A stretch of 64,000 nt of DNA, taken from NCBI RefSeq assembly GCF_900141755.1, contig NZ_LT670844.1, forward strand, positions 6,048,501 through 6,112,500. Direction: 5' to 3'. This document shows, in pieces, positions 1-64,000 of this stretch. How positions within the stretch are numbered: position 1 is the first letter of the stretch; every line of letters starts with the position of its first letter. Made by a program: the position numbers and the translations under genes. Below the pieces are notes generated by a model. The model was not told where the DNA came from. It worked only from the letters and a program-made list of their open reading frames with translations, and made no database searches. This DNA comes from Bradyrhizobium lablabi. Its GTDB lineage: Bacteria; Pseudomonadota; Alphaproteobacteria; Rhizobiales; Xanthobacteraceae.

Positions 1-978
1 CGGCTGGCGCAGGCTCAATGTCGTGCCATCCGGCAACACGAGAAAAATGCGCAGGCTTTCGCCCTGGTAGACGACATCCGTGACGGTACCGGTCAGGCGG
101 TTGCGTGCCGTGTCACCGCTGTTGTCGATCAGAAGCTTTTCGCTGTGCACCGCCAGGATCAGGGCGTCGCCGTTCGGTATGGCCCGCGCGCTGCGCAGGA
201 CGACCGGGCCCAGTGCAACGCGGTTTCCGTCGATGCGGCGGACGGGCAGCAAGCTTGCCTCGCCGATGAAGCTCGCGACAAAGGAATCCGCGGGATGATC
301 GTGCAGGCGTTCCGGCCGGTCGATCTGGATCAGGCGCCCATCTTTCAGAATGGCGACCCGGTCGCTCATCGTCAGCGCTTCGCGCTGGTCATGCGTCACA
401 TAAACGATCGTGGCGCCGATGCGCTTATGGAGTTCGCGCAATTCGATCTGCATCGATTCCCGCAACTGCTTGTCGAGCGCCGAAAGCGGCTCATCCATCA
501 GAATAAGCCGCGGCTCGAAAATCATCGCCCGCGCGAGCGCGACGCGTTGGCGCTGGCCGCCGGACAGCTGGGCGACGCCGCGCGCCTCGTAGCCGGCGAG
601 ACCGACCATCGCGAGCGCCGCGCGGACCTTCTCCGGCCAACTCGCCTTGGGAAGCCGTCGCGCGCGCAGCGGGAAGGCGACGTTCTCGCCGACGCTCATA
701 TGCGGAAACAGCGCGTAGTTCTGAAACACGACTCCGATGTCGCGCTTGTGCGGGGGCAGGAAGGTGACGTCGCGGTCGCCGAAATGGATCGAGCCCGAAG
801 AAGGCTGGATGAAGCCACCGAGCAAGCCGAGAAGCGTCGTCTTCCCCGATCCGGATGGCCCCAGCAGCGAGACGAATTCACGCGGTGCGACCTTGAGGGT
901 GACCTTGTCGAGCGCGCGGACAGCGCCGTAGCTCTTGCTGGCAGACCTGATCTCGACGCTTTCGCCGCCGGTGTCCAA
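1..978 (-). CDS. ABC importer ATPase, PotA/UgpC/FbpC type (C-terminus cut by window edge)
   Basis: Cytoplasmic ATPase that powers a solute importer of the spermidine/iron/glycerol-phosphate class. Read on the minus strand: Walker A (GPSGSGKTT, about residues 40-48), Q-loop VVFQNYALFP, signature LSGGQRQRVALARA, Walker B LILMDEPLSALD, H-loop VYVTHDQ, then the first strands of a C-terminal TOBE domain. 326 codons are visible; the family usually has 340-380, so only the tail is missing. I chose TTG at 978-976 because AGGGAAGG lies just upstream and the frame has no ATG before the conserved region. The gene is divergent from the LysR gene at 1237, and 979-1236 is AT-richer intergenic DNA that may hold both promoters. 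The substrate cannot be told because its permease and binding-protein genes lie outside the window. Confidence 0.9.
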   Translation of the reverse strand, partial: MDTGGESVEIRSASKSYGAVRALDKVTLKVAPREFVSLLGPSGSGKTTLLGLLGGFIQPSSGSIHFGDRDVTFLPPHKRDIGVVFQNYALFPHMSVGENVAFPLRARRLPKASWPEKVRAALAMVGLAGYEARGVAQLSGGQRQRVALARAMIFEPRLILMDEPLSALDKQLRESMQIELRELHKRIGATIVYVTHDQREALTMSDRVAILKDGRLIQIDRPERLHDHPADSFVASFIGEASLLPVRRIDGNRVALGPVVLRSARAIPNGDALILAVHSEKLLIDNSGDTARNRLTGTVTDVVYQGESLRIFLVLPDGTTLSLRQP

Positions 979-1236
979 TGATCGACCTTCCCTGTTGCTC
1001 CCAGCCGGCGACCCCACACGAAATTGGGTCCCCGACGCCTTGCCCGCAGGCAAAGGAGCGTTGAACTGGCATGATCTCACTTTATAGTCGGGCGCATCCC
1101 AAGCGACCGAGAGTGTCCCGTATCGCCGGTCGATCAGGGCGCTCCGCTACCCGGCAGGCAATCCCTTGATCCATGCAATCAAAATTCATGTTGCCGGGCA
1201 ATTGCCAAATTATCACTCGCATCATAATCTGATGTT

Positions 1237-2184
1237 ATGCCTGAACTCCGCCGGATGCTGCCTTCCAGCAATGCGCTGTTCGTCTTCGATGCGGCCGCGC
1301 GCAACGGCAGCTTCACTGCGGCTGCGGCAGAGCTGAACGTGACCCAGCCAGCGGTGAGCCGCATGTTGGGACGTTTCGAAGATTATCTCGGCGTACGCCT
1401 TTTTGACCGCACAGCCGGTGGTGCGATCCTGACCGAGGAGGGCGAGTTGCTCTATCGGCGGGTACTTGACGGATTTCGCAGCATTGAAAGCGGCCTGATC
1501 GAGATCGAGCGGCGCCGCAGGGGTACCGAAACAGTCACGCTCTCGCTCTCCTCGGCTTTCACCACCCACTGGCTGATGCCGCGCATGGACAAGCTGCAGC
1601 GAAGCTTTCCGAATGTTGATCTCAGGTTCCAGCTGATATCCGGGTCGCTGCGAGGCCCGGTCGAGAACGTGGATTTGGGCATGCGGTTTCGCGATCAGGA
1701 CGACCCTCATTCCAACGGCGCGCTGGTGATGAAGGAAGTCATGCTTCCGATCTGCAGTCCCGCCTATCGCGATGCGGATGCTGTAACGAAAGCGGGCGAA
1801 GAAAGCACGATCATCAAACTGGCCGACACGCCCGAAGACTGGGTGGCGCAATATCCAGGCGTTCTCACGAGCCCGTCCGCTCCCGCCAAGGCGTTGAGCT
1901 TCTCGGATTATGCCGTTGTGGTGCAGGCGGCCTTGCTCGGCCAGGGGATCACCCTCGGCTGGCTCACCGTCGTATCGCATTGGCTTTTGACCGGCACACT
2001 GGTTCCCGCTTCCGAACAACTCGTCCGCACGAGACGGATCTGCGAACTCGTCCACCCGCGCAGCCGGCCGCTGCGGCCTGTCGCCATCGAGATCAGGGAC
2101 TGGATCATCGAACAGATGCGCAACGATGTTTTCGCGATCGACCGGCTCTATCCGCGTCTCGGACTCACATCGGCTTGCTATTGA
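1237..2184 (+). CDS. LysR-family transcriptional regulator
   Basis: DNA-binding regulator of 315 residues, normal for LysR. The N-terminal winged helix-turn-helix covers about residues 8-67 (FDAAARNGSFTAAAAELN, then VTQPAVSRML and LFDRTAGGAILTEEG). The rest is a periplasmic-binding-protein-like effector domain with the early motif VTLSLSSAFTTHWLMPRM, as in the GcvA/DsdC-like branch. The first ATG (1237) gives a full-length HTH domain, but its ribosome binding site is weak. It is divergent from the PotA-like ATPase gene, and LysR proteins often control the divergent gene, so it may regulate that importer. The effector is unknown. Confidence 0.9.
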   Translation: MPELRRMLPSSNALFVFDAAARNGSFTAAAAELNVTQPAVSRMLGRFEDYLGVRLFDRTAGGAILTEEGELLYRRVLDGFRSIESGLIEIERRRRGTETVTLSLSSAFTTHWLMPRMDKLQRSFPNVDLRFQLISGSLRGPVENVDLGMRFRDQDDPHSNGALVMKEVMLPICSPAYRDADAVTKAGEESTIIKLADTPEDWVAQYPGVLTSPSAPAKALSFSDYAVVVQAALLGQGITLGWLTVVSHWLLTGTLVPASEQLVRTRRICELVHPRSRPLRPVAIEIRDWIIEQMRNDVFAIDRLYPRLGLTSACY

Positions 2185-2223
2185 CCGCAACTCGAGCGCC
2201 GGCAGTGGCCGAAACTGTAGTAA

Positions 2224-2239
2224 GTCATACTAATACGAC
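2224..2239. promoter_or_regulatory. Imperfect 16-bp palindrome, candidate GntR operator
   Basis: GTCATACTAATACGAC matches its own reverse complement at 12 of 16 positions. It lies in AT-rich DNA (2215-2260) downstream of the LysR gene and upstream of the GntR regulator and sugar operon. FadR-subfamily GntR proteins bind short palindromes of this kind. That this one binds the GntR protein at 2544 is inference. Confidence 0.3.
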
Positions 2240-2347
2240 AATCTACTATACAAGAACTCCGGGATATGGCATGGAAGTTTTGCCAGCCATGGATCCTGCC
2301 CGAAGAGGCGGGACGGCGGCCCACAACGATTAGGGAGCGAACCAGCC

Positions 2348-2547
2348 ATGAGTCTCGAGAATCTTCTTCCCGCTGCGCTCATCGCGCTCACCTGATCCAG
2401 ACCGCTTCACCTTCGACGGCAATCTTGTCGAGCTGGTGGACCGAGATCGTGACGGGCTTTTTGCTGTTCGCCTTCATCGCCTTCCAGCAAAGTCTGGTCC
2501 GCTTCGCGAAGCGGCCCGCCGCCTTGACCGCGGGAGGAGTGCCATGA
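2348..2547 (+). pseudogene. Probable remnant of a membrane-protein gene (permease-like tail)
   Basis: A well-placed ribosome binding site (AGGGAGCG) precedes an ATG at 2348 that encodes only 15 residues (MSLENLLPAALIALT) before TGA at 2393-2395. A different frame then gives a hydrophobic segment (about 2419-2500; TEIVTGFLLFAFIAFQQS) and stops with TGA at 2545-2547, overlapping the ATG of the next gene in an ATGA arrangement. Such an overlap is normal for two real co-transcribed genes. I infer that a membrane-protein gene, perhaps a sugar permease given the neighbours, lost its middle by deletion and now has head and tail out of frame. Chance is not excluded. Confidence 0.35.
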
Positions 2548-3266
2548 GGTCCGATCTCGTCGTAATTCCGCCCGGCCGCGGCCATTCCAGCCAGGCCGAG
2601 GTAACGCGCACCATCGGCATCGACATCATCGTGGGCCGCTATCCCGAAGGCAGCGGTCTGCCGCGCGACGCAGAATTGACCGCCATGTTCGATGTGTCGC
2701 GGACCGTGCTCCGCGAAAGCGTCAAGACGTTGTCGGCCAAGGGACTGCTCAACTCGAAGGCGGGTGTCGGCACCCGGGTCAGGGAACGTTCGGCCTGGAA
2801 CATGTTCGATCCCGATGTGCTCGGCTGGCACCTCGAGGCGGGAATCGACAAGCGGTTTCTTCGCGATCTCGCCGATATTCGCCTCGCCGTGGAGCCGCGT
2901 GCCGCGGCGCTCGCCGCCGAGCGGCGGGCGGACGACGCGATCGCGGTGCTGCGCGACAGCATCGTCAAGATGCGGAGCTTCGCCTCTGATTCCATCGAAT
3001 TCGCCGATGCCGATCTTCGGCTGCATCTTGATGTCGCGACGTTCTCGGCTAATCCGTTCATGCGGTCGATTGGCGCCGTGATCGAGGCGGCCTTGCGCGC
3101 GTCGTTCCGGCTGAGCGCCCCCACAGAGGAGGCCGAACGCGAGATCACTATCGCCGCGCATGAGCGCATCGTCGACGCGATCGCCGAGCGCGATGCGGAC
3201 GCAGCCGCCGCGGCGATGGCGAACGTTATCTTCAACGGCCTGCGCCGGCACGGCGCGGCCGGGTGA
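2544..3266 (+). CDS. GntR-family regulator with FCD domain (FadR subfamily)
   Basis: 240-residue regulator. The N-terminal winged HTH (about residues 18-85) contains LPRDAELTAMFDVSRTVLRE and then VKTLSAKGLLNSKAGVGTRV. The C-terminal all-helical FCD domain has the usual metal/ligand pattern (ADLRLHLDVATFSANPF; later ITIAAHERIVDAIAERD). ATG at 2544 is preceded by GGGAGGAG. An upstream in-frame extension to 2436 exists but has no family similarity. It heads the arabinose/galactose gene set, with the dehydratase gene 53 nt downstream, so it is likely the local repressor answering to a sugar acid or keto-acid intermediate (inference from position). Confidence 0.9.
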   Translation: MRSDLVVIPPGRGHSSQAEVTRTIGIDIIVGRYPEGSGLPRDAELTAMFDVSRTVLRESVKTLSAKGLLNSKAGVGTRVRERSAWNMFDPDVLGWHLEAGIDKRFLRDLADIRLAVEPRAAALAAERRADDAIAVLRDSIVKMRSFASDSIEFADADLRLHLDVATFSANPFMRSIGAVIEAALRASFRLSAPTEEAEREITIAAHERIVDAIAERDADAAAAAMANVIFNGLRRHGAAG

Positions 3267-3319
3267 AGCGCCTGCGGCAGTTGCTCGGCTGAGAGTTGAA
3301 CGAAAAAGAGAGGATGGTC

Positions 3320-4252
3320 ATGGCAAACTCCAGCGTGCAGCCGCCCTACAAGGGCGTATTTCCGGTGGTGCCGACGGTGTTCGACGGGGACGGCCGGCTT
3401 GATCTCGATGGCCAAAAGCGCGCCGTCGACTGCATGATCGATGCAGGTTCGCACGGGCTCTGTATCCTCGCCAACTTCTCCGAACAGTTCGTGCTGACCG
3501 ATGCCGAGCGCGACCTCGTACTCGATACCGTCTTGAACCATGTCGCCGGCCGCGTCCCGGTGATTGTCACCACGACGCATTTTGCCTCGCATGTCTGCGC
3601 CGAACGCTCGCGGCGGGCGCAGCAGGCGGGTGCTGCCATGGTGATGGTGATGCCGCCTTATCATGGCGCAACCATCCGGGTTGGCGAAAACGCCATCTAC
3701 CAGTTCTACCGAACCGTCTCGGACGCGGTCTCGATTCCCATCATGGTCCAGGATGCGCCGGTCGCCGGCACGCCGCTGTCGGCCGGTTTTTTGGCGCGCA
3801 TGGCGCGCGAACTCGAAAACATCGCCTACTTCAAGATCGAGACGCCGCAGGCCGCCGCCAAGCTGCGCGAGTTGATTGCGCTAGGGGGTGAGGCGATCGA
3901 AGGCCCGTGGGACGGCGAGGAGGCCATCACGTTGATAGCCGACCTCGATGCCGGTGCAACCGGCGCAATGACCGGCGGCGGTTATCCCGATGGTATTCGC
4001 CAGATCACCGATCCGTATTTCGCCGGCCGCCGCGACGAAGCAATCGCTGCCTATCAACGGTGGCTGCCGCTGATCAATTATGAAAATCGCCAATGCGGCC
4101 TGATCGCCTGCAAGGCGCTGATGAAGGAGGGCGGCGTCATCAAGCATGAAACCGTCCGCCATCCGCTGCAGCCGTTACATCCGGCTGTTCGAACGGGGTT
4201 GATCGAGATCGCGAACCATCTCGCCCCGCTCGTGCTGCGATGGGGCAGGTAA
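3320..4252 (+). CDS. 2-keto-3-deoxy-L-arabonate dehydratase, DHDPS/NAL family
   Basis: Class I aldolase-fold enzyme (310 aa) expected to turn 2-keto-3-deoxy-L-arabonate into alpha-ketoglutarate semialdehyde (EC 4.2.1.43), a step of non-phosphorylating L-arabinose oxidation. Visible: FPVVPTVFD at the N-terminus, LCILANFSEQF in place of the GxxGE loop, the tyrosine motif VMPPYHGAT, the Schiff-base lysine in AYFKIETP, and GPWDGEEAI. From memory these blocks match the Azospirillum brasilense AraD protein closely, so I prefer this over dihydrodipicolinate synthase. Of three possible starts (TTG 3296, ATG 3314, ATG 3320) the last has the best spacing to AAAGAGAGG. The next gene starts 3 nt after the stop. 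Confidence 0.85.
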   Translation: MANSSVQPPYKGVFPVVPTVFDGDGRLDLDGQKRAVDCMIDAGSHGLCILANFSEQFVLTDAERDLVLDTVLNHVAGRVPVIVTTTHFASHVCAERSRRAQQAGAAMVMVMPPYHGATIRVGENAIYQFYRTVSDAVSIPIMVQDAPVAGTPLSAGFLARMARELENIAYFKIETPQAAAKLRELIALGGEAIEGPWDGEEAITLIADLDAGATGAMTGGGYPDGIRQITDPYFAGRRDEAIAAYQRWLPLINYENRQCGLIACKALMKEGGVIKHETVRHPLQPLHPAVRTGLIEIANHLAPLVLRWGR

Positions 4253-4255
4253 GCC

Positions 4256-5188
4256 GTGGCGACCGCCATCCGCCTCGCCATCGTCGGCCTCGGCAAGATC
4301 GCGAGGGACCAGCACATCCCCGCGATCGCCGGCACCGAGGGTATTGAGCTCGCGGCGATTGCGAGCCGCAATGCATCGATCGACGGCATCGCGCATTTCG
4401 CAACCCTCGACGAACTGCTCGCTGCCGCGCCCGGTATCGATGCTGTTGCGCTCTGTACACCGCCCCAGGTGCGCCATGCCCAGGCGGCGGCCGCGTTGAA
4501 GGCCGGCAAGCACGTGCTGCTCGAAAAACCTCCGGGCGCGACCGTGAGTGAACTGCCGCCGCTGATCGCCGCGGCACGGCAAACCGGGCGAACGCTGTTT
4601 GCGACCTGGCATTCCCGTTTTGCATCGGCCGTCGAGCCGGCGAGGACCTTCCTCGCCAGTCGCGAAATCAAATCGGTGGCCGTCGAGTGGAAAGAAGACG
4701 TGAGAGTTTGGCATCCCGGCCAAGCCTGGATATGGGAGCCCGGCGGGTTAGGGGTGTTCGATCCCGGTATCAACGCACTCTCGATCCTGACCCGCATTTT
4801 GCCGCGGCCATTTTTCCTCACGCAGGCCGAGCTATCCTTCCCGCGCAATCGCGCCGCGCCCATCGCGGCCGATCTCGCCTTCTCCGACGATACCGGTTTG
4901 CCGATCCGGGCCGAATTTGATTGGCGCCAGACCGGTCCGCAGACCTGGGACATCCGCGTCGAGACTGATACCGGGCGGTTGACGCTGTCTTCCGGCGGCA
5001 GCCGCCTCGAACATGATGACCGGAACCTGATCGACGAGAAGCAGGCCGAGTATCGCGGCATCTATCGGCGTTTCGTCGAATTGATCGCCAACGGCGTGTC
5101 CGATGTCGATCTGTCGCCGCTGGTCCATGTCGCGGATGCCTTCATGCTCGGCCGGCGCCGCGACGTCGAACCATTCATCGAGGATTGA
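4256..5188 (+). CDS. L-arabinose/D-galactose 1-dehydrogenase (Gfo/Idh/MocA family)
   Basis: NAD(P)-dependent oxidation of L-arabinose (and D-galactose) to the aldonolactone, the first step of the same pathway. 310 residues with GTG start, 3 nt after the upstream stop. Rossmann motif IVGLGKIARDQHIPAI at the N-terminus, the family lysine in HVLLEKPPGATVSE, then FATWHSRFASAVEPAR, WKEDVRVWHPGQ and GLGVFDPGINALSI. From memory these blocks agree strongly with A. brasilense L-arabinose 1-dehydrogenase (AraA; not the isomerase of that name). The lactonase, the IlvD-type dehydratase and the semialdehyde dehydrogenase that complete the route are not in this window. Confidence 0.87.
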   Translation: MATAIRLAIVGLGKIARDQHIPAIAGTEGIELAAIASRNASIDGIAHFATLDELLAAAPGIDAVALCTPPQVRHAQAAAALKAGKHVLLEKPPGATVSELPPLIAAARQTGRTLFATWHSRFASAVEPARTFLASREIKSVAVEWKEDVRVWHPGQAWIWEPGGLGVFDPGINALSILTRILPRPFFLTQAELSFPRNRAAPIAADLAFSDDTGLPIRAEFDWRQTGPQTWDIRVETDTGRLTLSSGGSRLEHDDRNLIDEKQAEYRGIYRRFVELIANGVSDVDLSPLVHVADAFMLGRRRDVEPFIED

Positions 5189-5190
5189 AC

Positions 5191-6438
5191 GTGGCGCCGT
5201 TGGACAGAACACAAACGCCCAAAGTCACGCGCACCATCTTCGGTCACTTGCCGGATGGTACCGCGATTGAAATGGTCCGGCTATGCGGCGACGGCGGCTT
5301 CGAGGTGCGCATCATCACCTACGGCGCGGTGATCCAGTCCATCTTCGCGCCGGATCGCGCTGGCCGCCTTGCCGATGTCGTGCTGGGCCGCGATGACCTT
5401 GCGGGCTATGCTGCGATCAGGCGCTTCCTCGGTGCGACGGTTGGGCGCTATGCCAATCGGATCGCGAACGGCACGTTCGAACTCGATGGCGATCGTTATC
5501 AACTACCCGCAAACGATGGCGCCAACGCGCTGCATGGCGGCCTCGCCGGCTTCGACCGCAAAGCCTGGTCTGTCACTGACATTGGTGAAAGCCCTGTGCC
5601 TTTCGTCACGCTCTCTTATGTCAGCCCGGACGGCGAAGAGGGCTATCCCGGCAGGCTGGCGACGCAGCTCAGCTACAGCATTTCAGGTGGGATCGGGCTT
5701 TCGGTCGCATTCTCCGCGGTGACCGACAAACCGACCATCGTCAATTTGACCAACCACAGCTTTTTCAATCTTTCAGGCGTCGAGGGCAGTGGCGATATTC
5801 TCGATCACCATCTCACCATCGCGGCGGATACTTATCTGCCGGTCAGCGCAGCCGGTATTCCCCTGGAGGCACCGAGCAAGGTCGACGCGACGCCGTTCGA
5901 TTTCCGCAGTCCCCATCCCGTCGGCGCGCGCCTTCGCGACGCCAATGAACAGATCCAAATTCGCAAAGGATATGACCACAATTTCTGCCTTCGCGGCAGC
6001 GTGACGAACGCCCCGCGCCTTGCCGCCCGATTGGAAGACCCAAGCTCGGGCCGTGTCCTCGAACTCCTGACCGATCAGCCGGGCGTCCAGTTCTATTCGG
6101 GAAATTTCCTCGACGGCACCGTGACCGGCAAATATGGCCGCGTTCATCGCCAATATGATGCGCTCTGCCTGGAGCCGCAGCGATATCCCGACACACCAAA
6201 TCGTCCGGCGTTTCCGTCCGCGCGGCTCGATCCCGGCCAGGCCTATCACCACACTTCGCTCTATCGATTTTCCGCGAGCCGACGGCATGGCAGAATTCAA
6301 GGGAAATCGCGTGGAACGTATGACATCATTCGTTCTCTTCTCGTCGGCCACGACCGTGTCCGACGGCGCGCCGAACAACAACGGCGCCAAAAGCAAACCG
6401 CGACAACGCGGCGATTGGGGTTAACACTGTGGGAGTGA
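5191..6438 (+). CDS. galM: Aldose 1-epimerase (galactose mutarotase)
   Basis: Interconverts alpha and beta anomers of aldoses, supplying the right anomer to the dehydrogenase just upstream. Conserved blocks: GATVGRYANRIANG, the LHGG loop (ANALHGGLAGFDRK), catalytic His in NLTNHSFFNL, DHNFCL and catalytic Glu in ALCLEPQRYPDTPN. I use GTG 5191 (GAGG 7 nt upstream); TTG 5185 is also possible. The last ~50 residues, after HHTSLYRFS, are basic, low in similarity to the family and extend it to 415 aa against the usual 340-370; this tail fills the space up to chvE and may be non-functional read-through. The stop lies 3 nt before chvE. Confidence 0.85.
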   Translation: MAPLDRTQTPKVTRTIFGHLPDGTAIEMVRLCGDGGFEVRIITYGAVIQSIFAPDRAGRLADVVLGRDDLAGYAAIRRFLGATVGRYANRIANGTFELDGDRYQLPANDGANALHGGLAGFDRKAWSVTDIGESPVPFVTLSYVSPDGEEGYPGRLATQLSYSISGGIGLSVAFSAVTDKPTIVNLTNHSFFNLSGVEGSGDILDHHLTIAADTYLPVSAAGIPLEAPSKVDATPFDFRSPHPVGARLRDANEQIQIRKGYDHNFCLRGSVTNAPRLAARLEDPSSGRVLELLTDQPGVQFYSGNFLDGTVTGKYGRVHRQYDALCLEPQRYPDTPNRPAFPSARLDPGQAYHHTSLYRFSASRRHGRIQGKSRGTYDIIRSLLVGHDRVRRRAEQQRRQKQTATTRRLGLTLWE

Positions 6439-6441
6439 AAC

Positions 6442-7506
6442 ATGAACTTGCTCAAATCTATCTTGTCGGTCATCGCGCTCGGTTCCATCGCACTTGCGGG
6501 GCCCGCGTTCGCGCAGGACAAGCCGACAGTCGGCATCGCCATGCCGACCAAATCCTCGGCGCGCTGGATCGATGATGGCAACAACATCGTCAAGGTGTTG
6601 AAGGAACGCGGTTACAACACCGATTTGCAATACGCCGAAGACGATATTCCGAACCAGCTCTCCCAGATCGAGAACATGGTGACCAAGGGCGCCAAGGTGC
6701 TGGTGATCGCCGCGATTGACGGCACCACACTCTCCAACGTGCTCAAGCAGGCCAAGGACAAGGGTATCACCGTGATCGCCTACGACCGGCTGATCCGCGA
6801 CACGCCCAATGTCGATTACTATGCGACCTTCGACAATTTCCAGGTCGGCGTGCTGCAAGCGCAGTCGATCGAGCAGGGACTGAAGCTGAAGGAAGGCAAG
6901 GGCCCGTTCAACATCGAGCTGTTCGGCGGCTCACCCGACGACAACAACGCCTACTTCTTCTACAACGGCTCGATGTCCGTGCTGCAGCCCTATATTGATA
7001 ACGGCAAGCTCGTGGTCGTCAGCCACCAGACCGGCATGGACAAGGTCTCGACGCTCCGCTGGGACGGCGCCACGGCGCAGGCCCGCATGGATAATCTGTT
7101 GAGCGCGTTCTACACCGCCAAGCGCGTTGATGCCGTGCTTTCGCCCTATGATGGGCTTTCGATCGGCATCCTGTCGTCGCTCAAGGGTGTCGGCTATGGC
7201 AGCGGCGACATGCCGATGCCGATCGTCAGCGGCCAGGATGCGGAAGTACCTTCGATCAAATCGATGCTTCGCGGCGAGCAGTACTCAACGATCTTCAAGG
7301 ACACCCGTGACCTCGCCAAGGTCACCGCCGATATGGTGGACGCGGCGCTGAGCGGCAAGACCGTGACGGTCAACGACACCAAGACCTACAACAATGGGGT
7401 GAAGGTAGTGCCATCCTATCTGCTCAAGCCGGTGGTGGTCGACAAGAGCAATTGGGAGAAGGTCCTGGTCGATAGCGGCTACTACAAGAAGGCGCAGATC
7501 AACTGA
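6442..7506 (+). CDS. chvE: Periplasmic multiple-sugar-binding protein ChvE
   Basis: Sugar receptor of the ChvE/MmsE type (354 aa), which binds arabinose, galactose, glucose and related sugars and hands them to GguAB. Signal peptide: [15 protein letters not shown] plus a hydrophobic stretch ending AFA-QDKP (cleavage about residue 24). The mature part has the Peripla_BP_4 pattern: [46 protein letters not shown] and [13 protein letters not shown]. In Agrobacterium the protein also signals sugars to VirA; nothing here indicates that second role. GGGAGTG precedes the ATG, and the 3-nt gap to galM makes it part of the operon. Confidence 0.93.
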
Positions 7507-7538
7507 GGCGCGCGGTGACTGAGCGCTATTCTCTCGCG

Positions 7539-7574
7539 ATGGCGACGGTGGCTAATCTTAGCCATCGTCGCCAT
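7539..7574 (+). promoter_or_regulatory. Strong hairpin between chvE and gguA
   Basis: Arms 7539-7553 and 7560-7574 (ATGGCGACGGTGGCT against AGCCATCGTCGCCAT) pair over 15 bp with one mismatch and a 6-nt loop. No T-run follows, so it is a poor terminator. Hairpins between a binding-protein gene and its transporter genes commonly protect the upstream mRNA and keep the receptor in excess; that role is inferred. Confidence 0.6.
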
Positions 7575-7591
7575 GTCTCCAGGGAGCCTGA

Positions 7592-9181
7592 ATGACTACA
7601 CTGCTTGAAATGCGCGGTATCGGCAAAGCCTTCGCCGGCGTGAAGGCGCTGAACGACGTCAGTTTCACCGTCACGCAGGGCGAAATCCACGCTTTGGTAG
7701 GCGAGAACGGCGCCGGCAAGTCCACCCTGATGAAGGTGCTGAGCGGCGTCTATCCCCACGGCAGCTACGATGGCAGCATCGTCTATGACGGCGAGGAGCG
7801 GCAGTTCCGCGACATCAATGATTCCGAGGCGCTCGGCATCATCACCATTCATCAGGAGCTCGCGCTGATCCCGCTGCTCTCGATCGCGGAGAATATTTTT
7901 ATATCCAGCCCGCCGTCGCGGTTCGGCGTGATCGATCGCGACGCGGTTTTCGCGCGGTCGCGGCAGCTCCTGGCGAAAGTCGGGCTCAATGAGGCGCCGG
8001 ACACGCTCGTCACCAATCTCGGGGTCGGCAAGCAGCAGCTGGTGGAGATCGCCAAGGCGCTGTCCAAGAAGGTGCGCTTGTTGATTCTCGACGAGCCGAC
8101 CGCGAGCCTCAACGAAAGCGACAGCGCGGCGCTGCTCGATCTGTTGCTCGAGTTCCGCTCCCAGGGCATGTCCGCGATCCTGATCTCGCACAAGCTCAAC
8201 GAGGTGGCGCGTGTCGCCGACCGCATCACCGTGCTGCGCGACGGTCGCACCGTCGATACGCTGGATTGCGAGGCCGGCGCGGTCGAGGAGGATCGCATCA
8301 TCCGCAAGATGGTGGATCGTGACCTCGAGCATCGTTTTCCGAAGCGCGAGCCGAACATCGGCGAACCCGTGTTCAAGGTCGAGAACTGGTCGGTCTATCA
8401 TCCCCTGCATGCGGACCGGCAAGTCATCCGGAATGTCGATTTTCAGGTCCGCCGCGGCGAGATCGTCGGCATTGCCGGCCTGATGGGCGCCGGGCGCACC
8501 GAATTCGCCATGAGCCTGTTCGGCCGCTCATGGGGCCGCAGGATTACCGGCCGCGCCACCCTGCATGGGCGCGAGATCGACCTCTCGACCGTCAGCCGCG
8601 CCATCGACGCCGGCCTCGCCTACGTCACCGAGGACCGCAAGCAGCTCGGCCTGCTGCTTACCGACGACGTGCGCAAGAACATCACGCTTGCCAATCTCGA
8701 AGGCGTCGCGTCCGGCAGCGTCATCGACGACATCCGGGAATTGCGGGTGGCGAGCGATTATCGCAACCGCATGCGCATCCGCTGTTCCGATGTCTATCAG
8801 ACGTCCGGTCACCTGTCCGGAGGCAACCAGCAGAAGGTGGTGCTGTCGAAATGGCTGTTCACCGATCCGGAAATCCTGATCCTGGATGAGCCGACCCGCG
8901 GCATCGACATCGGCGCCAAATACGAGATCTATTGCATCATCAACGAACTGGCCGACGCCGGCAAGGCCGTCATCGTGATCTCGTCGGAAATGCCGGAGCT
9001 GCTCGGGATTTGCGACCGCATCTGCGTCATGAACGAAGGCGCGTTTGTCGGCGAGTTCGACCGCAGCGAGGCGACGCAGGAGAAAATCATGCGGGTCATC
9101 ATGCGCAAGGGCGAACGGCTGGTTGTTAGAGACCTGGAGAGAGAATTGCAAGATAAGCAGTTGGGAGAGGCGCATCCATGA
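7592..9181 (+). CDS. gguA: Multiple-sugar ABC transporter, dual-domain ATPase GguA
   Basis: Cytoplasmic energiser of the ChvE sugar importer (529 aa), with two fused ATPase domains as in RbsA/XylG/MglA. Domain 1: Walker [11 protein letters not shown] (residues 37-46), signature [15 protein letters not shown] and Walker [12 protein letters not shown]. Domain 2: a degenerate Walker A ([10 protein letters not shown]), signature [15 protein letters not shown] and Walker [13 protein letters not shown]. The degenerate second P-loop is usual for the family. ATG 7592 follows AGGGAGCC. The stop overlaps the gguB start (ATGA at 9178-9181), implying translational coupling. Confidence 0.95.
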
Positions 9182-10368
9182 GCGACAAGACCGTCGCGCT
9201 ACCCGAGGCGCATAAACATGCGGGCTTTCTCAAAGCCAATTTGCGTGAATACGGCATGCTGTTGTCGCTCTTCGCGATCATGCTGTTCTTCGAGTTCGTC
9301 ACCGACGGCACCTTGCTGCGCCCGCTCAACCTCACCAATCTGGTGCTGCAGAACAGCTATATCGTGATCATGGCGCTCGGCATGCTGCTGGTTATCGTCA
9401 CCGGGCATATCGATCTTTCGGTCGGCTCGGTCGCAGGTTTCATCGGCGCGATCGCCGCGGTGCTGATGGTGCGCTACGGCGTGCATTTCATTCCGGCCAC
9501 CATCGCCTGCCTCGCGCTCGGTGCGTTGATCGGCGCGGCCCAGGGCTATTGGGTCGCCTATTTCAAGATTCCGTCGTTCATCGTCACGCTGGCCGGAATG
9601 CTGGTGTTCAAAGGGCTGGCGCTTGCGGTATTGCAAGGGCAGTCGGTCGGCCCGTTCTCGTCGACCTTCCAGAAACTCTCCTCCGGTTTCATTCCGGAAC
9701 TGTTTCCGAGCGCCGGGGCGCTCTATCCCACCTCGCTCCTGATCGGCGCTGCGCTCGCGCTTGGGCTGGTCTATGTCAGCGTCAAGACCCGCGCCCGGCG
9801 CGCAAGCCACGGCGTCGAGGTCGAGCCGGCCGGCTTCTTTGCCCTCAAGAGCGCGATCCTGTTCGGCGTGGTGATCTATTTCACCTATCTGATCGCCTCG
9901 CATCGCGGCCTCCCCAACGTGCTGGTGATCATGATCGCGCTGATCGCGCTCTATGGCTTCGTCACCGCGCGCACCACCATTGGCCGGCAGATCTATGCGG
10001 TCGGCGGCAACGAGAAGGCGGCAAAACTCTCCGGCATCAAGACCGAGCGCCTGACCTTCCTCACCTTCATCAACATGGGCGTGCTGGCAGCGCTCGCCGG
10101 CCTCGTGTTCGCCGCACGGCTCAACACCGCGACACCGAAAGCCGGGGCCGGATTCGAACTCGACGTTATCGCCGCCTGCTTCATCGGCGGCGCCTCGGCT
10201 TATGGCGGCGTCGGACGGGTAGCCGGGGCCGTGATCGGCGCGCTGATCATGGGCGTGATGAATAACGGCATGTCGATCCTCGGCATCGGCATCGACTACC
10301 AGCAGGTGATCAAGGGGCTCGTGCTGCTCGGCGCGGTGTGTCTTGATGTCTACAACCAACGACGCTAA
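9178..10368 (+). CDS. gguB: Multiple-sugar ABC transporter permease GguB
   Basis: Inner-membrane permease of the ChvE-GguAB importer (396 aa; BPD_transp_2/RbsC family). Many hydrophobic segments are seen, with the family signature [20 protein letters not shown] near residues 75-95, [16 protein letters not shown], and the C-terminal block [18 protein letters not shown] followed by INYG-like [16 protein letters not shown]. Its length agrees with GguB/MmsB rather than the shorter RbsC. Last gene of the operon; it faces the FAH gene at 10453. Confidence 0.94.
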
Positions 10369-10380
10369 GGCGATCTCATT

Positions 10381-10414
10381 GGGGGAGAGCCGTAGCGCCG
10401 ATACGGCAATCCCC
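10381..10414 (+). terminator. Hairpin in the gguB / FAH-gene convergent gap
   Basis: GCCGTA and TACGGC (10389-10394 and 10402-10407) form a stem with a 7-nt loop, extended by GGGG and CCCC across small internal loops. It sits where two convergent genes end, but no U-run follows on the plus strand, so factor-independent termination is only weakly supported. Confidence 0.4.
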
Positions 10415-10452
10415 TGCAAAAAAGCCTTCGAGAAACCCGGCGCCAAAACCTC

Positions 10453-11625
10453 TCAGAGATATTTTCTGCCGGAGAGATTCTTCATCATCGCGCCGAGACC
10501 GAACTGCCAATGTGCGCACTCGTCGCTCGGGAGCATGCGATTGGTCAGTTTGCCAAGCTTCGGCGTGCCGATCGTAACGATATCGCCGCGCTTGTGAGTG
10601 AATCCTTCTCCTGCCACGTCCCGATCCTTGATCGGGGCAAACATGGTGCCGAGAAAAAGCACAAACCCATCGGGATACTGGTGCGTCGGTCCAATCGTTT
10701 GCGAGACGAGGTCTTCCGGATCCCGGCTGATCTTGCTGATGGAGGAATGACCTTCAAGAACAAAGCCATCCTCGCCGACGACTGTCATCGCCACATCCAT
10801 CCCGCGCACGTCATCGAGACCAAAGCTCCGGTCGAACAGACGCAGAAACGGCCCGATGGCGCAGGAAGCGTTGTTGTCTTTCGCCTTCGAAAGCAAAAGC
10901 GCGGATCGTCCTTCGAAATCGCGAAGGTTGACATCGTTTCCGAGCGTCGCGCCGACGATCCGGCCGCGGCTCGATACCACGAGCACGACTTCGGGTTCGG
11001 GGTTGTTCCAGCTTGATTTTGGATGAAGACCGGCATCCATCCCGGTCCCCACTGACGACAGAACCGGCGCCTTGGTGAAGACCTCCGCGTCCGGGCCAAT
11101 CCCGACTTCGAGATACTGGCTCCATGCCAGCTGCGAAATCAGCACGTCCTTCAGCCGCTTCGCCTCGGCGGACCCCGGCTTCAGCTTCGATAGATCGTCA
11201 CCGACAAGCCGCACCACTTCCGCCCGGATCGCGGCCGCCGATGCCGGATTGCCGCGGGCTCTTTCCTCGATAACTCTCTCAAGCATGGATATCGCGAAGG
11301 TGACTCCGGCGGCCTTGATCACCTGAAGGTCGATCGGCGCCAACAGCCAAGGCTTTCCGGAATCGCGGCGGTCCGGCGGCGTATTGGCGGCGATGCGATC
11401 GAGATCGCCGAGCAGGGTACCCTCGACGTTCCGCAGTGCACCGGCCGGATCGGTCTCGTCTGCAAGTATGCTCACCGTCGGAAAATGCGACGTCACATCG
11501 TAAAGGCCGCTGTCCCGGACCGCCACAACCGAGGGACCCGATGCGGAAGGGAGCCAAACGCGGCCAACTAGCGTGCCTGTGGTGCCGTCGTCTGGCAGTA
11601 CGGTTGCTGCGTTCAAGGATATCAT
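10453..11625 (-). CDS. Fumarylacetoacetate hydrolase-family protein (COG3970-like)
   Basis: 390-residue FAH-fold enzyme. The C-terminal two thirds hold the divalent-metal site: the acidic pair in NPEPEVVLVV, then TLGNDVNLRD, followed by KDNNASCAIGPF. Family members act on 2-keto-3-deoxy sugar acids or related diketo acids, by dehydration or C-C bond hydrolysis. Its place beside a sugar-acid operon suggests a step in pentose, rhamnose or uronate breakdown, possibly duplicating the DHDPS-type dehydratase at 3320; the exact reaction cannot be read from sequence. ATG 11625 follows GGGAGGAGCC. A longer in-frame reading to 11949 has no family similarity and is not included. Confidence 0.85.
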   Translation of the reverse strand: MISLNAATVLPDDGTTGTLVGRVWLPSASGPSVVAVRDSGLYDVTSHFPTVSILADETDPAGALRNVEGTLLGDLDRIAANTPPDRRDSGKPWLLAPIDLQVIKAAGVTFAISMLERVIEERARGNPASAAAIRAEVVRLVGDDLSKLKPGSAEAKRLKDVLISQLAWSQYLEVGIGPDAEVFTKAPVLSSVGTGMDAGLHPKSSWNNPEPEVVLVVSSRGRIVGATLGNDVNLRDFEGRSALLLSKAKDNNASCAIGPFLRLFDRSFGLDDVRGMDVAMTVVGEDGFVLEGHSSISKISRDPEDLVSQTIGPTHQYPDGFVLFLGTMFAPIKDRDVAGEGFTHKRGDIVTIGTPKLGKLTNRMLPSDECAHWQFGLGAMMKNLSGRKYL

Positions 11626-12099
11626 GGTGGCTCCTCCCGTCTTGTTATTATCGGTCTTCTGAACACTTGCAAATCGGGAGTCGAGGGAATCGTTTTCTGT
11701 GATCGGCGTGGGTCGACTGGAACAAGCCATGGTCGACTGGGATAGCGTTCGGCATGGGCTTAATTCCGCAATGACGACCAGGCCGAGCTTTTTCGCACTG
11801 CTCGAACAGGTCGGCGAGGCTTGCAATGGATCTTGGTGGAGTGCCAGTCGCCGACGCGCCACCTGGAAGCTCGTTGCCTGAATGACCCAATCCGCGCGGC
11901 TTACCGTTGGCGGCGCGATTACCATTGATGGTCGTAGCGAGAAGCGCAACGCTGGGTAGGGCCCTCCGGGGAGGTTGGCGTTCCAACCCTGCGGGGTATG
12001 CGCCGCATCGATTTACAAATAGCTCGTAAAGTATTGATCTTCTTGCGTCTCAAAGCTCCAAAGCTTACTTCTAAGCCTTTGATTTATTGTCAAAAATCA

Positions 12100-12148
12100 C
12101 TGACTCTTGATAATCGGGTCCGAGGTTCGGGCCCTGGTGCGCCCACCA
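12100..12148 (+). other. tRNA-Lys(CTT)-like 3' fragment, possible attachment-site scar
   Basis: The stretch resembles the 3' half of a tRNA: an anticodon-loop-like CTGACTCTTGATAATC, a T arm (CGAGG, TTCGGGC, CCTGG; four of five pairs), the acceptor strand TGCGCCCA and a terminal CCA. From memory, alphaproteobacterial tRNA-Lys(CTT) ends almost this way (GACTCTTAATC ... GCGCCCACCA). No 5' half, D arm or matching acceptor strand lies in the preceding 100 bases, so it is not a working tRNA gene. Such 3' ends are left where integrating elements recombine into tRNA genes. Confidence 0.45.
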
Positions 12149-12344
12149 GTCAAGTCAAGAATCTGGCAGTTTAGCCGACGCGAACACCAGCCGCGTCTTC
12201 ATTCCAATCGCAGGCAATCTGCCCGATTCGCTGCCACGTTTTGCCGTGGGGCTGGGCACCATGCTCGAAGACATCCAGACATTGCTTGTTGTTGCAATCG
12301 AGAAGCCCCGGCGCGTGGGCGTGGAGTATTGCGCGAAAATCAGC

Positions 12345-12354
12345 TTGCATAGAC
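12345..12354. promoter_or_regulatory. Candidate HutC operator upstream of the Liv/DUF917/urocanase-like operon
   Basis: TGCATAGACA differs by one base from TGTATAGACA (20424) and is the exact reverse complement of the site before hutH (TGTCTATGCA). It ends 49 nt before the first start codon of the operon, a spacing close to those at OCD (51) and hutF (56). Confidence 0.5.
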
Positions 12355-12403
12355 ACTGCGAGACGACAGACGAGACAATCGCCCCTTTCCAACGGAGAAA
12401 GCC

Positions 12404-13579
12404 ATGTTGAACAAGATCCACAAGCTGGCGTCGAATACGCAGCTAGGGTTCGCCGCTATGCTGATGTTCGGCATTGCCACGATGATGCCGGCGCACGCCG
12501 ACATCAAAATCGGGTTTCAGGCGCCGTTGACGGGTCCCTCGGCGACCGACGGCAAGTCCGCGCAAATCGCAGCGACGATGGCGGTTGAGGATATCAACGC
12601 CGCCGGCGGCGTACTCGGGCAGAAAATCGAACTCGTCACCTATGACGACCAGGCCAAGTCCGATCAGGCAATCTTCACCGCCAACAAGTTGATCGGCGAA
12701 GACGGCGTCAAGCTGGTGGTGAACGGTAGTTATTCAGCGTCGGGCCGTGCCGCAGCGCCTGTGTTCCAGAAGGCGGGTGTCGTCATGATCTCGGCCTACG
12801 GAGTGCATCCCGACATCACCCGCGCCGGCGATTACATGTTCCGCCTGGTCCATCTCGGACCGCCCCAGGGCGCGGCCACTGCGCTCTATATCGGCAAGAC
12901 GCTCGGAATCAAAAAAGTCTCCACCATCACCATGGACAATGATTACGGACAGGCGACGATGGACGGCTTCCTCGAAGCGTCCGGCAAATACGGCATCGAA
13001 GTTCTCAACAAATACAGCTATTCGCTGAAAGACCGCCAGTTCGGTTCGATCGTCGCCAGCGTCAAGCGCGACAACCCCGACGCGGTCTATGCCACCGGCT
13101 ATTTCTTTACCGCTGGCCCTTTGGTCGCACAGCTTCGCGCCGCCGGCATCACCGTGCCGATCATCGGTTCGCAGGCGTTTGATTCGGAGAAGTTTGTCGA
13201 GATTGCCGGACCGGCTGCCGAAGGCACCTACATCATGGACAGTTTTGATCGCGACCGGAAGGACGAAACCCTTCAAAAATTCTTTGCCGAATTCAAGAAC
13301 CGCGCCGGATATTCGCCGGAAGGCGTCGCCGCCGTCACCTATTCGGCGGTGAAGCTCTTGGTGGACGGCATCAAGCGCGCCAACAGCGCCGATCCGGAAA
13401 AGGTCAGGGATGCGCTTGCGGCCACCAAGGACTTTCCCATGCTCGAAGGCAATCTCAACGGCTTCAACAGCCTGCATGAGATCGAGATGCCGATCAGCGT
13501 GAACGTGATCAAGGACGGCAAATTCGCATCGGCCGGCGTGATCAACGATCTCGCCGCCTTCGCCCCGCCCGAGAAATAA
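12404..13579 (+). CDS. Periplasmic solute-binding protein, LivJ/LivK type
   Basis: Extracytoplasmic receptor (391 aa, Peripla_BP_6 family) for the importer encoded by the next four genes. It has an N-terminal basic segment, a hydrophobic core and a probable cleavage after MMPAHA (about residue 33). The mature chain opens DIKIGFQAPLTGPSATDG and contains VEDINAAGGVLGQKIELV and VVNGSYSASGRAAAPVFQ, the usual Liv-fold motifs. The family transports branched-chain amino acids but also amides, aromatic acids and other small carboxylates. Because the operon continues into DUF917 and urocanase-like genes and carries a HutC-like operator, I infer an imidazole-type or hydantoin-type ligand. Confidence 0.9.
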   Translation: MLNKIHKLASNTQLGFAAMLMFGIATMMPAHADIKIGFQAPLTGPSATDGKSAQIAATMAVEDINAAGGVLGQKIELVTYDDQAKSDQAIFTANKLIGEDGVKLVVNGSYSASGRAAAPVFQKAGVVMISAYGVHPDITRAGDYMFRLVHLGPPQGAATALYIGKTLGIKKVSTITMDNDYGQATMDGFLEASGKYGIEVLNKYSYSLKDRQFGSIVASVKRDNPDAVYATGYFFTAGPLVAQLRAAGITVPIIGSQAFDSEKFVEIAGPAAEGTYIMDSFDRDRKDETLQKFFAEFKNRAGYSPEGVAAVTYSAVKLLVDGIKRANSADPEKVRDALAATKDFPMLEGNLNGFNSLHEIEMPISVNVIKDGKFASAGVINDLAAFAPPEK

Positions 13580-13596
13580 CCGGGGATGTGAGCGTG

Positions 13597-13623
13597 AGCG
13601 GAAGGCCGGGCACGGCTTCCGCT
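13597..13623 (+). promoter_or_regulatory. Intergenic hairpin after the binding-protein gene
   Basis: AGCGGAAGGCC (13597-13607) and GGCTTCCGCT (13614-13623) pair with one bulged base and a short loop. It lies between the binding-protein gene and the permease gene, as at 7539-7574, with no U-run, so it more likely sets relative expression than ends transcription. Confidence 0.45.
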
Positions 13624-13650
13624 TCCTAACGCGAGGCAAAGGATTATCGG

Positions 13651-14520
13651 GTGTACTACATCGATCTGGCCGTAACCGGCATCAGCTTCGGCTGCATGTA
13701 TGCGATGATGTCGGTCGGCCTGACGCTGGTCTATGGTCTCCTGCGCATCCTGCATGTGGCGCATGCCGCGGTGTTCGCATTGGGCGCCTATGTCACAGTC
13801 CTCGTCGCCAACGCGACCGGCAGCATCGCGCTCGGCTTTCTTGCCTCCATCATTGTCACGCCACTGTTTGGAATGGCGATCTATCGCTCGCTGTACGAGC
13901 CGCTGCTGAAATACCGGCCCGACGTGCCGATGATCGCCTCGGTTGGGTTATTGGTTCTGATGCAGGACGCCTTCCGCATCCTGTTCGGCGAGCAGGGTGT
14001 TACATTTCGCAGGAACGCCTTCGCGTTCACGACCTTCAATTTCGCCGGCGTTACCGTGAGCGCGGTCCAGATCGCAATCGTGATCACGGCCGCGGTGGTG
14101 TTTCTGGGCCTGCACCTCTTCACCACCCGGACCCGGATCGGCATCGGCTGGCGCGCCACCGTATCCAGGCCGCAAATCGCAGCGAGTTTCGGCATTGATC
14201 CGATCAAGGTGCGCTATCTCAATTTTGCAATAGGCTCGGCCCTTGCCGCGGTGGCCGGTGGATTGGTCGCGCTGATGAACAATCTGGTCGATCCCGGGAT
14301 CGGTTTTGTCGTCAGTTACAAGGCGCTCGCCATCATCGTCCTCGGCGGGCTTGGCAGCGTGCGCGGCACGTTGATCGCAAGCCTTGTATTGGGACTGGTC
14401 GAAGCCTACGGCACGATTTTCATCGGGGCCTGGCTCGATCGCGACGCGATCGCCTTCCTGGCCCTCATTGTGCTGCTGATGCTACGCCCGCAAGGGTTCA
14501 CCGGAGCGCGCACGGCATGA
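13651..14520 (+). CDS. LivH-type ABC permease
   Basis: First inner-membrane permease of the importer (289 aa, BPD_transp_2). The start is GTG 13651, with AAAGGA upstream. Hydrophobic throughout; motifs MSVGLTLVYGLLRILHVAH near the N-terminus, the cytoplasmic loop GIGWRATVSRPQIAASFGID (the EAA-like region contacting the ATPases) and LGGLGSVRGTLIASLVLGLV near the C-terminus. The terminal TGA overlaps the next ATG (14517-14520). Confidence 0.93.
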   Translation: MYYIDLAVTGISFGCMYAMMSVGLTLVYGLLRILHVAHAAVFALGAYVTVLVANATGSIALGFLASIIVTPLFGMAIYRSLYEPLLKYRPDVPMIASVGLLVLMQDAFRILFGEQGVTFRRNAFAFTTFNFAGVTVSAVQIAIVITAAVVFLGLHLFTTRTRIGIGWRATVSRPQIAASFGIDPIKVRYLNFAIGSALAAVAGGLVALMNNLVDPGIGFVVSYKALAIIVLGGLGSVRGTLIASLVLGLVEAYGTIFIGAWLDRDAIAFLALIVLLMLRPQGFTGARTA

Positions 14521-15365
14521 GCGCGTATGAGATCAGCATCGTTTCGATCATCGGCATCAACGTCATTCTGGCCGTCAGCCTGAATATGATCAGCGGTTTC
14601 TGCGGGCAGATCAGTCTTGGCCACGGCGCTTTCTTCGGCGCCGGCGCCTATGCGGCGGCATCCGTAATGGTCGGCACCGGCAGCGTCCCGCTCGCCATCC
14701 TCGTGGCCCTGATCACGGGCAGCCTGCTCGGCGTCGTCGTCGGCTTTGCCTCATTGCGCGTGCGGGCGGATTTTCTCGCCGTCACCACCATCGGTGTCAA
14801 TTTCCTGTTCGTCGGTTTTGTCCGAAAGCAGGCGTGGCTCGGCGGCGAGATGGGAATCAGCGGCATCCCCGCGACAGGCCTCGGCGCCTACGGCAACATG
14901 ATCATGATTCTGCTGTTCGCCGGCGCAACGATCGCCCTGAGCTTCTATGTCAGCCGCTCCTGGATGGGTTTTGCGTTCCGGGCCGTTGGCGAGGATGAAG
15001 GAGCCGCCGCCACCCTCGGCATCAACGCCAGCGCCTACAAGCTGGCGGCGTTCGGCATCGGGACCGCGCTTGCCGGCCTTGCCGGTGGTCTCTACACATT
15101 CTTTACCCAGTTCATTACCGCCGATGCGTTCGACTTCATCTTCTCGGTGATGTTGATGGCGATGGTCGTGATCGGGGGCATCGGGTCCACCTGGGGCGTC
15201 GTGATCGCCGCCGTCGGGCTGACGCTGTTGCCCGAGGCCATTCGCTTCGTGAACGATTATCGCTTGCTGGTATTCGGCGGGCTACTCGTGCTCGTGATCC
15301 GTCTGGCGCCGGGTGGCCTCGCGGCCATGATGCAAAATCTCTTCCTGCGGAAGAGGCAATCATGA
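14517..15365 (+). CDS. LivM-type ABC permease
   Basis: Second inner-membrane permease of the importer (282 aa). Contains LNMISGFCGQISLGHGAFFG near residue 22 (the LivM hallmark), the coupling loop AFRAVGEDEGAAATLGIN and VVIGGIGSTWGVVIAAVGLT near the end. It overlaps both neighbours by ATGA, so the permease and ATPase genes are translationally coupled. Confidence 0.94.
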   Translation: MSAYEISIVSIIGINVILAVSLNMISGFCGQISLGHGAFFGAGAYAAASVMVGTGSVPLAILVALITGSLLGVVVGFASLRVRADFLAVTTIGVNFLFVGFVRKQAWLGGEMGISGIPATGLGAYGNMIMILLFAGATIALSFYVSRSWMGFAFRAVGEDEGAAATLGINASAYKLAAFGIGTALAGLAGGLYTFFTQFITADAFDFIFSVMLMAMVVIGGIGSTWGVVIAAVGLTLLPEAIRFVNDYRLLVFGGLLVLVIRLAPGGLAAMMQNLFLRKRQS

Positions 15366-16129
15366 GCGCGGCGCTGCAACTCGACGATGTGGCGATCCGC
15401 TTCGGTGGCGTGCAGGCCGTCGATGGGGTGTCGTTTGCCATTGAGCAGGGCGATTTCGTCGGGCTGATCGGGCCGAACGGCGCCGGCAAGACGACGCTGA
15501 TAAAAATTATCGCGGGCATCCTGCGTCCCGATCGGGGACGGGTCCGGCTTTCGGGCATCGATGTCACCGCGTACGCGACCGCGGCACGGGTGCGCCGTGG
15601 CCTCGCACTGACGCACCAGATCGTGCGGCCGTTTCGCGAGATGACGGTTCTGGATAATGTTGTGTTGGGCGCGGGTTATCGCCGCACCTCCAATCCATTC
15701 GGCGCCATGCTCTCCACCGACAGGCGCCACGAAATCGAGCGTGCCGCGCACATTCTCGCGCAGGTCGGATTGGCCGGGACGGAAAACAAGCCTGCCGGCT
15801 CGTTGCCGCTCGGTCAGATGAAACGGCTCGAAGTCGCGCGCGCGCTCGCTGTCGATCCACAAGTGATCCTGCTTGACGAGCCGTTGGCCGGACTGAACCA
15901 TGCCGAGGCGGCGAGGCAGGTCGAGACCATTGCCGAGGTTCAGGGACGGGGCATCACCGTGGTGCTGGTCGAGCACAATCTGGAAGAAGTGATGCGGATC
16001 TGCCGCCGCCTGATCGTGTTGAACAACGGCAAAGTCATTGGCGACGGCAAGCCGCGCGAGGTCATGGCCGATCCGGTCGTGCATGACGCCTATGTCGGAG
16101 GTGGGATGGTGGCGCATGCTGAAGGCTGA
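15362..16129 (+). CDS. LivG-type ABC ATPase
   Basis: ATP-binding subunit (255 aa) of the importer. Walker A GPNGAGKTTLIKII, Q-loop LTHQIVRPF, Walker B VILLDEPLAGLNHAEA and H-loop VLVEHNLEEVM. The signature reads LPLGQMKRLEVARAL, a little different from the common LSYGQQR form but still a C-loop. The 3' end overlaps the livF-like gene by 14 nt. Confidence 0.93.
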   Translation: MSAALQLDDVAIRFGGVQAVDGVSFAIEQGDFVGLIGPNGAGKTTLIKIIAGILRPDRGRVRLSGIDVTAYATAARVRRGLALTHQIVRPFREMTVLDNVVLGAGYRRTSNPFGAMLSTDRRHEIERAAHILAQVGLAGTENKPAGSLPLGQMKRLEVARALAVDPQVILLDEPLAGLNHAEAARQVETIAEVQGRGITVVLVEHNLEEVMRICRRLIVLNNGKVIGDGKPREVMADPVVHDAYVGGGMVAHAEG

Positions 16130-16829
16130 CAATTTGAGTTGCGGTTATGGTTCGGTGGAAGCCGTGCACAACGTCTCCTTCGACGTCCCGGCTGGTTCGG
16201 TGTTCGCATTGCTCGGCCCCAATGGAGCGGGCAAGACCTCGACCATCATGGCGATCATGGGGCATGTCGACATTCACGGCGGCAGCATTGTCCTTGATGG
16301 CGATGACATCACCCGCCGTCGCGCCATCGACCGCGTCGGTCTCGGGATTTCGCTGGTGCCCGAAGGGCGTCAGCTATTTTCCGATCTCACGGTGGATGAG
16401 AATCTGACCGCAGGCGGTTACGCGCGTCCGATCAGCCGCGACGCCGCCAAGCGCGACCGCGTATTCGGCTATTTTCCGCGGCTCTATGAGCGACGTACCC
16501 AGCTGGCGGGCTCGCTGTCCGGTGGCGAGCAGCAGATGCTGGCGATCGGCCGCGCGCTGATGGCCGAGCCGCGCCTGTTGCTGGTCGATGAACTGTCGCT
16601 TGGTCTGATGCCGAAGATGGTCGATCTTTGCCTGGACGCGCTGCTTCAGCTGAAGCGCGAAGGCCTGACCATCGTGCTGGTCGAGCAAAACACCGCGCGT
16701 GCGCTCGATGTGGCGGATCAGGTCTGCGTGCTGTCGTCAGGTGTGCAGGTATACCGGGGCACGGCGGCGGAGGCCAAAGCCGCCGGCTCGATGTTCGCAA
16801 CCTTCCTTGGCATGGACGAGCCGGTCTAG
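16116..16829 (+). CDS. LivF-type ABC ATPase
   Basis: Second ATP-binding subunit (237 aa). I start at ATG 16116 because GGAGGTGGGA precedes it by 8 nt and the protein then begins MLKADNLSCGYGSVEAVHNV as LivF proteins do; a longer frame from 16038 is only overlap with the gene before. Walker A GPNGAGKTSTIMAI, LVPEGRQLFSDLTVDENL (the LivF mark), signature LSGGEQQMLAIGRAL, Walker B LLLVDELSLGL and H-loop VLVEQNTARAL. The DUF917 gene follows after 42 nt on the same strand. Confidence 0.94.
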   Translation: MLKADNLSCGYGSVEAVHNVSFDVPAGSVFALLGPNGAGKTSTIMAIMGHVDIHGGSIVLDGDDITRRRAIDRVGLGISLVPEGRQLFSDLTVDENLTAGGYARPISRDAAKRDRVFGYFPRLYERRTQLAGSLSGGEQQMLAIGRALMAEPRLLLVDELSLGLMPKMVDLCLDALLQLKREGLTIVLVEQNTARALDVADQVCVLSSGVQVYRGTAAEAKAAGSMFATFLGMDEPV

Positions 16830-16871
16830 TCATTATTTGAATGTGCCGCGTGGCGGTCGAAAGGAAAAACA

Positions 16872-17939
16872 ATGGCGCGAATGCTGACGGCGGAAGATGT
16901 GGAAGCAGGGCTTGTCGGCGGATTGTTCCTGTCGGCGGGGGGCAGCGGCAAGAATGCGGTCGAAAAGAACCGTGGCCTGGGGCGCATGGCGCTGGACTAT
17001 GGTGGTGTCCGTCTGGTCGGGCTTGACGAGCTTGATCCCGACGCGACGATCATCACCGCGACCGCGGTGGGTGCACCGGGCTTCGCCAATTGGGCGATCA
17101 AGCCGCGAGACTCCATCAACGCGGCACAACGGCTCGTCGAAAAGCTCGACAAGCCGCCGGTCGGCGTTATCTGCGGCCATGTGCCGGGCTTCAATGCGTG
17201 GCTGGTCGCTGCCGCACTCGGGCTCGACTATGTCGACGCCGCATCGAACGGCCGCGGACATCCGACGGTGAAGATGGGCGGCATGGGGCTGGCGTCACGG
17301 CTCGATCTTTCGATTACCCAGATCGCGAGCAGCGGCAGCAAGGCCGAAAATTCGGAGTTCGCGATCTCAGCGGAAGGCGACATTGTCCGCACCTCGAACG
17401 TGATGCGGCAGGCGGCGGTGATCAATGGCGGGCTGATCTATGCCGCGCGCGGTCCGCTGACGGCAGGCTTTATCAGGGAGAACGGCGCCGCGGGCGCGAT
17501 CACCTTCCAGCTCGATCTCGGCCGCGCCATGCTCGCGGCCAGCGGTGCCGATCACATCCGTGCGACAGTCGAATTCCTTGGCGGCGAGTTGCTGGTCGAC
17601 GGCGAGGTCACGCAGAACACCGTGGCCTATGGCGGCGGCTTCGATCTCGGCCAGATGACCGTTCGGGGCAAAAACGGCGAGGCCGTGCTCGGCGTCTACA
17701 ACGAGTTCATGACCGCGGATTTCGCAGGCAAGCGCGTGGCGACCTTCCCGGATATGATCGGAACGCTCGATCCGCAAACAGGAGAGGTGGTCTCGATTTC
17801 GGAGTCCAAGCCCGGCAGCCGCGTCGCCGTCATCATCGCCCATCGCTCGAAATTCCCGGTCGGCAAGGGCGCGCTCGATCCGGCGGTCTTTCCCGAGGTG
17901 GAAAAGGCCATGGGTGTCGATATGCAGTCGTATCTCTGA
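16872..17939 (+). CDS. DUF917 / S-methyl-thiohydantoin desulfurase-family protein
   Basis: 355-residue protein of the DUF917 family (COG3535, PF06032). N-terminal domain: LTAEDVEAGLVGGLFLSAGG followed by SGKNAVEK, the glycine-rich family mark; middle GHVPGFNAWLVAAALGLDYV and AASNGRGHPTVKMGGMG; C-terminal domain from about residue 235. From memory the family was renamed after an S-methyl-thiohydantoin desulfurase, which removes sulfur from a 2-thio-substituted hydantoin in bacterial ergothioneine-type catabolism. Here it lies in one operon with a urocanase paralogue (the enzyme one step earlier in that route), which supports the reading. Other DUF917 proteins sit beside hydantoinase/oxoprolinase genes and remain uncharacterised, so the exact substrate is open. 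GAAAGGAAAAAC precedes the ATG. Confidence 0.8.
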   Translation: MARMLTAEDVEAGLVGGLFLSAGGSGKNAVEKNRGLGRMALDYGGVRLVGLDELDPDATIITATAVGAPGFANWAIKPRDSINAAQRLVEKLDKPPVGVICGHVPGFNAWLVAAALGLDYVDAASNGRGHPTVKMGGMGLASRLDLSITQIASSGSKAENSEFAISAEGDIVRTSNVMRQAAVINGGLIYAARGPLTAGFIRENGAAGAITFQLDLGRAMLAASGADHIRATVEFLGGELLVDGEVTQNTVAYGGGFDLGQMTVRGKNGEAVLGVYNEFMTADFAGKRVATFPDMIGTLDPQTGEVVSISESKPGSRVAVIIAHRSKFPVGKGALDPAVFPEVEKAMGVDMQSYL

Positions 17940-17958
17940 CAAAAGGCAGGAAACAATC

Positions 17959-18564
17959 ATGCTGCGTCTCTACGATAGCCGGTTGTCCGGCAATGCCTGG
18001 AAAGTGCGCATCCTGCTCACGCAACTCGGCATTCCCTTCGAACGGATCACGCTCGATCTGGCCAAGGGCGCGGCCGCTGAGCCTGCGTTTCGCGCCAAGA
18101 GCCGTTTCGCACGCGTTCCCGTGCTTGAGCTGGAGGATGGCCGCACCATCGTGGAGTCAGCGGCGATCATGCTTTATCTGGCGGAAGGCTCGCCGCTGCT
18201 GCCGGACGATCGCTATCTCCGTGCCGAAGTCACGAGCTGGCTGACGTTCGAGCAGGCGGACCTGCTGCGTGCGTTGGCGCTTCCGCGGTTCTACAACATG
18301 CGCGGCATCGCCGATCAGATGAAGGGTCGGATCGCCGATTTCCAGGAAGGTGCCTATGCAGCACTGGCCAAGCTCGACGACTGGCTTGCGACGCATGACT
18401 GGCTTGTCGATAACAGTTACACCATCGCCGACATCGGCATGTTTGGCTATGTATCGATGGCGCCGCAGGGCGGCTACGAGATGGAAAGATTTCCCGCGAT
18501 CGGCGCGTGGCTTGCGCGGGTCAAGGCACAGCCCGGCTGGGTCCCTTTGGTCGAGGAGGCGTGA
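17959..18564 (+). CDS. Glutathione S-transferase family protein
   Basis: 201-residue cytosolic GST. Thioredoxin-fold N-terminal domain: MLRLYDSRLSGNAWKVRILL, the cis-proline motif RVPVLELEDG and the glutathione gamma-Glu contact IVESAAIMLYLAE. The helical C-terminal domain has the N-capping motif YTIADIGMFGYVSMA. ATG 17959 with AGGAAA upstream; 3 nt separate the stop from the next gene. Lying between a thiohydantoin-desulfurase-like gene and a thiourocanate-hydratase-like gene, it could remove or accept the sulfur or methylthio group as a glutathione adduct (inference), or be a general protective enzyme. Confidence 0.88.
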   Translation: MLRLYDSRLSGNAWKVRILLTQLGIPFERITLDLAKGAAAEPAFRAKSRFARVPVLELEDGRTIVESAAIMLYLAEGSPLLPDDRYLRAEVTSWLTFEQADLLRALALPRFYNMRGIADQMKGRIADFQEGAYAALAKLDDWLATHDWLVDNSYTIADIGMFGYVSMAPQGGYEMERFPAIGAWLARVKAQPGWVPLVEEA

Positions 18565-18567
18565 GCG

Positions 18568-20226
18568 ATGGATATTCCCGTGCGTCGTGGCAAGGAAGTC
18601 AAGGCGGGGCGCGGCAATGTCCTGCGCTGCAAGGGCTGGCGGCAGGAGGCCATCCTGCGTCTACTGGAGAATAACCTCGAGAACGGTGAGGATCCCGACA
18701 ATCTCGTGATCTACATGTCGATCGCGCGCGCGGCGCGCGACTGGAAGAGCTTTGATCGTATCGTCGCGACGCTATCGACGATGCGGGAAGATCAGACGCT
18801 GGTGATGCAGTCGGGCAAGCCGATCGGGGTGTTTCCCGGGCAGGCCACGACGCCGCTGGTCATCATGGCCAATGGCAATATCGTGGGCGAATGGAGCCAG
18901 GAAGAGAGCCGGCGCAAGCTCGACGACATGGGGCTCACCATCATGCCCGGCATGACGGCCGCGGCCTGGCAATATATCGGCAGCCAGGGAATCCTGCAGG
19001 GCACCTACGAGACCTTCATGGCGATCGCGCGCCAGCATTTCGGCGGCACGCTTGCCGGCCGGCTGCTGCTCACATCCGGTTGCGGCGGCATGAGCGGCGC
19101 GCAGCCGCTCGCCGGAAAACTCGCCGGCGCATCGACGCTGGTGATCGAGGTCGATCAGGCGCGCATCGATCGCCGCATCGCCAGCGGCTATTGCGACGCC
19201 ACAACCGACAATCTCGATGACGCGATAGCGCAATGGCAATCCGCGCGTGACGAGCGGCGTCCGCTGGCGCTGGCATTGTGCGCAAATTCGGCCGTCGTAC
19301 TGCCGGAACTGATAAAACGCGGCATTCTGCCCGATATCGTCACGGACCAGACCTTTCCCGATCCCTTGAAGGGCTACGTTCCGGCGGAGCTGTCACTCGA
19401 CCAGGCGCGCGCGATGCGGACCAGCGATCCAAATGGGCTGATCGCGCTGGCGCGGAAATCCGTTGCCATCCACGTTCGCGCGATGCTGGGATTCATGGAT
19501 CGCGGCGCGATCGTGTTTGAATACGGCAATAGTCTGCGGGCCGAGGCAAAGGCCGCCGGCGTCGAAGACGCGTTTCGGATGCGCAGCTTTGTCGACCTCT
19601 ACATCCGTCCGCTATTCTGCGAAGGAATAGGGCCGTTCCGCTGGATCGCGGTCTCCGGCAATCCGCAGGACATCTATACCATCGATGACATGATCCTGGA
19701 GACATTTTCGTCCAACCATCCGATTTCATCTTGGATCGGAAAGGCTCGCGAGCATGTTCAGTTCACCGGCCTGCCGGCGCGGATCGGTTGGCTCGGCTAT
19801 GGCGAGCGCAGCCGTTTGGCGCTGATGGTCAACGAAGCCGTGGCAAGCGGCAAGATTTCCGCGCCTGTTGCGTTTACCCGCGACCATCTCGATTCAGGTT
19901 CGGCGGCGCTGCCGCATCGCGAAACCGAAAACATGAAGGACGGCTCCGACGCCATCGCCGACTGGCCGATCCTCAACGCGCTGTTGAATTGCTCGTCCGG
20001 CGCCGATCTCGTCGCCATTCACGGCCTTGGCGGACGTGGCGTCAGTGCCGGCGTAACCATCGTCGCGGACGGCAAGCCTGAGACCGCCGAGCGGCTCAAG
20101 CGTGTGCTGGATGGCGATCCCGGCATCGGCGTGCTGCGTCACGCCGACGCCGGATACGACATCGCGATCGAGCAGGCCGAACGCACCGGCCTGTCCGCAA
20201 CGGTGCCGCTGGGGTTGCCTTCTTAA
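18568..20226 (+). CDS. Urocanase paralogue, probable (S-methyl-)thiourocanate hydratase
   Basis: 552-residue member of the NAD+-dependent urocanase family, clearly different from the ordinary HutU at 22917. The NAD-binding core is kept (QYIGSQGILQGTYETF; SGCGGMSGAQPLAGK), as are the Arg in GPFRWIAVSG and the acid loop RDHLDSGS. Changed against the local HutU: Cys409 of ARICWVG is Gly407 (ARIGWLG); YGGIGRAAR is [18 protein letters not shown] is [19 protein letters not shown] is AIHGLGGRGVSAG. These are active-site and cofactor-adjacent segments. A HutU already exists 2.7 kb away and the DUF917 desulfurase-like gene is in the same operon, so hydration of thiourocanate or S-methyl-thiourocanate is the best reading. 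Last gene of the operon. Confidence 0.82.
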   Translation: MDIPVRRGKEVKAGRGNVLRCKGWRQEAILRLLENNLENGEDPDNLVIYMSIARAARDWKSFDRIVATLSTMREDQTLVMQSGKPIGVFPGQATTPLVIMANGNIVGEWSQEESRRKLDDMGLTIMPGMTAAAWQYIGSQGILQGTYETFMAIARQHFGGTLAGRLLLTSGCGGMSGAQPLAGKLAGASTLVIEVDQARIDRRIASGYCDATTDNLDDAIAQWQSARDERRPLALALCANSAVVLPELIKRGILPDIVTDQTFPDPLKGYVPAELSLDQARAMRTSDPNGLIALARKSVAIHVRAMLGFMDRGAIVFEYGNSLRAEAKAAGVEDAFRMRSFVDLYIRPLFCEGIGPFRWIAVSGNPQDIYTIDDMILETFSSNHPISSWIGKAREHVQFTGLPARIGWLGYGERSRLALMVNEAVASGKISAPVAFTRDHLDSGSAALPHRETENMKDGSDAIADWPILNALLNCSSGADLVAIHGLGGRGVSAGVTIVADGKPETAERLKRVLDGDPGIGVLRHADAGYDIAIEQAERTGLSATVPLGLPS

Positions 20227-20242
20227 GCCGCTTTCTAACCAC

Positions 20243-20330
20243 GTCATGGCCGGGCTCGTCCCGGCCATCCACGTCTTTCTTGCTTTTCCGCCGGTAACAC
20301 GTGGATGCCCGGGACGAGCCCGGGCATGAC
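20243..20330. repeat. REP-like intergenic palindrome (Bradyrhizobium type)
   Basis: Arms of 32 nt (20243-20274 and 20299-20330) are reverse complements with two mismatches, separated by 24 nt; each arm contains GGGCTCGTCCCGG or GGGACGAGCCCGGG. From memory this GTCATGGCCGGGC... palindrome is dispersed through Bradyrhizobium and Rhodopseudomonas genomes. It sits just after the eight-gene operon and could also act as its transcription stop or mRNA end. Confidence 0.75.
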
Positions 20331-20423
20331 GAGTTTCACTAAACCACAGAATCCATTGGCCGCATTTTCAGTCACACTCGAAGGGCGCTGCCGGTTTGTT
20401 GACTTCCCCGGGCAGCGCAATAA

Positions 20424-20433
20424 TGTATAGACA
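20424..20433. promoter_or_regulatory. Candidate HutC operator before the OCD gene
   Basis: TGTATAGACA, the exact reverse complement of TGTCTATACA in the hutI-hutF gap. It ends 51 nt before the TTG start of the OCD gene. HutC proteins bind TGT(A/C)TA-centred near-palindromes of this form. Confidence 0.7.
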
Positions 20434-20484
20434 TAATGCGCTTGCTAGCCGCGGGCCCGCGGGGCCTGGCGAGGAGGTCCACTG

Positions 20485-21486
20485 TTGCCGCCGATTTACA
20501 TCGCCTATCTGAACCGCCTCGACATCGAGGAACTTAGGATCACCGACGACGAAATATTGTCGGCGATCGAGGCGAGCCTTGCCAGCCAGGGGCGGGGTGA
20601 GACGGTGATCGAACCTCGGATGCATCTCGAACCCGGGGTCGCCAACGGTCATTTCAACGTGCTGCGCGGCGCCATCCGGGAGCCGATCGATAGCGCGGGC
20701 GTCAAAGTGGTCGGCGACTTTGTCGATAATTACAAACTCGGCTTTCCCTCTGAACTGGCGATCCTGGCCCTGTTCGATCCGCGCACCGGCGCGCCCAAGG
20801 CGATTCTCGATGCCAGCGGTATCACCGACATGCGCACCGGCGCCGTCACTGCGATCGGCGCCAAGCATCTGGCGCGGAAGAACTCAAAGGTCCTCGGACA
20901 TATCGGCGCGCGCGGCACCGCCTATTGGAACGTGCGCCTGCTCAATCATCTCTTTGATTTCGACGAGATCCGCGTTCACTCCCGACGCGAGGAAAGCCGC
21001 AACGCGTTCGCCGATGGGCTGAGCCGGGATCTCGGCAAGAAGGTAGTGGCGACCGCCGACTGGCGGAGCTGCGTCGAAGGCGCCGACATCGTGGTCGAGG
21101 CCTCGCGGCTTTCGGAGCCCACGCCACTCTTGAAGACCTCCTGGATCAAACCCGGCGCGTTTGTGGTTCCTTACGGCACCATGAGCGCCATCGAATTGTC
21201 GCTGACCGACATCATGGCAAAACTCGTCGTCGACGATTGGGGGCAGTGCAAGGGCGGCAAGTTCGGCAGCCTGCGGGCCCATGTCGAGGCCGGCAAGCTG
21301 TCGGAGGCGACCTTGCACGCCGAGCTCGGGCAGATCGTGGCCGGCCTGAAGCCGGGACGGCAAAATGATGCCGAGACCAACCTGCTCTGGCACCGCGGTC
21401 TCTCTTTGTCGGATATCGCCTTGGGCCACGCCATGCTGGAGAAATCGAAGCGGCTCGGCATCGGGCAGCAGCTTCGTTTCGCGTGA
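20485..21486 (+). CDS. Ornithine cyclodeaminase / mu-crystallin family protein
   Basis: 333-residue NAD(P)-binding protein. Family blocks: FVDNYKLGFPSELAILALFD, ITDMRTGAVTAIGAKHLA, the dinucleotide loop GHIGARGTAYWNVRLL and ADIVVEASRLSEPTPLL. The start is TTG 20485 with GAGGAGG 7 nt upstream. Relatives include ornithine cyclodeaminase, alanine dehydrogenase and ketimine or Delta1-pyrroline-2-carboxylate reductases, so the reaction may be deamination-cyclisation or imine reduction. The HutC-like site upstream and the neighbouring hut genes suggest a substrate connected with histidine or imidazole catabolism (inference). Confidence 0.85.
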   Translation: MPPIYIAYLNRLDIEELRITDDEILSAIEASLASQGRGETVIEPRMHLEPGVANGHFNVLRGAIREPIDSAGVKVVGDFVDNYKLGFPSELAILALFDPRTGAPKAILDASGITDMRTGAVTAIGAKHLARKNSKVLGHIGARGTAYWNVRLLNHLFDFDEIRVHSRREESRNAFADGLSRDLGKKVVATADWRSCVEGADIVVEASRLSEPTPLLKTSWIKPGAFVVPYGTMSAIELSLTDIMAKLVVDDWGQCKGGKFGSLRAHVEAGKLSEATLHAELGQIVAGLKPGRQNDAETNLLWHRGLSLSDIALGHAMLEKSKRLGIGQQLRFA

Positions 21487-21495
21487 GCTGACGCC

Positions 21496-22311
21496 ATGCC
21501 GTGTGTCGCCAATGCGCGGATGTATTCGGTCAATCCGCCGGCGGCAGCGGCCTGGAAGGAATTGTTCGAATGGGTCGCGCGCGAAAGTGGCGTCGATCTG
21601 CGCGCGATCGACCACGCGTTTCCCGCGCCGCTGGCCGAACTGTGGTCTCGCCCCGATCTCGGCTGCGCCTTCATGTGCGGCTTTCCTTATAAGCTCGCGA
21701 AATATCCGCCACGGCCGGTCGTAGCGCCCATCCCGCTCGGTGGGCCGGTGCCCGGAAGGGCGGTCTATGCGACGCGTCTCGTTGTGAAGGCAGATTCTCA
21801 ATTTTGGTCGCTGCAAGACACCTTTGGTGGCCGGCTCGGCTATACCGCCGAGGACTCGCATTCCGGCTACAACGCGTTGCGGCATCATCTGTTGCCGTAT
21901 TGGCAGCAAAACGGCGGCAAGCTCCTCTATCGCGAGAGCATCGGTCCGCTCACCACGCCGCGGCGTGTGATCGAAGCTATTCTCGCCGGCAGTATCGATA
22001 TCGGACCGCTCGACTCTTATGCGCTGGACCTGATGCAGCGTCACGATCCTGATCTCGCCGCGCAGATCAGGGTGGTCGCGACGACGGATAGCGCGCCGAT
22101 TCCATTTTTGGTCGCGAGCCGTGAATGTCCCGAAGAGGTGGTGGAATCGCTGCGGACGGCGCTGCTGAAGTTTGGCGAGGTTGCGGCTTGCGGCGGTCTC
22201 AGGGAACGGCTCCGCCTGCAAGGTTTTGCGCCGGTCGCCATTGCGGATTACGATTTGATGCTGCGTTGGGACGCCGACGCGCGCGCCGCGGGGTACGCGC
22301 ATCCCGGCTGA
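21496..22311 (+). CDS. PhnD/SsuA/transferrin-family substrate-binding-like protein without signal peptide
   Basis: 271 residues, COG3221-like fold. After a short N-terminus (ANARMYSVNPPAAAAWKELF) come CAFMCGFPYKLAKY, LGYTAEDSHSGYNALRH, ILAGSIDIGPLDSYALD and PIPFLVASRECP, the usual ligand-loop pattern of phosphonate/thiamine-precursor receptors. No hydrophobic signal sequence is visible with either start (21496 or the next Met), and no permease gene follows. It starts 9 nt after the OCD gene, so the two probably share a promoter and the HutC site at 20424. It may be a cytosolic sensor or enzyme built on this fold. Confidence 0.78.
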   Translation: MPCVANARMYSVNPPAAAAWKELFEWVARESGVDLRAIDHAFPAPLAELWSRPDLGCAFMCGFPYKLAKYPPRPVVAPIPLGGPVPGRAVYATRLVVKADSQFWSLQDTFGGRLGYTAEDSHSGYNALRHHLLPYWQQNGGKLLYRESIGPLTTPRRVIEAILAGSIDIGPLDSYALDLMQRHDPDLAAQIRVVATTDSAPIPFLVASRECPEEVVESLRTALLKFGEVAACGGLRERLRLQGFAPVAIADYDLMLRWDADARAAGYAHPG

Positions 22312-22323
22312 CGGCGGCGCCTT

Positions 22324-22908
22324 CTATTTTGATGCGCGCTGTTCCCTCAGCCAAACCAGATAGCAGTGCTTTGTTGCCGGCAAGATCCGAAAGCCAGTCG
22401 TCGTTCGGCTGAGAACGGCCGCATCGCCATGATCCAGCGTTGTGCTGTCCTGTCCAAAATTTATCGTCGTCGCACCGTCGAGCGACAGCACAACGGCGAT
22501 GTCATTGTCGCCGAACTCACACGGCGTTGATTTATCGATGCGTACTAGCCGGTGGCGGAAGCGGCCGCGTCTCGTCATCACATTGAGGTCGGTGATCTCG
22601 CCCGCCGTCAGTCGCGCGGACGTCGGCGTGTCGCCGGGAAAACTGACCGGGTCCGATCCGCTCGAGAGCATCACAGGCGCATCTTTGCCTGTTATCAGCA
22701 CCAAACCGTTTCCCTTGACGACGGCGAGGGTGCGATCGATGCCGATAAAATCGGAAAATGGTCCGTCAGAGGCGACCCGCGCCATGCTGACACGCCAGTC
22801 GAAAGCTTCCAGCGAGGCGCCGGTCGGGCCGATCGCGATCTCCGTGGTCGAGCCGCCGCCGTTCTTCCACGGTGTCGTCTTGCAGTCGCCGGCGCGAATG
22901 ATCCGCAT
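22324..22908 (-). CDS. hutD: HutD family protein
   Basis: 194-residue cupin-type protein found in hut operons, where it is thought to limit pathway activity rather than catalyse a step. Opens MRIIRAGDCKTTPWKNGGGS (the HutD hallmark), then FDWRVSMARVASDGPFSDF and DLNVMTRRGRFRH. ATG 22908 lies 8 nt after the hutU stop; the longer upstream frame overlaps hutU and is discarded. Last gene of hutI-hutU-hutD. Confidence 0.9.
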   Translation of the reverse strand: MRIIRAGDCKTTPWKNGGGSTTEIAIGPTGASLEAFDWRVSMARVASDGPFSDFIGIDRTLAVVKGNGLVLITGKDAPVMLSSGSDPVSFPGDTPTSARLTAGEITDLNVMTRRGRFRHRLVRIDKSTPCEFGDNDIAVVLSLDGATTINFGQDSTTLDHGDAAVLSRTTTGFRILPATKHCYLVWLREQRASK

Positions 22909-22916
22909 CGCGGTGG

Positions 22917-24581
22917 TCAGGCGAGAGCAGGCAGGTCGAGACCAAATTGCCGCGCGCAGTCGATCGCGATGTCGTAGCCGGCATCGGCATGACGCATCAC
23001 GCCGCTCGCGGGGTCGTTCCACAAGACGCGAGCGATCCGCGCGCTGGCCTCCGGCGTGCCGTCACAGACGATCACCATGCCGGCGTGCTGGGAAAAGCCC
23101 ATGCCGACGCCGCCGCCATGATGCAGCGACACCCAGGTGGCGCCGCTGGCGCAATTGAGCAGCGCGTTGAGCAGCGGCCAGTCGGAGACGGCGTCGGAGC
23201 CATCGCGCATCGATTCGGTCTCGCGGTTGGGCGAGGCGACCGAGCCGGAATCGAGATGGTCACGGCCGATGACGACGGGCGCCTTCAACTCGCCTTTGGC
23301 CACCATTTCGTTGAAGGCGAGGCCGAGGCGATGGCGATCGCCGAGCCCGACCCAGCAGATGCGCGCCGGCAGGCCCTGGAATGCGATACGTTCGCGCGCC
23401 ATGTCGAGCCAGTGATGCAGCGCCGCGTTGTCCGGCAGCAATTCCTTGACCTTGGCGTCGGTGCGATAAATATCCTCGGGATCGCCCGACAGCGCCGCCC
23501 AGCGGAACGGGCCGACGCCACGGCAAAACAGCGGCCTGATATAGGCCGGCACGAAACCCGGAAAATCAAAGGCGTCCTTGACGCCTTCCTCGAACGCCAT
23601 CTGGCGAATGTTGTTGCCGTAATCCACCACCGGAATGCCCATGCGATGAAAATCCAGCATGGCGCGGACGTGTTCCGCCATCGAGGCCCGCGCGGCACGG
23701 GCGACGCCCTTCGGATCGGTCTCGCGGCGCGCTTCCCATTCGCCTGACGTCCAGCCCTTCGGAAGATAGCCGTTGACGGGATCGTGCGCCGAGGTCTGGT
23801 CGGTCACAGCATCAGGGCGCACGCCACGCCGCACCAGCTCGGGAAAAATGTCGGCGGCGTTGCCAAGGAGGCCGACCGAAACCGGCTTGCGGTCGCGGCC
23901 CGCTTGCTCCATGAGCGCGAGAGCTTCATCGAGGCTTGCGGCTTGCCGGTCCAGATACCGCGTTCGCAGCCGCATCTCGATCCGCGACGGCTGGCATTCG
24001 ACGGCAAGACATGACGCGCCAGCCATGACGGCGGCGAGCGGCTGGGCACCACCCATGCCGCCAAGCCCGGCGGTGAGAATCCATTTTCCGCTGAGATCGC
24101 CGCCATAATGCTGGCGGCCCAGTTCGACGAAGGTCTCGTAGGTGCCCTGAATGATTCCCTGGCTGCCGATGTAGATCCAGGAGCCGGCGGTCATCTGGCC
24201 GTACATCATGAGACCTTTGCGGTCGAGCTCACTGAAGTGTTCCCAGTTGGCCCAATGCGGCACCAGGTTGGAATTGGCGATCAGGACCCGCGGCGCATCG
24301 GCATGGGTGCGAAATACGCCGACCGGTTTGCCCGACTGCACCAGCAGCGTCTGATCGCCTTCCAGCCGCTTCAGCGTCGCGACAATGCGATCGAAGCTTT
24401 CCCAATCGCGTGCCGCCCGCCCGATGCCGCCATAAACCACAAGCTCGCTCGGCTTTTCCGCAACGTCGGGATCGAGATTGTTCATCAGCATCCGCATCGG
24501 CGCTTCGGTGAGCCACGACTTGGCCGATAGGTTGCTGCCGTGCGCGGCGCGGATAACGCGGGCATTGTCGATGCGGGTCAT
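22917..24581 (-). CDS. hutU: Urocanate hydratase (urocanase)
   Basis: NAD+-dependent hydration of urocanate to imidazolone-propionate (EC 4.2.1.49), step 2 of histidine breakdown. 554 residues, full length. Has all canonical marks: [55 protein letters not shown], catalytic Cys409 in [19 protein letters not shown] and [17 protein letters not shown]. It is the reference against which the paralogue at 18568 is seen to differ. Lies 39 nt after hutI in the hutI-hutU-hutD operon. Confidence 0.97.
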
Positions 24582-24620
24582 GGCTGAATTCCTTATTGAA
24601 TTCTTTGGGCGGCAATCATG

Positions 24621-25856
24621 TCAGGTGCGGGACGAAGCAGGGTGGGACGTGCCCCGCCACACCCGGGCGTGAAGCGGATTGAATCCCATTCGGTAGACGA
24701 GCTCGGCCGGCCGCTCGATATCCCAGATCGCAAGATCGCAGGACTTGCCGGCGTCCAGGCTTCCGGTTTGTTCGAACAGCCCGAGCGCCCGCGCCGCCTC
24801 ACGCGTTACCGCGGCAATACATTCGTCGACGGTGAGGCGGAACAAGGTCGCGCCCATGTTCATCGTCAGCAGCAGCGAGGTGAGTGGCGACGTGCCCGGG
24901 TTGCTATCGGTCGCCAGCGCGATCGGCACGCCATGGCGGCGCATCGCCTCGATCGGCGGTATCTGATGCTCGCGGATGAAATAGAACGCACCTGGGAGGA
25001 CGACGGCGACGGTGCCGGCCCGCGCCATCGCCGCCACGCCATCTTCATCGGCATATTCGAGATGATCCGCCGAAAGCGCGCCGAACCGCGCGGCGAGCGC
25101 CGCGCCGTGCAGGTTCGATAATTGATCGGCATGCAGCCGAAGGGGAAGGCCGAGCGCTTTCGCTTTGGAAAATACCTGCGCGGTCTGTTCCACCGAGAAG
25201 GCAATGCCCTCACAGAACGCATCGACCGCGTCCGCAAGACCTTCGGCGGCTATCGGCGGTAGCATCTCATTGCAGACCTTATCGATATAGCCTTGCTTGT
25301 TTCCCGCCATCTCGGAGGGAACGGTGTGCGCGCCAAGAAATGTCGTTCGTACCGATATCGGGCGTTCACCGGCAAGACGACGCGCGGCTTGCAGCTGGCG
25401 GCGCTCGGTAGCGAGTTCGAGGCCGTAACCCGACTTGATCTCGATGGCGGTCACGCCTTCCGCGATCAGGGCGTCGAGCCGCGGCAATGCCGTTGCCACG
25501 AGTTCGTCGGTGCTTGCCTGCCGCGTTGCCTTCACCGTCGAGACGATGCCGCCGCCGGCGCGCGCGATCTCTTCGTAACTCGCTCCCGCCAGACGTTCCT
25601 CGAACTCGTGGGCGCGATTGCCGCCGTAGACTAAGTGAGTATGGCAGTCGATCAGGCCGGGCGAGATCCAGCGGCCGTCGCAATCGGTCCGCTGTTTTGC
25701 GTCAAGCGCGGATGGCGCGTCCGCCGCAGTGCCCGCATACACGATGCGGCCATCCCTGGCGGCGATCAGGCCATCATCGATCAGCCCGAGGCCCTGGCGC
25801 GAAGGCGACAGCGTCGCAAGACGGCAGCGCTGCCAGATGTGATCGACGAGGGTCAT
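24621..25856 (-). CDS. hutI: Imidazolonepropionase
   Basis: Hydrolyses imidazolone-propionate to N-formimino-glutamate (EC 3.5.2.7), step 3 of histidine breakdown. 411 residues with the amidohydrolase metal motifs [19 protein letters not shown] and [11 protein letters not shown], plus [20 protein letters not shown] and FLGAHTVP for the substrate pocket. I choose ATG 25856 (family-like length; [16 protein letters not shown]); an ATG at 25907 would add 17 unrelated residues and run into the promoter region. First gene of the minus-strand operon, controlled from the shared hutI-hutF gap. Confidence 0.95.
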
Positions 25857-25918
25857 GAGAGCTGGCGGCCCATTTCCTGTGGCGAGGCTCGTACAGTGGC
25901 TTGGCAAGCCCGTTTATT

Positions 25919-25928
25919 TGTCTATACA
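25919..25928. promoter_or_regulatory. HutC operator in the divergent hutI-hutF promoter
   Basis: TGTCTATACA lies almost midway in the 128-bp gap, 62 nt from hutI and 56 nt from hutF, in a locally AT-rich stretch. It matches the TGTA-type near-palindrome known for HutC, and hutC itself is in the operon it would control, giving autoregulation. Confidence 0.75.
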
Positions 25929-25984
25929 TATTATAGCGATCCAAAACTGTCCAGAGTTTCGCAGCTGATGATCGGGAGAAGGGT

Positions 25985-27343
25985 GTGAGCGGACTGTTCT
26001 TTGAGCAAGCGCTGCTGCCGCAAGGCTGGGCCCGCGCGGTCCGGATTGTGCTCGATCAGGGCCGGCTCTTAAGCGTCGAGGCGAATTCTTCAGCACGACC
26101 CGGCGACGAGCGCCACCGGATCGGACTTCCCGGCATGCCCAATCTGCACAGCCATGCGTTTCAGCGCGGCATGGCAGGCCTGACTGAAATCAGAGGCGCG
26201 ACGGCTGACAGTTTCTGGACCTGGCGCGAACTGATGTACCGCTTCGTCGGCCGCATGACCGCCGACGACATCGAGGCGGTGGCGGCGCAGGCCTATGTCG
26301 AGATGCTGGAAGCGGGCTTCACCCGGGTCGGGGAATTTCACTACATCCATCATGACGTGTCGGGCGCGCCCTATGGCAATATCGCCGAACTGGCCGAGCG
26401 CATCGCGGCTTCGGCGCAGTCGAGCGGCATCGGCCTGACCCTGCTGCCGGTATTTTATGCCCACGCAGGTTTCGGCGGTCGTGCTCCCGACCCGGGCCAG
26501 ATGCGTTTCATCAACAGCATCGATGGATTTTCGCGGCTGCTGGATGCCAGCCGTCGTGCCGTGGCCGGACAGCAGGGCGCGGTAGTCGGGCTCGCGCCGC
26601 ACTCGTTGCGCGCGGTGACGCCGGAGGAGCTCAATACAATTCTGAAGCTCAACGGGAATTGTCCCGTTCACATGCACATTGCCGAACAAATCCGCGAAGT
26701 CGACGAATGCGTCGCATGGAGCGGCCAGCGGCCGCTGCAATGGCTGTTCGATCATGTCGCGGTCGATTCCCGCTGGTGCCTGATCCATGCGACGCATGCG
26801 ACCGCCGACGAGATCGGCCGGCTGGCGAAAAGCGGCGCGGTGGCCGGATTGTGCCCGATCACCGAGGCCAACCTCGGCGATGGCACCTTCAACGCCCCGG
26901 AGTTTCGCGATCGCGGCGGCAGATTCGGCATAGGTTCGGATTCCAACGTGCTGATTGGCGTCACCGACGAACTACGGCAGCTCGAATATTCGCAGCGCCT
27001 GGCGCATCAGGCTCGCAATGTCGTGGCGGGGACTTTGGCGTCTACCGGCCGCACGCTGTTCGAAAGTGCGCTCAACGGCGGCTCTCAGGCTCTCGGTGTG
27101 GCGACCTCTGGCCTGACCGCGGGCGGCTTCGCCGACATCGTCAGCCTTGACGCGCACGACGTCGCATTGGCTGGCCGATCCGGCGACGCCATTCTCGACA
27201 GCTGGATTTTTGGCGCCGGCCGCTCGCTGGTCGATTGCGTCTGGGCGCGCGGCCGCAAGATCGTAAAGGACGGTCGGCATCATGCCCGGGAGACGATCGC
27301 GCTTCGTTTTCGTCAGACGCTGGAAGGACTGCTGGCCGCATGA
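25985..27343 (+). CDS. hutF: Formimidoylglutamate deiminase
   Basis: Removes ammonia from N-formimino-L-glutamate to give N-formyl-L-glutamate (EC 3.5.3.13). 452 residues with the amidohydrolase motifs of HutF: MPNLHSHAFQRGMAGL, FHYIHHD, HMHIAEQ, IHATHA and FGIGSDSNVLIG. GTG 25985 is preceded by GGGAGAAGG. This enzyme implies that formamide is not released directly and that an N-formylglutamate deformylase (HutG) is needed; none is found in the window. Overlaps hutC by ATGA. Confidence 0.95.
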   Translation: MSGLFFEQALLPQGWARAVRIVLDQGRLLSVEANSSARPGDERHRIGLPGMPNLHSHAFQRGMAGLTEIRGATADSFWTWRELMYRFVGRMTADDIEAVAAQAYVEMLEAGFTRVGEFHYIHHDVSGAPYGNIAELAERIAASAQSSGIGLTLLPVFYAHAGFGGRAPDPGQMRFINSIDGFSRLLDASRRAVAGQQGAVVGLAPHSLRAVTPEELNTILKLNGNCPVHMHIAEQIREVDECVAWSGQRPLQWLFDHVAVDSRWCLIHATHATADEIGRLAKSGAVAGLCPITEANLGDGTFNAPEFRDRGGRFGIGSDSNVLIGVTDELRQLEYSQRLAHQARNVVAGTLASTGRTLFESALNGGSQALGVATSGLTAGGFADIVSLDAHDVALAGRSGDAILDSWIFGAGRSLVDCVWARGRKIVKDGRHHARETIALRFRQTLEGLLAA

Positions 27344-28074
27344 GATTGGAACCGAAGCCGGGCGTGCAGGGTGCGGCGCTCTATCAGCGCATCCGCAACG
27401 ACCTGGAGGGCAGGATCATGTCCGGCGCCTGGCCGCCCGGGCATCGCGTGCCGTTCGAGCACGAATTGATGGCAACCTATTCGTGCTCCCGCATGACGGT
27501 CAACAAGGTGCTGTCGGCACTCGCCGACGCCGGCCTGTTGGTGCGCCGGCGCAGGGCAGGGAGCTTCGTGTCGCGCCCGCGCGTGCAATCCGCTATCCTG
27601 CAAATTCCCGATTTGAAGGCGGAAGTCGAGAAACGCGGCGAACGCTACGGCTATCGCCTGCTCGAACTGCGCAAGCGGCCGGCCTCCGTGCACGACAAAG
27701 CGCGCCTCGGCGTCGGCGGTCGCGCGACAATATTGGCGCTGCGCTGCCGCCATGAAGCCGAAGGCCAGCCTTTCGCGATCGAGGATCGGCTGATCAACGC
27801 GCAGGCGGTGCCGGAGGCGCTCAAGCAGGATTTTTCGATCACGCCGCCGAACACCTGGCTTGTCGGCCACGTGCCCTGGACCGAGGCCGAGCATCGCATC
27901 ACCGCGTGCAACGCCGACAAGGCCGTCGCGGCGGATCTCGGGATCGAGCAGGGCGCCGCTTGCCTTGTGCTTGAGCGCCGGACCTGGCGCAATGGCGAGC
28001 CGATCACCGCGGTGCGGATTACCCATCCTGGACAGCTCTACGATTTGATCGCCCGGTTCACGCCGACCGGCTGA
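27340..28074 (+). CDS. hutC: Histidine utilisation repressor HutC (GntR/HutC family)
   Basis: 244-residue repressor that leaves DNA when urocanate binds. N-terminal wHTH (residues 10-77): YQRIRNDLEGRIMSGAWPPG, FEHELMATYSCSRMTVNKVL and RRRRAGSFVS. C-terminal UTRA domain with LRCRHEAEGQPFAIEDRLIN and VPWTEAEHRITACNADKAVA. ATG 27340 overlaps the hutF stop. Its likely operators in this window are at 25919, 20424, 30862/30881, 35679 and 12345. Confidence 0.94.
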   Translation: MRLEPKPGVQGAALYQRIRNDLEGRIMSGAWPPGHRVPFEHELMATYSCSRMTVNKVLSALADAGLLVRRRRAGSFVSRPRVQSAILQIPDLKAEVEKRGERYGYRLLELRKRPASVHDKARLGVGGRATILALRCRHEAEGQPFAIEDRLINAQAVPEALKQDFSITPPNTWLVGHVPWTEAEHRITACNADKAVAADLGIEQGAACLVLERRTWRNGEPITAVRITHPGQLYDLIARFTPTG

Positions 28075-28103
28075 ACCGCGGGGGATCGTTCTTTTCGGCC
28101 GAG

Positions 28104-29144
28104 CTATTTTTTTCCGGCGCGCTCGACGAAATCGTTGGTCCACAGATCGTTCTGCGACGCGGCGGAATCGAAATCCTTGCCGAAATTGGTGCCGACCTCT
28201 CTGGAAAACACCAGCTGGTTCTGGAATGCTTGCACATCGAGCTTGCCGCCGCCTGCAACGCCGCTGTCGAGCGCCTTGATAGCGGCGACGATCGCCGCCG
28301 GATCGGCTTTGGCGAAGAATTGCTTTTGGATCGCCAAGGCGGCCGGCTCCGGATCGGCCACCAGCGCGGCGCTCGCCGCCTGCATCGCCCGCACGGTCTT
28401 GACGATCAGCTCGGAGGCCTTGTCGTCGATCGGCTTTTTGGCGACCAACACCAGATAGGGTTGATTGGCAAGCAGCGGAAACTCGTCGCCAAGCGAAATC
28501 AGGATCGTCCCGGCGCCCGACTTGTTGGCCAGATAACCTTCGGGCGGCGACAGCACGAAGGCGTCGATGCGCTTGTTCTCGAGCGCCGCCTGGAGCGCGG
28601 GCGGGCTGCCGACCTGCGCGATCTTGATGTCACCCTTCGGATCGAGGCCGCCTTTGGCCGCCAACCAGCGCGCCGCGGTTTCTTGGGTGCCGCCGACCGC
28701 GGCGACGCCGATGGTCGCGCCCTTCAGTGCCGCGATGCGCTGTTGCAGTGGATCGCCCGGCTTGACGCCGGATTTCTCCAGGAAGGATGGCGCGACCACG
28801 ACTTCGAGCGTCACTTTCGACATCAGGCTGTAGACGATTTCAAACGGCTGGCCCTTGGCCACGGCGCGCAGCGCCGATTCCGTGCCGACGGCGGCGAGGT
28901 CGACGTCACCGGCGTCGAGGGCGGCGAGCGCGGCCGGGTCGCCGCCGGGCGACACGATCGCGGTAGCGCTCAGGCCTTCAGCGGCGAACGTATTCAGGGC
29001 GCGTGCGGCCCAGACCGGTAGGAAGCTCAACGACGCAAAACCCTGGGCGATGCGCACGCTCTGCTCGGCGGATGCCAGCGCCGGAAGCAACGACAATAGC
29101 GCCGCAAGCGCCGCCGCGCGGGTCAGCCTGTGGATTGAACGCAT
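28104..29144 (-). CDS. Periplasmic substrate-binding protein, NitT/TauT (SsuA-like) type
   Basis: 346-residue receptor of the importer encoded upstream on the same strand. Signal peptide MRSIHRLTRAAALAALLSLL, cleavage after ASA (about residue 26). The mature part shows RIAQGFASLSFLPVWAARAL and LDAGDVDLAAVGTESALRAV, typical of SsuA/ThiY/NMT1-like proteins. ATG 29144 has AGGAG upstream; a longer frame to 29246 overlaps the permease gene and is not used. The whole operon lies beside hutC and under tandem HutC-like operators, so urocanate, histidine or another imidazole compound is the likely ligand (inference). Confidence 0.9.
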   Translation of the reverse strand: MRSIHRLTRAAALAALLSLLPALASAEQSVRIAQGFASLSFLPVWAARALNTFAAEGLSATAIVSPGGDPAALAALDAGDVDLAAVGTESALRAVAKGQPFEIVYSLMSKVTLEVVVAPSFLEKSGVKPGDPLQQRIAALKGATIGVAAVGGTQETAARWLAAKGGLDPKGDIKIAQVGSPPALQAALENKRIDAFVLSPPEGYLANKSGAGTILISLGDEFPLLANQPYLVLVAKKPIDDKASELIVKTVRAMQAASAALVADPEPAALAIQKQFFAKADPAAIVAAIKALDSGVAGGGKLDVQAFQNQLVFSREVGTNFGKDFDSAASQNDLWTNDFVERAGKK

Positions 29145-29175
29145 GCTGTGCTCCTGCTTTAAGGATCGTTCGATT

Positions 29176-30024
29176 CTAGATGTCGCTGGGTGCGAAAGCC
29201 GTTGGAGTTTTCCAGCGAAGCAATCGTCGTTCCAGCCGGCCGGCAAGGAAATTGGCAGCGACTACAAAAGCCAGCAGGATGACTATTCCGGCGAACACGC
29301 CCGCCGGATCGTAGGTCGAGGATGCTTCATGGATGAAAAGGCCAAGTCCCTGAACCGACGAGGTGAATTCGCCGACGATCACGCCGATCACGCTATAGGG
29401 CACTGCCATGCGCATGCCGAGCAGGACATAAGGCGCCGCCGCGGGAAAATACACATGATAAGTAAGCTGACGCTGGTTGGCGCCCATCACCAGCGTGAGA
29501 TTGACCAATTCGCGGTCGACGCTGCGGACCCCGGTATAGACGTTATAGAACACGAGGAAGAACACCATGATCGAGGCCAGCGCCACCTTCGATCCGATGC
29601 CGATGCCGAACCAGATGATGAAAAGCGGCGCCAGCGCGATCTTCGGGATGCCGTAAAACGCCATGACGTAGGGTTCGAAGATATTGGCGAGACGCGGCGA
29701 GCGGCCGAGCGCATAACCGCCGAGGATTCCGCCGGCGACGCCGATCACATAACCCAGCACCAGTTCCTCACCCGTGGTCCACAGATGCGGATAGATCTCG
29801 CCGGATGCGAACAGTTCGTAGAGCCGTACCGCCACCGCGGTCGGCTTGCTGACGTAAATCTCCTTGATCAGGCGGCCCGATGCAAACTGCCAGAACGCCA
29901 GTATCGCAAGGCCCGGCAGCAGCCTCGCCAGAGCCCGCCCCGCTTTGCCTGCCAGCGATCGCCGCCTCGTGGCTGACGTTCCGGCGCCGCTTGGCTGGTC
30001 GGCCGTGGTGGCGAGGTCGTTCAT
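29176..30024 (-). CDS. ABC permease, NitT/TauT (SsuC-like) type
   Basis: Inner-membrane permease (282 aa, BPD_transp_1). After a basic N-terminus come six likely membrane segments; the EAA loop reads NLTLVMGANQRQLTYHVYFP followed by AAAPYVLLGMRMAV. ATG 30024 lies 16 nt after the ATPase gene stop. Its length is typical for SsuC/TauC-like permeases. Confidence 0.92.
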   Translation of the reverse strand: MNDLATTADQPSGAGTSATRRRSLAGKAGRALARLLPGLAILAFWQFASGRLIKEIYVSKPTAVAVRLYELFASGEIYPHLWTTGEELVLGYVIGVAGGILGGYALGRSPRLANIFEPYVMAFYGIPKIALAPLFIIWFGIGIGSKVALASIMVFFLVFYNVYTGVRSVDRELVNLTLVMGANQRQLTYHVYFPAAAPYVLLGMRMAVPYSVIGVIVGEFTSSVQGLGLFIHEASSTYDPAGVFAGIVILLAFVVAANFLAGRLERRLLRWKTPTAFAPSDI

Positions 30025-30040
30025 GGGCCGATCCCTCGTC

Positions 30041-30835
30041 TCAATGCGTGCGTTGCCGGATGCCGATCTGCGAGCGGAATACGCTCCAGACCGCGTCATA
30101 GGCAGCATCGAAGCCCAAGTTCTTGAACGGCTCGAAGACATTGCGCGGTCGCGGCAAATCGATCGCGATATTGGCCAACAGCGTCGATGGCCGCTGGCTC
30201 ATGATCGCGACATTGTCGGCGAGCAGCACCGCTTCGGTAATATCGTGGGTGACGAATAGGATGGTCGCGCCGGCGTCGCGTGACTGCCGCTGCAAATCGT
30301 CCTGCATCACCATCCTGGTCTGCGCGTCCAGCGCCCCGAACGGCTCGTCCATCAGGATCACGTCGGGCCGGTACACCAGGGTGCGGGCGATCGATCCGCG
30401 CTTCTGCATGCCGCCGGAGAGCTGGTTGGGAAAATATTGTTCGAACCCGGCAAGCCCGACGGCATCGAGCGCCGAGGCGACCCGCTCACGACGCTCGGCC
30501 GCGGCGATGCCGCGCAGCAGCAGCGGAAGCTCGACGTTTTCCGCCAGCGTCTTCCAGGGAAACAATTGCGCCTGCTGCGGCACGAAGCCGACTTCGCGGT
30601 TGACCGCATCGATGACAGTGCCGCGATGGCGCACGATGCCGCGCGTCGGCGCCAGCAATCCGGCCGCCATTTGCAACAGCGTACTCTTGCCGCAGCCGCT
30701 CGGCCCGATCACCGCGACGAATTTTCCGCCTCCGACGTCAAGGTCGATGCCGTCGATCACCCGGACGCGAGGGCCTCCGCTAGGTGCGGGAAACTCCTGC
30801 CGGATGTCGTTGAACGAGAGCACTGCATCAGTCAT
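30041..30835 (-). CDS. ABC ATPase, NitT/TauT (SsuB-like) type
   Basis: ATP-binding subunit (264 aa), first gene of the three-gene importer operon. Walker A GPSGCGKSTLLQMAAG, Q-loop GFVPQQAQLFPWKT (typical of SsuB/TauB), signature LSGGMQKRGSIARTL, Walker B VILMDEPFGALD and H-loop FVTHDITEAVLLAD. Two perfect TGTCTAGACA palindromes lie 26 and 45 nt upstream of the ATG. Confidence 0.94.
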   Translation of the reverse strand: MTDAVLSFNDIRQEFPAPSGGPRVRVIDGIDLDVGGGKFVAVIGPSGCGKSTLLQMAAGLLAPTRGIVRHRGTVIDAVNREVGFVPQQAQLFPWKTLAENVELPLLLRGIAAAERRERVASALDAVGLAGFEQYFPNQLSGGMQKRGSIARTLVYRPDVILMDEPFGALDAQTRMVMQDDLQRQSRDAGATILFVTHDITEAVLLADNVAIMSQRPSTLLANIAIDLPRPRNVFEPFKNLGFDAAYDAVWSVFRSQIGIRQRTH

Positions 30836-30861
30836 GTCGAGCCCGCCTCACGGGAGCATCA

Positions 30862-30890
30862 TGTCTAGACATAAACCATTTGTCTAGACA
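30862..30890. promoter_or_regulatory. Tandem HutC-like operators before the NitT/TauT-type operon
   Basis: Two identical perfect palindromes, TGTCTAGACA at 30862-30871 and 30881-30890, have centres 19 bp apart (nearly two helix turns), on the same face of the DNA. They differ from the hutI/hutF site by one base. The spacing suits co-operative binding of repressor dimers. Confidence 0.65.
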
Positions 30891-31089
30891 TAATGAAAAG
30901 GGGACGCCGCTTCGCAAGTGGAGATGATAGGCATCGGTTGTCTAATTGCGAGGCATATGCGAGCCCGCCCTTGATTCAGGGTACAAGATCAGATTCCACG
31001 AGCCCGACCTGTCAAAAGCTAACCGGAGCGATGGATGTCTTGCACGCTTACGCGGCGGTGTTACCGGTATGGAAGCCGGAGTTAGCAGG

Positions 31090-32799
31090 ATGGATCGTTT
31101 CAACCTTGGCAGCCATACCAGGATTATTTCTACAGGCTCGCCGGAAGCGCAGCGCTGGTTCAACCTGGGTTTGAACTGGTGCTTTGCCTTCAACAAGTCG
31201 GAGGGGGTCAAGTGCTTTCAAAAGGCGCTTGAATTCGATCCCGAATGCGTCATGGCCTATTGGGGAATCGCCTACGGTTCCGGACCTTTTTACAACATGA
31301 CGTGGCGCGACTACAGTGAGGAAGAGGCCAATAACGCGACCAGAACAGCCTACCAGCATATCCAGATCGCGCGCGGCCTGACGCACCGGGCGACGGAGCT
31401 GGAAAATTGGCTGGTCGAGACGCTGGCCCGCCGCGTTCAGAAGCCGCATTTTGTTGCGCCGGTAGAGTTTGATCGCTGGGACGATGACTACGCCGCGGAA
31501 CTGCGCAGGGTCTATCATCAACATCGCGACGATCACGATGTGGTGGCGCTGTTTGTCGAGGCTTTGATCATTCGAACGCCACGACGCTTGTGGGATGTCA
31601 AAACCGGATTGCCCGCGAAGAATTCAGACGTGATCGAAGCGCTCGAAGTGTGCGAACGCGCGATCGAGGCGACCGACCGAAACGGGCTAAACAAGCATCC
31701 GGCGCTGGTGCATTTGCATATCCATATTCTTGAAACGTCAAATGAACCGGAACGCGCGGCGAGCTCGGCGGTCGCCCTCGCCACGATGTGCCCGGACGCG
31801 GGGCATATGAACCATATGCCAGGGCATGTCTACGTGCTGTGCGGCGAATACCAGAAGGCAAAAATCGCCAGCACGAGGGCGATAGCGGGAAACGACATCT
31901 ATCTCGCTTACGCCGGAGCGCTTACGCCCTACACCACGGCATGCGCGCACGACCTTCTGTTGATGATGCATGCCTGCATGTTCATGGGCAGATATGAGGA
32001 CTCGATCGCGGCGGCGAATAAATTGCGCGGCATGCTCACGAAAGAGGTTCTCAGCGTCAAAGGCCGCCCCAAATTTTCCACGAGCCTCGAAGGTTATTAT
32101 TCGATGACCGTGCACGTGATGGTGCGTTTCGGACGCTGGCAGGAGATTATCGACGCGCCACTGCCTGACGATCCGGAGCTGTATCTGGTTTCCACCACGA
32201 TGCACCACTACGCGAAGGGCGTCGCGCACGCGGCGCTGAAGCGGTTCGACGACGCCGACCGGGAGCGCCAACTCTTTCACGACAGCGTCAGGCGCATCCC
32301 ACCGGAACGAAAAGTCTTCAATAATACCGCCCGCAGCATATTGGCGGTCGGCGAGAAGATGCTGGACGGCGAGCTCGAATACCACAAAGGCAATCATGAA
32401 CTGGCCTACGCCCATTTGCGGGAAGCCGTCGATAGAGACGACAATCTCGAATACATCGAGCCGTGGGCCTGGATGCATCCGCCGCGGCATGCGCTTGCGG
32501 CTCTATTGGCTGAGCAGGGCCATTACAGCGAGGCTGAAGAGGTCTGCCGCGACGATTTGGGCCTGAGCGGCCGAATTCAACGGTGCGCACAGCATCCGGA
32601 TAATGTTTGGGCGCTCCGCGGTCTGGCGGAATGTCTGCAGCAGCGTGGCGAGGTCGAAGAATTGGCGGTCGTGCAACGAAGGTTGGCGTCCGCGATGGCC
32701 CTTTCGGATGTGCCGATCATGTCTTCCTGCATGTGCCGGACGACGGTTCGGACCGAAAAGCCGGACGGCTGTTGCGCGCAAGCGGATGGACGCAATTGA
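31090..32799 (+). CDS. TPR-repeat protein of unknown function
   Basis: About 569 residues of helical repeats with TPR-like character: AQRWFNLGLNWCFAFNKSEG with KCFQKALEFDPECVMAYWGI near the N-terminus, then CGEYQKAKIASTRAIAG, GVAHAALKRFDDADRERQLF and LAALLAEQGHYSEAEEVCRD. A histidine-rich motif MNHMPGHVYVLCG and a Cys-rich tail (MSSCMCRT) are also seen. Start uncertain: ATG 31090 precedes the conserved repeat, ATG 31069 and 30946 are in frame. No signal peptide is evident. It is divergent from the HutC-controlled importer and just upstream of the amidohydrolase; no function is proposed. Confidence 0.8.
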   Translation: MDRFNLGSHTRIISTGSPEAQRWFNLGLNWCFAFNKSEGVKCFQKALEFDPECVMAYWGIAYGSGPFYNMTWRDYSEEEANNATRTAYQHIQIARGLTHRATELENWLVETLARRVQKPHFVAPVEFDRWDDDYAAELRRVYHQHRDDHDVVALFVEALIIRTPRRLWDVKTGLPAKNSDVIEALEVCERAIEATDRNGLNKHPALVHLHIHILETSNEPERAASSAVALATMCPDAGHMNHMPGHVYVLCGEYQKAKIASTRAIAGNDIYLAYAGALTPYTTACAHDLLLMMHACMFMGRYEDSIAAANKLRGMLTKEVLSVKGRPKFSTSLEGYYSMTVHVMVRFGRWQEIIDAPLPDDPELYLVSTTMHHYAKGVAHAALKRFDDADRERQLFHDSVRRIPPERKVFNNTARSILAVGEKMLDGELEYHKGNHELAYAHLREAVDRDDNLEYIEPWAWMHPPRHALAALLAEQGHYSEAEEVCRDDLGLSGRIQRCAQHPDNVWALRGLAECLQQRGEVEELAVVQRRLASAMALSDVPIMSSCMCRTTVRTEKPDGCCAQADGRN

Positions 32800-32889
32800 C
32801 TGCCGGTGGCTTGAAACTTGCTAACGTTTGACTTTTGACGTTTGACGTCTTCGTGCTCGCGCGAGTGTCGTTCATATCAGGAGATAGAA

Positions 32890-34059
32890 ATGCCTTTCGA
32901 TTTGGTGCTGCGCGGCGGCCGGGTGATTGATCCCTCTCAGAAGCTCGATGCCGTGACCGATGTCGCCTTCGCCGCCGGCAAGGTGGTTGCGGTCGGAAAC
33001 GAGCTCAAGGCCGATCCCGGAACCGATGTGCGCGACGTGTCCGGTTACATCGTCACCCCCGGCCTTATCGATCTGCACACCCACGTCTATTGGGGCGGCA
33101 CTTCGCTCGGCATCGACGCCGAGGAGTTCTGCCGCACTTCGGGCGTCACCACGGCGGTCGACACCGGCAGCGCCGGCCCGGGTAATTTCGCGGGTTTTCG
33201 GAAGCACGTGATCGAGCCGAGCCAGGTTCGCATTCTCGCCTATCTGCACGTCTCGCACGCCGGTATCTTCGGCTTCTCGCATCGGGTCATGGTCGGCGAG
33301 AGCGAGGAGCTTCGGCTGATGAATCCGGTCGATGCCGTCAAGGTGGCGGACAACAACCGCGACCTCATCGTCGGCATCAAGGTGCGGGTAGGCCTTCACG
33401 CCTCGGGCACTTCCGGGATCGTGCCACTCGAAATCGCGCTTGAGGTCGCAGACGAAGTCGGTATGCCGCTGATGGCGCATATCGACCATCCGCCGCCGAG
33501 CTACGAGGACGTGGTCGCCCGGCTCCGTCCAGGCGATGTTCTCACCCACGCATTCCGGCCGTTTCCCAATTCGCCTGCCACCGCCCAGGGCACTGTGAAG
33601 AAGGTGGTGCGAGAGGCGCGCGAACGCGGCGTGTTGTTCGACATCGGCCACGGCAAGGGCTCGTTCGCCTTCAAGACCGCGCGGGCGATGCTCGCCAACG
33701 GCTTCTCACCGGACACCATCTCTTCCGACGTCCACCTCCTATGCATCGACGGCCCGGCCTTCGATCAGGTGACGACCATGTCCAAGTTTTTGTGCATGGG
33801 CATGCCGCTCGGCGATGTGGTCGCGGCTTCGACGGTCAATGCGGCGATGGCGCTGCGGCGTCCCGAACTCGGCAGCCTCAAGCCGGGCAGCGTCGGCGAC
33901 GCCACCGTCGTCTCGATCAAGCAAGGCCAGTTCGACTACGTCGACGTCGTCGGCGAGCACCTGACCGGTGACCGCAAGATCGTGTCCGAAGGCGTCGTCA
34001 TTGGCGGCCGTTGGTGGCACCCGAAGGAATCGTCGAAATTCAGGGAGCTCGCAGGTTAG
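32890..34059 (+). CDS. Amidohydrolase/deacetylase family metallohydrolase (dihydroorotase-like)
   Basis: 389-residue member of the cyclic amidohydrolase superfamily (COG3964-like). Metal ligands: HxH in LIDLHTHVYWGG, a probable carboxylated Lys in IVGIKVRVG, then LMAHIDHPPP, VLTHAFRPFPNS and the final Asp in ISSDVHLLC. ATG 32890 follows AGGAGA. Relatives are annotated as deacetylases, selenocysteine-synthase-linked hydrolases or dihydroorotase-like enzymes, and few have proven substrates. Its position next to hutH suggests an N-acyl amino acid or a hydantoin from imidazole catabolism (inference). Upstream 32823-32846 has three closely spaced TTTGAC repeats of unknown meaning. Confidence 0.85.
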   Translation: MPFDLVLRGGRVIDPSQKLDAVTDVAFAAGKVVAVGNELKADPGTDVRDVSGYIVTPGLIDLHTHVYWGGTSLGIDAEEFCRTSGVTTAVDTGSAGPGNFAGFRKHVIEPSQVRILAYLHVSHAGIFGFSHRVMVGESEELRLMNPVDAVKVADNNRDLIVGIKVRVGLHASGTSGIVPLEIALEVADEVGMPLMAHIDHPPPSYEDVVARLRPGDVLTHAFRPFPNSPATAQGTVKKVVREARERGVLFDIGHGKGSFAFKTARAMLANGFSPDTISSDVHLLCIDGPAFDQVTTMSKFLCMGMPLGDVVAASTVNAAMALRRPELGSLKPGSVGDATVVSIKQGQFDYVDVVGEHLTGDRKIVSEGVVIGGRWWHPKESSKFRELAG

Positions 34060-34092
34060 GCTGGGGCTCCAAGCGATTGTTAGCGATTGCGA

Positions 34093-35670
34093 TCATGAGA
34101 ATGTCCCGAGTTGACTAGGCAGTATGGCGGTGAGCAACGCTGGAGACGTACGACCGTCCGCGTGCAAGGCCCAAAGCCTCATGGCCTCGATATCAGGCGC
34201 GAGGTAGCGGTCGCGTTCGAGGAAGGCAACTCTTGAGCGGATGGCATCGAACTCCGCCTCGAGGAGCGGTGAACTCTTCAGGGGGCGCTTTAACTCGATG
34301 CCCTGTGCGGCAGCCATCGCTTCGATCCCGACCACGACGGCTGTGTTGTTCACCATGTCGCCGAGCCGGCGCGCCGCGTAAGTTGCCATCGATACGTGAT
34401 CCTCTTGATTGGCCGAAGTCGGGAGACTGTCGACACTCGCGGGATGGGCAAGCGACTTGTTTTCGGATGCGAGTGCGGCGGCCGTAACCTGCGCGATCAT
34501 GAATCCGGAATTGAGACCTCCATCACGAACCAGGAATGGCGGCAGGCCCGATAATGTGCTGTCGACGAGCAGCGCGATCCGCCGCTCCGCCATCGCGCCA
34601 ATCTCGGATATCGCGACCGCAAGAATATCCGCGGCAAAGGCAACGGGCTCAGCGTGAAAATTGCCGCCGGAGATCACCTCAAAGGTCTCGGCAAAGACCA
34701 GCGGATTGTCTGACGCTGCATTGGCCTCGATCGCCAGCACGCGCGCCGCGTGCGTCAGGCTGTCGAGACATGCGCCCATCACCTGCGGGATGCAGCGAAC
34801 CGAGTATGGATCCTGCACCCGTCCGCAGTTGGCGTGAGACGGCACGATCTCGCTGCCTTCGAGAAGCGCAAGCATCGCGGCCGCAACGGCTATCTGCCCA
34901 GCCTGGCCGCGCGCCTGATGGATTCGCGGGTCGAAAGGTTTGATGGAACCCTGGATGGCTTCGAGCGAAAGCGCCCCCGAAATCAACGCCGACGCCAAGA
35001 CATCTTCCGCGCCGAACAGGCCGGCGAGGGCGAGAGCCGTCGATACCTGCGTGCCATTGAGCAGAGCCAGGCCCTCCTTGGCGCCCAGCACAAAGGGCTC
35101 CAGCCCGACCAGTGCCATGGCGTCGGTCCCGCTCACGCGTTTTCCGTCGGCGGTGAGGGCTTCGCCTTCACCGATGAGCACACACGCCAGATGCGCAAGG
35201 GGGGCCAAGTCCCCGGATGCTCCGACCGATCCCTTTGCCGGGATGCGAGGCGTGATGCCCGCGTTGAGAAGCGCGAGCAGCGCATCGACCAGTGCCGGCC
35301 GTACGCCAGAGTGCCCGCGCGCCAAACTCACGACCTTGGTCGCGAGCACCAATCGGACGACGGCAGGCGGGAGCGGCTCCCCCGTGCCGACGCTGTGCGA
35401 AAGCACAAGATTGCGTTGCAGTTGCGCCAAATGGTCGTTGCTGATGCGCGTGCTCGCCAGCTTGCCGAAGCCGGTGTTGATCCCATAGACGACCTTGTCT
35501 TTGTCGACGATGTCCTGGACGGTTGCCTCCGCGGCCTGCATGGCCGGGGCGACCGAAGGGTCCAGCGAGAGCGCAACGCCACCGGCATGGATGCGTCTGA
35601 GAAGCGGTAGGTCAACAGCACCTGGCTTCAGTACGGCGGTGTTCCGGAAGGCGGGGTTGATTGAGGTCAT
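34093..35670 (-). CDS. hutH: Histidine ammonia-lyase
   Basis: Non-oxidative deamination of L-histidine to urocanate (EC 4.3.1.3), the entry step. 525 residues; the Ala151-Ser152-Gly153 triad that cyclises into the MIO cofactor is present in [14 protein letters not shown]. Also [13 protein letters not shown] (catalytic Tyr), [13 protein letters not shown] and [12 protein letters not shown]. The intact MIO triad argues against ergothionase, which lacks it. The gene is 8.4 kb from hutI-hutU on the same strand and carries its own HutC-like site just upstream. Confidence 0.96.
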
Positions 35671-35678
35671 AGCATCGT

Positions 35679-35688
35679 TGTCTATGCA
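35679..35688. promoter_or_regulatory. Degenerate HutC-like operator at the hutH start
   Basis: TGTCTATGCA lies 8 nt upstream of the hutH ATG and differs from the hutI/hutF site by one base. At this distance it overlaps the ribosome binding site region, so repression would act within the leader; this makes it less certain than the others. Confidence 0.4.
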
Positions 35689-35903
35689 GGGTGAAACGTA
35701 GGAAACCGAGAGTTCAGGGCTCTGCGGCTACCGGAACTGCGCCCTGGAGCGCATCATCAATTCGCCCCGCAAATCGCCATGAGAACTATAGCAGACGGAT
35801 CGTTTTCATGCATGCCGCGAAACCTGAGAATGTCTGTTCCGCTGGGGAAGACAGGACGTTATCGGCCAACGGTCAAAACGGTGCCTTGACCCCCTGGCTT
35901 GTC

Positions 35904-36240
35904 TCAAAGGTGCCGCGAAGCGGGCATCAGCGCTTCGCGTCCGAACTGGCGCACGATGCACTTGCCCGCCAACGGGACGCACAAGATGAGATCATCGCTG
36001 TCGATCTGGGCGGCCCTGCGCTCGACGTGAATGCCTGAGCAAGCCGTCAATGCGAGCCCAAGCCCCGGCAACCTTCGCAGCAGGCTCCGGCAATGGAACG
36101 GACTACCGGGATGCGGCTCGAGGTCGTGCTTGACGATCACGCGCCCGTAGACCTCGCGCATGAATGCGAGCCGATCGCGCTCCGCCACTTCATCGCTGGA
36201 AAACCAATGAGCGTGAAAATCACCCCGCGGCCGACGTCAT
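35904..36240 (-). pseudogene. Broken copy of the AraC-family regulator (N-terminal part)
   Basis: Matches the N-terminal sensor domain of the intact AraC gene at 36839 (AERDRLAFMREVYGRVIVKH, LRRLPGLGLALTACSGIHVE, QIDSDDLIL). The start corresponds to ATG 36240, but an extra G in GCCGCGGGG gives TGA within eight codons, and the match ends near 35904 before the DNA-binding domain. Sequence divergence is greater than in the other copies, so this is probably an older duplicate. Confidence 0.75.
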
Positions 36241-36309
36241 TGAGTGCCCCTCTCGAACTTCATTGAGTGCCCGTTTCGCCATCTGTGTCGCCCACCGGCC
36301 ACAGCAGGT

Positions 36310-36399
36310 TCAAAACAGCCGGAAGAGCGTCATCGCCGTGACCACCGTGAAGCCGGCGAGCACGAGCATGGCAGTGGCACCAAGTAACAGCCTTTTCAT
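36310..36399 (-). pseudogene. Truncated signal-peptide gene start (copy of the autotransporter 5' end)
   Basis: ATG 36399 opens MKRLLLGATAMLVLAGF, nearly the same as the signal peptide of the autotransporter at 39591 (MKKLLLGATVMFAVVAA), then reaches TGA after 29 codons. Its 3' end joins, in mid-leader, the leader of the broken AraC copy at 35904-36240, showing a recombination junction near 36326. Confidence 0.65.
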
Positions 36400-36456
36400 T
36401 AGGAATCTCCGACGGGATCGGAGGCAACCTAGCTCCGCCAATGGTGGCTGGCTTGG

Positions 36457-36667
36457 ACCATGCGGAAACGACTCCAGGACGCAGCGGAAGTTCTGTCTGT
36501 TTTGAACCTGCTGTGGCCGGCGGGCGACACGGGTGGCGAAATGGCACTCAATGAAGCTCGCGAGGGACGCTCAGTGACGCCCTGGCGGCGTTTGCTTGAC
36601 TGAAGCCAGCAGCGGTCGTCAAAGGCGGGATTGCTACTTGCAGGTCAGTCTTCACCTCGCCCACCGC
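36457..36667 (+). repeat. Inverted copy of the AraC leader segment (partner at 42929-43137)
   Basis: Reads in the plus direction what 42929-43137 reads in the minus direction. It includes a 47-codon frame at 36460-36603 beginning MRKRLQDAAEVLSVLNLLWP and a second identical block (36600-36667, with CGGGATTGCTACTTGCAGG). The rest of the gap to 36838 holds no recognisable gene. Confidence 0.7.
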
Positions 36668-36838
36668 CGATCCGAACGGCGTTGACGGTTTTCCTTACAG
36701 CGGGCGCGCCACAGGGCGGCGGCAATTCCGGCTTTGTCCGCTGATCCTCATGGACGCCGGCCGCTGGGCGGTCGCTGAGTGCCCCTCTCGAACTTCATTA
36801 GAGTTTCGGCGACATCGGACATCGCCGCCTTCGCCTGC

Positions 36839-37819
36839 TCAGTTCCTTCCGCGCTTCGCCGCCTCCCGCGCCTCGGAGGGTGAGGCAGCGTAGCGGCGAC
36901 GGAAAGTTCGATTGAAATAGGACAGGTCCCCGAAGCCGTTCGCGAAGGCGATGTTGCTGATCGGAAGGTTGGCAACGCGCGGATCGATCAGCGCGGTGTG
37001 GGCACGAGCGAGGCGCTCGCGGAGCACGAATTCCGAGAACGTCAGGTTTTCTTTTTCGAACAGCATGCGCACGTAACGCGGCGTGACATGATGACGCCCT
37101 GCAATGACGTCGATCGTCAGATCGCTGCGTCCGAGATTCTCGGTGATATCGGCCATGATCGCGCTCAGCCGCGCAGCCGGGACGCCGCGGCCTTTCGCGA
37201 CATGCGCCGCGTCGCGCGTCACCCCGAGCGTAAGCGCCACCAGATCGTATACATGCGCGACGATGAGATGCCGCGTGTCCGGCAGTTGCAATGCATCCGT
37301 CGTCTGAAGAAACTCGGCGTACTTCAAGAGCAATCGCAACGGTTCGGTATCGGCTGGAATGACGCGAACGAGCGCCGCATCAAGATCGACGATCATTGGC
37401 GCGAGCGCGCTGACCGGAACGCGGATGTGGAGCAGGCGCGAACCGGGATCGTAATCGCACGAGGCGGCGTCGGAGCTTCTGGTCACCGCGAGCTCGCCCG
37501 CGCCGGCCACCGCTTCGCGTCCGAACTGGCGCACGATACTCTTTCCCGCCGATCTGACGTGCAACACGAGATCATCGCTGTCGATCTGGGCGCGCGAGCG
37601 CTCGGTGTGAACGCCTGAGCAATCGATCGATGCGAGCCCGAGGCCCGGCAACCTTCGCAGCACGGTTCGGCAACGGAATGGACTGTCGGCGTGCGGCTCG
37701 ATGTCGAGCTTGACGATCACGCGCCCGTAGACCTCGCGCACGAATGCGAGCCGATCGCGCTCCGCCACGTCATCGCTGGAAAACCGATGAACGTGAAAAT
37801 CACCCGCGGCCGATGTCAC
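36839..37819 (-). CDS. AraC-family transcriptional regulator (only intact copy)
   Basis: Regulator of 326 residues (364 if started at ATG 37933). N-terminal AraC_binding_2-like domain: FHVHRFSSDDVAERDRLAFV, FRCRTVLRRLPGLGLASI and DSDDLVLHVRSAGKS. C-terminal double HTH: IDVIAGRHHVTPRYVRMLFE and SNIAFANGFGDLSYFNRTFR, then RRRYAASPSEARE. I prefer GTG 37819 because GAGAGGGA precedes it and other copies keep this start and ribosome binding site while the upstream frame is broken in them. It is divergent from a secreted-protein gene, the arrangement repeated across this region, so it likely controls the autotransporter-type genes. Confidence 0.88.
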   Translation of the reverse strand: MTSAAGDFHVHRFSSDDVAERDRLAFVREVYGRVIVKLDIEPHADSPFRCRTVLRRLPGLGLASIDCSGVHTERSRAQIDSDDLVLHVRSAGKSIVRQFGREAVAGAGELAVTRSSDAASCDYDPGSRLLHIRVPVSALAPMIVDLDAALVRVIPADTEPLRLLLKYAEFLQTTDALQLPDTRHLIVAHVYDLVALTLGVTRDAAHVAKGRGVPAARLSAIMADITENLGRSDLTIDVIAGRHHVTPRYVRMLFEKENLTFSEFVLRERLARAHTALIDPRVANLPISNIAFANGFGDLSYFNRTFRRRYAASPSEAREAAKRGRN

Positions 37820-37992
37820 TGAGTGTCCCTCTCGAACTTCATCGAGTGCCCATTCGCCATCTGTGTCGCCCGCCGGCCACAGCAGGTTCAAAACAGCCAG
37901 AACTTCCGCTGGGTCCTGGGGTCGTTTCCGCATGGTCCAAGCGGGGCACCATTGGCGGAGTTAGGTTGCCTCCCATCAGTGGGAGATTCTGG

Positions 37993-38948
37993 ATGAAAAA
38001 CCTGATACTTGGCGCCACCGCGATGCTCGCGTTAGCAGCCCCCCGCGCCACGAATAAGGTGTGGCCCGGCAGGGTCGCTGGACGCCGTGCGCGTTGGTGC
38101 GCTCTGATATTTTCCGCGGCAGTTGCGGTGGCCCTGCTGGGGCCTAGCGGCTCCGAGGTTTCTGTTGCTCGATGGCAACGCTCGATCCGGAAACGGCATT
38201 CAGTTCGTCCAGGTCCAAGCGCCGTTTCGCCCGCGGCAAAGCGGCCGATGACGGGTGCATGCAAGAATGCAGCTTGGACTCTCCGCAGGATAGGAGTTGC
38301 ATTCATGAGTGGGCTTGGTTGGCTTTCAGCAAAGCGTGCATTGAAAAAACCATTGCTCGCCGGTGGGGCGCTGCTCGCCCTTGTCACGACCGGTGGAAGC
38401 CAGGCACTCGCCTCCGCCGGCTGCGATGCGGTGAACGCGGGTGCATTCAACGTTCATTTCACGCAGCCCAACAGCCCCAGCATGAATATAGCCGGTTTCG
38501 CCATAGGGGATAAAATCACATTCAATCTAACCGGGGCCGAGCCTTCCGGCGGGGCTAATGCGTTTGTCGTGGCAGAACCCAATAACACTGTTCTTCTAAA
38601 TGTCAGCGACATCATGAGTCCTCGGTCCTTTTCAATACCTGTAAGTGCTGTCACTGGAACGACCTTGCAAGCTTTGCCACAAACTCAAGGCAAGGCGACG
38701 CTCGGCGTTACGGCCGCCTGCACCCCGGCGGGCTCCGGCGGCGCTGGCAATACCGACGGCAGCAGCTGCACGCTGTGCAAGTCACAAAGACAGTCGCAGC
38801 GAATTTGGGGGCGGCGATCTCGGTCGCCATCGACGCGATCAGCGATGCTTTCACCTCAGCCGGCGGCACGCTGATCGCAATTGTTCCCGACGGCTTCACC
38901 ATGACTTCGCCGCCGCATCGCAGTCGGGGTGGCGCGCCGGACCGATGA
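37993..38948 (+). pseudogene. Broken autotransporter gene(s) behind the repeated leader
   Basis: The copy-2 signal peptide (MKNLILGATAMLALAA, ATG 37993) runs into unrelated sequence. A second start at ATG 38305 with AGGATAGGAG upstream gives MSGLGWLSAKRALKKPLLAG, a signal peptide ending ALASA and an autotransporter-like N-terminal passenger (GCDAVNAGAFNVHFTQ, FAIGDKITFNLTG, ALPQTQGKATLGV). Near 38765 the frame slips: the continuation AVQVTKTVAANLGAAISVA lies in another frame (38772-38948, ending TGA). No barrel follows. It is therefore a truncated, frameshifted autotransporter. Confidence 0.7.
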
Positions 38949-39012
38949 AGCGTTCTTGTCCGCTCGGCTATTCAGGCAACGTCATCACCAAGACGCGCTG
39001 GGCGGTGCCCGA

Positions 39013-39417
39013 TCACGATTTGAGGTGGAGCAGGCGCGAACCGGGATCGTAATCGCACGAGGCGGCGTCGGAGCTTCTGGTCACCGCGAGCTCGCCCGCG
39101 CCGGCCACCGCTTCGCGTCCGAACTGGCGCACGATGCCCTTTCCCGCCGATCTGACGTGCAACACGAGATCATCGCTGTCGATCTGGGCGGGCGTGCGCT
39201 CGGTGTGAATGCCTGAGCAATCGATCGATGCGAGCCCGAGGCCCGGCAACCTTCGCAGCACGGTTCGGCAACGGAACGGACTGTCGGCGTGCGGCTCGAT
39301 GTAGTGCTTGACGATCACGCGTCCGTAGACCTCGCGCACGAATGCGAGCCGATCGCGCTCCGCCACGTCATCGCTGGAAAACCGATGAACGTGAAAATCA
39401 CCCGCGGCCGATGTCAC
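39013..39417 (-). pseudogene. Truncated AraC-family regulator copy (N-terminal domain only)
   Basis: Nearly identical to residues 1-130 of the intact regulator (EREHSV-type start region at GTG 39417; ERDRLAFVREVYGRVIVKHY; DSDDLVLHVRSAGKGIVR), cut at about 39010 where the homology ends abruptly inside GSRLLH. The DNA-binding half is absent. It is divergent from the intact autotransporter gene, so the partner keeps its promoter region but not its adjacent regulator; the intact copy at 36839 could act in trans. Confidence 0.8.
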
Positions 39418-39590
39418 TGAGTGTCCCTCTCGAACTTCATTGAGTGCCCATTCGCCATCTGTGTCGCCCGCCGGCCACAGCAGGTTCAAAACAGCCAGGA
39501 CTTCCGCCGGGTCCTGGCGTCGTTTCCGCATGGTCCAAGCCAGGCACCATTGGCGGAGCTAGGTTGCCTCCCATCCGGCGGAGATTCCTA

Positions 39591-42500
39591 ATGAAAAAGC
39601 TGTTACTCGGTGCCACCGTCATGTTCGCGGTGGTAGCGGCGATGACGCTGCCGGCCGCCGCGCAGGATGCGACCTGGCTCGCCAGTCCCGTCTCAAACGA
39701 CTTCGATGCCGCGGCCAACTGGAACCCGGCCACGGTGCCGACCGGCACTGCCTTTTTCGGCGTGTCGACTAAGACCGCCCTGGCATTCACAGCCGCCACC
39801 ACCGTCGGCGGATGGACGTTCAATGCCGGGGCGTCCGCCTACACCTTCAACAGTGCCCTGGATCTGAATTTCACCGGCGCCGGGATCGTCGTCAACGGCG
39901 GCAGCGCCGCCATCACCCACGTCGGCAACACCCTGTCTTTTGCAAACAGCAGCACAGCTGGCAGCGCCACCGTCACCAACAGCGGCGCCGGCAAACTGTC
40001 TTTCACAAACAACAGCACGGCCGGCCGCGCCACCATCACCAACACCGCCATCAACGGCAACCTGTCTTTCGCAGACAACAGCACGGCCGGCACCGCCACC
40101 ATCACCAACGACAACACCGGCAACCTGTCTTTCGCAGGCAACAGCACGGCCGGCAGCGCCACCATCATCAACATCAACACCAGCAACCTGTCTTTCGCAA
40201 ACAGCAGCACGGCCGGCAGCGCCACCATCACCAACAACAACAGCGGCCGATTGACTTTCAAGGACAGCAGCACGGCTAGCAGCGCCACCATCACCAACGA
40301 CGGCATCGTGCAATTCTTCAACACCAGCACGGCCGGCAGCGCCACCATCGCCAACAACCACAACGGCCAATTACTTTTTCAGAACAGCAGCACGGCCGGC
40401 ACCGCCACCATCACCAACAACAACACCCTGACTTTCATCAACAGCAGCACGGCTGGTAGCGCCACCATCACCAACACCAACAATAACTTACTGCTATTCG
40501 CAAACAATAGCACGGCCGGCAACGCCACCATCGCCAACAACAACGGCAGCCAATTGATTTTCCAGAACAGCAGCACGGCCGGCAGCGCCACCATCACCAA
40601 CAACGCATCCAGCACCCTGATTTTCTTCGATACCAGCACGGCCGGCAGCGCCACTATCACCAACAACAACGCCCTGACTTTCGACAACAACAGCACGGCC
40701 GGCAGCGCCACCATCACCAACAACAACACTTTGATCTTCAACAACAGCAGCACGGCCGGCAGCGCCGCCATCGCCAACAGCGGCAGCGTGCAATTCTTCA
40801 ACACCAGCACGGCTGGCGGCGCCACCATCACCAACGGCAGCGGCCTGTTTTTCCACGACACCAGCACAGCCGGCAGCGCTACCATCACCACCGGCGGCGC
40901 TACAGCGTTTTTCAACAGCAGCAGCGGCGGCTCGGCGCGGTTCATCACCGAGGCGGGCGGTTTCTTCGATATTTCGGGGCTCGTTACGGGGGGCACCACC
41001 GCGGGGTCGATCGAGGGCGCCGGCCACTACGATCTCGGCGGCAACAGCCTGGCGGTCGGCTCCAACAATCTCTCCACCGAAGTGAGCGGGGTGATCTCCG
41101 ACGCCGGGGATTCCGGCGGCAGCGGCGGCTCGCTCGTCAAGGTGGGCACCGGCACGCTGACGCTGTCGGGTCTCAACGCCTATACCGGTGCGACCACGGT
41201 TAACGGCGGCACGCTGGAGGTGGACGGCTCGATTGCGACGTCAAGCCTCGCCAGCGTGAATGCCGGCGGCACACTCTCCGGCACCGGCTCGGTCGGCGCG
41301 ACGCAGATCAATGCCGGCGGCACGCTCGCGCCCGGCAGCACCGCCAATCCGACCGGCACGTTCGCGATCGCCGGCAATCTCGCGTTTCAATCCGGCTCGC
41401 TCTATCTGGTGCATCTCAACCCGGCGGCCGCGGCGCGCACCAATGTGTCCGGCACCGCGACGCTGACGGGCGCCAGCGTGCAGACGGTATTCGCACCCGG
41501 CAGCTATCTGACAAAAAGCTTCGACATTCTGCATGCGACCGGCGGCCTCGGCGGCACCACGTTCGCTGGCGTGAGCGGCAATGTTCCGGCCGGCATCGCC
41601 GAAAGCCTGAGTTACACCGCAACCGACGTGTTCTTGAATCTCTCCTTGACGAATCTAGGCGCGGGCGGCGGGCTCAATCAGAACCAGCAGAACGTCGCCA
41701 ACGCGATCAACACCTTCTTCAACAAGGGCGGCGCGCTGCCGCCGGGTTTTGTCAGCCTCTTTGGTCTTAGCGGCGGCAATCTCAATAACGCACTGACGCA
41801 GGTCTCCGGCGAAACCGCGACCGGTTCGCAACAGGCCACCTTCGATGCCATGGGCATGTTCATCGGCGTGATGACCGATCCGTTCATGGCCGGCCGCGGC
41901 GATGCCGTCTCGTCGCCGAGCGGCGCATCGGGATTTGCCGAAGAAAACGACAGCGCCGGCGCTGACGGTTCCAGCGACAAGTCGCTCTCAAAGAACGAAC
42001 GCGACGCTTACGGCATGATGCTCACCAAGGCGCCGCTGGCCCAAAGCTACGATCCGCGCTGGAGCGTGTGGGGGGCCGGCTTCGGCGGCTCGCAAACCAC
42101 TGACGGCAACGCGGCGATCGGATCGAACAGCGCCACCAGCCGCATTGCCGGCACCGCGGTCGGCGCGGATTATCGCTTCTCGCCGTTTACGATTGCCGGT
42201 TTCGCGCTCGCCGGCGGCGGCACGAACTTCAGCGTCGCCAATGGCGGCACCGGGCGTTCCGATTTGTTTCAGGCCGGCGCCTTTGTGAAGCACACGGTCG
42301 GACAAGCCTATATCAGTGGCGCGCTGGCCTATGGCTGGCAGGACATCACCACCAACCGCACGGTGACGGTCGCCGGTCTCGATCAGTTGCAGGCCCGCTT
42401 CAATGCCAATGCCTATTCCGGACGCCTCGAGGGCGGCTATCGTTTTGTCTCGCCCTGGATCGGCGGCGTCGGGCTTACGCCTTACGCGGCCGGACAGTTC

Positions 42501-42902
42501 ACGACCTTTGATCTGCCAGCCTATGCCGAGCATGCCATCATGGGGTCGAACCAATTTGGGTTGGCCTATGGTTCGAAAAGCGTGACGGATTCTCGCAGCG
42601 AGCTCGGCCTGCGTTCCGACAAATCCTTCGCCATGCCGAACGCGATCCTCACGTTGCGGGGCCGCTTTGCCTGGGCCCACGATTTCAATCCCGACCGTGC
42701 GATCGCCGCCACCTTCCAGGCGCTGCCGGGGGCTTCCTTCGTCGTGAACGGCGCCGCGCAGGCGCACGATTCCGCGCTCACCACGGCGTCCGCCGAAATA
42801 AAATGGCTGAACGGCTGGTCGGCGGCTGCCACCTTCGAAGGTGAATTCTCCGACGTGACGCGGTCCTATGCCGGCAAGGGCGTGGTTCGCTACGCCTGGT
42901 GA
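39591..42902 (+). CDS. Autotransporter with repetitive passenger (type Va)
   Basis: 1103-residue surface protein. Signal peptide MKKLLLGATVMFAVVAAMTL, cleaved after PAAAQ (about residue 25). The passenger starts TWLASPVSNDFDAAANWNPA, then 16 tandem repeats of 19-22 residues built on NSSTAGSATITNNN (residues ~114-453), a degenerate seventeenth, and PATR-type beta-helix repeats (GTGTLTLSGLNAYTGATTV; VNAGGTLSGTGSVG). From about residue 807 (PRWSVWGAGFGGSQ) the chain is an autotransporter beta barrel that ends in VVRYAW, the aromatic C-terminal signature recognised by BAM. The first ATG after GGAGATTCC is used. Upstream it shares the duplicated leader and a truncated AraC copy. Likely an adhesin or aggregation factor; the ligand is unknown. 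Confidence 0.9.
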   Translation: MKKLLLGATVMFAVVAAMTLPAAAQDATWLASPVSNDFDAAANWNPATVPTGTAFFGVSTKTALAFTAATTVGGWTFNAGASAYTFNSALDLNFTGAGIVVNGGSAAITHVGNTLSFANSSTAGSATVTNSGAGKLSFTNNSTAGRATITNTAINGNLSFADNSTAGTATITNDNTGNLSFAGNSTAGSATIININTSNLSFANSSTAGSATITNNNSGRLTFKDSSTASSATITNDGIVQFFNTSTAGSATIANNHNGQLLFQNSSTAGTATITNNNTLTFINSSTAGSATITNTNNNLLLFANNSTAGNATIANNNGSQLIFQNSSTAGSATITNNASSTLIFFDTSTAGSATITNNNALTFDNNSTAGSATITNNNTLIFNNSSTAGSAAIANSGSVQFFNTSTAGGATITNGSGLFFHDTSTAGSATITTGGATAFFNSSSGGSARFITEAGGFFDISGLVTGGTTAGSIEGAGHYDLGGNSLAVGSNNLSTEVSGVISDAGDSGGSGGSLVKVGTGTLTLSGLNAYTGATTVNGGTLEVDGSIATSSLASVNAGGTLSGTGSVGATQINAGGTLAPGSTANPTGTFAIAGNLAFQSGSLYLVHLNPAAAARTNVSGTATLTGASVQTVFAPGSYLTKSFDILHATGGLGGTTFAGVSGNVPAGIAESLSYTATDVFLNLSLTNLGAGGGLNQNQQNVANAINTFFNKGGALPPGFVSLFGLSGGNLNNALTQVSGETATGSQQATFDAMGMFIGVMTDPFMAGRGDAVSSPSGASGFAEENDSAGADGSSDKSLSKNERDAYGMMLTKAPLAQSYDPRWSVWGAGFGGSQTTDGNAAIGSNSATSRIAGTAVGADYRFSPFTIAGFALAGGGTNFSVANGGTGRSDLFQAGAFVKHTVGQAYISGALAYGWQDITTNRTVTVAGLDQLQARFNANAYSGRLEGGYRFVSPWIGGVGLTPYAAGQFTTFDLPAYAEHAIMGSNQFGLAYGSKSVTDSRSELGLRSDKSFAMPNAILTLRGRFAWAHDFNPDRAIAATFQALPGASFVVNGAAQAHDSALTTASAEIKWLNGWSAAATFEGEFSDVTRSYAGKGVVRYAW
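39930..40950 (+). repeat. Tandem 57-66 bp repeats inside the autotransporter passenger
   Basis: Sixteen units contain AGCACGGCCGGCAGCGCCAC with small changes; unit length varies in whole codons (57, 60, 63 or 66 bp), so the frame is preserved. Asn-rich ends (TNNN, TNDN, ANNN) vary most. Such arrays change copy number easily and would alter stalk length. Confidence 0.85.
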
Positions 42903-42928
42903 CCGGCGCAACCAACGGGCGGGCTTGC

Positions 42929-43137
42929 GGTGGGCGAGGTGAAGACTGACCTGCAAGTAGCAATCCCGCCTTTGACGACCGCTGCTGGCTTCAGCCAAAC
43001 AAACGTCCGGTGGGCGCTTGCTGAGTGTCCCTCGCGAGCTTCATTGAGTGTCATTTCGCCATCCGTGTCGCCCGCCGGCCACAGCAGGTTCAAAACAGCC
43101 AGAACTTCCGCTGGGTCCTGGGATCGCTTCCGCATGG
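42929..43137 (-). repeat. Fourth copy of the AraC leader segment (start codon lost)
   Basis: Minus-strand leader beginning MRKRSQDPAEVLAVLNLLWP at 43135 and continuing to CGAGGGACACTCA, but the GTG/ATG start of the regulator is replaced by GCAAGCGCC and no regulator body follows. It is the inverted partner of 36457-36667. On the plus side it feeds the outer-membrane-protein remnant at 43196. Confidence 0.75.
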
Positions 43138-43195
43138 TCCAAGCCAGGCACGATTGGTCGAGTTAGGTTCCCTCTCCAATCAACAGGGATTCTCG

Positions 43196-43447
43196 ATGAA
43201 AAGCCTGGTACTTGGCGCCATCGCCATGCTCGCGCTAGCAGCCTCCCCTGCTGCGGATGCCGCCGACATTCCCGCCCCCGTGTACACAAAAGCTCCGATC
43301 GTCGGTAGCCTGTCGGAGACTTTCCGGTCACCGGGCCCGCTCACGCCAAGGAATACCACATCGCCGGCGAGCGCCGTGCGTGACCAAACCTTCCGGATCG
43401 GGCTGAACTACCGGTTCGGAGCGGTTTCCTCCGTCACCCAAAACTGA
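43196..43447 (+). CDS. Internally deleted outer-membrane beta-barrel protein remnant
   Basis: 83 residues with ATG 43196. Signal peptide MKSLVLGAIAMLALAASPA cleaved after ADA; the mature start DIPAPVYTKAP resembles rhizobial Omp25/Omp31-type porin-like proteins. The end, RDQTFRIGLNYRFGA, resembles the last beta strand of the same family, yet the intervening ~150-200 residues are missing. The reading frame is intact, so a short exported peptide with a BAM-like C-terminal strand (though followed by VSSVTQN) could still be made. Probably a deletion remnant. Confidence 0.6.
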   Translation: MKSLVLGAIAMLALAASPAADAADIPAPVYTKAPIVGSLSETFRSPGPLTPRNTTSPASAVRDQTFRIGLNYRFGAVSSVTQN

Positions 43448-43509
43448 GGAGCGCGAACCGTGACGGGGCATCGACAGCCTGACTGTTTCTCGGCATCTCA
43501 GATTCCGAG

Positions 43510-44388
43510 ATGCAAAGATCGCCAATGTCGATGAAAACCATTACGGCTTCGGCGGCTCACAAGCTCGGAAAATTTCTCGCCAACGACTTCCGTGAAATCT
43601 TTGGTTCAAGGCACGACGAATTGGCGGCGCGCCTCGGTTCACTTGCTCAGATCACCATCGAATGCATTGGTAGAAGCGACGCGCTGTATCACAATTACGA
43701 GCATACCTGGCTGGTCACCATGGTCGGCCGCGACATCTTGCAGGGTCTGACGATGTCGCGTCGGATCGAACCTTCCGACTACCTTCATCTCATCCTCGCC
43801 TGCCTGTTTCATGACATCGGCTATGTTCGCGGCGCGTTGAGCGGCGATACGGAAGACGAGTTTGTCGTAAGTGAATCAGGACGCAAGATTACGTTGCCTC
43901 GGGGTGCGTCAGATGCTTCGCTTACGGCTTACCACGTCGACCGGTCGAAGCTGTTTGCGATCGAGCGGCTTGGAAATTCCCCCGGCATTGACGTGGAACG
44001 AATTGCGGAAGCGATTGAATATACTCGCTTCCCACCTTCGCCTGAGAGAAAGACGACGGACGCAGATTTGCTGCCCCGTCTGGTTCAGGCAGCCGACTTG
44101 ATCGGACAGCTCGGCGATCCAATGTACGCCAAGAAGGTAAACGCGCTTTTCTATGAATTCGAGGAAATCGGCATGAACCGACAACTCGGATATTTGTCCC
44201 CCGCCGATCTCGTCGATATATATCCGGAATTCTTTTGGAATAGTGTCTCGATGCACCTCGACGCGGGCATCAAATACCTTAGCCTGACCGTTTCTGGCCG
44301 CCAGTGGATTGCCAACCTCCATCACCACGTGATGTGTGCTGAAACGGCCCAGCGTCTGATGGGCCCGATGTTCGAGATGGGTCCATGA
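43510..44388 (+). CDS. HD-domain metal-dependent phosphohydrolase-like protein
   Basis: 292 residues. HD-type metal motifs: YHNYEHTWLVTMVGRDIL (His), LACLFHDIGYVRGAL (His-Asp), AYHVDRSKLFAIERL, and the late Asp in LVQAADLIGQLGDP. This pattern fits single-HD hydrolases that cleave nucleotide or phosphate esters, but the substrate is unknown. Start uncertain among ATG 43510, 43525 and 43531; none has a strong ribosome binding site. It sits between two regulator fragments and is AT-richer than its neighbours, suggesting it was caught up in the local duplications. Confidence 0.82.
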   Translation: MQRSPMSMKTITASAAHKLGKFLANDFREIFGSRHDELAARLGSLAQITIECIGRSDALYHNYEHTWLVTMVGRDILQGLTMSRRIEPSDYLHLILACLFHDIGYVRGALSGDTEDEFVVSESGRKITLPRGASDASLTAYHVDRSKLFAIERLGNSPGIDVERIAEAIEYTRFPPSPERKTTDADLLPRLVQAADLIGQLGDPMYAKKVNALFYEFEEIGMNRQLGYLSPADLVDIYPEFFWNSVSMHLDAGIKYLSLTVSGRQWIANLHHHVMCAETAQRLMGPMFEMGP

Positions 44389-44539
44389 ACTGTGTGCGGT
44401 ACGGGCGCGTTGATGGGACTTTTAAGGTGCCAATTTCCGCAAGCCGCTGGTGCGGGTCGGCCCGGACAGAGCGCAAGCCGCCGCAGCTTGGTCGATATCG
44501 CGCGCAAGGGCGGCAGCGAAGTAAGCGGTCTTCGCCGCT

Positions 44540-44953
44540 CAGTGCTCTCCGCGCTTTGCCGCCTCCCGCACCTCGGAGGGTGAGGCAGCGTAGCGGCGAC
44601 GGAAAGTTCGATTGAAATAGGACAGGTCCCCGAAGCCGTTCGCGAAGGCGATGTTGCTGATTGGACGGTTGGCAACGCGCGGATCGGTCAGCGCGGTGTG
44701 GGCACGAGCGAGGCGCTCGCGGAGCGGGGGAGCGCTCGGTGTGAATGCCTGAGCAATCGATCGATGCGAGCCCGAGGCCCGGCAACTTTCGCAGCACGCA
44801 CCGGCAACGGAACGGACTGCCGGCGTGCTGCTCGATGTCGTGCTTAGCGATCACGCGCTCGTAGACGTCGCGTACGAATGCGAGCCGATCGCGTTCCGCC
44901 ACATCGTCGCTGGAAAACCGATGAACGTGAAAATCACCCGCGCCCGACGTCAT
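44540..44953 (-). pseudogene. AraC-family regulator copy with large internal deletion
   Basis: The N-terminal part (ATG 44953; MTSGAGDFHVHRFSSDDVAE, then GLGLASIDCSGIHTERSP) is joined at about 44725-44730, through GGGGG, to the last HTH of the regulator in another frame (reading FANGFGDLSYFNRTFRRRY from 44724 down to 44540). About 560 bp of the intact gene is missing and the frame is lost. A matching leader continues to about 45110. Confidence 0.8.
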
Positions 44954-45134
44954 TGAGTGCCCCATATCGAAATTGAGTGCCCATATCGGATTTTTGTCGC
45001 CCGCGGGCTACACCAAGTTCGAAAGGAGTTGAAACTTCCGCCGAGTCCTGGGGACGTTTCCGCATAGTCCGAGCCCGGCGCCATTGGCCGCGTTAAGTTT
45101 GCTCGACGCTACATCTGCCACGCAATTTGTTGGG

Positions 45135-45146
45135 CATCATATGATG
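45135..45146. promoter_or_regulatory. Perfect 12-bp palindrome upstream of the giant gene
   Basis: CATCATATGATG lies in AT-rich DNA 149 nt before the giant gene start, followed by GTCATAAAAAATCAGCAAAC. It could be an operator or part of a promoter; no regulator can be named. Confidence 0.3.
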
Positions 45147-45193
45147 AGCGTCATAAAAAATCAGCAAACAAAATATAGCTAACGAGTGGTTAA

Positions 45194-45228
45194 ACCACAG
45201 CGTGAAGCGCTGCACACTTCACCGTGGT
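45194..45228 (+). promoter_or_regulatory. Leader hairpin 66 nt before the giant gene
   Basis: ACCAC-agc-GTGAAG pairs with CTTCAC-c-GTGGT around a 9-nt loop (11 bp with a small internal loop). An overlapping alternative, GTGGTT-A-AACCAC at 45186-45198, competes for the same ACCAC, so two folds exclude each other. No U-run follows. A leader-RNA switch is possible but unproven. Confidence 0.4.
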
Positions 45229-45294
45229 CAGATCCATAGAAACAAGCATTCCGAAGAAACCAACAACCATTCTGACTGCGGGAGTTCAAAAGAC

Positions 45295-48200
45295 ATGCCG
45301 ATTCTGGTGCGCACGGTCGAGCAAGCCGATTCATCCAAGCACAAGGCCGACGCGCCGGTAATGTTCGAGACGCTCGAGCCGCGCATCCTGATGAGTGCGA
45401 CGCCGACGATACATCCGGCCGCCCCCGTCATCATCGCGAGCAGTTCACATCCGGTGATCGTCCAAGAGGCCAACGGCGCGGAGCTTTCGGTCTCGCTGGT
45501 CGGTCAAGGCAGCTGGCAGATCACCCAAGATTCCAGCGGGAACCTGCAGCTGAACGTTGCCCAGACCAACGCCTCTTCCACGCTGACATTGACGACGACC
45601 AATAACCGTGACGCGGAGGGCGGGGATCACGCCGAACATTCGACGAATGCCCCTGGCGGCGCTCACTTCCTGCTGAACGGGATCGATCTGCAAGGGCCGA
45701 TCGGCCTCGTCAGCGGCTTGGGCGTCGATATCCAAGGCAAAGTCACGGCCGAAGGAGCAATCGCGCACCTGGCGCTCGGCAATGTCCTGTCAAATTCATC
45801 GATCACCCTGTCGAGCGCGTCGCCGATTTCCGAGATCGATCTCGGCAATGTCACCGATCTCAGCCTGACCGCGAAAGGGTCGATCGGGGTCCTGTCGGTC
45901 GGCAACTGGATTGCGGATGGAATCGCACCAAGCCAGGTCACCGCGATTGCGATCGGAGACCTCCAGAGCGACGGCAATTTTGGTGCGTCTCTGGCGCTGT
46001 CGGGCACGGGTGTGCTGCCAAGTGGGGGATTTACCCTCGGTTCTGTATCAGTCGAGGGCCAGGCCAGCGGCCTTTGGTACGTGGTCGGCAATACCAACGT
46101 TATTTCCGCCGGTACGTTCACTCAGCAATGGGACGGCGATTTCACCAAGTCCGTACAGACGATCATAACGGGCGGGGATTTCGACGGTCAGCTCGCGACA
46201 CCGCTCCTCAACTTCATGATTGTCGGAGGTAATGTTTCACACGCGCTCCTGCTGATCGGTGCCGATCTCGGCGCCGACGGCCAAATCGGCGGCAGCGGCG
46301 CCAACGCAGATACCTTCGGTCCGGGCGAGCTCAACGGGCTGGTGGTTGGCGGTTCGGTCACCTCGACGCGGATTCGCATCGGCGTGGATCCCGTCGATGG
46401 CGTGCTCGATGACGGGACGAACACACTGCTCGGCGGCAGCTTCAATAACGTCTTCGTAGTCGGGGAGTCGATCGACACCGCAAGCAGTTTCGTCGCCGGT
46501 GCGTTTCCGATCGCCGTCATCGTGGATGGTCAGTTGATCAATACGGCGGCCAACAGCGATTTCCACACCACGCCGATCAACCTCGTCCCGCTGAGCCTCA
46601 CGGCAGGCCTCGCTCATGACAGCGGTTCCAGCGCGACCGATGGATTGACCAATGACGATACCATCACCGGCCGGGCGACCGGTGGGGTGGTGACGCTGCT
46701 CGGCAGCATGGACAGTAAACCTGTTGCCAGTGGCTTCAACCTATTGACAGCTGTCAATCCCGGGGGAGCCAAGGCGGTCGCCGCCGACGGCACATTCACG
46801 TTGACGCCGGCGCTGCTGGCGACCATTGCCGGCGGGACACTCGCTGACGGCAGCCACACGCTGCACCTGTTGGCTACCGACAAGTTCGGTAATACGAAGA
46901 CCCTTAACATTACTTTTACGCTCGACACGGCGGTACCGGTCTTGACCGCTTCGCTGGCGAGCGATACCGGGGTGAGCGCCACCGATGGCATAACCAATAA
47001 CGATACGATCACCGGCAAGGTGACCGATGGTGACGGCATTGCCACGCTGAGCGCCGGCTTCGATGGCGCGGCGGCCGCGAGCTTCACCAACATCACCAAT
47101 CAGATCACGGCCGGCGGCGCATTCACGCTGACGCCGGCGCTGCTGGCGAGCATCGCCGGCGGCACGCTGGCCGATGGCGCGCATGTCCTGCACCTGACCG
47201 CGACCGATCAGGCCGGCAATGTCACCAGCCTTGCGGTGTCGTTCACCGTGGCGACCGCGGCGCCGGCCCTGACCGCCGCGCTGAAGAACGACACCGGCGT
47301 GAGCGCCAGCGACGGCATCACCAGCGACGACACCATCACCGGCAAGGCGACGGCGGTCACCGATGCGCTGGCGACGCTGAGCGCCGGCTTCGATGGCGCC
47401 TCGGCGTCGAGCTTCGTCAATCTGACGAGTTCGATCAATCCCGACGGCACCTTCACGCTGACGCCGGCGCAGCTCGCCACCATCGCCGGCGGGACGCTGG
47501 CGGACGGGACCCACACGCTGCACCTGACCGCGACGGACCAGGCCGGCAACACCACCAGCTTCGCCGTCACCTTCACGCTCGACACGGCGGCGCCGGTCTT
47601 GAGCGCTTCGCTGAAGAACGACACCGGGGTGAGTGCCACTGACGGCATCACCAGCAACGACACCATCACCGGCAAGGTGACCGCTGGCACCAGCATCGCC
47701 AAGCTGAGCGCCGGCTTCGATGGCGCGGCGGCCGCGAGCTTCACCAACATCACCAATCAGATCACGGCCGGCGGTACATTCACGCTGACGCCGGCGCTGC
47801 TGGCGAGCATCGCCGGCGGCACGCTGGCCGATGGCGCGCATGTCCTGCATCTGACCGCGACCGACACGGCTGGCAATGTCACCAGCCTTGCGGTGTCATT
47901 CACCCTGGCGACGACGGCGCCGGCCCTGACCGCTGCGCTGAAGAACGACACCGGGGTGAGCGCGACCGACGGCATCACCAGCGACGACACCATCGCGGGC
48001 AAAGTGACGGCGATCACCGATGCGTTGACGACGCTGAGCGCCGGCTTCGATGGCGCGGCGGCCGCGAGCTTCACCAACATCACCAATCAGATCACGGCCG
48101 GCGGCGCATTCACGCTGACGCCGGCGCTGCTGGCGAGCATCGCCGGCGGCACGCTGGCCGACGGCGCGCATGTCCTGCATCTGACCGCGACCGATCAGGC

Positions 48201-51200
48201 CGGCAATGTCACCAGCGTCGCGGTGTCGTTCACCGTGGCGACCGCGGCGCCGGCCCTGACGGCCGCACTGAAGAACGACACCGGTGTGAGCGCCAGCGAC
48301 GGCATCACCAGCGACGACACCATCACCGGCAAGGCGACGGCGGTCACCGATGCGCTGGCGACGCTGAGCGCCGGCTTCGACAATGCCTCGGCGACGAGCT
48401 TCGTCAATCTGGCGAGTTCGCTCAATCCCGACGGCACCTTCACGCTGACGCCGGCGCAGCTCGCGACCATCGCCGGCGGCACGCTCGCGGACGGGACCCA
48501 CACGCTGCACCTGACCGCGACGGACCAGGCCGGCAACGCCACCAGTTTTGCCGTCACCTTCACGCTCGACACGGCGGCGCCGGTCTTGACCGCTTCGCTG
48601 AAGAACGACACCGGGGTGAGTGCCACTGACGGCATCACCAGCAACGACACCATCACCGGCAAGGTGACGGCTGGCACCAGCATCGCCAAGCTGAGCGCCG
48701 GCTTCGACGGCGCGGCCCCATCTTCGTTCACCAACATCACCAATCAGATCACGGCCGGCGGCGCATTCACGCTGACGCCGGCGCTGCTGGCGAGCATCGC
48801 CGGCGGCACGCTGGCCGACGGCGCGCATGTCCTGCACCTGACCGCGACCGATCAGGCCGGCAATGTCACCAGCCTTGCGGTGTCATTCACCGTGGCGACC
48901 GTGGCGCCGAGCCTGACCGCTGCGCTGAAGAACGACACCGGGGTGAGCGCGACCGACGGCATCACCAGCGACGACACCATCGCGGGCAAGGCGACGGCGA
49001 TCACCGATGCGCTGGCGACGCTGAGCGCCGGCTTCGACAATGCCTCGGCGACGAGCTTCGTCAATCTGACGAGTTCGCTTAATCCCGACGGCACCTTCAC
49101 GCTGACACCGGCGCAGCTCGCGAGCATCGCCGGCGGCACGCTCGCGGACGGCGCGCATGTTCTGCATCTGACCGCGACCGATCAGGCCGGCAATGTCACC
49201 AGCCTTGCGGTGTCATTCACCGTGGCGACCGTGGCGCCGAGCCTGACCGCTGCGCTGAAGAACGACACCGGGGTGAGCGCGACCGACGGCATCACCAGCG
49301 ACGACACCATCGCGGGCAAAGTGACGGCGATCACCGATGCGCTGGCGACGCTGAGCGCCGGCTTCGACAATGCCTCGGCGACGAGCTTCGTCAATCTGGC
49401 GAGTTCGCTCAATCCCGACGGCACCTTCACGCTGACGCCGGCGCAGCTCGCGACCATCGCCGGCGGCACGCTCGCGGACGGGACCCACACGCTGCACCTG
49501 ACCGCGACGGACCAGGCCGGCAACGCCACCAGTTTTGCCGTCACCTTCACGCTCGACACGGCGGCGCCGGTCTTGACCGCTTCGCTGAAGAACGACACCG
49601 GGGTGAGTGCCACTGACGGCATCACCAGCAACGACACCATCACCGGCAAGGTGACGGCTGGCACCAGCATCGCCAAGCTGAGCGCCGGCTTCGACGGCGC
49701 GGCCCCATCTTCGTTCACCAACATCACCAATCAGATCACGGCCGGCGGCGCATTCACGCTGACGCCGGCGCTGCTCGCGACCATCGCCGGCGGCACGCTC
49801 GCGGACGGCGCGCATGTTCTGCATCTGACCGCGACCGATCAGGCCGGCAATGTCACCAGCCTTGCGGTGTCATTCACCGTGGCGACCGTGGCGCCGAGCC
49901 TGACCGCTGCGCTGAAGAACGACACCGGGGTGAGCGCGACCGACGGCATCACCAGCGACGACACCATCGCGGGCAAAGTGACGGCGATCACCGATGCGCT
50001 GGCGACGCTGAGCGCCGGCTTCGACAATGCCTCGGCGACGAGCTTCGTCAATCTGACGAGTTCGCTTAATCCCGACGGCACCTTCACGCTGACACCGGCG
50101 CAGCTCGCGAGCATCGCCGGCGGCACGCTCGCGGACGGCGCGCATGTTCTGCATCTGACCGCGACCGATCAGGCCGGCAATGTCACCAGCCTTGCGGTGT
50201 CATTCACCGTGGCGACCGTGGCGCCGAGCCTGACCGCTGCGCTGAAGAACGACACCGGGGTGAGCGCGACCGACGGCATCACCAGCGACGACACCATCGC
50301 GGGCAAAGTGACGGCGATCACCGATGCGCTGGCGACGCTGAGCGCCGGCTTCGACAATGCCTCGGCGACGAGCTTCGTCAATCTGGCGAGTTCGCTCAAT
50401 CCCGACGGCACCTTCACGCTGACGCCGGCGCAGCTCGCGACCATCGCCGGCGGCACGCTCGCGGACGGGACCCACACGCTGCACCTGACCGCGACGGACC
50501 AGGCCGGCAACGCCACCAGTTTTGCCGTCACCTTCACGCTCGACACGGCGGCGCCGGTCTTGACCGCTTCGCTGAAGAACGACACCGGGGTGAGTGCCAC
50601 TGACGGCATCACCAGCAACGACACCATCACCGGCAAGGTGACGGCTGGCACCAGCATCGCCAAGCTGAGCGCCGGCTTCGACGGCGCGGCCCCATCTTCG
50701 TTCACCAACATCACCAATCAGATCACGGCCGGCGGCGCATTCACGCTGACGCCGGCGCTGCTCGCGACCATCGCCGGCGGCACGCTCGCGGACGGCGCGC
50801 ATGTTCTGCATCTGACCGCGACCGATCAGGCCGGCAATGTCACCAGCCTTGCGGTGTCATTCACCGTGGCGACCGTGGCGCCGAGCCTGACCGCTGCGCT
50901 GAAGAACGACACCGGAGTGAGCGCCAGCGACGGCATCACCAGCGACGACACCATCACCGGCAAGGCGACGGCGGTCACCGATGCGCTGGCGACGCTGAGC
51001 GCCGGCTTCGATGGCGCCTCGGCGTCGAGCTTCGTCAATCTGACGAGTTCGATTAATCCCGATGGCAGCTTCACGCTGACACCGGCGCAGCTCGCGACCA
51101 TCGCCGGCGGCACGCTCGCCGACGGGAGCCACACACTGCACCTGACCGCGACCGATCAGGCCGGCAACACCACCAGCTTCGCCGTCACCTTCACGCTCGA

Positions 51201-54200
51201 CACGGCGGTACCGGTCTTGACCGCTTCGCTGAAGAACGACACCGGGGTGAGTGCCACTGACGGCATCACCAGCGACGACACCATCGCCGGCAAGGTGACT
51301 GATGCCGCCGGTGTGACTGCGTTCTCGGCAGGACTCGACGGCGTTTCAGCAGCCCACGGAACAAGCTTGCTCTCGATGGTGAACCCCGACGGGACCTTCA
51401 CGCTGACACCTGCGCTGCTGGCGACGATCGCCGGCGGGACGCTCGCCGACGGCCCGCACACCCTGCATCTGACCGCGACCGATACGGTCGGCAACGTGAC
51501 CACGCTTGATGTCCATTTCGTTCTTGCGACCGCGGCGCCGGCCCTTACGGCCGCGCTGAAGAACGACACCGGAGCGAGCGCCAGCGATGGCATCACCAAG
51601 GACGATACCATCACCGGCACAGCGACGGCTCCGGCCGATACGATCGCGACGCTGAGCGGCGGCTTCGGCGCAACTCCCGTTGCAAGCTTTGTCGACCTTA
51701 CCTCGTCGCTCCAATCCGGCGGGACGTTCGTCCTCGATCCGACGCTGCTCGCGAAGGTTGCCGGCGGCACGCTGGCCGACGGCGCCCATACGCTCCATCT
51801 GTTCGCAACCGATCGGGCCGGCAACACCAGCTCCTTCGATTTGAGTTTCACGCTCGATACGGCGGTGCCGACGACGCCGACCTTCGCTCTCGCCGCGAGC
51901 GATCAGGACGCCGCGCTCGGTAGCAATGTCACCGGCGCGTCTACGGTCACTATCACCGGCCAGACCAACGCCAATATCGCGGTGAGACTCACCGCGCCCG
52001 GCGGGGTCTCATTCTCGACGATTTCCGACAGCCACGGCAACTTCCAGTTCGACAATATAGGTCTCGCGCTGGGGGCGAATATTTTGACGGCCCAGGCGAT
52101 CGACATTGCCGGCAACACGCAGAATTTCGCGCTGACTGTCGAGCGCGTAACGCAGCCGCCCTCAGGCAACGCGGTTCTGCAATGGAATGCGGCCGCGCTC
52201 AATGCCATTCAACTGAGCGCACTTGATCCGGTGACGGCGGCCCGCGCCCTGGCGATGGAAAGCGTCGCCGTGCTCGACAGCATCAACGCGATCGACAGCA
52301 CGCCATCCTTCCTGGTGCATCAGAACGCGCCGGCAGATGCCTCCGCCAACGCCGCCGTTGCGGCCGCCGCGCATGAAATTCTCGACACGCTGTTTCCCCA
52401 GCTGAAGACGCCGCTCGATGCCCTGTATCAGACGGGCCTCGATGCCATCGCCAATGGCCAGGGCAAGACCGACGGCATCGCGCTTGGAACGGCGATCGCG
52501 GAACAGGTGCTGTTGCTGCGCGCCAATGACGGCTCGCAGATCATGGGCCGGACCCTGGATGGGACGTCGCCTGGACAATGGCGCTCGACCGGTCCGACCT
52601 TCGGCCTGGCGGTGAGTTCGCAATACGCCAATGTGACACCTTTCGTCCTGTCGAGCCCCAGTGAGCTCCTGTCCATCGTGCCGCCGCCGCCCGATCTGGC
52701 CAGCGCCGCCTATGCGACGGATGTGAACCAGGTTCAAGCGCTTGGCGCGGCCAACAGCACGACGCGCACGGCCGATCAGACCGCAATCGCCACGTTCTGG
52801 GCCGGTCAAGCCGGCACCGTGACCGCTGCCGGACAGTGGAACCAGGTCGCCGCCGAAGTCGCGCAGCGGCAGGGGAACAGCTTGAGCGACGATGCCAAGC
52901 TGCTCGGAGAGCTCAATGTCGGCCTCGCCGATGCCGGGATCGCCGGTTGGAATGCGAAGTACAGTTTCGATCTCTGGAGCCCGGTCACGGCCATTCAGAA
53001 CGCCGATCCGGCCAATCCGTTGCTGACGCGGAATGCGAATTTCACGCCGCTCGTCACCACGCCCGAGGTCCCGGAATACGTCGAGACTCAATCCGCCTTT
53101 AGCGCCGCCGCGTCGACGATCCTCGACAATATCTTCGGCCAGAACACCTCGTTCAGCCTCACTTCAGGCAGTGCCACACGCAGCTTCACCAGCTTCGATC
53201 AGGCCGCCCAGGAAGCCGGCGTGAGCGGCATCTATGCCGGCACGGATTTCCAATTCTCCAATGCCGCCGGTCAAAATCTCGGGCAGAAGGTCGGTGGCCT
53301 GGTCCTGCAAGCCTTCGACATCACCAAGGATGTTCAGCCGCCGAAGATCGTTCTCGACCGGACGAGCACGACCATCGTCACCAATACGAGCCCGGTCATC
53401 ACTGGATCGGTGATCGACAATCTGTCGGGCGTCCAATCGCTGCAGGCCAGCATCGATGGCGGCGCGCTGCAGAACGTCAGCTTCGATCAGACCGGAAAAT
53501 TCGCCATTCCGCTCAACCTTGCCCTCGACGGCTCGGCCGATGGCCAGCACACGGTGTCGCTGGTCGCCACCGACGCGGTTGGCAATGCGACCACGCCGCT
53601 CACGATCAACGTGACCCTAGCGACAAAGTCGCCGGTGATCGCCCCGTCCACAATTACGGACGGCATGACCCTGACGCCGGACACCGTCCTCCAGGGCTTC
53701 GTGATCGCCAAAGGCGGTACCACGATCAGCGGGCTTTCCTACACCTTCGATAGCGGCACGACGAACGCTGTTGCGGTGCCGGTGTCGTACGACTCGACGA
53801 CGGGGTTATTCAACGACCATCTCAACCAGTCGACATTGAGCGTCGGCACGCACACGCTGACCCTGACGGCTACCGACAACGCCGGCAATGTGGCGACAAA
53901 GGTTCTGAACGTCACGCTGCCGGCACTCGTCCCGCTCAAAGTCGTCAGCCTCACCCCGGCGAACGGCGCCAGCGATGTCGGCGTCTCCGTGCGTCCGATG
54001 ATCCAGTTCTCGCGGCCGATCGATATGTCGACGCTGACCGGCAACGACTTCTTCCTGACGGATGCGAGCGGCGCCAAGATTCCGACGATCATCGTGCCGT
54101 GGAACGACAACATGCATGCCTGGCTGTTCCCCAGCGACCGCGGAATGCCGGGCGGCCAGGCCGTGACGATGACGGTCGACGGCAGCCAGATCAAGGGTCT

Positions 54201-57200
54201 GGACGGAACCGCCCTCGATGCCGCCGGCACCGGACAGCCGGGCAGTGTCCTGACCGAGACCTTCACGACGGTCAGCACCGCGCCGGTCGCCGGAACGAGC
54301 ATCACAGGCCAGATCCTCGATCCCGGCCCCGCTCTCTTGCCGGGCACCTCGGCGACCCCGCTGCCGATCGCCGGCGTCCACGTCTACATCCTCGGTCTCG
54401 AAGGCAATCCCGCCTTCGACACGATCACCGGCGCCGACGGCTCGTTCTCGTTCAGCAACGCGCCCACCGGCGACGTCAAGGTCGTGATCGACGGGCGAAC
54501 CGTGACCCATGGGCCGACCGGCGTCCAGTTCCCGGTGCTCGTCGTCGACCTCAACGTCAAGGCGGGTCAAGACAACACCATCGCAGGCAGCAGAGGCTCG
54601 ATCGAGTCCCAGCTCGCTAACGCAACCAACCAAGAGCTGTTCCTGCCGCGCATCCAGACCGATGTGATGCACGATTTGAGTCAGACCGCGCCGACCGTGC
54701 TGCGGACGACCGCCGATTCATCGCCGATGCTGACCCCCGAGCAACTCCAGCAGATGACGCTCACGGTCAATCCGGGCACGTTGGTCGACGAGAAGGGGCA
54801 GCCGCTGAACGCCCAGGTCGGGTTCAGCGTCGTGCCGAGCGACACCATCAAGGACATGCTGCCGATTGGCCTTGCGCAACATTCCTTCGACATCACCATT
54901 CAGACCAACGTGCCGCAGCTCGCGTCCTTCACAACGCCGGCGGCGCTGACCCTGCCCAACGTCTTCAACCTGCCGCCGGGCTCGAAGACCTATTTGCTGA
55001 CCTTCGACTACACCACCGGACGGTTGGAAATCGACGGGACCTGCACGGTCTCGGCCGACGGCAAGACGGTGTCGACCGACCCCGGCGCCGGCGTGACCAA
55101 GATCGGCTGGCACTCCATGACGCCGCCGGGCGACCCGACGAAAAACCAACCCAACCCGCCGCCGAAGTGCCACCTTGGGGATGTATTTACCGATAGTGCC
55201 GACGCGCTCTACAAAGACCTCATCAAGGCGATCAGTGGGTTCGGCGGCAAAATCCCCGAAATGATCAAGGCTGCGAATGATTTCAACAAACTTGTTACAA
55301 CATCGATTAAAATATTCAGTGACTGGGGGGTGGTCAATCAGCAGATCGAGGATGGTACGGTCGATCCCAAAGCCGTAGCAAAGGTGATCAAGGATGTAGC
55401 GGGGCTCATCGGCACTACCGCATCGAAAATAGTAGAGACCGGAGTCCAACTCAACGCGTTCTTTTCAGCTGTCAAGACAGCCGTGGGGGTGGCCGCGCCC
55501 ATTTTTGACGCTATATTGACCCTGTTTTCGAATGCAAAAGCCGCTCATTGTATTCCTACCAATTTTACGACGCTTTTTATCGAGAATTTTCTCACTATCG
55601 CAACGGAAGTTCTTGGGTTTGCAAACGACGCCATCACGTTCCTTGAAAATGGTTTTGTCGCAGGGTTTGCCAGCATTGTCGGCGATGTCATCGGAGTCGT
55701 GCTCGACCAGATAAAAGCGCGCAGCGCGCTGGCCGGCCTGCCTGCTCCGACGAACTTTCCGACGCTGCCGATCGTTCCGAACATCGCCCCGATGATGGCC
55801 GCTCCGATACAGCGGGCTGCCAGTCTGACCGCTGCACCGCTGACCGCCGCACCGCTGACCACTCCGACCGATCCGACGGCGCCCGGCGGTCCGGAAGACA
55901 CTGCTGCGCTCGACCGGCTGCTCGGCGAAATCCCGGGCGCGATATCCGACACTCAGGCGGCGATGACGGCGTTCACGGACCAGGCGAACCAGCTGTTTGA
56001 CTTGACGGGTATTCCGCAAGTTGATCCCGCCAATCCCGACACGTCAAACCCGAACCCCACCCCGACCAAGCTTAGCGCAATCGCCGATCAGTCCAACGAG
56101 CTCTTCCGTGGAAGTGCGCCGAACGCCCCCTTTGCATTTTTCTTGGACAATGGCACGATTATTCGCGGGAGGTCCGGTGCCGACGGGTCGATCAGCGCCT
56201 TCCTGCCGCCGAACATGGGCTACCGGTTCGCCATTCTCGATACCCGGATCAATCAGGTCGGCACCCTTTCCGGCACGACCCCGGCGTCTGGCACGTCGCT
56301 TACGCTGGACAGCCCGCACTACGTCGCCTTCGCCGACGTGTTGGGACCGGACGGTAACCCCGACAAAGTCGACGCCGATGGCTTGCCCGATCTGGTGGTC
56401 CAGATCCTGGGCTTTGATCCCACCAAAGTGGACAACATCATCCCCGGCGTGTCCGATCTGGCGGCATTGAGCCAAGGCTTCGATCAAGCCACTGCAGCCA
56501 GTGCCACGACGACCGGCGTGGTCGCCAACGTGCCCTTGCAGGGATCGGCACAGGCGGTCGTCGTCGCGGAAATGCCCAACGGCAAGCAGCAGAGAGCCTA
56601 TATCGCGGCCGGCAGCGGCGGCCTTGCGATCAGCGACGTGACCGACCCCAAGCATCCGGTCCTGCTCAGCCAGATCGCCCTTGCGGGCAACGCGACCGAC
56701 GTCGCCGTGGACGCCAATTTGCAGCTCGCTGCCGTGGCGACGGGGTCAGGCGGCTTGCAAATCCTGGACGTCGAGTCCGGCATGAGCCCGGTGCTCCTGC
56801 GGACGATCCCGATAAACGCGACGCATGTCAAAGTGGTTGACGGCATCGCCTACGCTACCGATCAGTCTAATCTCTACTCAATTGATCTTGTATCGGGCAA
56901 AATTATATCGACTATAAATGGTGTCGCGCCAAAACTGTCCGGTGATATCGCCGTCGATGGCTCAACATTATATACATTTGCCAGTCAATTTGGCGGCGGG
57001 ATTCTGTATGCGATAGACATCAGCAAAAATGATGGCACGATGACGCTGCAAAGCAAGACGGCCCTACAAGTCGACGGCGCCAATATACCCAGCGGAAAGC
57101 TTTCCGTTGCTAACGGCGTAGCCTATATAGCTTCGGATCCGTTTGGTTTTCCCCAGACTGTTGATGGCTTTGACATTGTCGATGTGAGCGATCCGAAGGC

Positions 57201-60200
57201 GCCTAAACTTATTCAGATAAATGCTTTCAACGGGGGCGTTGTCGGCGTGGGTATCGCGCTCAACGGGTCCGGACAGGGCCTGGCGATCGGCGAAGGGGCA
57301 GTCAATTCGCTCGATCTGATCGATACCTCGAACCCGAACAATATCCCCCAACGCCTCAACCGGTTCCCCTTGCCATCAGAGGCGTTCGGCGTCGCGGTCG
57401 CCGGCAATGTTGCCTTTGTCGCCGACGGCAGCGGCGGCTTGCAAATCGTGACTTATCTTCCGCCCGACACCAAGGGTGTCGCGCCGACCCTAAGGGTTCT
57501 GTCCGGGCCGACGCCCGGCACTGATCCGTCGACACTCGATCCGGCAAAGCCGCTCACGCTTACCGAAGGCTCGACGGTCTCGTTCAAGGTCAAGGTCGGC
57601 TCGAGCGGGCCAATAGCCAGCGTGGCGCTCATTGCCACGACGGCGGACGGTCAAACCATCGTGCTGGCGGACAACGTGTCGCTCCCCTTCGATCTGACCG
57701 CGGCGCTGCCAAACCTCAGCCGCCTGCAGAGCAGCGGCTCAGACCTGATCACCTTGCAGGTCCGCGCCACCGACACCGGCGGCAATGTGGCGCTGTCGGC
57801 GCCAATCAGCGTCAATCTGGTGGCCGACACGACGCCGCCGGTGATCGTCGACCAGACGATAGCCGATCAGTCCACGATCGGTCAGGGAGGGGCGACCTTC
57901 ACCTTCGACTTCTCCAAACCGCTCGATTCCAACATCGAGCAAAATGTCAACTTCGCCCTGATCGCGCCGGATGGGACGACGGTCGCGCCGATAGCTTTCG
58001 CCTTGCGCAAGGACGGCACTGAGGTCGCGGTTTCCTTCGGGACGCTGAAGCCGGGGCAGTACCAGCTCCGGATCGATGCGCCGTCGGTGAAGGATCGTGC
58101 CGGCAATCCGCTTGGTGCCGCGCCGCTGACGACGCATGTGACGGTCGCGCCGTCGCCGCAGATCGCCGATCAAAGCGTCCATGACGGCGACACCGTCACG
58201 GCGACGCAGAGCCCGCAATTCAGCTTCGACTTCACCAATCCGATCGATCAGACAACGTTGACGTCCTCGTCAATCTTCCTGCAAGCAGCCGATGGGACCA
58301 CCATTGCGCCTATCGGTTTCTCGCTCAGCAACGGCAATAAATCGGTTCAGGTTGCCTTCCCGTCGCTCGGCGGGGGTCTGTATAAACTGCAAGTTGATAC
58401 AACAAAAATTGTGGACGCGTTCGGCGATCGGCTCGGCACCGGCGTGTTGTCGACCAGCTTCACCGTCCCCGGGCTGCAGCTCGTCAGTCAGTCCGTCCAC
58501 GGTGGCGACACTATCTCGGCGCAGACCCCGCAATTCACGTTCAACTTCAACAAGCCGCTCGATGGCACCACGCTGAATGCCTCGACGATCTTCCTGCTGG
58601 CGGCCGATGGAACGGTGATCGCACCGACCGCAGTGACGCTCAACAATGCCAATAATTCGGTTCAAGCTACATTTCCGCCTCTGGCAGCCGGGTCATACAC
58701 GCTTCAGCTCGATGCGACCAAGATCGCCGCCTTTATCGGCGATCGGCTCGGCACCAGCGTGCTGTCCACGACATTCAGCGTTACCGGCGTGCAGATCTCC
58801 CATCAGAGCGTCCATAGCGGCGACGTCGTCACGGCGCAGATCCCGCAATTCAGCTTCGACTTCACGAGCCCGATCGATCCCAAGACGGTGACCGCGTCGA
58901 CGGCCTTCCTGCTGGCCCCCGACGGGGTGACCAAGATCGCGCCGACCATCGCGTTCAGCAACAACAACCAATCGGTGCAGCTCACCTTCCCGGCGCTGGC
59001 CGCCGGGCAGTACACACTTCAACTGGACGCCGGCAAGATCACCGATCCGGCCGGCAACCCGCTCGGCACCGGCTTGCTGTCGACGCCATTCACCGTCGCC
59101 GGGCTGCAGCTTGCCAGCCAGAGCATCCTGGCGGGGAGCACGATCGCCGCGGCGATCCCGTCCTCGGTCACCTTCACCTTCACGCGACCGCTCGATCCGG
59201 CAACGGTGACCGCGTCATCGGTCTTCGTGACGGCGGCGGGTGGGGGCGTCATCGCACCCTCCAGCATCACATTCAGCAACAATAACCAAACGATGCAAGC
59301 GACCTTCCCCCCGCTTGGCGCCGGCCAATTCACGCTTCAGCTCGACGCGAGCAAGATCGCCGACACCACAGGCGACAAGCTCGGCACCGGCTTGCTGTCG
59401 ACGCCGGTCACGGCGGTCGTCGCCAGCCAGGAGACTTGGGTCAATCCCAACGTTGGCGGCGACTGGAACAACGCCGCCAATTGGAGCACGGGGACGGTCC
59501 CGGCGCCGGGCGATGACGTGACGATCAATCTGGCGGCCGGCCAGATCATCACGATCGGCAGCAATGTAACGCTCGGCTCGCTCCACGAGTCGGGCGGCGG
59601 CACACTGCTGGTCACCGGCAGCGTGGCGGTCGCCAATATCACCAACATCCAGGGCAGCGTCGTCCTCGACGGCGGCAGCGTCACCACGACCGGTGCGGCG
59701 ACGGTGACCAACCTCGAGATCGGCTCCCTCGAATCTGGCACCTTCGGCGGAGTCGGCGGCGGCAACGGCGGTGGCGGCAGCTTCACTGCGAACGGCTCGG
59801 TCGCGATCACCAATCTCCGGATGGCCACGGAGGATCTTGTTGACCCCAGCCCGGGCAGCATCCACCGGGTCACCTTCACCGCGAACGGTGCGGCGACGGT
59901 GGCGAACCTCAGGCAGTTCGGCGGCGCCATCAATGCGCCGGGAACGCTGACCCTGACCGGGACATCGGTGTTCAACGTCGACATTTCGATAGGGGCGGGC
60001 GGGTCCCCGTCCGCGATCGCCTCGGGAACGGTGATCAACCAGGGCACGCTGTTCGTCCAGCGGCTCAAGATCGATGGCGGCGCCCTGGACAACCAGGGTC
60101 AGATGATCATGGTCGTCAACTCCACGCTCGATTTCGGCAAGAGCGGCGCCTTCACCAACGCGGCATCGGGGACGCTCACCCTCGGCCTCGTGACCGCGCC

Positions 60201-63200
60201 GGCGTTGAATAACGGCAGCCCCACCGACGGCGGGTTCATCGCCGGGGGGCTGGACGGCATCGTCACGTCGCCGAGCGGGACACACCTCGGGCCATTCGGC
60301 AATGTCGACTTCAATGGCGTGGCCCCCGCCGATGGCGGCACGGGGTTGTTCAACAATCAAGGCAATGTCGTGGTCGCGCCAGGCGGCATTCAACCCATTA
60401 GCATCTTTAGCCCCGTGGACAGCATCACCGACACGACCTTCAGCTGCAACGTCGCCGTGAACATGAACAACGGCAGCACGATCCAGACCAATGCCAATAC
60501 AACCCTGGCCTTCGGAGCCGGCGGCACGCTGTCTGGTACGATCACGGGCGGCGGCATCGTCGGCTTCTTCGGCAATAGCGTGCAAGCCTTATCGGTCGCC
60601 GGCGGGCCTACATTAAACCCCAACTTTACAGGGATTCCCTTTCCCTACAACAAATACGCCTATAATTTCACGGCAACGTCTGTGCTCAACGTGGCGACCG
60701 CGAGCATTGCGGCGTCCGCGACCATCGCCGGCAGCATCACGGTGCCGAATCTCACGCTGGGGCAGGTGGTCTTCACCGACAAGGCGGGTCCGTTCGGCGC
60801 AATCGAGCTGCTGGCCGGAAGCAAGCTGGTCAGCACCAACGTGTTGATGAGCTTCACCGACCTCTCGGTCGACCCCGCGACGGCCGCCGTCCCCGGCGGG
60901 CTGTTCCAGGTCGGCACGTTGCAGATCCGAGATGAAACGGTCAACACCGGCTTCAATGGCGGTGCTGTCAGCACGCTGAGGGGGGCGGTGCAGATCGCCA
61001 ATTTGATCGTCAATAGCGGAAAAATTTTCACCGACCCAGGCGATCAAATCGGCTCGCTGACGGTCAAGGGATGGAGTGACATCATCCCTAACTTTAACCC
61101 TAGCGGCGGCAGCACCGGATCCCCCTTCGTATTGCTCGCGGGCGTCCTGAACCTTGTCGGAAATCTGACCGTCGGTGCCTTGTCGCTCGACGGCAGAGCC
61201 GACGGGTCATTTGGGCCGAACGACCTCGACGTCGGCGGAAACACGGCGGGGCGGGTGGATTTGTCGCTGGGCTCGCTCGCCGTTACCGGCAACGCATCGA
61301 TCTACAATGGATACTTCCTGGGGGCCGGCACGGCCGTCATTCGCGGGAACCTCACCATCGACGGCAGCGGGACGGTTACAACTGCTCGACTCGGCTCTGA
61401 CATAACGACGCCAGGATTGGGCCTGGATGCCGGCGCCGTGCTCGAGCTGCAAGGCAAGACCACCTGGCGCGGCGGCGACATCAATCTGAATTATCTCGGC
61501 AACGCTACCGCCGGCATTCTGCGCGTCGACGCCGGTGGCGAGTTCGACGTGGCGTTCGACAGCAAAACCTCGGCAACTGCCTTTGGGAACGACGGCGGGG
61601 TCGGTCGAATCCTGGCGGGAGCGGCCACGTTTGCCAACTTTGTTCCCAGCGCCAACAGGACGGCGTTGTTCGACAACAAAGGCATCTTCCGCAAGGTTGC
61701 CGGCAGTCAGACCACCGTCATCGCGGCGCCGTTCAACAATTCAGGAACGGTCGAGGCGGATCTAGGCACGCTGACCTTCGAGTCGGCGGCCAAAGAGGCC
61801 GGGGGCCAGGATACGGGAGTCCTCATCAACACCGGGGCGGTTCTGCTGGCCACTGCCGGTTCCATCGTCGAAAACGTTCCCGAAGGCTCGAACGAATTCA
61901 CGTTCCAAGCGGCGTCACCGTTCACGCAAACTACCGTTACCTTCTCTGCGGCTGTTGATCCCTCCTCAGTGAGGGCCAATTTGTTCACGTTTGTGGCAGC
62001 CGACGGGACGGTCACCACGGCCACCGCCATCGCGATCAACTTTAATCAGGCTCTGCTTACAGTCCCAACGCTTGCGGCCGGGCGATACACGCTTCGCGTC
62101 GACGCAACCAGCATCCGGGACAGCAACTTCAACACGTTCGGCCAGCCCAGCAGTGCGTTCGGTCCGAGCGTGCTGTCGACGGGGGCCAGCCTGAACCAAT
62201 TGGTCTTCCAGGCTACGTCGGCGTTCACGCAATTGACCGTCGACTTCACCGCGCCGGTCAATCCGTCCTCATTGACAGCCACGGCGTTCTCGGTGCTGAC
62301 CGCCAACGGGACGGCCATCACACCCACCGGTCTCGTGCTCAGCAGTGACGGGCGGTCGGCTCAGCTTACATTCCCGACTTTGGCGCCCGGGCCATTCACG
62401 CTTGAGCTCGTTACGATCGGGATCACCGACCAGTCCGGGAAAAAATTGGGGCAGAGCGGCAATGCGTTCGGCACGACCGTGCTGGCGGCGCCGCTCAGCC
62501 TGAACCACTTGACCTTCCAGGTTACCTCGGGGCTCCCGTCGCAGCCCAACGCCCCGATCCTCGAGGGCTCGGCGGTGAGTTTCGGCGTCAATGTCACCAA
62601 TACCGGCACGAACGTCACCGAGGCCCAGTTGGTGGCTATCGCGCCGAACGGCACGACGACGGTGTTGGCGACCAATACCGCCTCACCCTTTGCCTCGCCC
62701 TTCACCTTGTCGGGCAATCTTCCGACGATTGCCGCCAATGGCGGGTCCAGTCAGCTCACGCTGCAGATCCGCCTGACCGATGCCTTCGGCATCACGCGGC
62801 TGTCCGATCCGATCAATCTGCTTCTCGTGCCGACGCTCCAGGTCGCCAGCCAGAGCCTGCACAGCGGCGACATCATCAGCGCCACTAATCCGCAAGTCAC
62901 GTTCACCTTCACCGCGCCGGTCGATCCCACCACGGTGACCGCTAATTCGTTCTTCCTGCTGGCGGCCGACGGGGTGACGAAGATCGCGCCCACCGCCATC
63001 CAGTTCGGCAACAATAACCAGTCGGTTCAGCTCATATTCCCGACGCCGGCCGCCGGGCAGTACAACCTTGAGGTCGATGCGACCCGGGTCAAAGACCAGT
63101 TCGGCAATGCGCTCGGCACCAGCGTGCTATCGACGCCGTTCACCGTGCCAGGGTCAGCCATCGACACCTTCATCGGGGCGAGTGGCGGCGAATGGAACAA

Positions 63201-64000
63201 CGCCGCCAACTGGAGCACGGGACAAGTTCCCGGCGCCACCAACGACGTGGTGCTCAACAGCACGGTCAATTTCGACGGCGCAACGGCGACGATCCACTCG
63301 CTGACCATATCCAACGGCAGCTCATTCAACCTCAATAGCGGATCGCTCACCGTTCTCGGGGCGACCACCGCCACGGGTGCGGCCATCATCAACAACGGTG
63401 CCACCGTGGCGTTCCAGGGCGTTGCTGCGGTCGGAACGCTGACGCAAACCGCCGGCACAACGTCCTTTGCGCAGCCCAGCCCGCTCGGCGTGGTCACGCA
63501 GACCGGCGGCACGCTCGAAGTCGACGGCAATCCTGCTTTCGGTAGCACGACCATCACGACGCTGACTCAAAGCGGCGGCATATTCACCGGCGCCGGCACC
63601 GTCTCGGTCACCGGGGTTACCACCCTGATCGGCGGCGCGATGAGCGGCTCGGGCACGACGATCGCGAAGGCCGGCTTGACCATCAACTCCCAGGTCGGCG
63701 GCATTCTCTTCGGCGTCGTCAAGGGATCGTACAATCTGCAGCGCATCCTGGAGAACCAGGGTGCTGCGACCTGGTTCGGCGGCAACATTGATTTCGGCGG
63801 CAGCGGGAGCAACCCGCCGCTTGGAACCTTGCGCAACGACGCCGGCGCCACGTTCACGATCGGGTCCACTGTCGGCGCCATCTCGGCGTCCAACGCCTCG
63901 GCTGCCGCCCTGGCCACACCGTTGATCAGCAACCAGGGCACCATCACGACCGGGTTCGCAGGCGCAACCAGCATCGCGGTCGGCATCGCCAATACCGGCA
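45295..64000 (+). CDS. Giant LEPR-XLL-type repetitive surface protein (3' end beyond window)
   Basis: One uninterrupted frame of 6235 codons from ATG 45295 to the window edge, without a stop. N-terminus: no classical signal peptide, but MFETLEPRILMSATPT at residues 23-38, the LEPR-XLL motif found at the start of very large secreted adhesins. Then: beta-rich region (40-430); 16 Ig-like repeats of ~109 aa (432-2189); another Ig-like unit (2190-2287); vanadium-haloperoxidase-like domain without its vanadate ligands (2290-2679); Ig-like and Big_5-like units (2680-2998); carboxypeptidase-regulatory-like fold (2999-3089); helical stretch (3295-3480); LVIVD-type beta-propeller (3751-4052); Big_5-like units (4179-4702); GDWNNAANWSTGTVP-led beta-helix (4715-5500); more Big-like units; a second GEWNNAANWSTGQVP beta-helix (from 5961). 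Secretion route and anchor are not visible; type I secretion is likely for such proteins. GGGAG lies 10 nt before the ATG. Confidence 0.9.
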   Translation, partial: MPILVRTVEQADSSKHKADAPVMFETLEPRILMSATPTIHPAAPVIIASSSHPVIVQEANGAELSVSLVGQGSWQITQDSSGNLQLNVAQTNASSTLTLTTTNNRDAEGGDHAEHSTNAPGGAHFLLNGIDLQGPIGLVSGLGVDIQGKVTAEGAIAHLALGNVLSNSSITLSSASPISEIDLGNVTDLSLTAKGSIGVLSVGNWIADGIAPSQVTAIAIGDLQSDGNFGASLALSGTGVLPSGGFTLGSVSVEGQASGLWYVVGNTNVISAGTFTQQWDGDFTKSVQTIITGGDFDGQLATPLLNFMIVGGNVSHALLLIGADLGADGQIGGSGANADTFGPGELNGLVVGGSVTSTRIRIGVDPVDGVLDDGTNTLLGGSFNNVFVVGESIDTASSFVAGAFPIAVIVDGQLINTAANSDFHTTPINLVPLSLTAGLAHDSGSSATDGLTNDDTITGRATGGVVTLLGSMDSKPVASGFNLLTAVNPGGAKAVAADGTFTLTPALLATIAGGTLADGSHTLHLLATDKFGNTKTLNITFTLDTAVPVLTASLASDTGVSATDGITNNDTITGKVTDGDGIATLSAGFDGAAAASFTNITNQITAGGAFTLTPALLASIAGGTLADGAHVLHLTATDQAGNVTSLAVSFTVATAAPALTAALKNDTGVSASDGITSDDTITGKATAVTDALATLSAGFDGASASSFVNLTSSINPDGTFTLTPAQLATIAGGTLADGTHTLHLTATDQAGNTTSFAVTFTLDTAAPVLSASLKNDTGVSATDGITSNDTITGKVTAGTSIAKLSAGFDGAAAASFTNITNQITAGGTFTLTPALLASIAGGTLADGAHVLHLTATDTAGNVTSLAVSFTLATTAPALTAALKNDTGVSATDGITSDDTIAGKVTAITDALTTLSAGFDGAAAASFTNITNQITAGGAFTLTPALLASIAGGTLADGAHVLHLTATDQAGNVTSVAVSFTVATAAPALTAALKNDTGVSASDGITSDDTITGKATAVTDALATLSAGFDNASATSFVNLASSLNPDGTFTLTPAQLATIAGGTLADGTHTLHLTATDQAGNATSFAVTFTLDTAAPVLTASLKNDTGVSATDGITSNDTITGKVTAGTSIAKLSAGFDGAAPSSFTNITNQITAGGAFTLTPALLASIAGGTLADGAHVLHLTATDQAGNVTSLAVSFTVATVAPSLTAALKNDTGVSATDGITSDDTIAGKATAITDALATLSAGFDNASATSFVNLTSSLNPDGTFTLTPAQLASIAGGTLADGAHVLHLTATDQAGNVTSLAVSFTVATVAPSLTAALKNDTGVSATDGITSDDTIAGKVTAITDALATLSAGFDNASATSFVNLASSLNPDGTFTLTPAQLATIAGGTLADGTHTLHLTATDQAGNATSFAVTFTLDTAAPVLTASLKNDTGVSATDGITSNDTITGKVTAGTSIAKLSAGFDGAAPSSFTNITNQITAGGAFTLTPALLATIAGGTLADGAHVLHLTATDQAGNVTSLAVSFTVATVAPSLTAALKNDTGVSATDGITSDDTIAGKVTAITDALATLSAGFDNASATSFVNLTSSLNPDGTFTLTPAQLASIAGGTLADGAHVLHLTATDQAGNVTSLAVSFTVATVAPSLTAALKNDTGVSATDGITSDDTIAGKVTAITDALATLSAGFDNASATSFVNLASSLNPDGTFTLTPAQLATIAGGTLADGTHTLHLTATDQAGNATSFAVTFTLDTAAPVLTASLKNDTGVSATDGITSNDTITGKVTAGTSIAKLSAGFDGAAPSSFTNITNQITAGGAFTLTPALLATIAGGTLADGAHVLHLTATDQAGNVTSLAVSFTVATVAPSLTAALKNDTGVSASDGITSDDTITGKATAVTDALATLSAGFDGASASSFVNLTSSINPDGSFTLTPAQLATIAGGTLADGSHTLHLTATDQAGNTTSFAVTFTLDTAVPVLTASLKNDTGVSATDGITSDDTIAGKVTDAAGVTAFSAGLDGVSAAHGTSLLSMVNPDGTFTLTPALLATIAGGTLADGPHTLHLTATDTVGNVTTLDVHFVLATAAPALTAALKNDTGASASDGITKDDTITGTATAPADTIATLSGGFGATPVASFVDLTSSLQSGGTFVLDPTLLAKVAGGTLADGAHTLHLFATDRAGNTSSFDLSFTLDTAVPTTPTFALAASDQDAALGSNVTGASTVTITGQTNANIAVRLTAPGGVSFSTISDSHGNFQFDNIGLALGANILTAQAIDIAGNTQNFALTVERVTQPPSGNAVLQWNAAALNAIQLSALDPVTAARALAMESVAVLDSINAIDSTPSFLVHQNAPADASANAAVAAAAHEILDTLFPQLKTPLDALYQTGLDAIANGQGKTDGIALGTAIAEQVLLLRANDGSQIMGRTLDGTSPGQWRSTGPTFGLAVSSQYANVTPFVLSSPSELLSIVPPPPDLASAAYATDVNQVQALGAANSTTRTADQTAIATFWAGQAGTVTAAGQWNQVAAEVAQRQGNSLSDDAKLLGELNVGLADAGIAGWNAKYSFDLWSPVTAIQNADPANPLLTRNANFTPLVTTPEVPEYVETQSAFSAAASTILDNIFGQNTSFSLTSGSATRSFTSFDQAAQEAGVSGIYAGTDFQFSNAAGQNLGQKVGGLVLQAFDITKDVQPPKIVLDRTSTTIVTNTSPVITGSVIDNLSGVQSLQASIDGGALQNVSFDQTGKFAIPLNLALDGSADGQHTVSLVATDAVGNATTPLTINVTLATKSPVIAPSTITDGMTLTPDTVLQGFVIAKGGTTISGLSYTFDSGTTNAVAVPVSYDSTTGLFNDHLNQSTLSVGTHTLTLTATDNAGNVATKVLNVTLPALVPLKVVSLTPANGASDVGVSVRPMIQFSRPIDMSTLTGNDFFLTDASGAKIPTIIVPWNDNMHAWLFPSDRGMPGGQAVTMTVDGSQIKGLDGTALDAAGTGQPGSVLTETFTTVSTAPVAGTSITGQILDPGPALLPGTSATPLPIAGVHVYILGLEGNPAFDTITGADGSFSFSNAPTGDVKVVIDGRTVTHGPTGVQFPVLVVDLNVKAGQDNTIAGSRGSIESQLANATNQELFLPRIQTDVMHDLSQTAPTVLRTTADSSPMLTPEQLQQMTLTVNPGTLVDEKGQPLNAQVGFSVVPSDTIKDMLPIGLAQHSFDITIQTNVPQLASFTTPAALTLPNVFNLPPGSKTYLLTFDYTTGRLEIDGTCTVSADGKTVSTDPGAGVTKIGWHSMTPPGDPTKNQPNPPPKCHLGDVFTDSADALYKDLIKAISGFGGKIPEMIKAANDFNKLVTTSIKIFSDWGVVNQQIEDGTVDPKAVAKVIKDVAGLIGTTASKIVETGVQLNAFFSAVKTAVGVAAPIFDAILTLFSNAKAAHCIPTNFTTLFIENFLTIATEVLGFANDAITFLENGFVAGFASIVGDVIGVVLDQIKARSALAGLPAPTNFPTLPIVPNIAPMMAAPIQRAASLTAAPLTAAPLTTPTDPTAPGGPEDTAALDRLLGEIPGAISDTQAAMTAFTDQANQLFDLTGIPQVDPANPDTSNPNPTPTKLSAIADQSNELFRGSAPNAPFAFFLDNGTIIRGRSGADGSISAFLPPNMGYRFAILDTRINQVGTLSGTTPASGTSLTLDSPHYVAFADVLGPDGNPDKVDADGLPDLVVQILGFDPTKVDNIIPGVSDLAALSQGFDQATAASATTTGVVANVPLQGSAQAVVVAEMPNGKQQRAYIAAGSGGLAISDVTDPKHPVLLSQIALAGNATDVAVDANLQLAAVATGSGGLQILDVESGMSPVLLRTIPINATHVKVVDGIAYATDQSNLYSIDLVSGKIISTINGVAPKLSGDIAVDGSTLYTFASQFGGGILYAIDISKNDGTMTLQSKTALQVDGANIPSGKLSVANGVAYIASDPFGFPQTVDGFDIVDVSDPKAPKLIQINAFNGGVVGVGIALNGSGQGLAIGEGAVNSLDLIDTSNPNNIPQRLNRFPLPSEAFGVAVAGNVAFVADGSGGLQIVTYLPPDTKGVAPTLRVLSGPTPGTDPSTLDPAKPLTLTEGSTVSFKVKVGSSGPIASVALIATTADGQTIVLADNVSLPFDLTAALPNLSRLQSSGSDLITLQVRATDTGGNVALSAPISVNLVADTTPPVIVDQTIADQSTIGQGGATFTFDFSKPLDSNIEQNVNFALIAPDGTTVAPIAFALRKDGTEVAVSFGTLKPGQYQLRIDAPSVKDRAGNPLGAAPLTTHVTVAPSPQIADQSVHDGDTVTATQSPQFSFDFTNPIDQTTLTSSSIFLQAADGTTIAPIGFSLSNGNKSVQVAFPSLGGGLYKLQVDTTKIVDAFGDRLGTGVLSTSFTVPGLQLVSQSVHGGDTISAQTPQFTFNFNKPLDGTTLNASTIFLLAADGTVIAPTAVTLNNANNSVQATFPPLAAGSYTLQLDATKIAAFIGDRLGTSVLSTTFSVTGVQISHQSVHSGDVVTAQIPQFSFDFTSPIDPKTVTASTAFLLAPDGVTKIAPTIAFSNNNQSVQLTFPALAAGQYTLQLDAGKITDPAGNPLGTGLLSTPFTVAGLQLASQSILAGSTIAAAIPSSVTFTFTRPLDPATVTASSVFVTAAGGGVIAPSSITFSNNNQTMQATFPPLGAGQFTLQLDASKIADTTGDKLGTGLLSTPVTAVVASQETWVNPNVGGDWNNAANWSTGTVPAPGDDVTINLAAGQIITIGSNVTLGSLHESGGGTLLVTGSVAVANITNIQGSVVLDGGSVTTTGAATVTNLEIGSLESGTFGGVGGGNGGGGSFTANGSVAITNLRMATEDLVDPSPGSIHRVTFTANGAATVANLRQFGGAINAPGTLTLTGTSVFNVDISIGAGGSPSAIASGTVINQGTLFVQRLKIDGGALDNQGQMIMVVNSTLDFGKSGAFTNAASGTLTLGLVTAPALNNGSPTDGGFIAGGLDGIVTSPSGTHLGPFGNVDFNGVAPADGGTGLFNNQGNVVVAPGGIQPISIFSPVDSITDTTFSCNVAVNMNNGSTIQTNANTTLAFGAGGTLSGTITGGGIVGFFGNSVQALSVAGGPTLNPNFTGIPFPYNKYAYNFTATSVLNVATASIAASATIAGSITVPNLTLGQVVFTDKAGPFGAIELLAGSKLVSTNVLMSFTDLSVDPATAAVPGGLFQVGTLQIRDETVNTGFNGGAVSTLRGAVQIANLIVNSGKIFTDPGDQIGSLTVKGWSDIIPNFNPSGGSTGSPFVLLAGVLNLVGNLTVGALSLDGRADGSFGPNDLDVGGNTAGRVDLSLGSLAVTGNASIYNGYFLGAGTAVIRGNLTIDGSGTVTTARLGSDITTPGLGLDAGAVLELQGKTTWRGGDINLNYLGNATAGILRVDAGGEFDVAFDSKTSATAFGNDGGVGRILAGAATFANFVPSANRTALFDNKGIFRKVAGSQTTVIAAPFNNSGTVEADLGTLTFESAAKEAGGQDTGVLINTGAVLLATAGSIVENVPEGSNEFTFQAASPFTQTTVTFSAAVDPSSVRANLFTFVAADGTVTTATAIAINFNQALLTVPTLAAGRYTLRVDATSIRDSNFNTFGQPSSAFGPSVLSTGASLNQLVFQATSAFTQLTVDFTAPVNPSSLTATAFSVLTANGTAITPTGLVLSSDGRSAQLTFPTLAPGPFTLELVTIGITDQSGKKLGQSGNAFGTTVLAAPLSLNHLTFQVTSGLPSQPNAPILEGSAVSFGVNVTNTGTNVTEAQLVAIAPNGTTTVLATNTASPFASPFTLSGNLPTIAANGGSSQLTLQIRLTDAFGITRLSDPINLLLVPTLQVASQSLHSGDIISATNPQVTFTFTAPVDPTTVTANSFFLLAADGVTKIAPTAIQFGNNNQSVQLIFPTPAAGQYNLEVDATRVKDQFGNALGTSVLSTPFTVPGSAIDTFIGASGGEWNNAANWSTGQVPGATNDVVLNSTVNFDGATATIHSLTISNGSSFNLNSGSLTVLGATTATGAAIINNGATVAFQGVAAVGTLTQTAGTTSFAQPSPLGVVTQTGGTLEVDGNPAFGSTTITTLTQSGGIFTGAGTVSVTGVTTLIGGAMSGSGTTIAKAGLTINSQVGGILFGVVKGSYNLQRILENQGAATWFGGNIDFGGSGSNPPLGTLRNDAGATFTIGSTVGAISASNASAAALATPLISNQGTITTGFAGATSIAVGIANTG
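46590..51860 (+). repeat. Sixteen ~329-bp tandem repeats encoding Ig-like domains
   Basis: The segment encoding GGTLADG recurs at about 46841, 47158, 47486, 47817, 48148, 48477, 48804, 49135, 49464, 49791, 50122, 50451, 50778, 51109, 51433 and 51766, spacing 317-333 bp, always in frame. Each unit reads NDTGVSATDGITSDDTITGK, a beta strand set around LSAGFDGA, FTLTPALLASIAGGTLADG and HVLHLTATDQAGNVTS. The first and last two units are the most divergent, the centre nearly identical. Confidence 0.95.
48195..51155 (+). repeat. Higher-order repeat: three ~987-bp blocks of three Ig units
   Basis: Blocks 48195-49181, 49182-50168 and 50169-51155 are offset by exactly 987 bp. The second and third agree over long stretches down to silent positions: for example the antisense reading of 49182-49730 is the same as that of 50169-50717. 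Within a block the three units differ from one another. Confidence 0.9.
52162..53330 (+). other. Vanadium-haloperoxidase-like domain, ligand residues replaced (part of the giant protein)
   Basis: Residues 2290-2679 follow the vanadium-dependent haloperoxidase/PAP2 layout: VLQWNAAALNAIQLSALDPV, AHEILDTLFPQLKTPLDALY, WNAKYSFDLWSPVTAI, TTPEVPEYVETQSAFSAAA, SFTSFDQAAQEAGVSGIYAG and FSNAAGQNLGQKVG. By hand alignment with remembered family motifs, K2555 is kept, but the Arg of WRP is S2562, the SGH triad of PEYPSGHS is E2597-T2598-Q2599, the Arg of SRIY is G2645 and the vanadate-binding His of GIHF is D2651. Confidence 0.7.

Follow-up and report, generated by a model that had tools for sequence, protein, structure and literature searches.

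An eight-gene operon of Bradyrhizobium lablabi as a probable uptake-and-desulfurisation unit for S-methyl-thiourocanate

We analysed a stretch of 64,000 nucleotides from Bradyrhizobium lablabi (the window). Eight of its genes probably form a unit for the uptake and desulfurisation of S-methyl-thiourocanate (3-[2-(methylthio)imidazol-4-yl]acrylate), with Liv-type import, hydratase, DUF917 and glutathione S-transferase (GST) steps; we give this reading a probability of about 0.6. According to this proposal, the five-part importer would bring the already deaminated acid, S-methyl-thiourocanate, into the cell, where a urocanase paralogue would add water to form S-methyl-thiohydantoin-5-propionate. 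The DUF917 protein would then hydrolyse this product to hydantoin-5-propionate and methanethiol. The GST may act with glutathione in the methylthio-specific part, our first guess being that it handles or transfers this group. The proposal is based on gene content, membership of curated-model families, conservation and the absence of a dedicated lyase; from these we infer the importer substrate, the direction of flow and the role of the GST. The enzyme chemistry is already known; the proposed step is the shortcut by import.

The operon and its S-methyl-type enzymes

An operon of eight same-strand genes had been described at 12404-20226 in an earlier note on this DNA, and these coordinates proved exact; Pfam and NCBIfam profile searches confirmed the gene families (Table 1). 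All eight genes are intact. They encode, in order, the substrate-binding protein (SBP), two permeases, two ATPases, the DUF917 (S-Me-THD) protein, the GST and the urocanase paralogue. The intergenic gaps are 71, -4, -4, -14, 42, 19 and 3 bases from 5' to 3', so that four of the seven junctions overlap or lie 3 bases apart. The identical order was found in six further loci (L003 and L176-L180, with a 1.35-kb insert separating the ATPase gene from the DUF917 gene in L180), indicating that the row is no chance grouping. The eight genes are under purifying selection, with nonsynonymous/synonymous ratios of 0.019-0.089 on the branch leading to the window. The ornithine cyclodeaminase/mu-crystallin gene 3' of the hydratase is present in four of the seven loci compared (the window, L003, L179 and L180, not L176-L178) and is probably outside the pathway. 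Membership of the operon was unsupported for the gene at 10453-11949, which has no NCBIfam match and looks fumarylacetoacetase-like by eye; the same place in relatives is occupied by UbiD, tandem LysR, ErtE and ErtD.

Table 1. Features of the window, with positions counted from its first nucleotide.
Feature	Coordinates	Strand	Evidence
UbiD-family decarboxylase gene remnant, 36-38 residues	12201..12308	+	tblastn 61%, UbiD residues 71-106, 48.9 bits
Substrate-binding protein, Liv/HAAT type	12404..13579	+	PF13458 217 bits; signal-like N-terminus (by eye)
Permease, LivH type	13651..14520	+	PF02653; GTG start
Permease, LivM type	14517..15365	+	PF02653
ATPase, LivG type	15362..16129	+	PF00005; best model LivG, score below its cut-off
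ATPase, LivF type	16116..16829	+	PF00005; best model LivF, score below its cut-off
S-methyl thiohydantoin desulfurase (DUF917 / S-Me-THD), by model	16872..17939	+	NF058532 549.3 bits; PF06032 and PF20906
Glutathione S-transferase-like protein	17959..18564	+	PF13417, PF00043
S-methyl thiourocanate hydratase (urocanase paralogue), by model	18568..20226	+	NF058531 960.8 bits
Ornithine cyclodeaminase/mu-crystallin family protein, neighbour	20485..21486	+	PF02423
Genuine urocanase HutU	22917..24581	-	TIGR01228 965.2 bits; NF058531 717.2, under 880
HutH histidine ammonia-lyase	34093..35670	-	PF00221, TIGR01225; intact Ala-Ser-Gly triad

By curated models, both key enzymes belong to the branch of thiourocanate breakdown that handles S-methyl compounds. 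The hydratase scored 960.8 bits on NF058531, the S-methyl thiourocanate hydratase model (cut-off 880; 960.6 bits in the genome-wide search), and the desulfurase 549.3 bits on NF058532, the S-methyl thiohydantoin desulfurase model (cut-off 450). The unmethylated (thiourocanate) type was rejected for both, as the hydratase reached 735.1 bits on NF058530 (thiourocanate hydratase, cut-off 930) and the desulfurase 286.7 bits on NF058529 (thiohydantoin desulfurase, cut-off 440). These scores bear out the earlier proposals of a thiourocanate-type hydratase distinct from ordinary urocanase, of a thiohydantoin-type desulfurase for DUF917 and of a sulfur-bearing imidazole as the likely substrate. They also narrow the predicted release of "sulfide or methanethiol": the enzymes being of the S-methyl and not the thiol type, the product would be methanethiol and not sulfide.

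The hydratase also passed the broad cut-off of the hutU model TIGR01228 (699.1 bits, cut-off 375), and its NF058531 score is 262 bits higher. It lacks the full HutU loop [13 protein letters not shown], has the four-residue deletion of the S-methyl type and carries the motif RETE, with the Arg kept, where the thiourocanate type has IMTE. The nearest solved chains, 8q9v (710 bits) and 8q9u (707 bits), likewise have a short loop and RETE; we take them to be the Variovorax S-methyl enzyme, their PDB names giving urocanate hydratase only. A role of the paralogue in ordinary histidine utilisation was rejected as improbable, the window having a separate HutU (965.2 bits).

The distribution of the genes was assayed in two sets of loci. 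The 12 S-methyl-type loci (the window, L003, L005, L006, L172, L173 and L176-L181) have a desulfurase passing NF058532, L003 being included by its 88% identity to the window's desulfurase; eight of them are from the same genus as the window or from the near MAG L003, so that the Fisher values obtained for the counts assume more independence than the loci have. Agrobacterium plasmid records H2-H5 (similar score), L004 (from the genome that also has L177) and the short loci L083-L089 were omitted as duplicates. The 33 thiourocanate-type loci were assigned by their nearest desulfurase, which was that of L174, with NF058529 scoring for L174 and L270 only.

The GST had been left unexplained in the earlier note. 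It invariably accompanies the S-methyl-type desulfurase, adjoining it in 12 of the 12 S-methyl-type loci, and was found in none of the 33 thiourocanate-type clusters; a very divergent GST could have escaped the tblastn search (two queries, E 1e-5). Both domains (PF13417 and PF00043) and the putative GSH-site residues are present in the window's protein. Residues S10, N12, K15, P54, E66 and S67, presumably GSH-site positions, are invariant across the 12. The GST is missing from two S-methyl-like loci, L182 (desulfurase 408, hydratase 890) and L008 (hydratase 797 bits), which were excluded from the 12, each having one enzyme under its cut-off.

The importer and the missing lyase

The importer encoded in the operon is a complete Liv/HAAT system. 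At the positions of LivJ/LivK, the window's SBP has Gln for Glu226, Val for Thr102 and Asp at residue 18. Glu226, which marks amino-acid-type Liv/HAAT proteins, is presumably the residue that holds the alpha-ammonium of amino acids. Gln occupies this position in nine of nine S-methyl-type SBPs, the window's included, and Glu in that of L007. The Asp at LivJ position 18, present in all ten sequences compared, could hold a cation, a point against the proposed reading.

Orthologues of the importer occur in nine of the 12 S-methyl-type loci and in none of the 33 thiourocanate-type loci, 18 of which carry same-strand ProV- and ProW-like betaine-importer genes. No betaine importer was found beside the window's operon at this locus. 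Triad-less lyase or ProV/ProW-like genes are present in two of the 12 S-methyl-type loci, L172 and L005; in addition to its Liv importer, L172 has a triad-less lyase and an ABC system of the betaine type, so that in this locus importer and lyase loss do not go together. Ergothioneine uptake in Streptococcus relies on an ABC importer that carries an Opu/Pro-type annotation (PMC9732360).

The earlier note had placed the first enzyme, an ergothionase-like lyase, outside the operon, and a PF00221 search extends this to the whole genome: its sole match is HutH, and no lyase of the ergothionase type was found. Two near-complete genomes of the same genus, G053 (one contig, 100% complete) and G048 (30 contigs, 99% complete), have the operon and no PF00221 lyase. 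The model is able to recognise triad-less lyases, four of which matched with 279-512 bits. Within the fetched stretches, 28 of the 33 thiourocanate-type loci contain a triad-less, ergothionase-like lyase, "triad-less" denoting that the translated stretch lacks ASGD (replacing motifs were obtained for loci other than L241, L246 and L182). Lyase absence, importer distribution and Gln226 of the SBP favour what the earlier note had held possible, the import of the thiourocanate itself, and suggest S-methyl-thiourocanate as the importer substrate.

It is unlikely, but deserves weighing, that the importer takes S-methyl-ergothioneine or S-methyl-thiohistidine and that S-methyl-thiourocanate then arises intracellularly through HutH or an unrelated lyase. 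HutH is indeed encoded in the same window (34093-35670). Moreover, a HutH-type lyase is found within the S-methyl cluster of Lichenihabitans, and in L176 and L177 one lies at a distance of 4.7 kb from the desulfurase, which makes a primary amine precursor such as S-methyl-thiohistidine possible. These lyases group together in a starred clade (98/95) that is separate from the HutH of the window; the clade also contains L198, whose lyase is on another contig than its genome's cluster, and may therefore be plain HutH. However, G048 and G053 have the operon with no PF00221 lyase, HutH of the window has retained the triad seen in true HAL, and the SBP lacks Glu226. In addition, as a matter of general chemistry, a betaine offers no free amine for the lyase triad cofactor to act on.

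Downstream steps and the state of the operon

The statement that the last two hydrolases are not in the operon holds for the window, where the carbamoylase ErtE is displaced and an ErtD orthologue is missing, and fails for same-genus relatives, which have them in the operon neighbourhood. The ErtE orthologue was located at G000:C1:6138780-6140018, 26 kb beyond the window; it is 55% identical to that of L172 and 83% identical to the L178 copy, which scored 604.4 bits on NF058540 (cut-off 520). For ErtD, the best score in the window's genome on NF058538 (cut-off 600) was 215.8 bits, whereas 10 of the 13 searched genomes or records have a protein that passes the model. When the Agrobacterium protein served as query, the best match by score in the window's genome was 29% identical. 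Both searches gave no orthologue, and an ErtD hidden elsewhere in the genome was thus rejected. Complete use of the carbon skeleton is therefore not secured. What becomes of hydantoin-5-propionate is a matter of inference, the genome having no orthologue of the usual hydantoinase.

The relatives add a hydantoinase, a carbamoylase, UbiD and sometimes UbiX. In six of them, an intact UbiD gene occupies the place where the window has its remnant, directly 5' of the SBP gene. The 48.9 bits of the remnant compare with 23.9 for the best of 2000 shuffles of the stretch, and the whole-genome search found no other UbiD match. Among the 48 cluster loci, UbiD is present in 7 and triad-less lyases in at least 30, never together among those.

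With UbiD reduced to 36-38 residues, ErtD missing and the tandem-LysR gene not found in the window, the operon might be a leftover of the loss of UbiD, ErtD and a local regulator, idle or serving only to release methanethiol as a sulfur source. We consider this quite improbable: all eight genes are open, their ratios on the window's branch are as low as given above, and ErtE has been retained. The sulfur-source form of this reading is compatible with uptake and desulfurisation of S-methyl-thiourocanate. Finally, it is very improbable that some other 2-substituted or N-methylated urocanate, free of sulfur, serves as substrate and that DUF917 removes another group from it, as the window's desulfurase and hydratase exceed their S-methyl cut-offs by 99 and 81 bits. 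In favour of this reading, L007 has a related hydratase (864 bits, under 880) together with a HutI-like amidohydrolase and an importer orthologous to the window's (51-57%), no DUF917 gene being found in its 21.6 kb, so that the importer/hydratase pair can serve something else.

Wider meaning and known systems

Breakdown of ergothioneine and its S-methyl form would supply soil with sulfur, nitrogen and methanethiol. We tentatively suggest, as a possibility falling short of even odds, that soil alphaproteobacteria scavenge the thiourocanates and S-methyl-thiourocanates of others through organic-acid importers that replace the betaine importer and ergothionase. A third, glutathione-dependent protein would be required in the S-methyl branch, either to cleave the C-S bond or to dispose of the methylthio group, and in relatives a prenylated-FMN UbiD, sometimes with UbiX, would replace the lyase as a second, undescribed entry. 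If so, the pathway would be divided between organisms, with thiourocanates as traded goods, and the orphan GST and the UbiD/UbiX pair would gain a defined metabolic setting.

The Ert pathway, a five-step bacterial catabolism of ergothioneine reportedly described by Beliaeva et al. in 2021, includes, in this order, hydration, desulfurisation, hydantoin hydrolysis and carbamoyl hydrolysis. The window's operon would follow the same order of chemistry, and its genome has an ErtE orthologue. The differences are the lack of an ergothionase-like lyase, of a betaine importer next to the operon and of an ErtD orthologue, and a substrate whose sulfur would be methylated instead of a free thiol or thione.

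Fungi and some bacteria produce ergothioneine. Gut bacteria cross-feed on an acid from ergothioneine breakdown, by context thiourocanic acid, according to PMC13405746, which cites another paper. The gut-bacterial thiourocanate desulfhydrase (Feng et al. 2025) is presented in PMC13405746 and PMC12771579 as a xanthine-oxidase homologue making a reductive C-S cut. As described there, it too takes sulfur from a thiourocanate-type intermediate, whereas the window would use a hydratase and a DUF917 hydrolase. Titles and abstract openings, with subscription journals sparsely covered, mention no Liv-type thiourocanate importer, GST or UbiD in this pathway.

The pAt cluster of Agrobacterium tumefaciens (L172) carries, on a single strand, orthologues of the window's importer, desulfurase, GST and hydratase. 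It differs by its additional IclR, ErtE, ErtD, BisC-family molybdenum reductase, betaine ABC importer and triad-less lyase. Both enzymes of the window pass the curated cut-offs of the known S-methyl thiourocanate hydratase and S-methyl thiohydantoin desulfurase (NF058531 and NF058532); what sets this strain or its relatives apart is the importer, the missing lyase and the loss of ErtD and UbiD across the genome.

Gene order and enzyme assignment

The 7.91-Mb genome is a single contig. The eight-gene run described in the earlier note, a five-part importer followed by DUF917, GST and urocanase-paralogue genes, was seen again: a Liv-type substrate-binding protein (SBP), two permeases, two ATPases, the DUF917 (S-Me-THD) protein, the GST and the paralogue, with gaps of 71, -4, -4, -14, 42, 19 and 3 bases in order. 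The note's core reading, a non-ordinary urocanase and a DUF917 desulfurase with a sulfur-bearing imidazole as likely substrate, also holds; both proteins passed the S-methyl models of NCBIfam. As S-methyl thiohydantoin desulfurase, the DUF917 protein reached 549.3 bits against a cut-off of 450; as thiohydantoin desulfurase it stayed under the cut-off of 440, with 286.7 bits. The paralogue scored 960.8 bits as S-methyl thiourocanate hydratase (cut-off 880), 735.1 bits, under the cut-off of 930, as thiourocanate hydratase, and 699.1 bits on the hutU model, a broad one with a cut-off of 375, on which the genuine HutU, a separate gene, reached 965.2 bits. Added to that note are the S-methyl form of the substrate, the genes that are missing and the partnership of the GST.

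Coordinates of the features discussed (L, compared cluster locus; G, compared genome)
Feature	Location	Strand
Window in own genome	G000:C1:6048501-6112500
Eight-gene operon	window 12404-20226	+
UbiD remnant	window 12201-12308
HutU	window 22917-24581	-
TPR protein	window 30946-32799
ErtE, own genome	G000:C1:6138780-6140018
Operon with hut genes (L179)	G053:C1:4078001-4098000
LysR-type regulator	L178:1893-3761
Insert	L180:10742-11899
ErtD-ErtE-UbiD-UbiX row	L271:6349-10993
Importer, hydratase and amidohydrolase	L007:4391-11611
Lyase-like stretches	L182:11126-18210
Enzymes with Liv-like system	L258:9015-17280
Split hydratase and carbamoylase	L252:7493-11488
BisC-family reductases	L172:16665-18995; L181:3880-6195; L005:11632-13923

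The closest solved chains to the paralogue were 8q9v (710 bits) and 8q9u (707 bits), taken here as the Variovorax S-methyl enzyme. Aligned with a 13-residue stretch of HutU, hydratases of the S-methyl type show a deletion, which spans two residues in L182, three in L006 and four in L005, L007, L008, L172, L178 and the window. The Arg of the HutU motif RETE (RESE in L006) is retained in them; the four thiourocanate-type hydratases shown have IMTE instead. L007 combines an orthologous importer, a hydratase slightly below the S-methyl cut-off and a HutI-like amidohydrolase; DUF917 was looked for in its stretch and not found, and its substrate is probably another modified urocanate.

Both enzymes were rare in the genome sets used, which are partly overlapping samples. 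For the desulfurase model, 7 of the 195 genomes of the genus (own genome counted) were above cut-off, as were the own genome alone among 386 of the class and among 397 of the order, and 0 of 379 from the order of L007's genome. The hydratase model was above cut-off in the own genome alone among 397 of the phylum.

Retained and missing halves of the pathway

Six relatives (L003, L176-L180) carry all eight genes in this order, with a UbiD-family decarboxylase gene immediately ahead of the SBP. Ahead of UbiD lie a divergent tandem-LysR gene, an ErtE-type carbamoylase and an ErtD-type hydantoinase (outside the fetched stretch in L003 and L180, where ErtD was placed by separate genome search); in L176 and L177, UbiX follows the hydratase. 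The window holds a UbiD remnant of 36 residues (48.9 bits, against a best of 23.9 among 2000 shuffles of the same 454-base stretch), and no second match to the relatives' UbiD was found in the own genome. Of 13 genomes or records searched for ErtD, 10 had a match above its cut-off; the own genome and those of L006 and L007 stayed under it. Since UbiD is a remnant, ErtD falls under cut-off and ErtE lies 26 kb past the window, the strain kept the import-hydration-desulfurisation half, the other being lost or moved. The two halves are separable elsewhere: on Ensifer canadensis plasmid pT173d (L271), ErtD, ErtE, UbiD and UbiX form a row that also has a LysR gene, and neither hydratase nor DUF917 desulfurase was found within the 19 kb seen. 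This row reads as a separable module.

For the kept genes, pairwise dN/dS against the six relatives was 0.038-0.176. Restricted to codons that are the same in L178, L179 and L180 and one base different in the window, the ratio of nonsynonymous to synonymous rates along the window's own branch was 0.019-0.089; recent relaxation is compatible with this low ratio because the branch spans time before UbiD loss.

Three side observations concern this neighbourhood. The 623-residue regulator conserved beside UbiD, with two LysR helix-turn-helix stretches, apparently consists of two LysR proteins fused in one chain. The window's TPR protein, near HutH and far from the operon, is 71% identical to that after UbiX in L176, and is read as a trace of rearrangement. 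In L180, a 1.35-kb insert with a transposase-like reading frame, by eye, separates the LivF-type ATPase and DUF917 genes.

Lyases, importers and the imported compound

Lyase absence, an importer/lyase swap and SBP residues point to a deaminated acid as the importer's cargo. They uphold, in S-methyl form, the closing alternative of the first reading, import of thiourocanate itself. We give a probability of about 60% to uptake of S-methyl-thiourocanate, which hydratase and desulfurase would convert to hydantoin-5-propionate and methanethiol.

Ergothionase is not known to carry the Ala-Ser-Gly triad; the single PF00221 lyase of the own genome is HutH, with the triad. No PF00221 lyase was found in three other operon-bearing genomes, G053 (one contig, 100% complete), G048 (99% complete) and G928 (the MAG behind L003, completeness not given), and the Pfam model picks up all four triad-less lyases tried (279-512 bits). 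In G053, hutU, hutI and hutF adjoin the operon, yet the lyase was not found, as if this organism scavenged both urocanate and its S-methyl-thio form. Separately, in L182 a borderline desulfurase and a hydratase of the S-methyl type are followed by five consecutive lyase-like stretches (25-28% to HutH).

A triad-less lyase lies within the fetched stretch in 28 of 33 thiourocanate-type loci; among the other five, L183 has a triad-bearing lyase and four have none there. Of the 12 S-methyl-type loci, two have a triad-less lyase (L172, L005), four a triad-bearing HutH-type one (window, L173, L176, L177) and six none in the fetched stretch. Same-strand ProV- and ProW-like genes occur in 18/33 thiourocanate-type versus 2/12 S-methyl-type loci (L172, L005), and the orthologous Liv importer in 0/33 versus 9/12. 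Ergothioneine uptake in Streptococcus is reported to run through an ABC system with an Opu/Pro-type annotation (PMC9732360).

Five thiourocanate-type clusters are lyase-free. Paracoccus L174 and Thalassospira L270 have TRAP transporters, a type typical of organic acids. In L258, desulfurase and hydratase adjoin a distant Liv-like ABC system (25-40%) with no lyase within 20 kb, possibly the same import shortcut, separately evolved. In L188 and L252, the only transporter genes on the cluster strand encode ProV-like ATPases; the L252 hydratase and carbamoylase each match as two pieces in different frames, and these genes are probably decaying or mis-sequenced.

Other loci argue that the importer is not tied to lyase loss there, or that an amine precursor may enter. 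In Agrobacterium L172, a lyase and a betaine-type ABC system accompany the Liv importer. The S-methyl cluster of Lichenihabitans L173 includes a HutH-type lyase with the triad, as if S-methyl-thiohistidine could be a start, and a lyase of HutH type lies 4.7 kb from the desulfurase in L176 and L177. Acid import is favoured by SBP position 226, presumably the Glu holding the alpha-ammonium of the amino acid in LivJ/LivK, where all nine SBPs of the S-methyl type have Gln and that of L007 has Glu. The window, L003 and L176-L180 have Val at position 102, and L172 and L181 have Thr. Each of the ten SBPs compared has Asp at position 18, so that a cation is still conceivable there.

As a side observation, three S-methyl clusters encode a molybdenum S/N-oxide reductase of the BisC family, whose bisC_fam score of 968 bits falls short of the 1017.55 cut-off; it may act on a sulfoxide of the methylthio compound.

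UbiD was present in 7 of 48 cluster loci scanned (14 S-methyl or S-methyl-like entries, one extending L181, and 34 thiourocanate-type, window excluded), namely L003, L176-L180 and L270, six of them close relatives. A triad-less lyase was found in none of the seven, and none of 30 loci with that lyase had UbiD. The nearest solved relatives of the UbiD-family protein were 6h6v (258 bits), then UbiD (154 bits) and AnInD (148 bits). This mutual exclusion could reflect a second pathway entry, or only lineage history.

The GST and the overall pathway

GST and desulfurase lie on the same strand with aligned ends 3-122 bases apart in 12/12 S-methyl-type loci, against a GST in 0/33 thiourocanate-type clusters (Fisher's exact 3.5e-11, overstated since eight of the twelve belong to the own genus or a near MAG). 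L183 has a 27% GST match 6 kb off on the other strand. The S-methyl-like loci L182 and L008, each with one enzyme under its cut-off, have no GST. S10, N12, K15, P54, E66 and S67 are among 42 GST residues invariant in the 12. This distribution suggests a requirement for the GST when methanethiol is the leaving group.

Altogether, the operon is best read as the S-methyl branch of ergothioneine-type catabolism, reduced to import, hydration and desulfurisation. The lyase step would take place outside the organism, the importer would bring in the already deaminated acid, and hydratase, then desulfurase, would act inside. Such a branch would be a variant of a known catabolism, new in its make-up.
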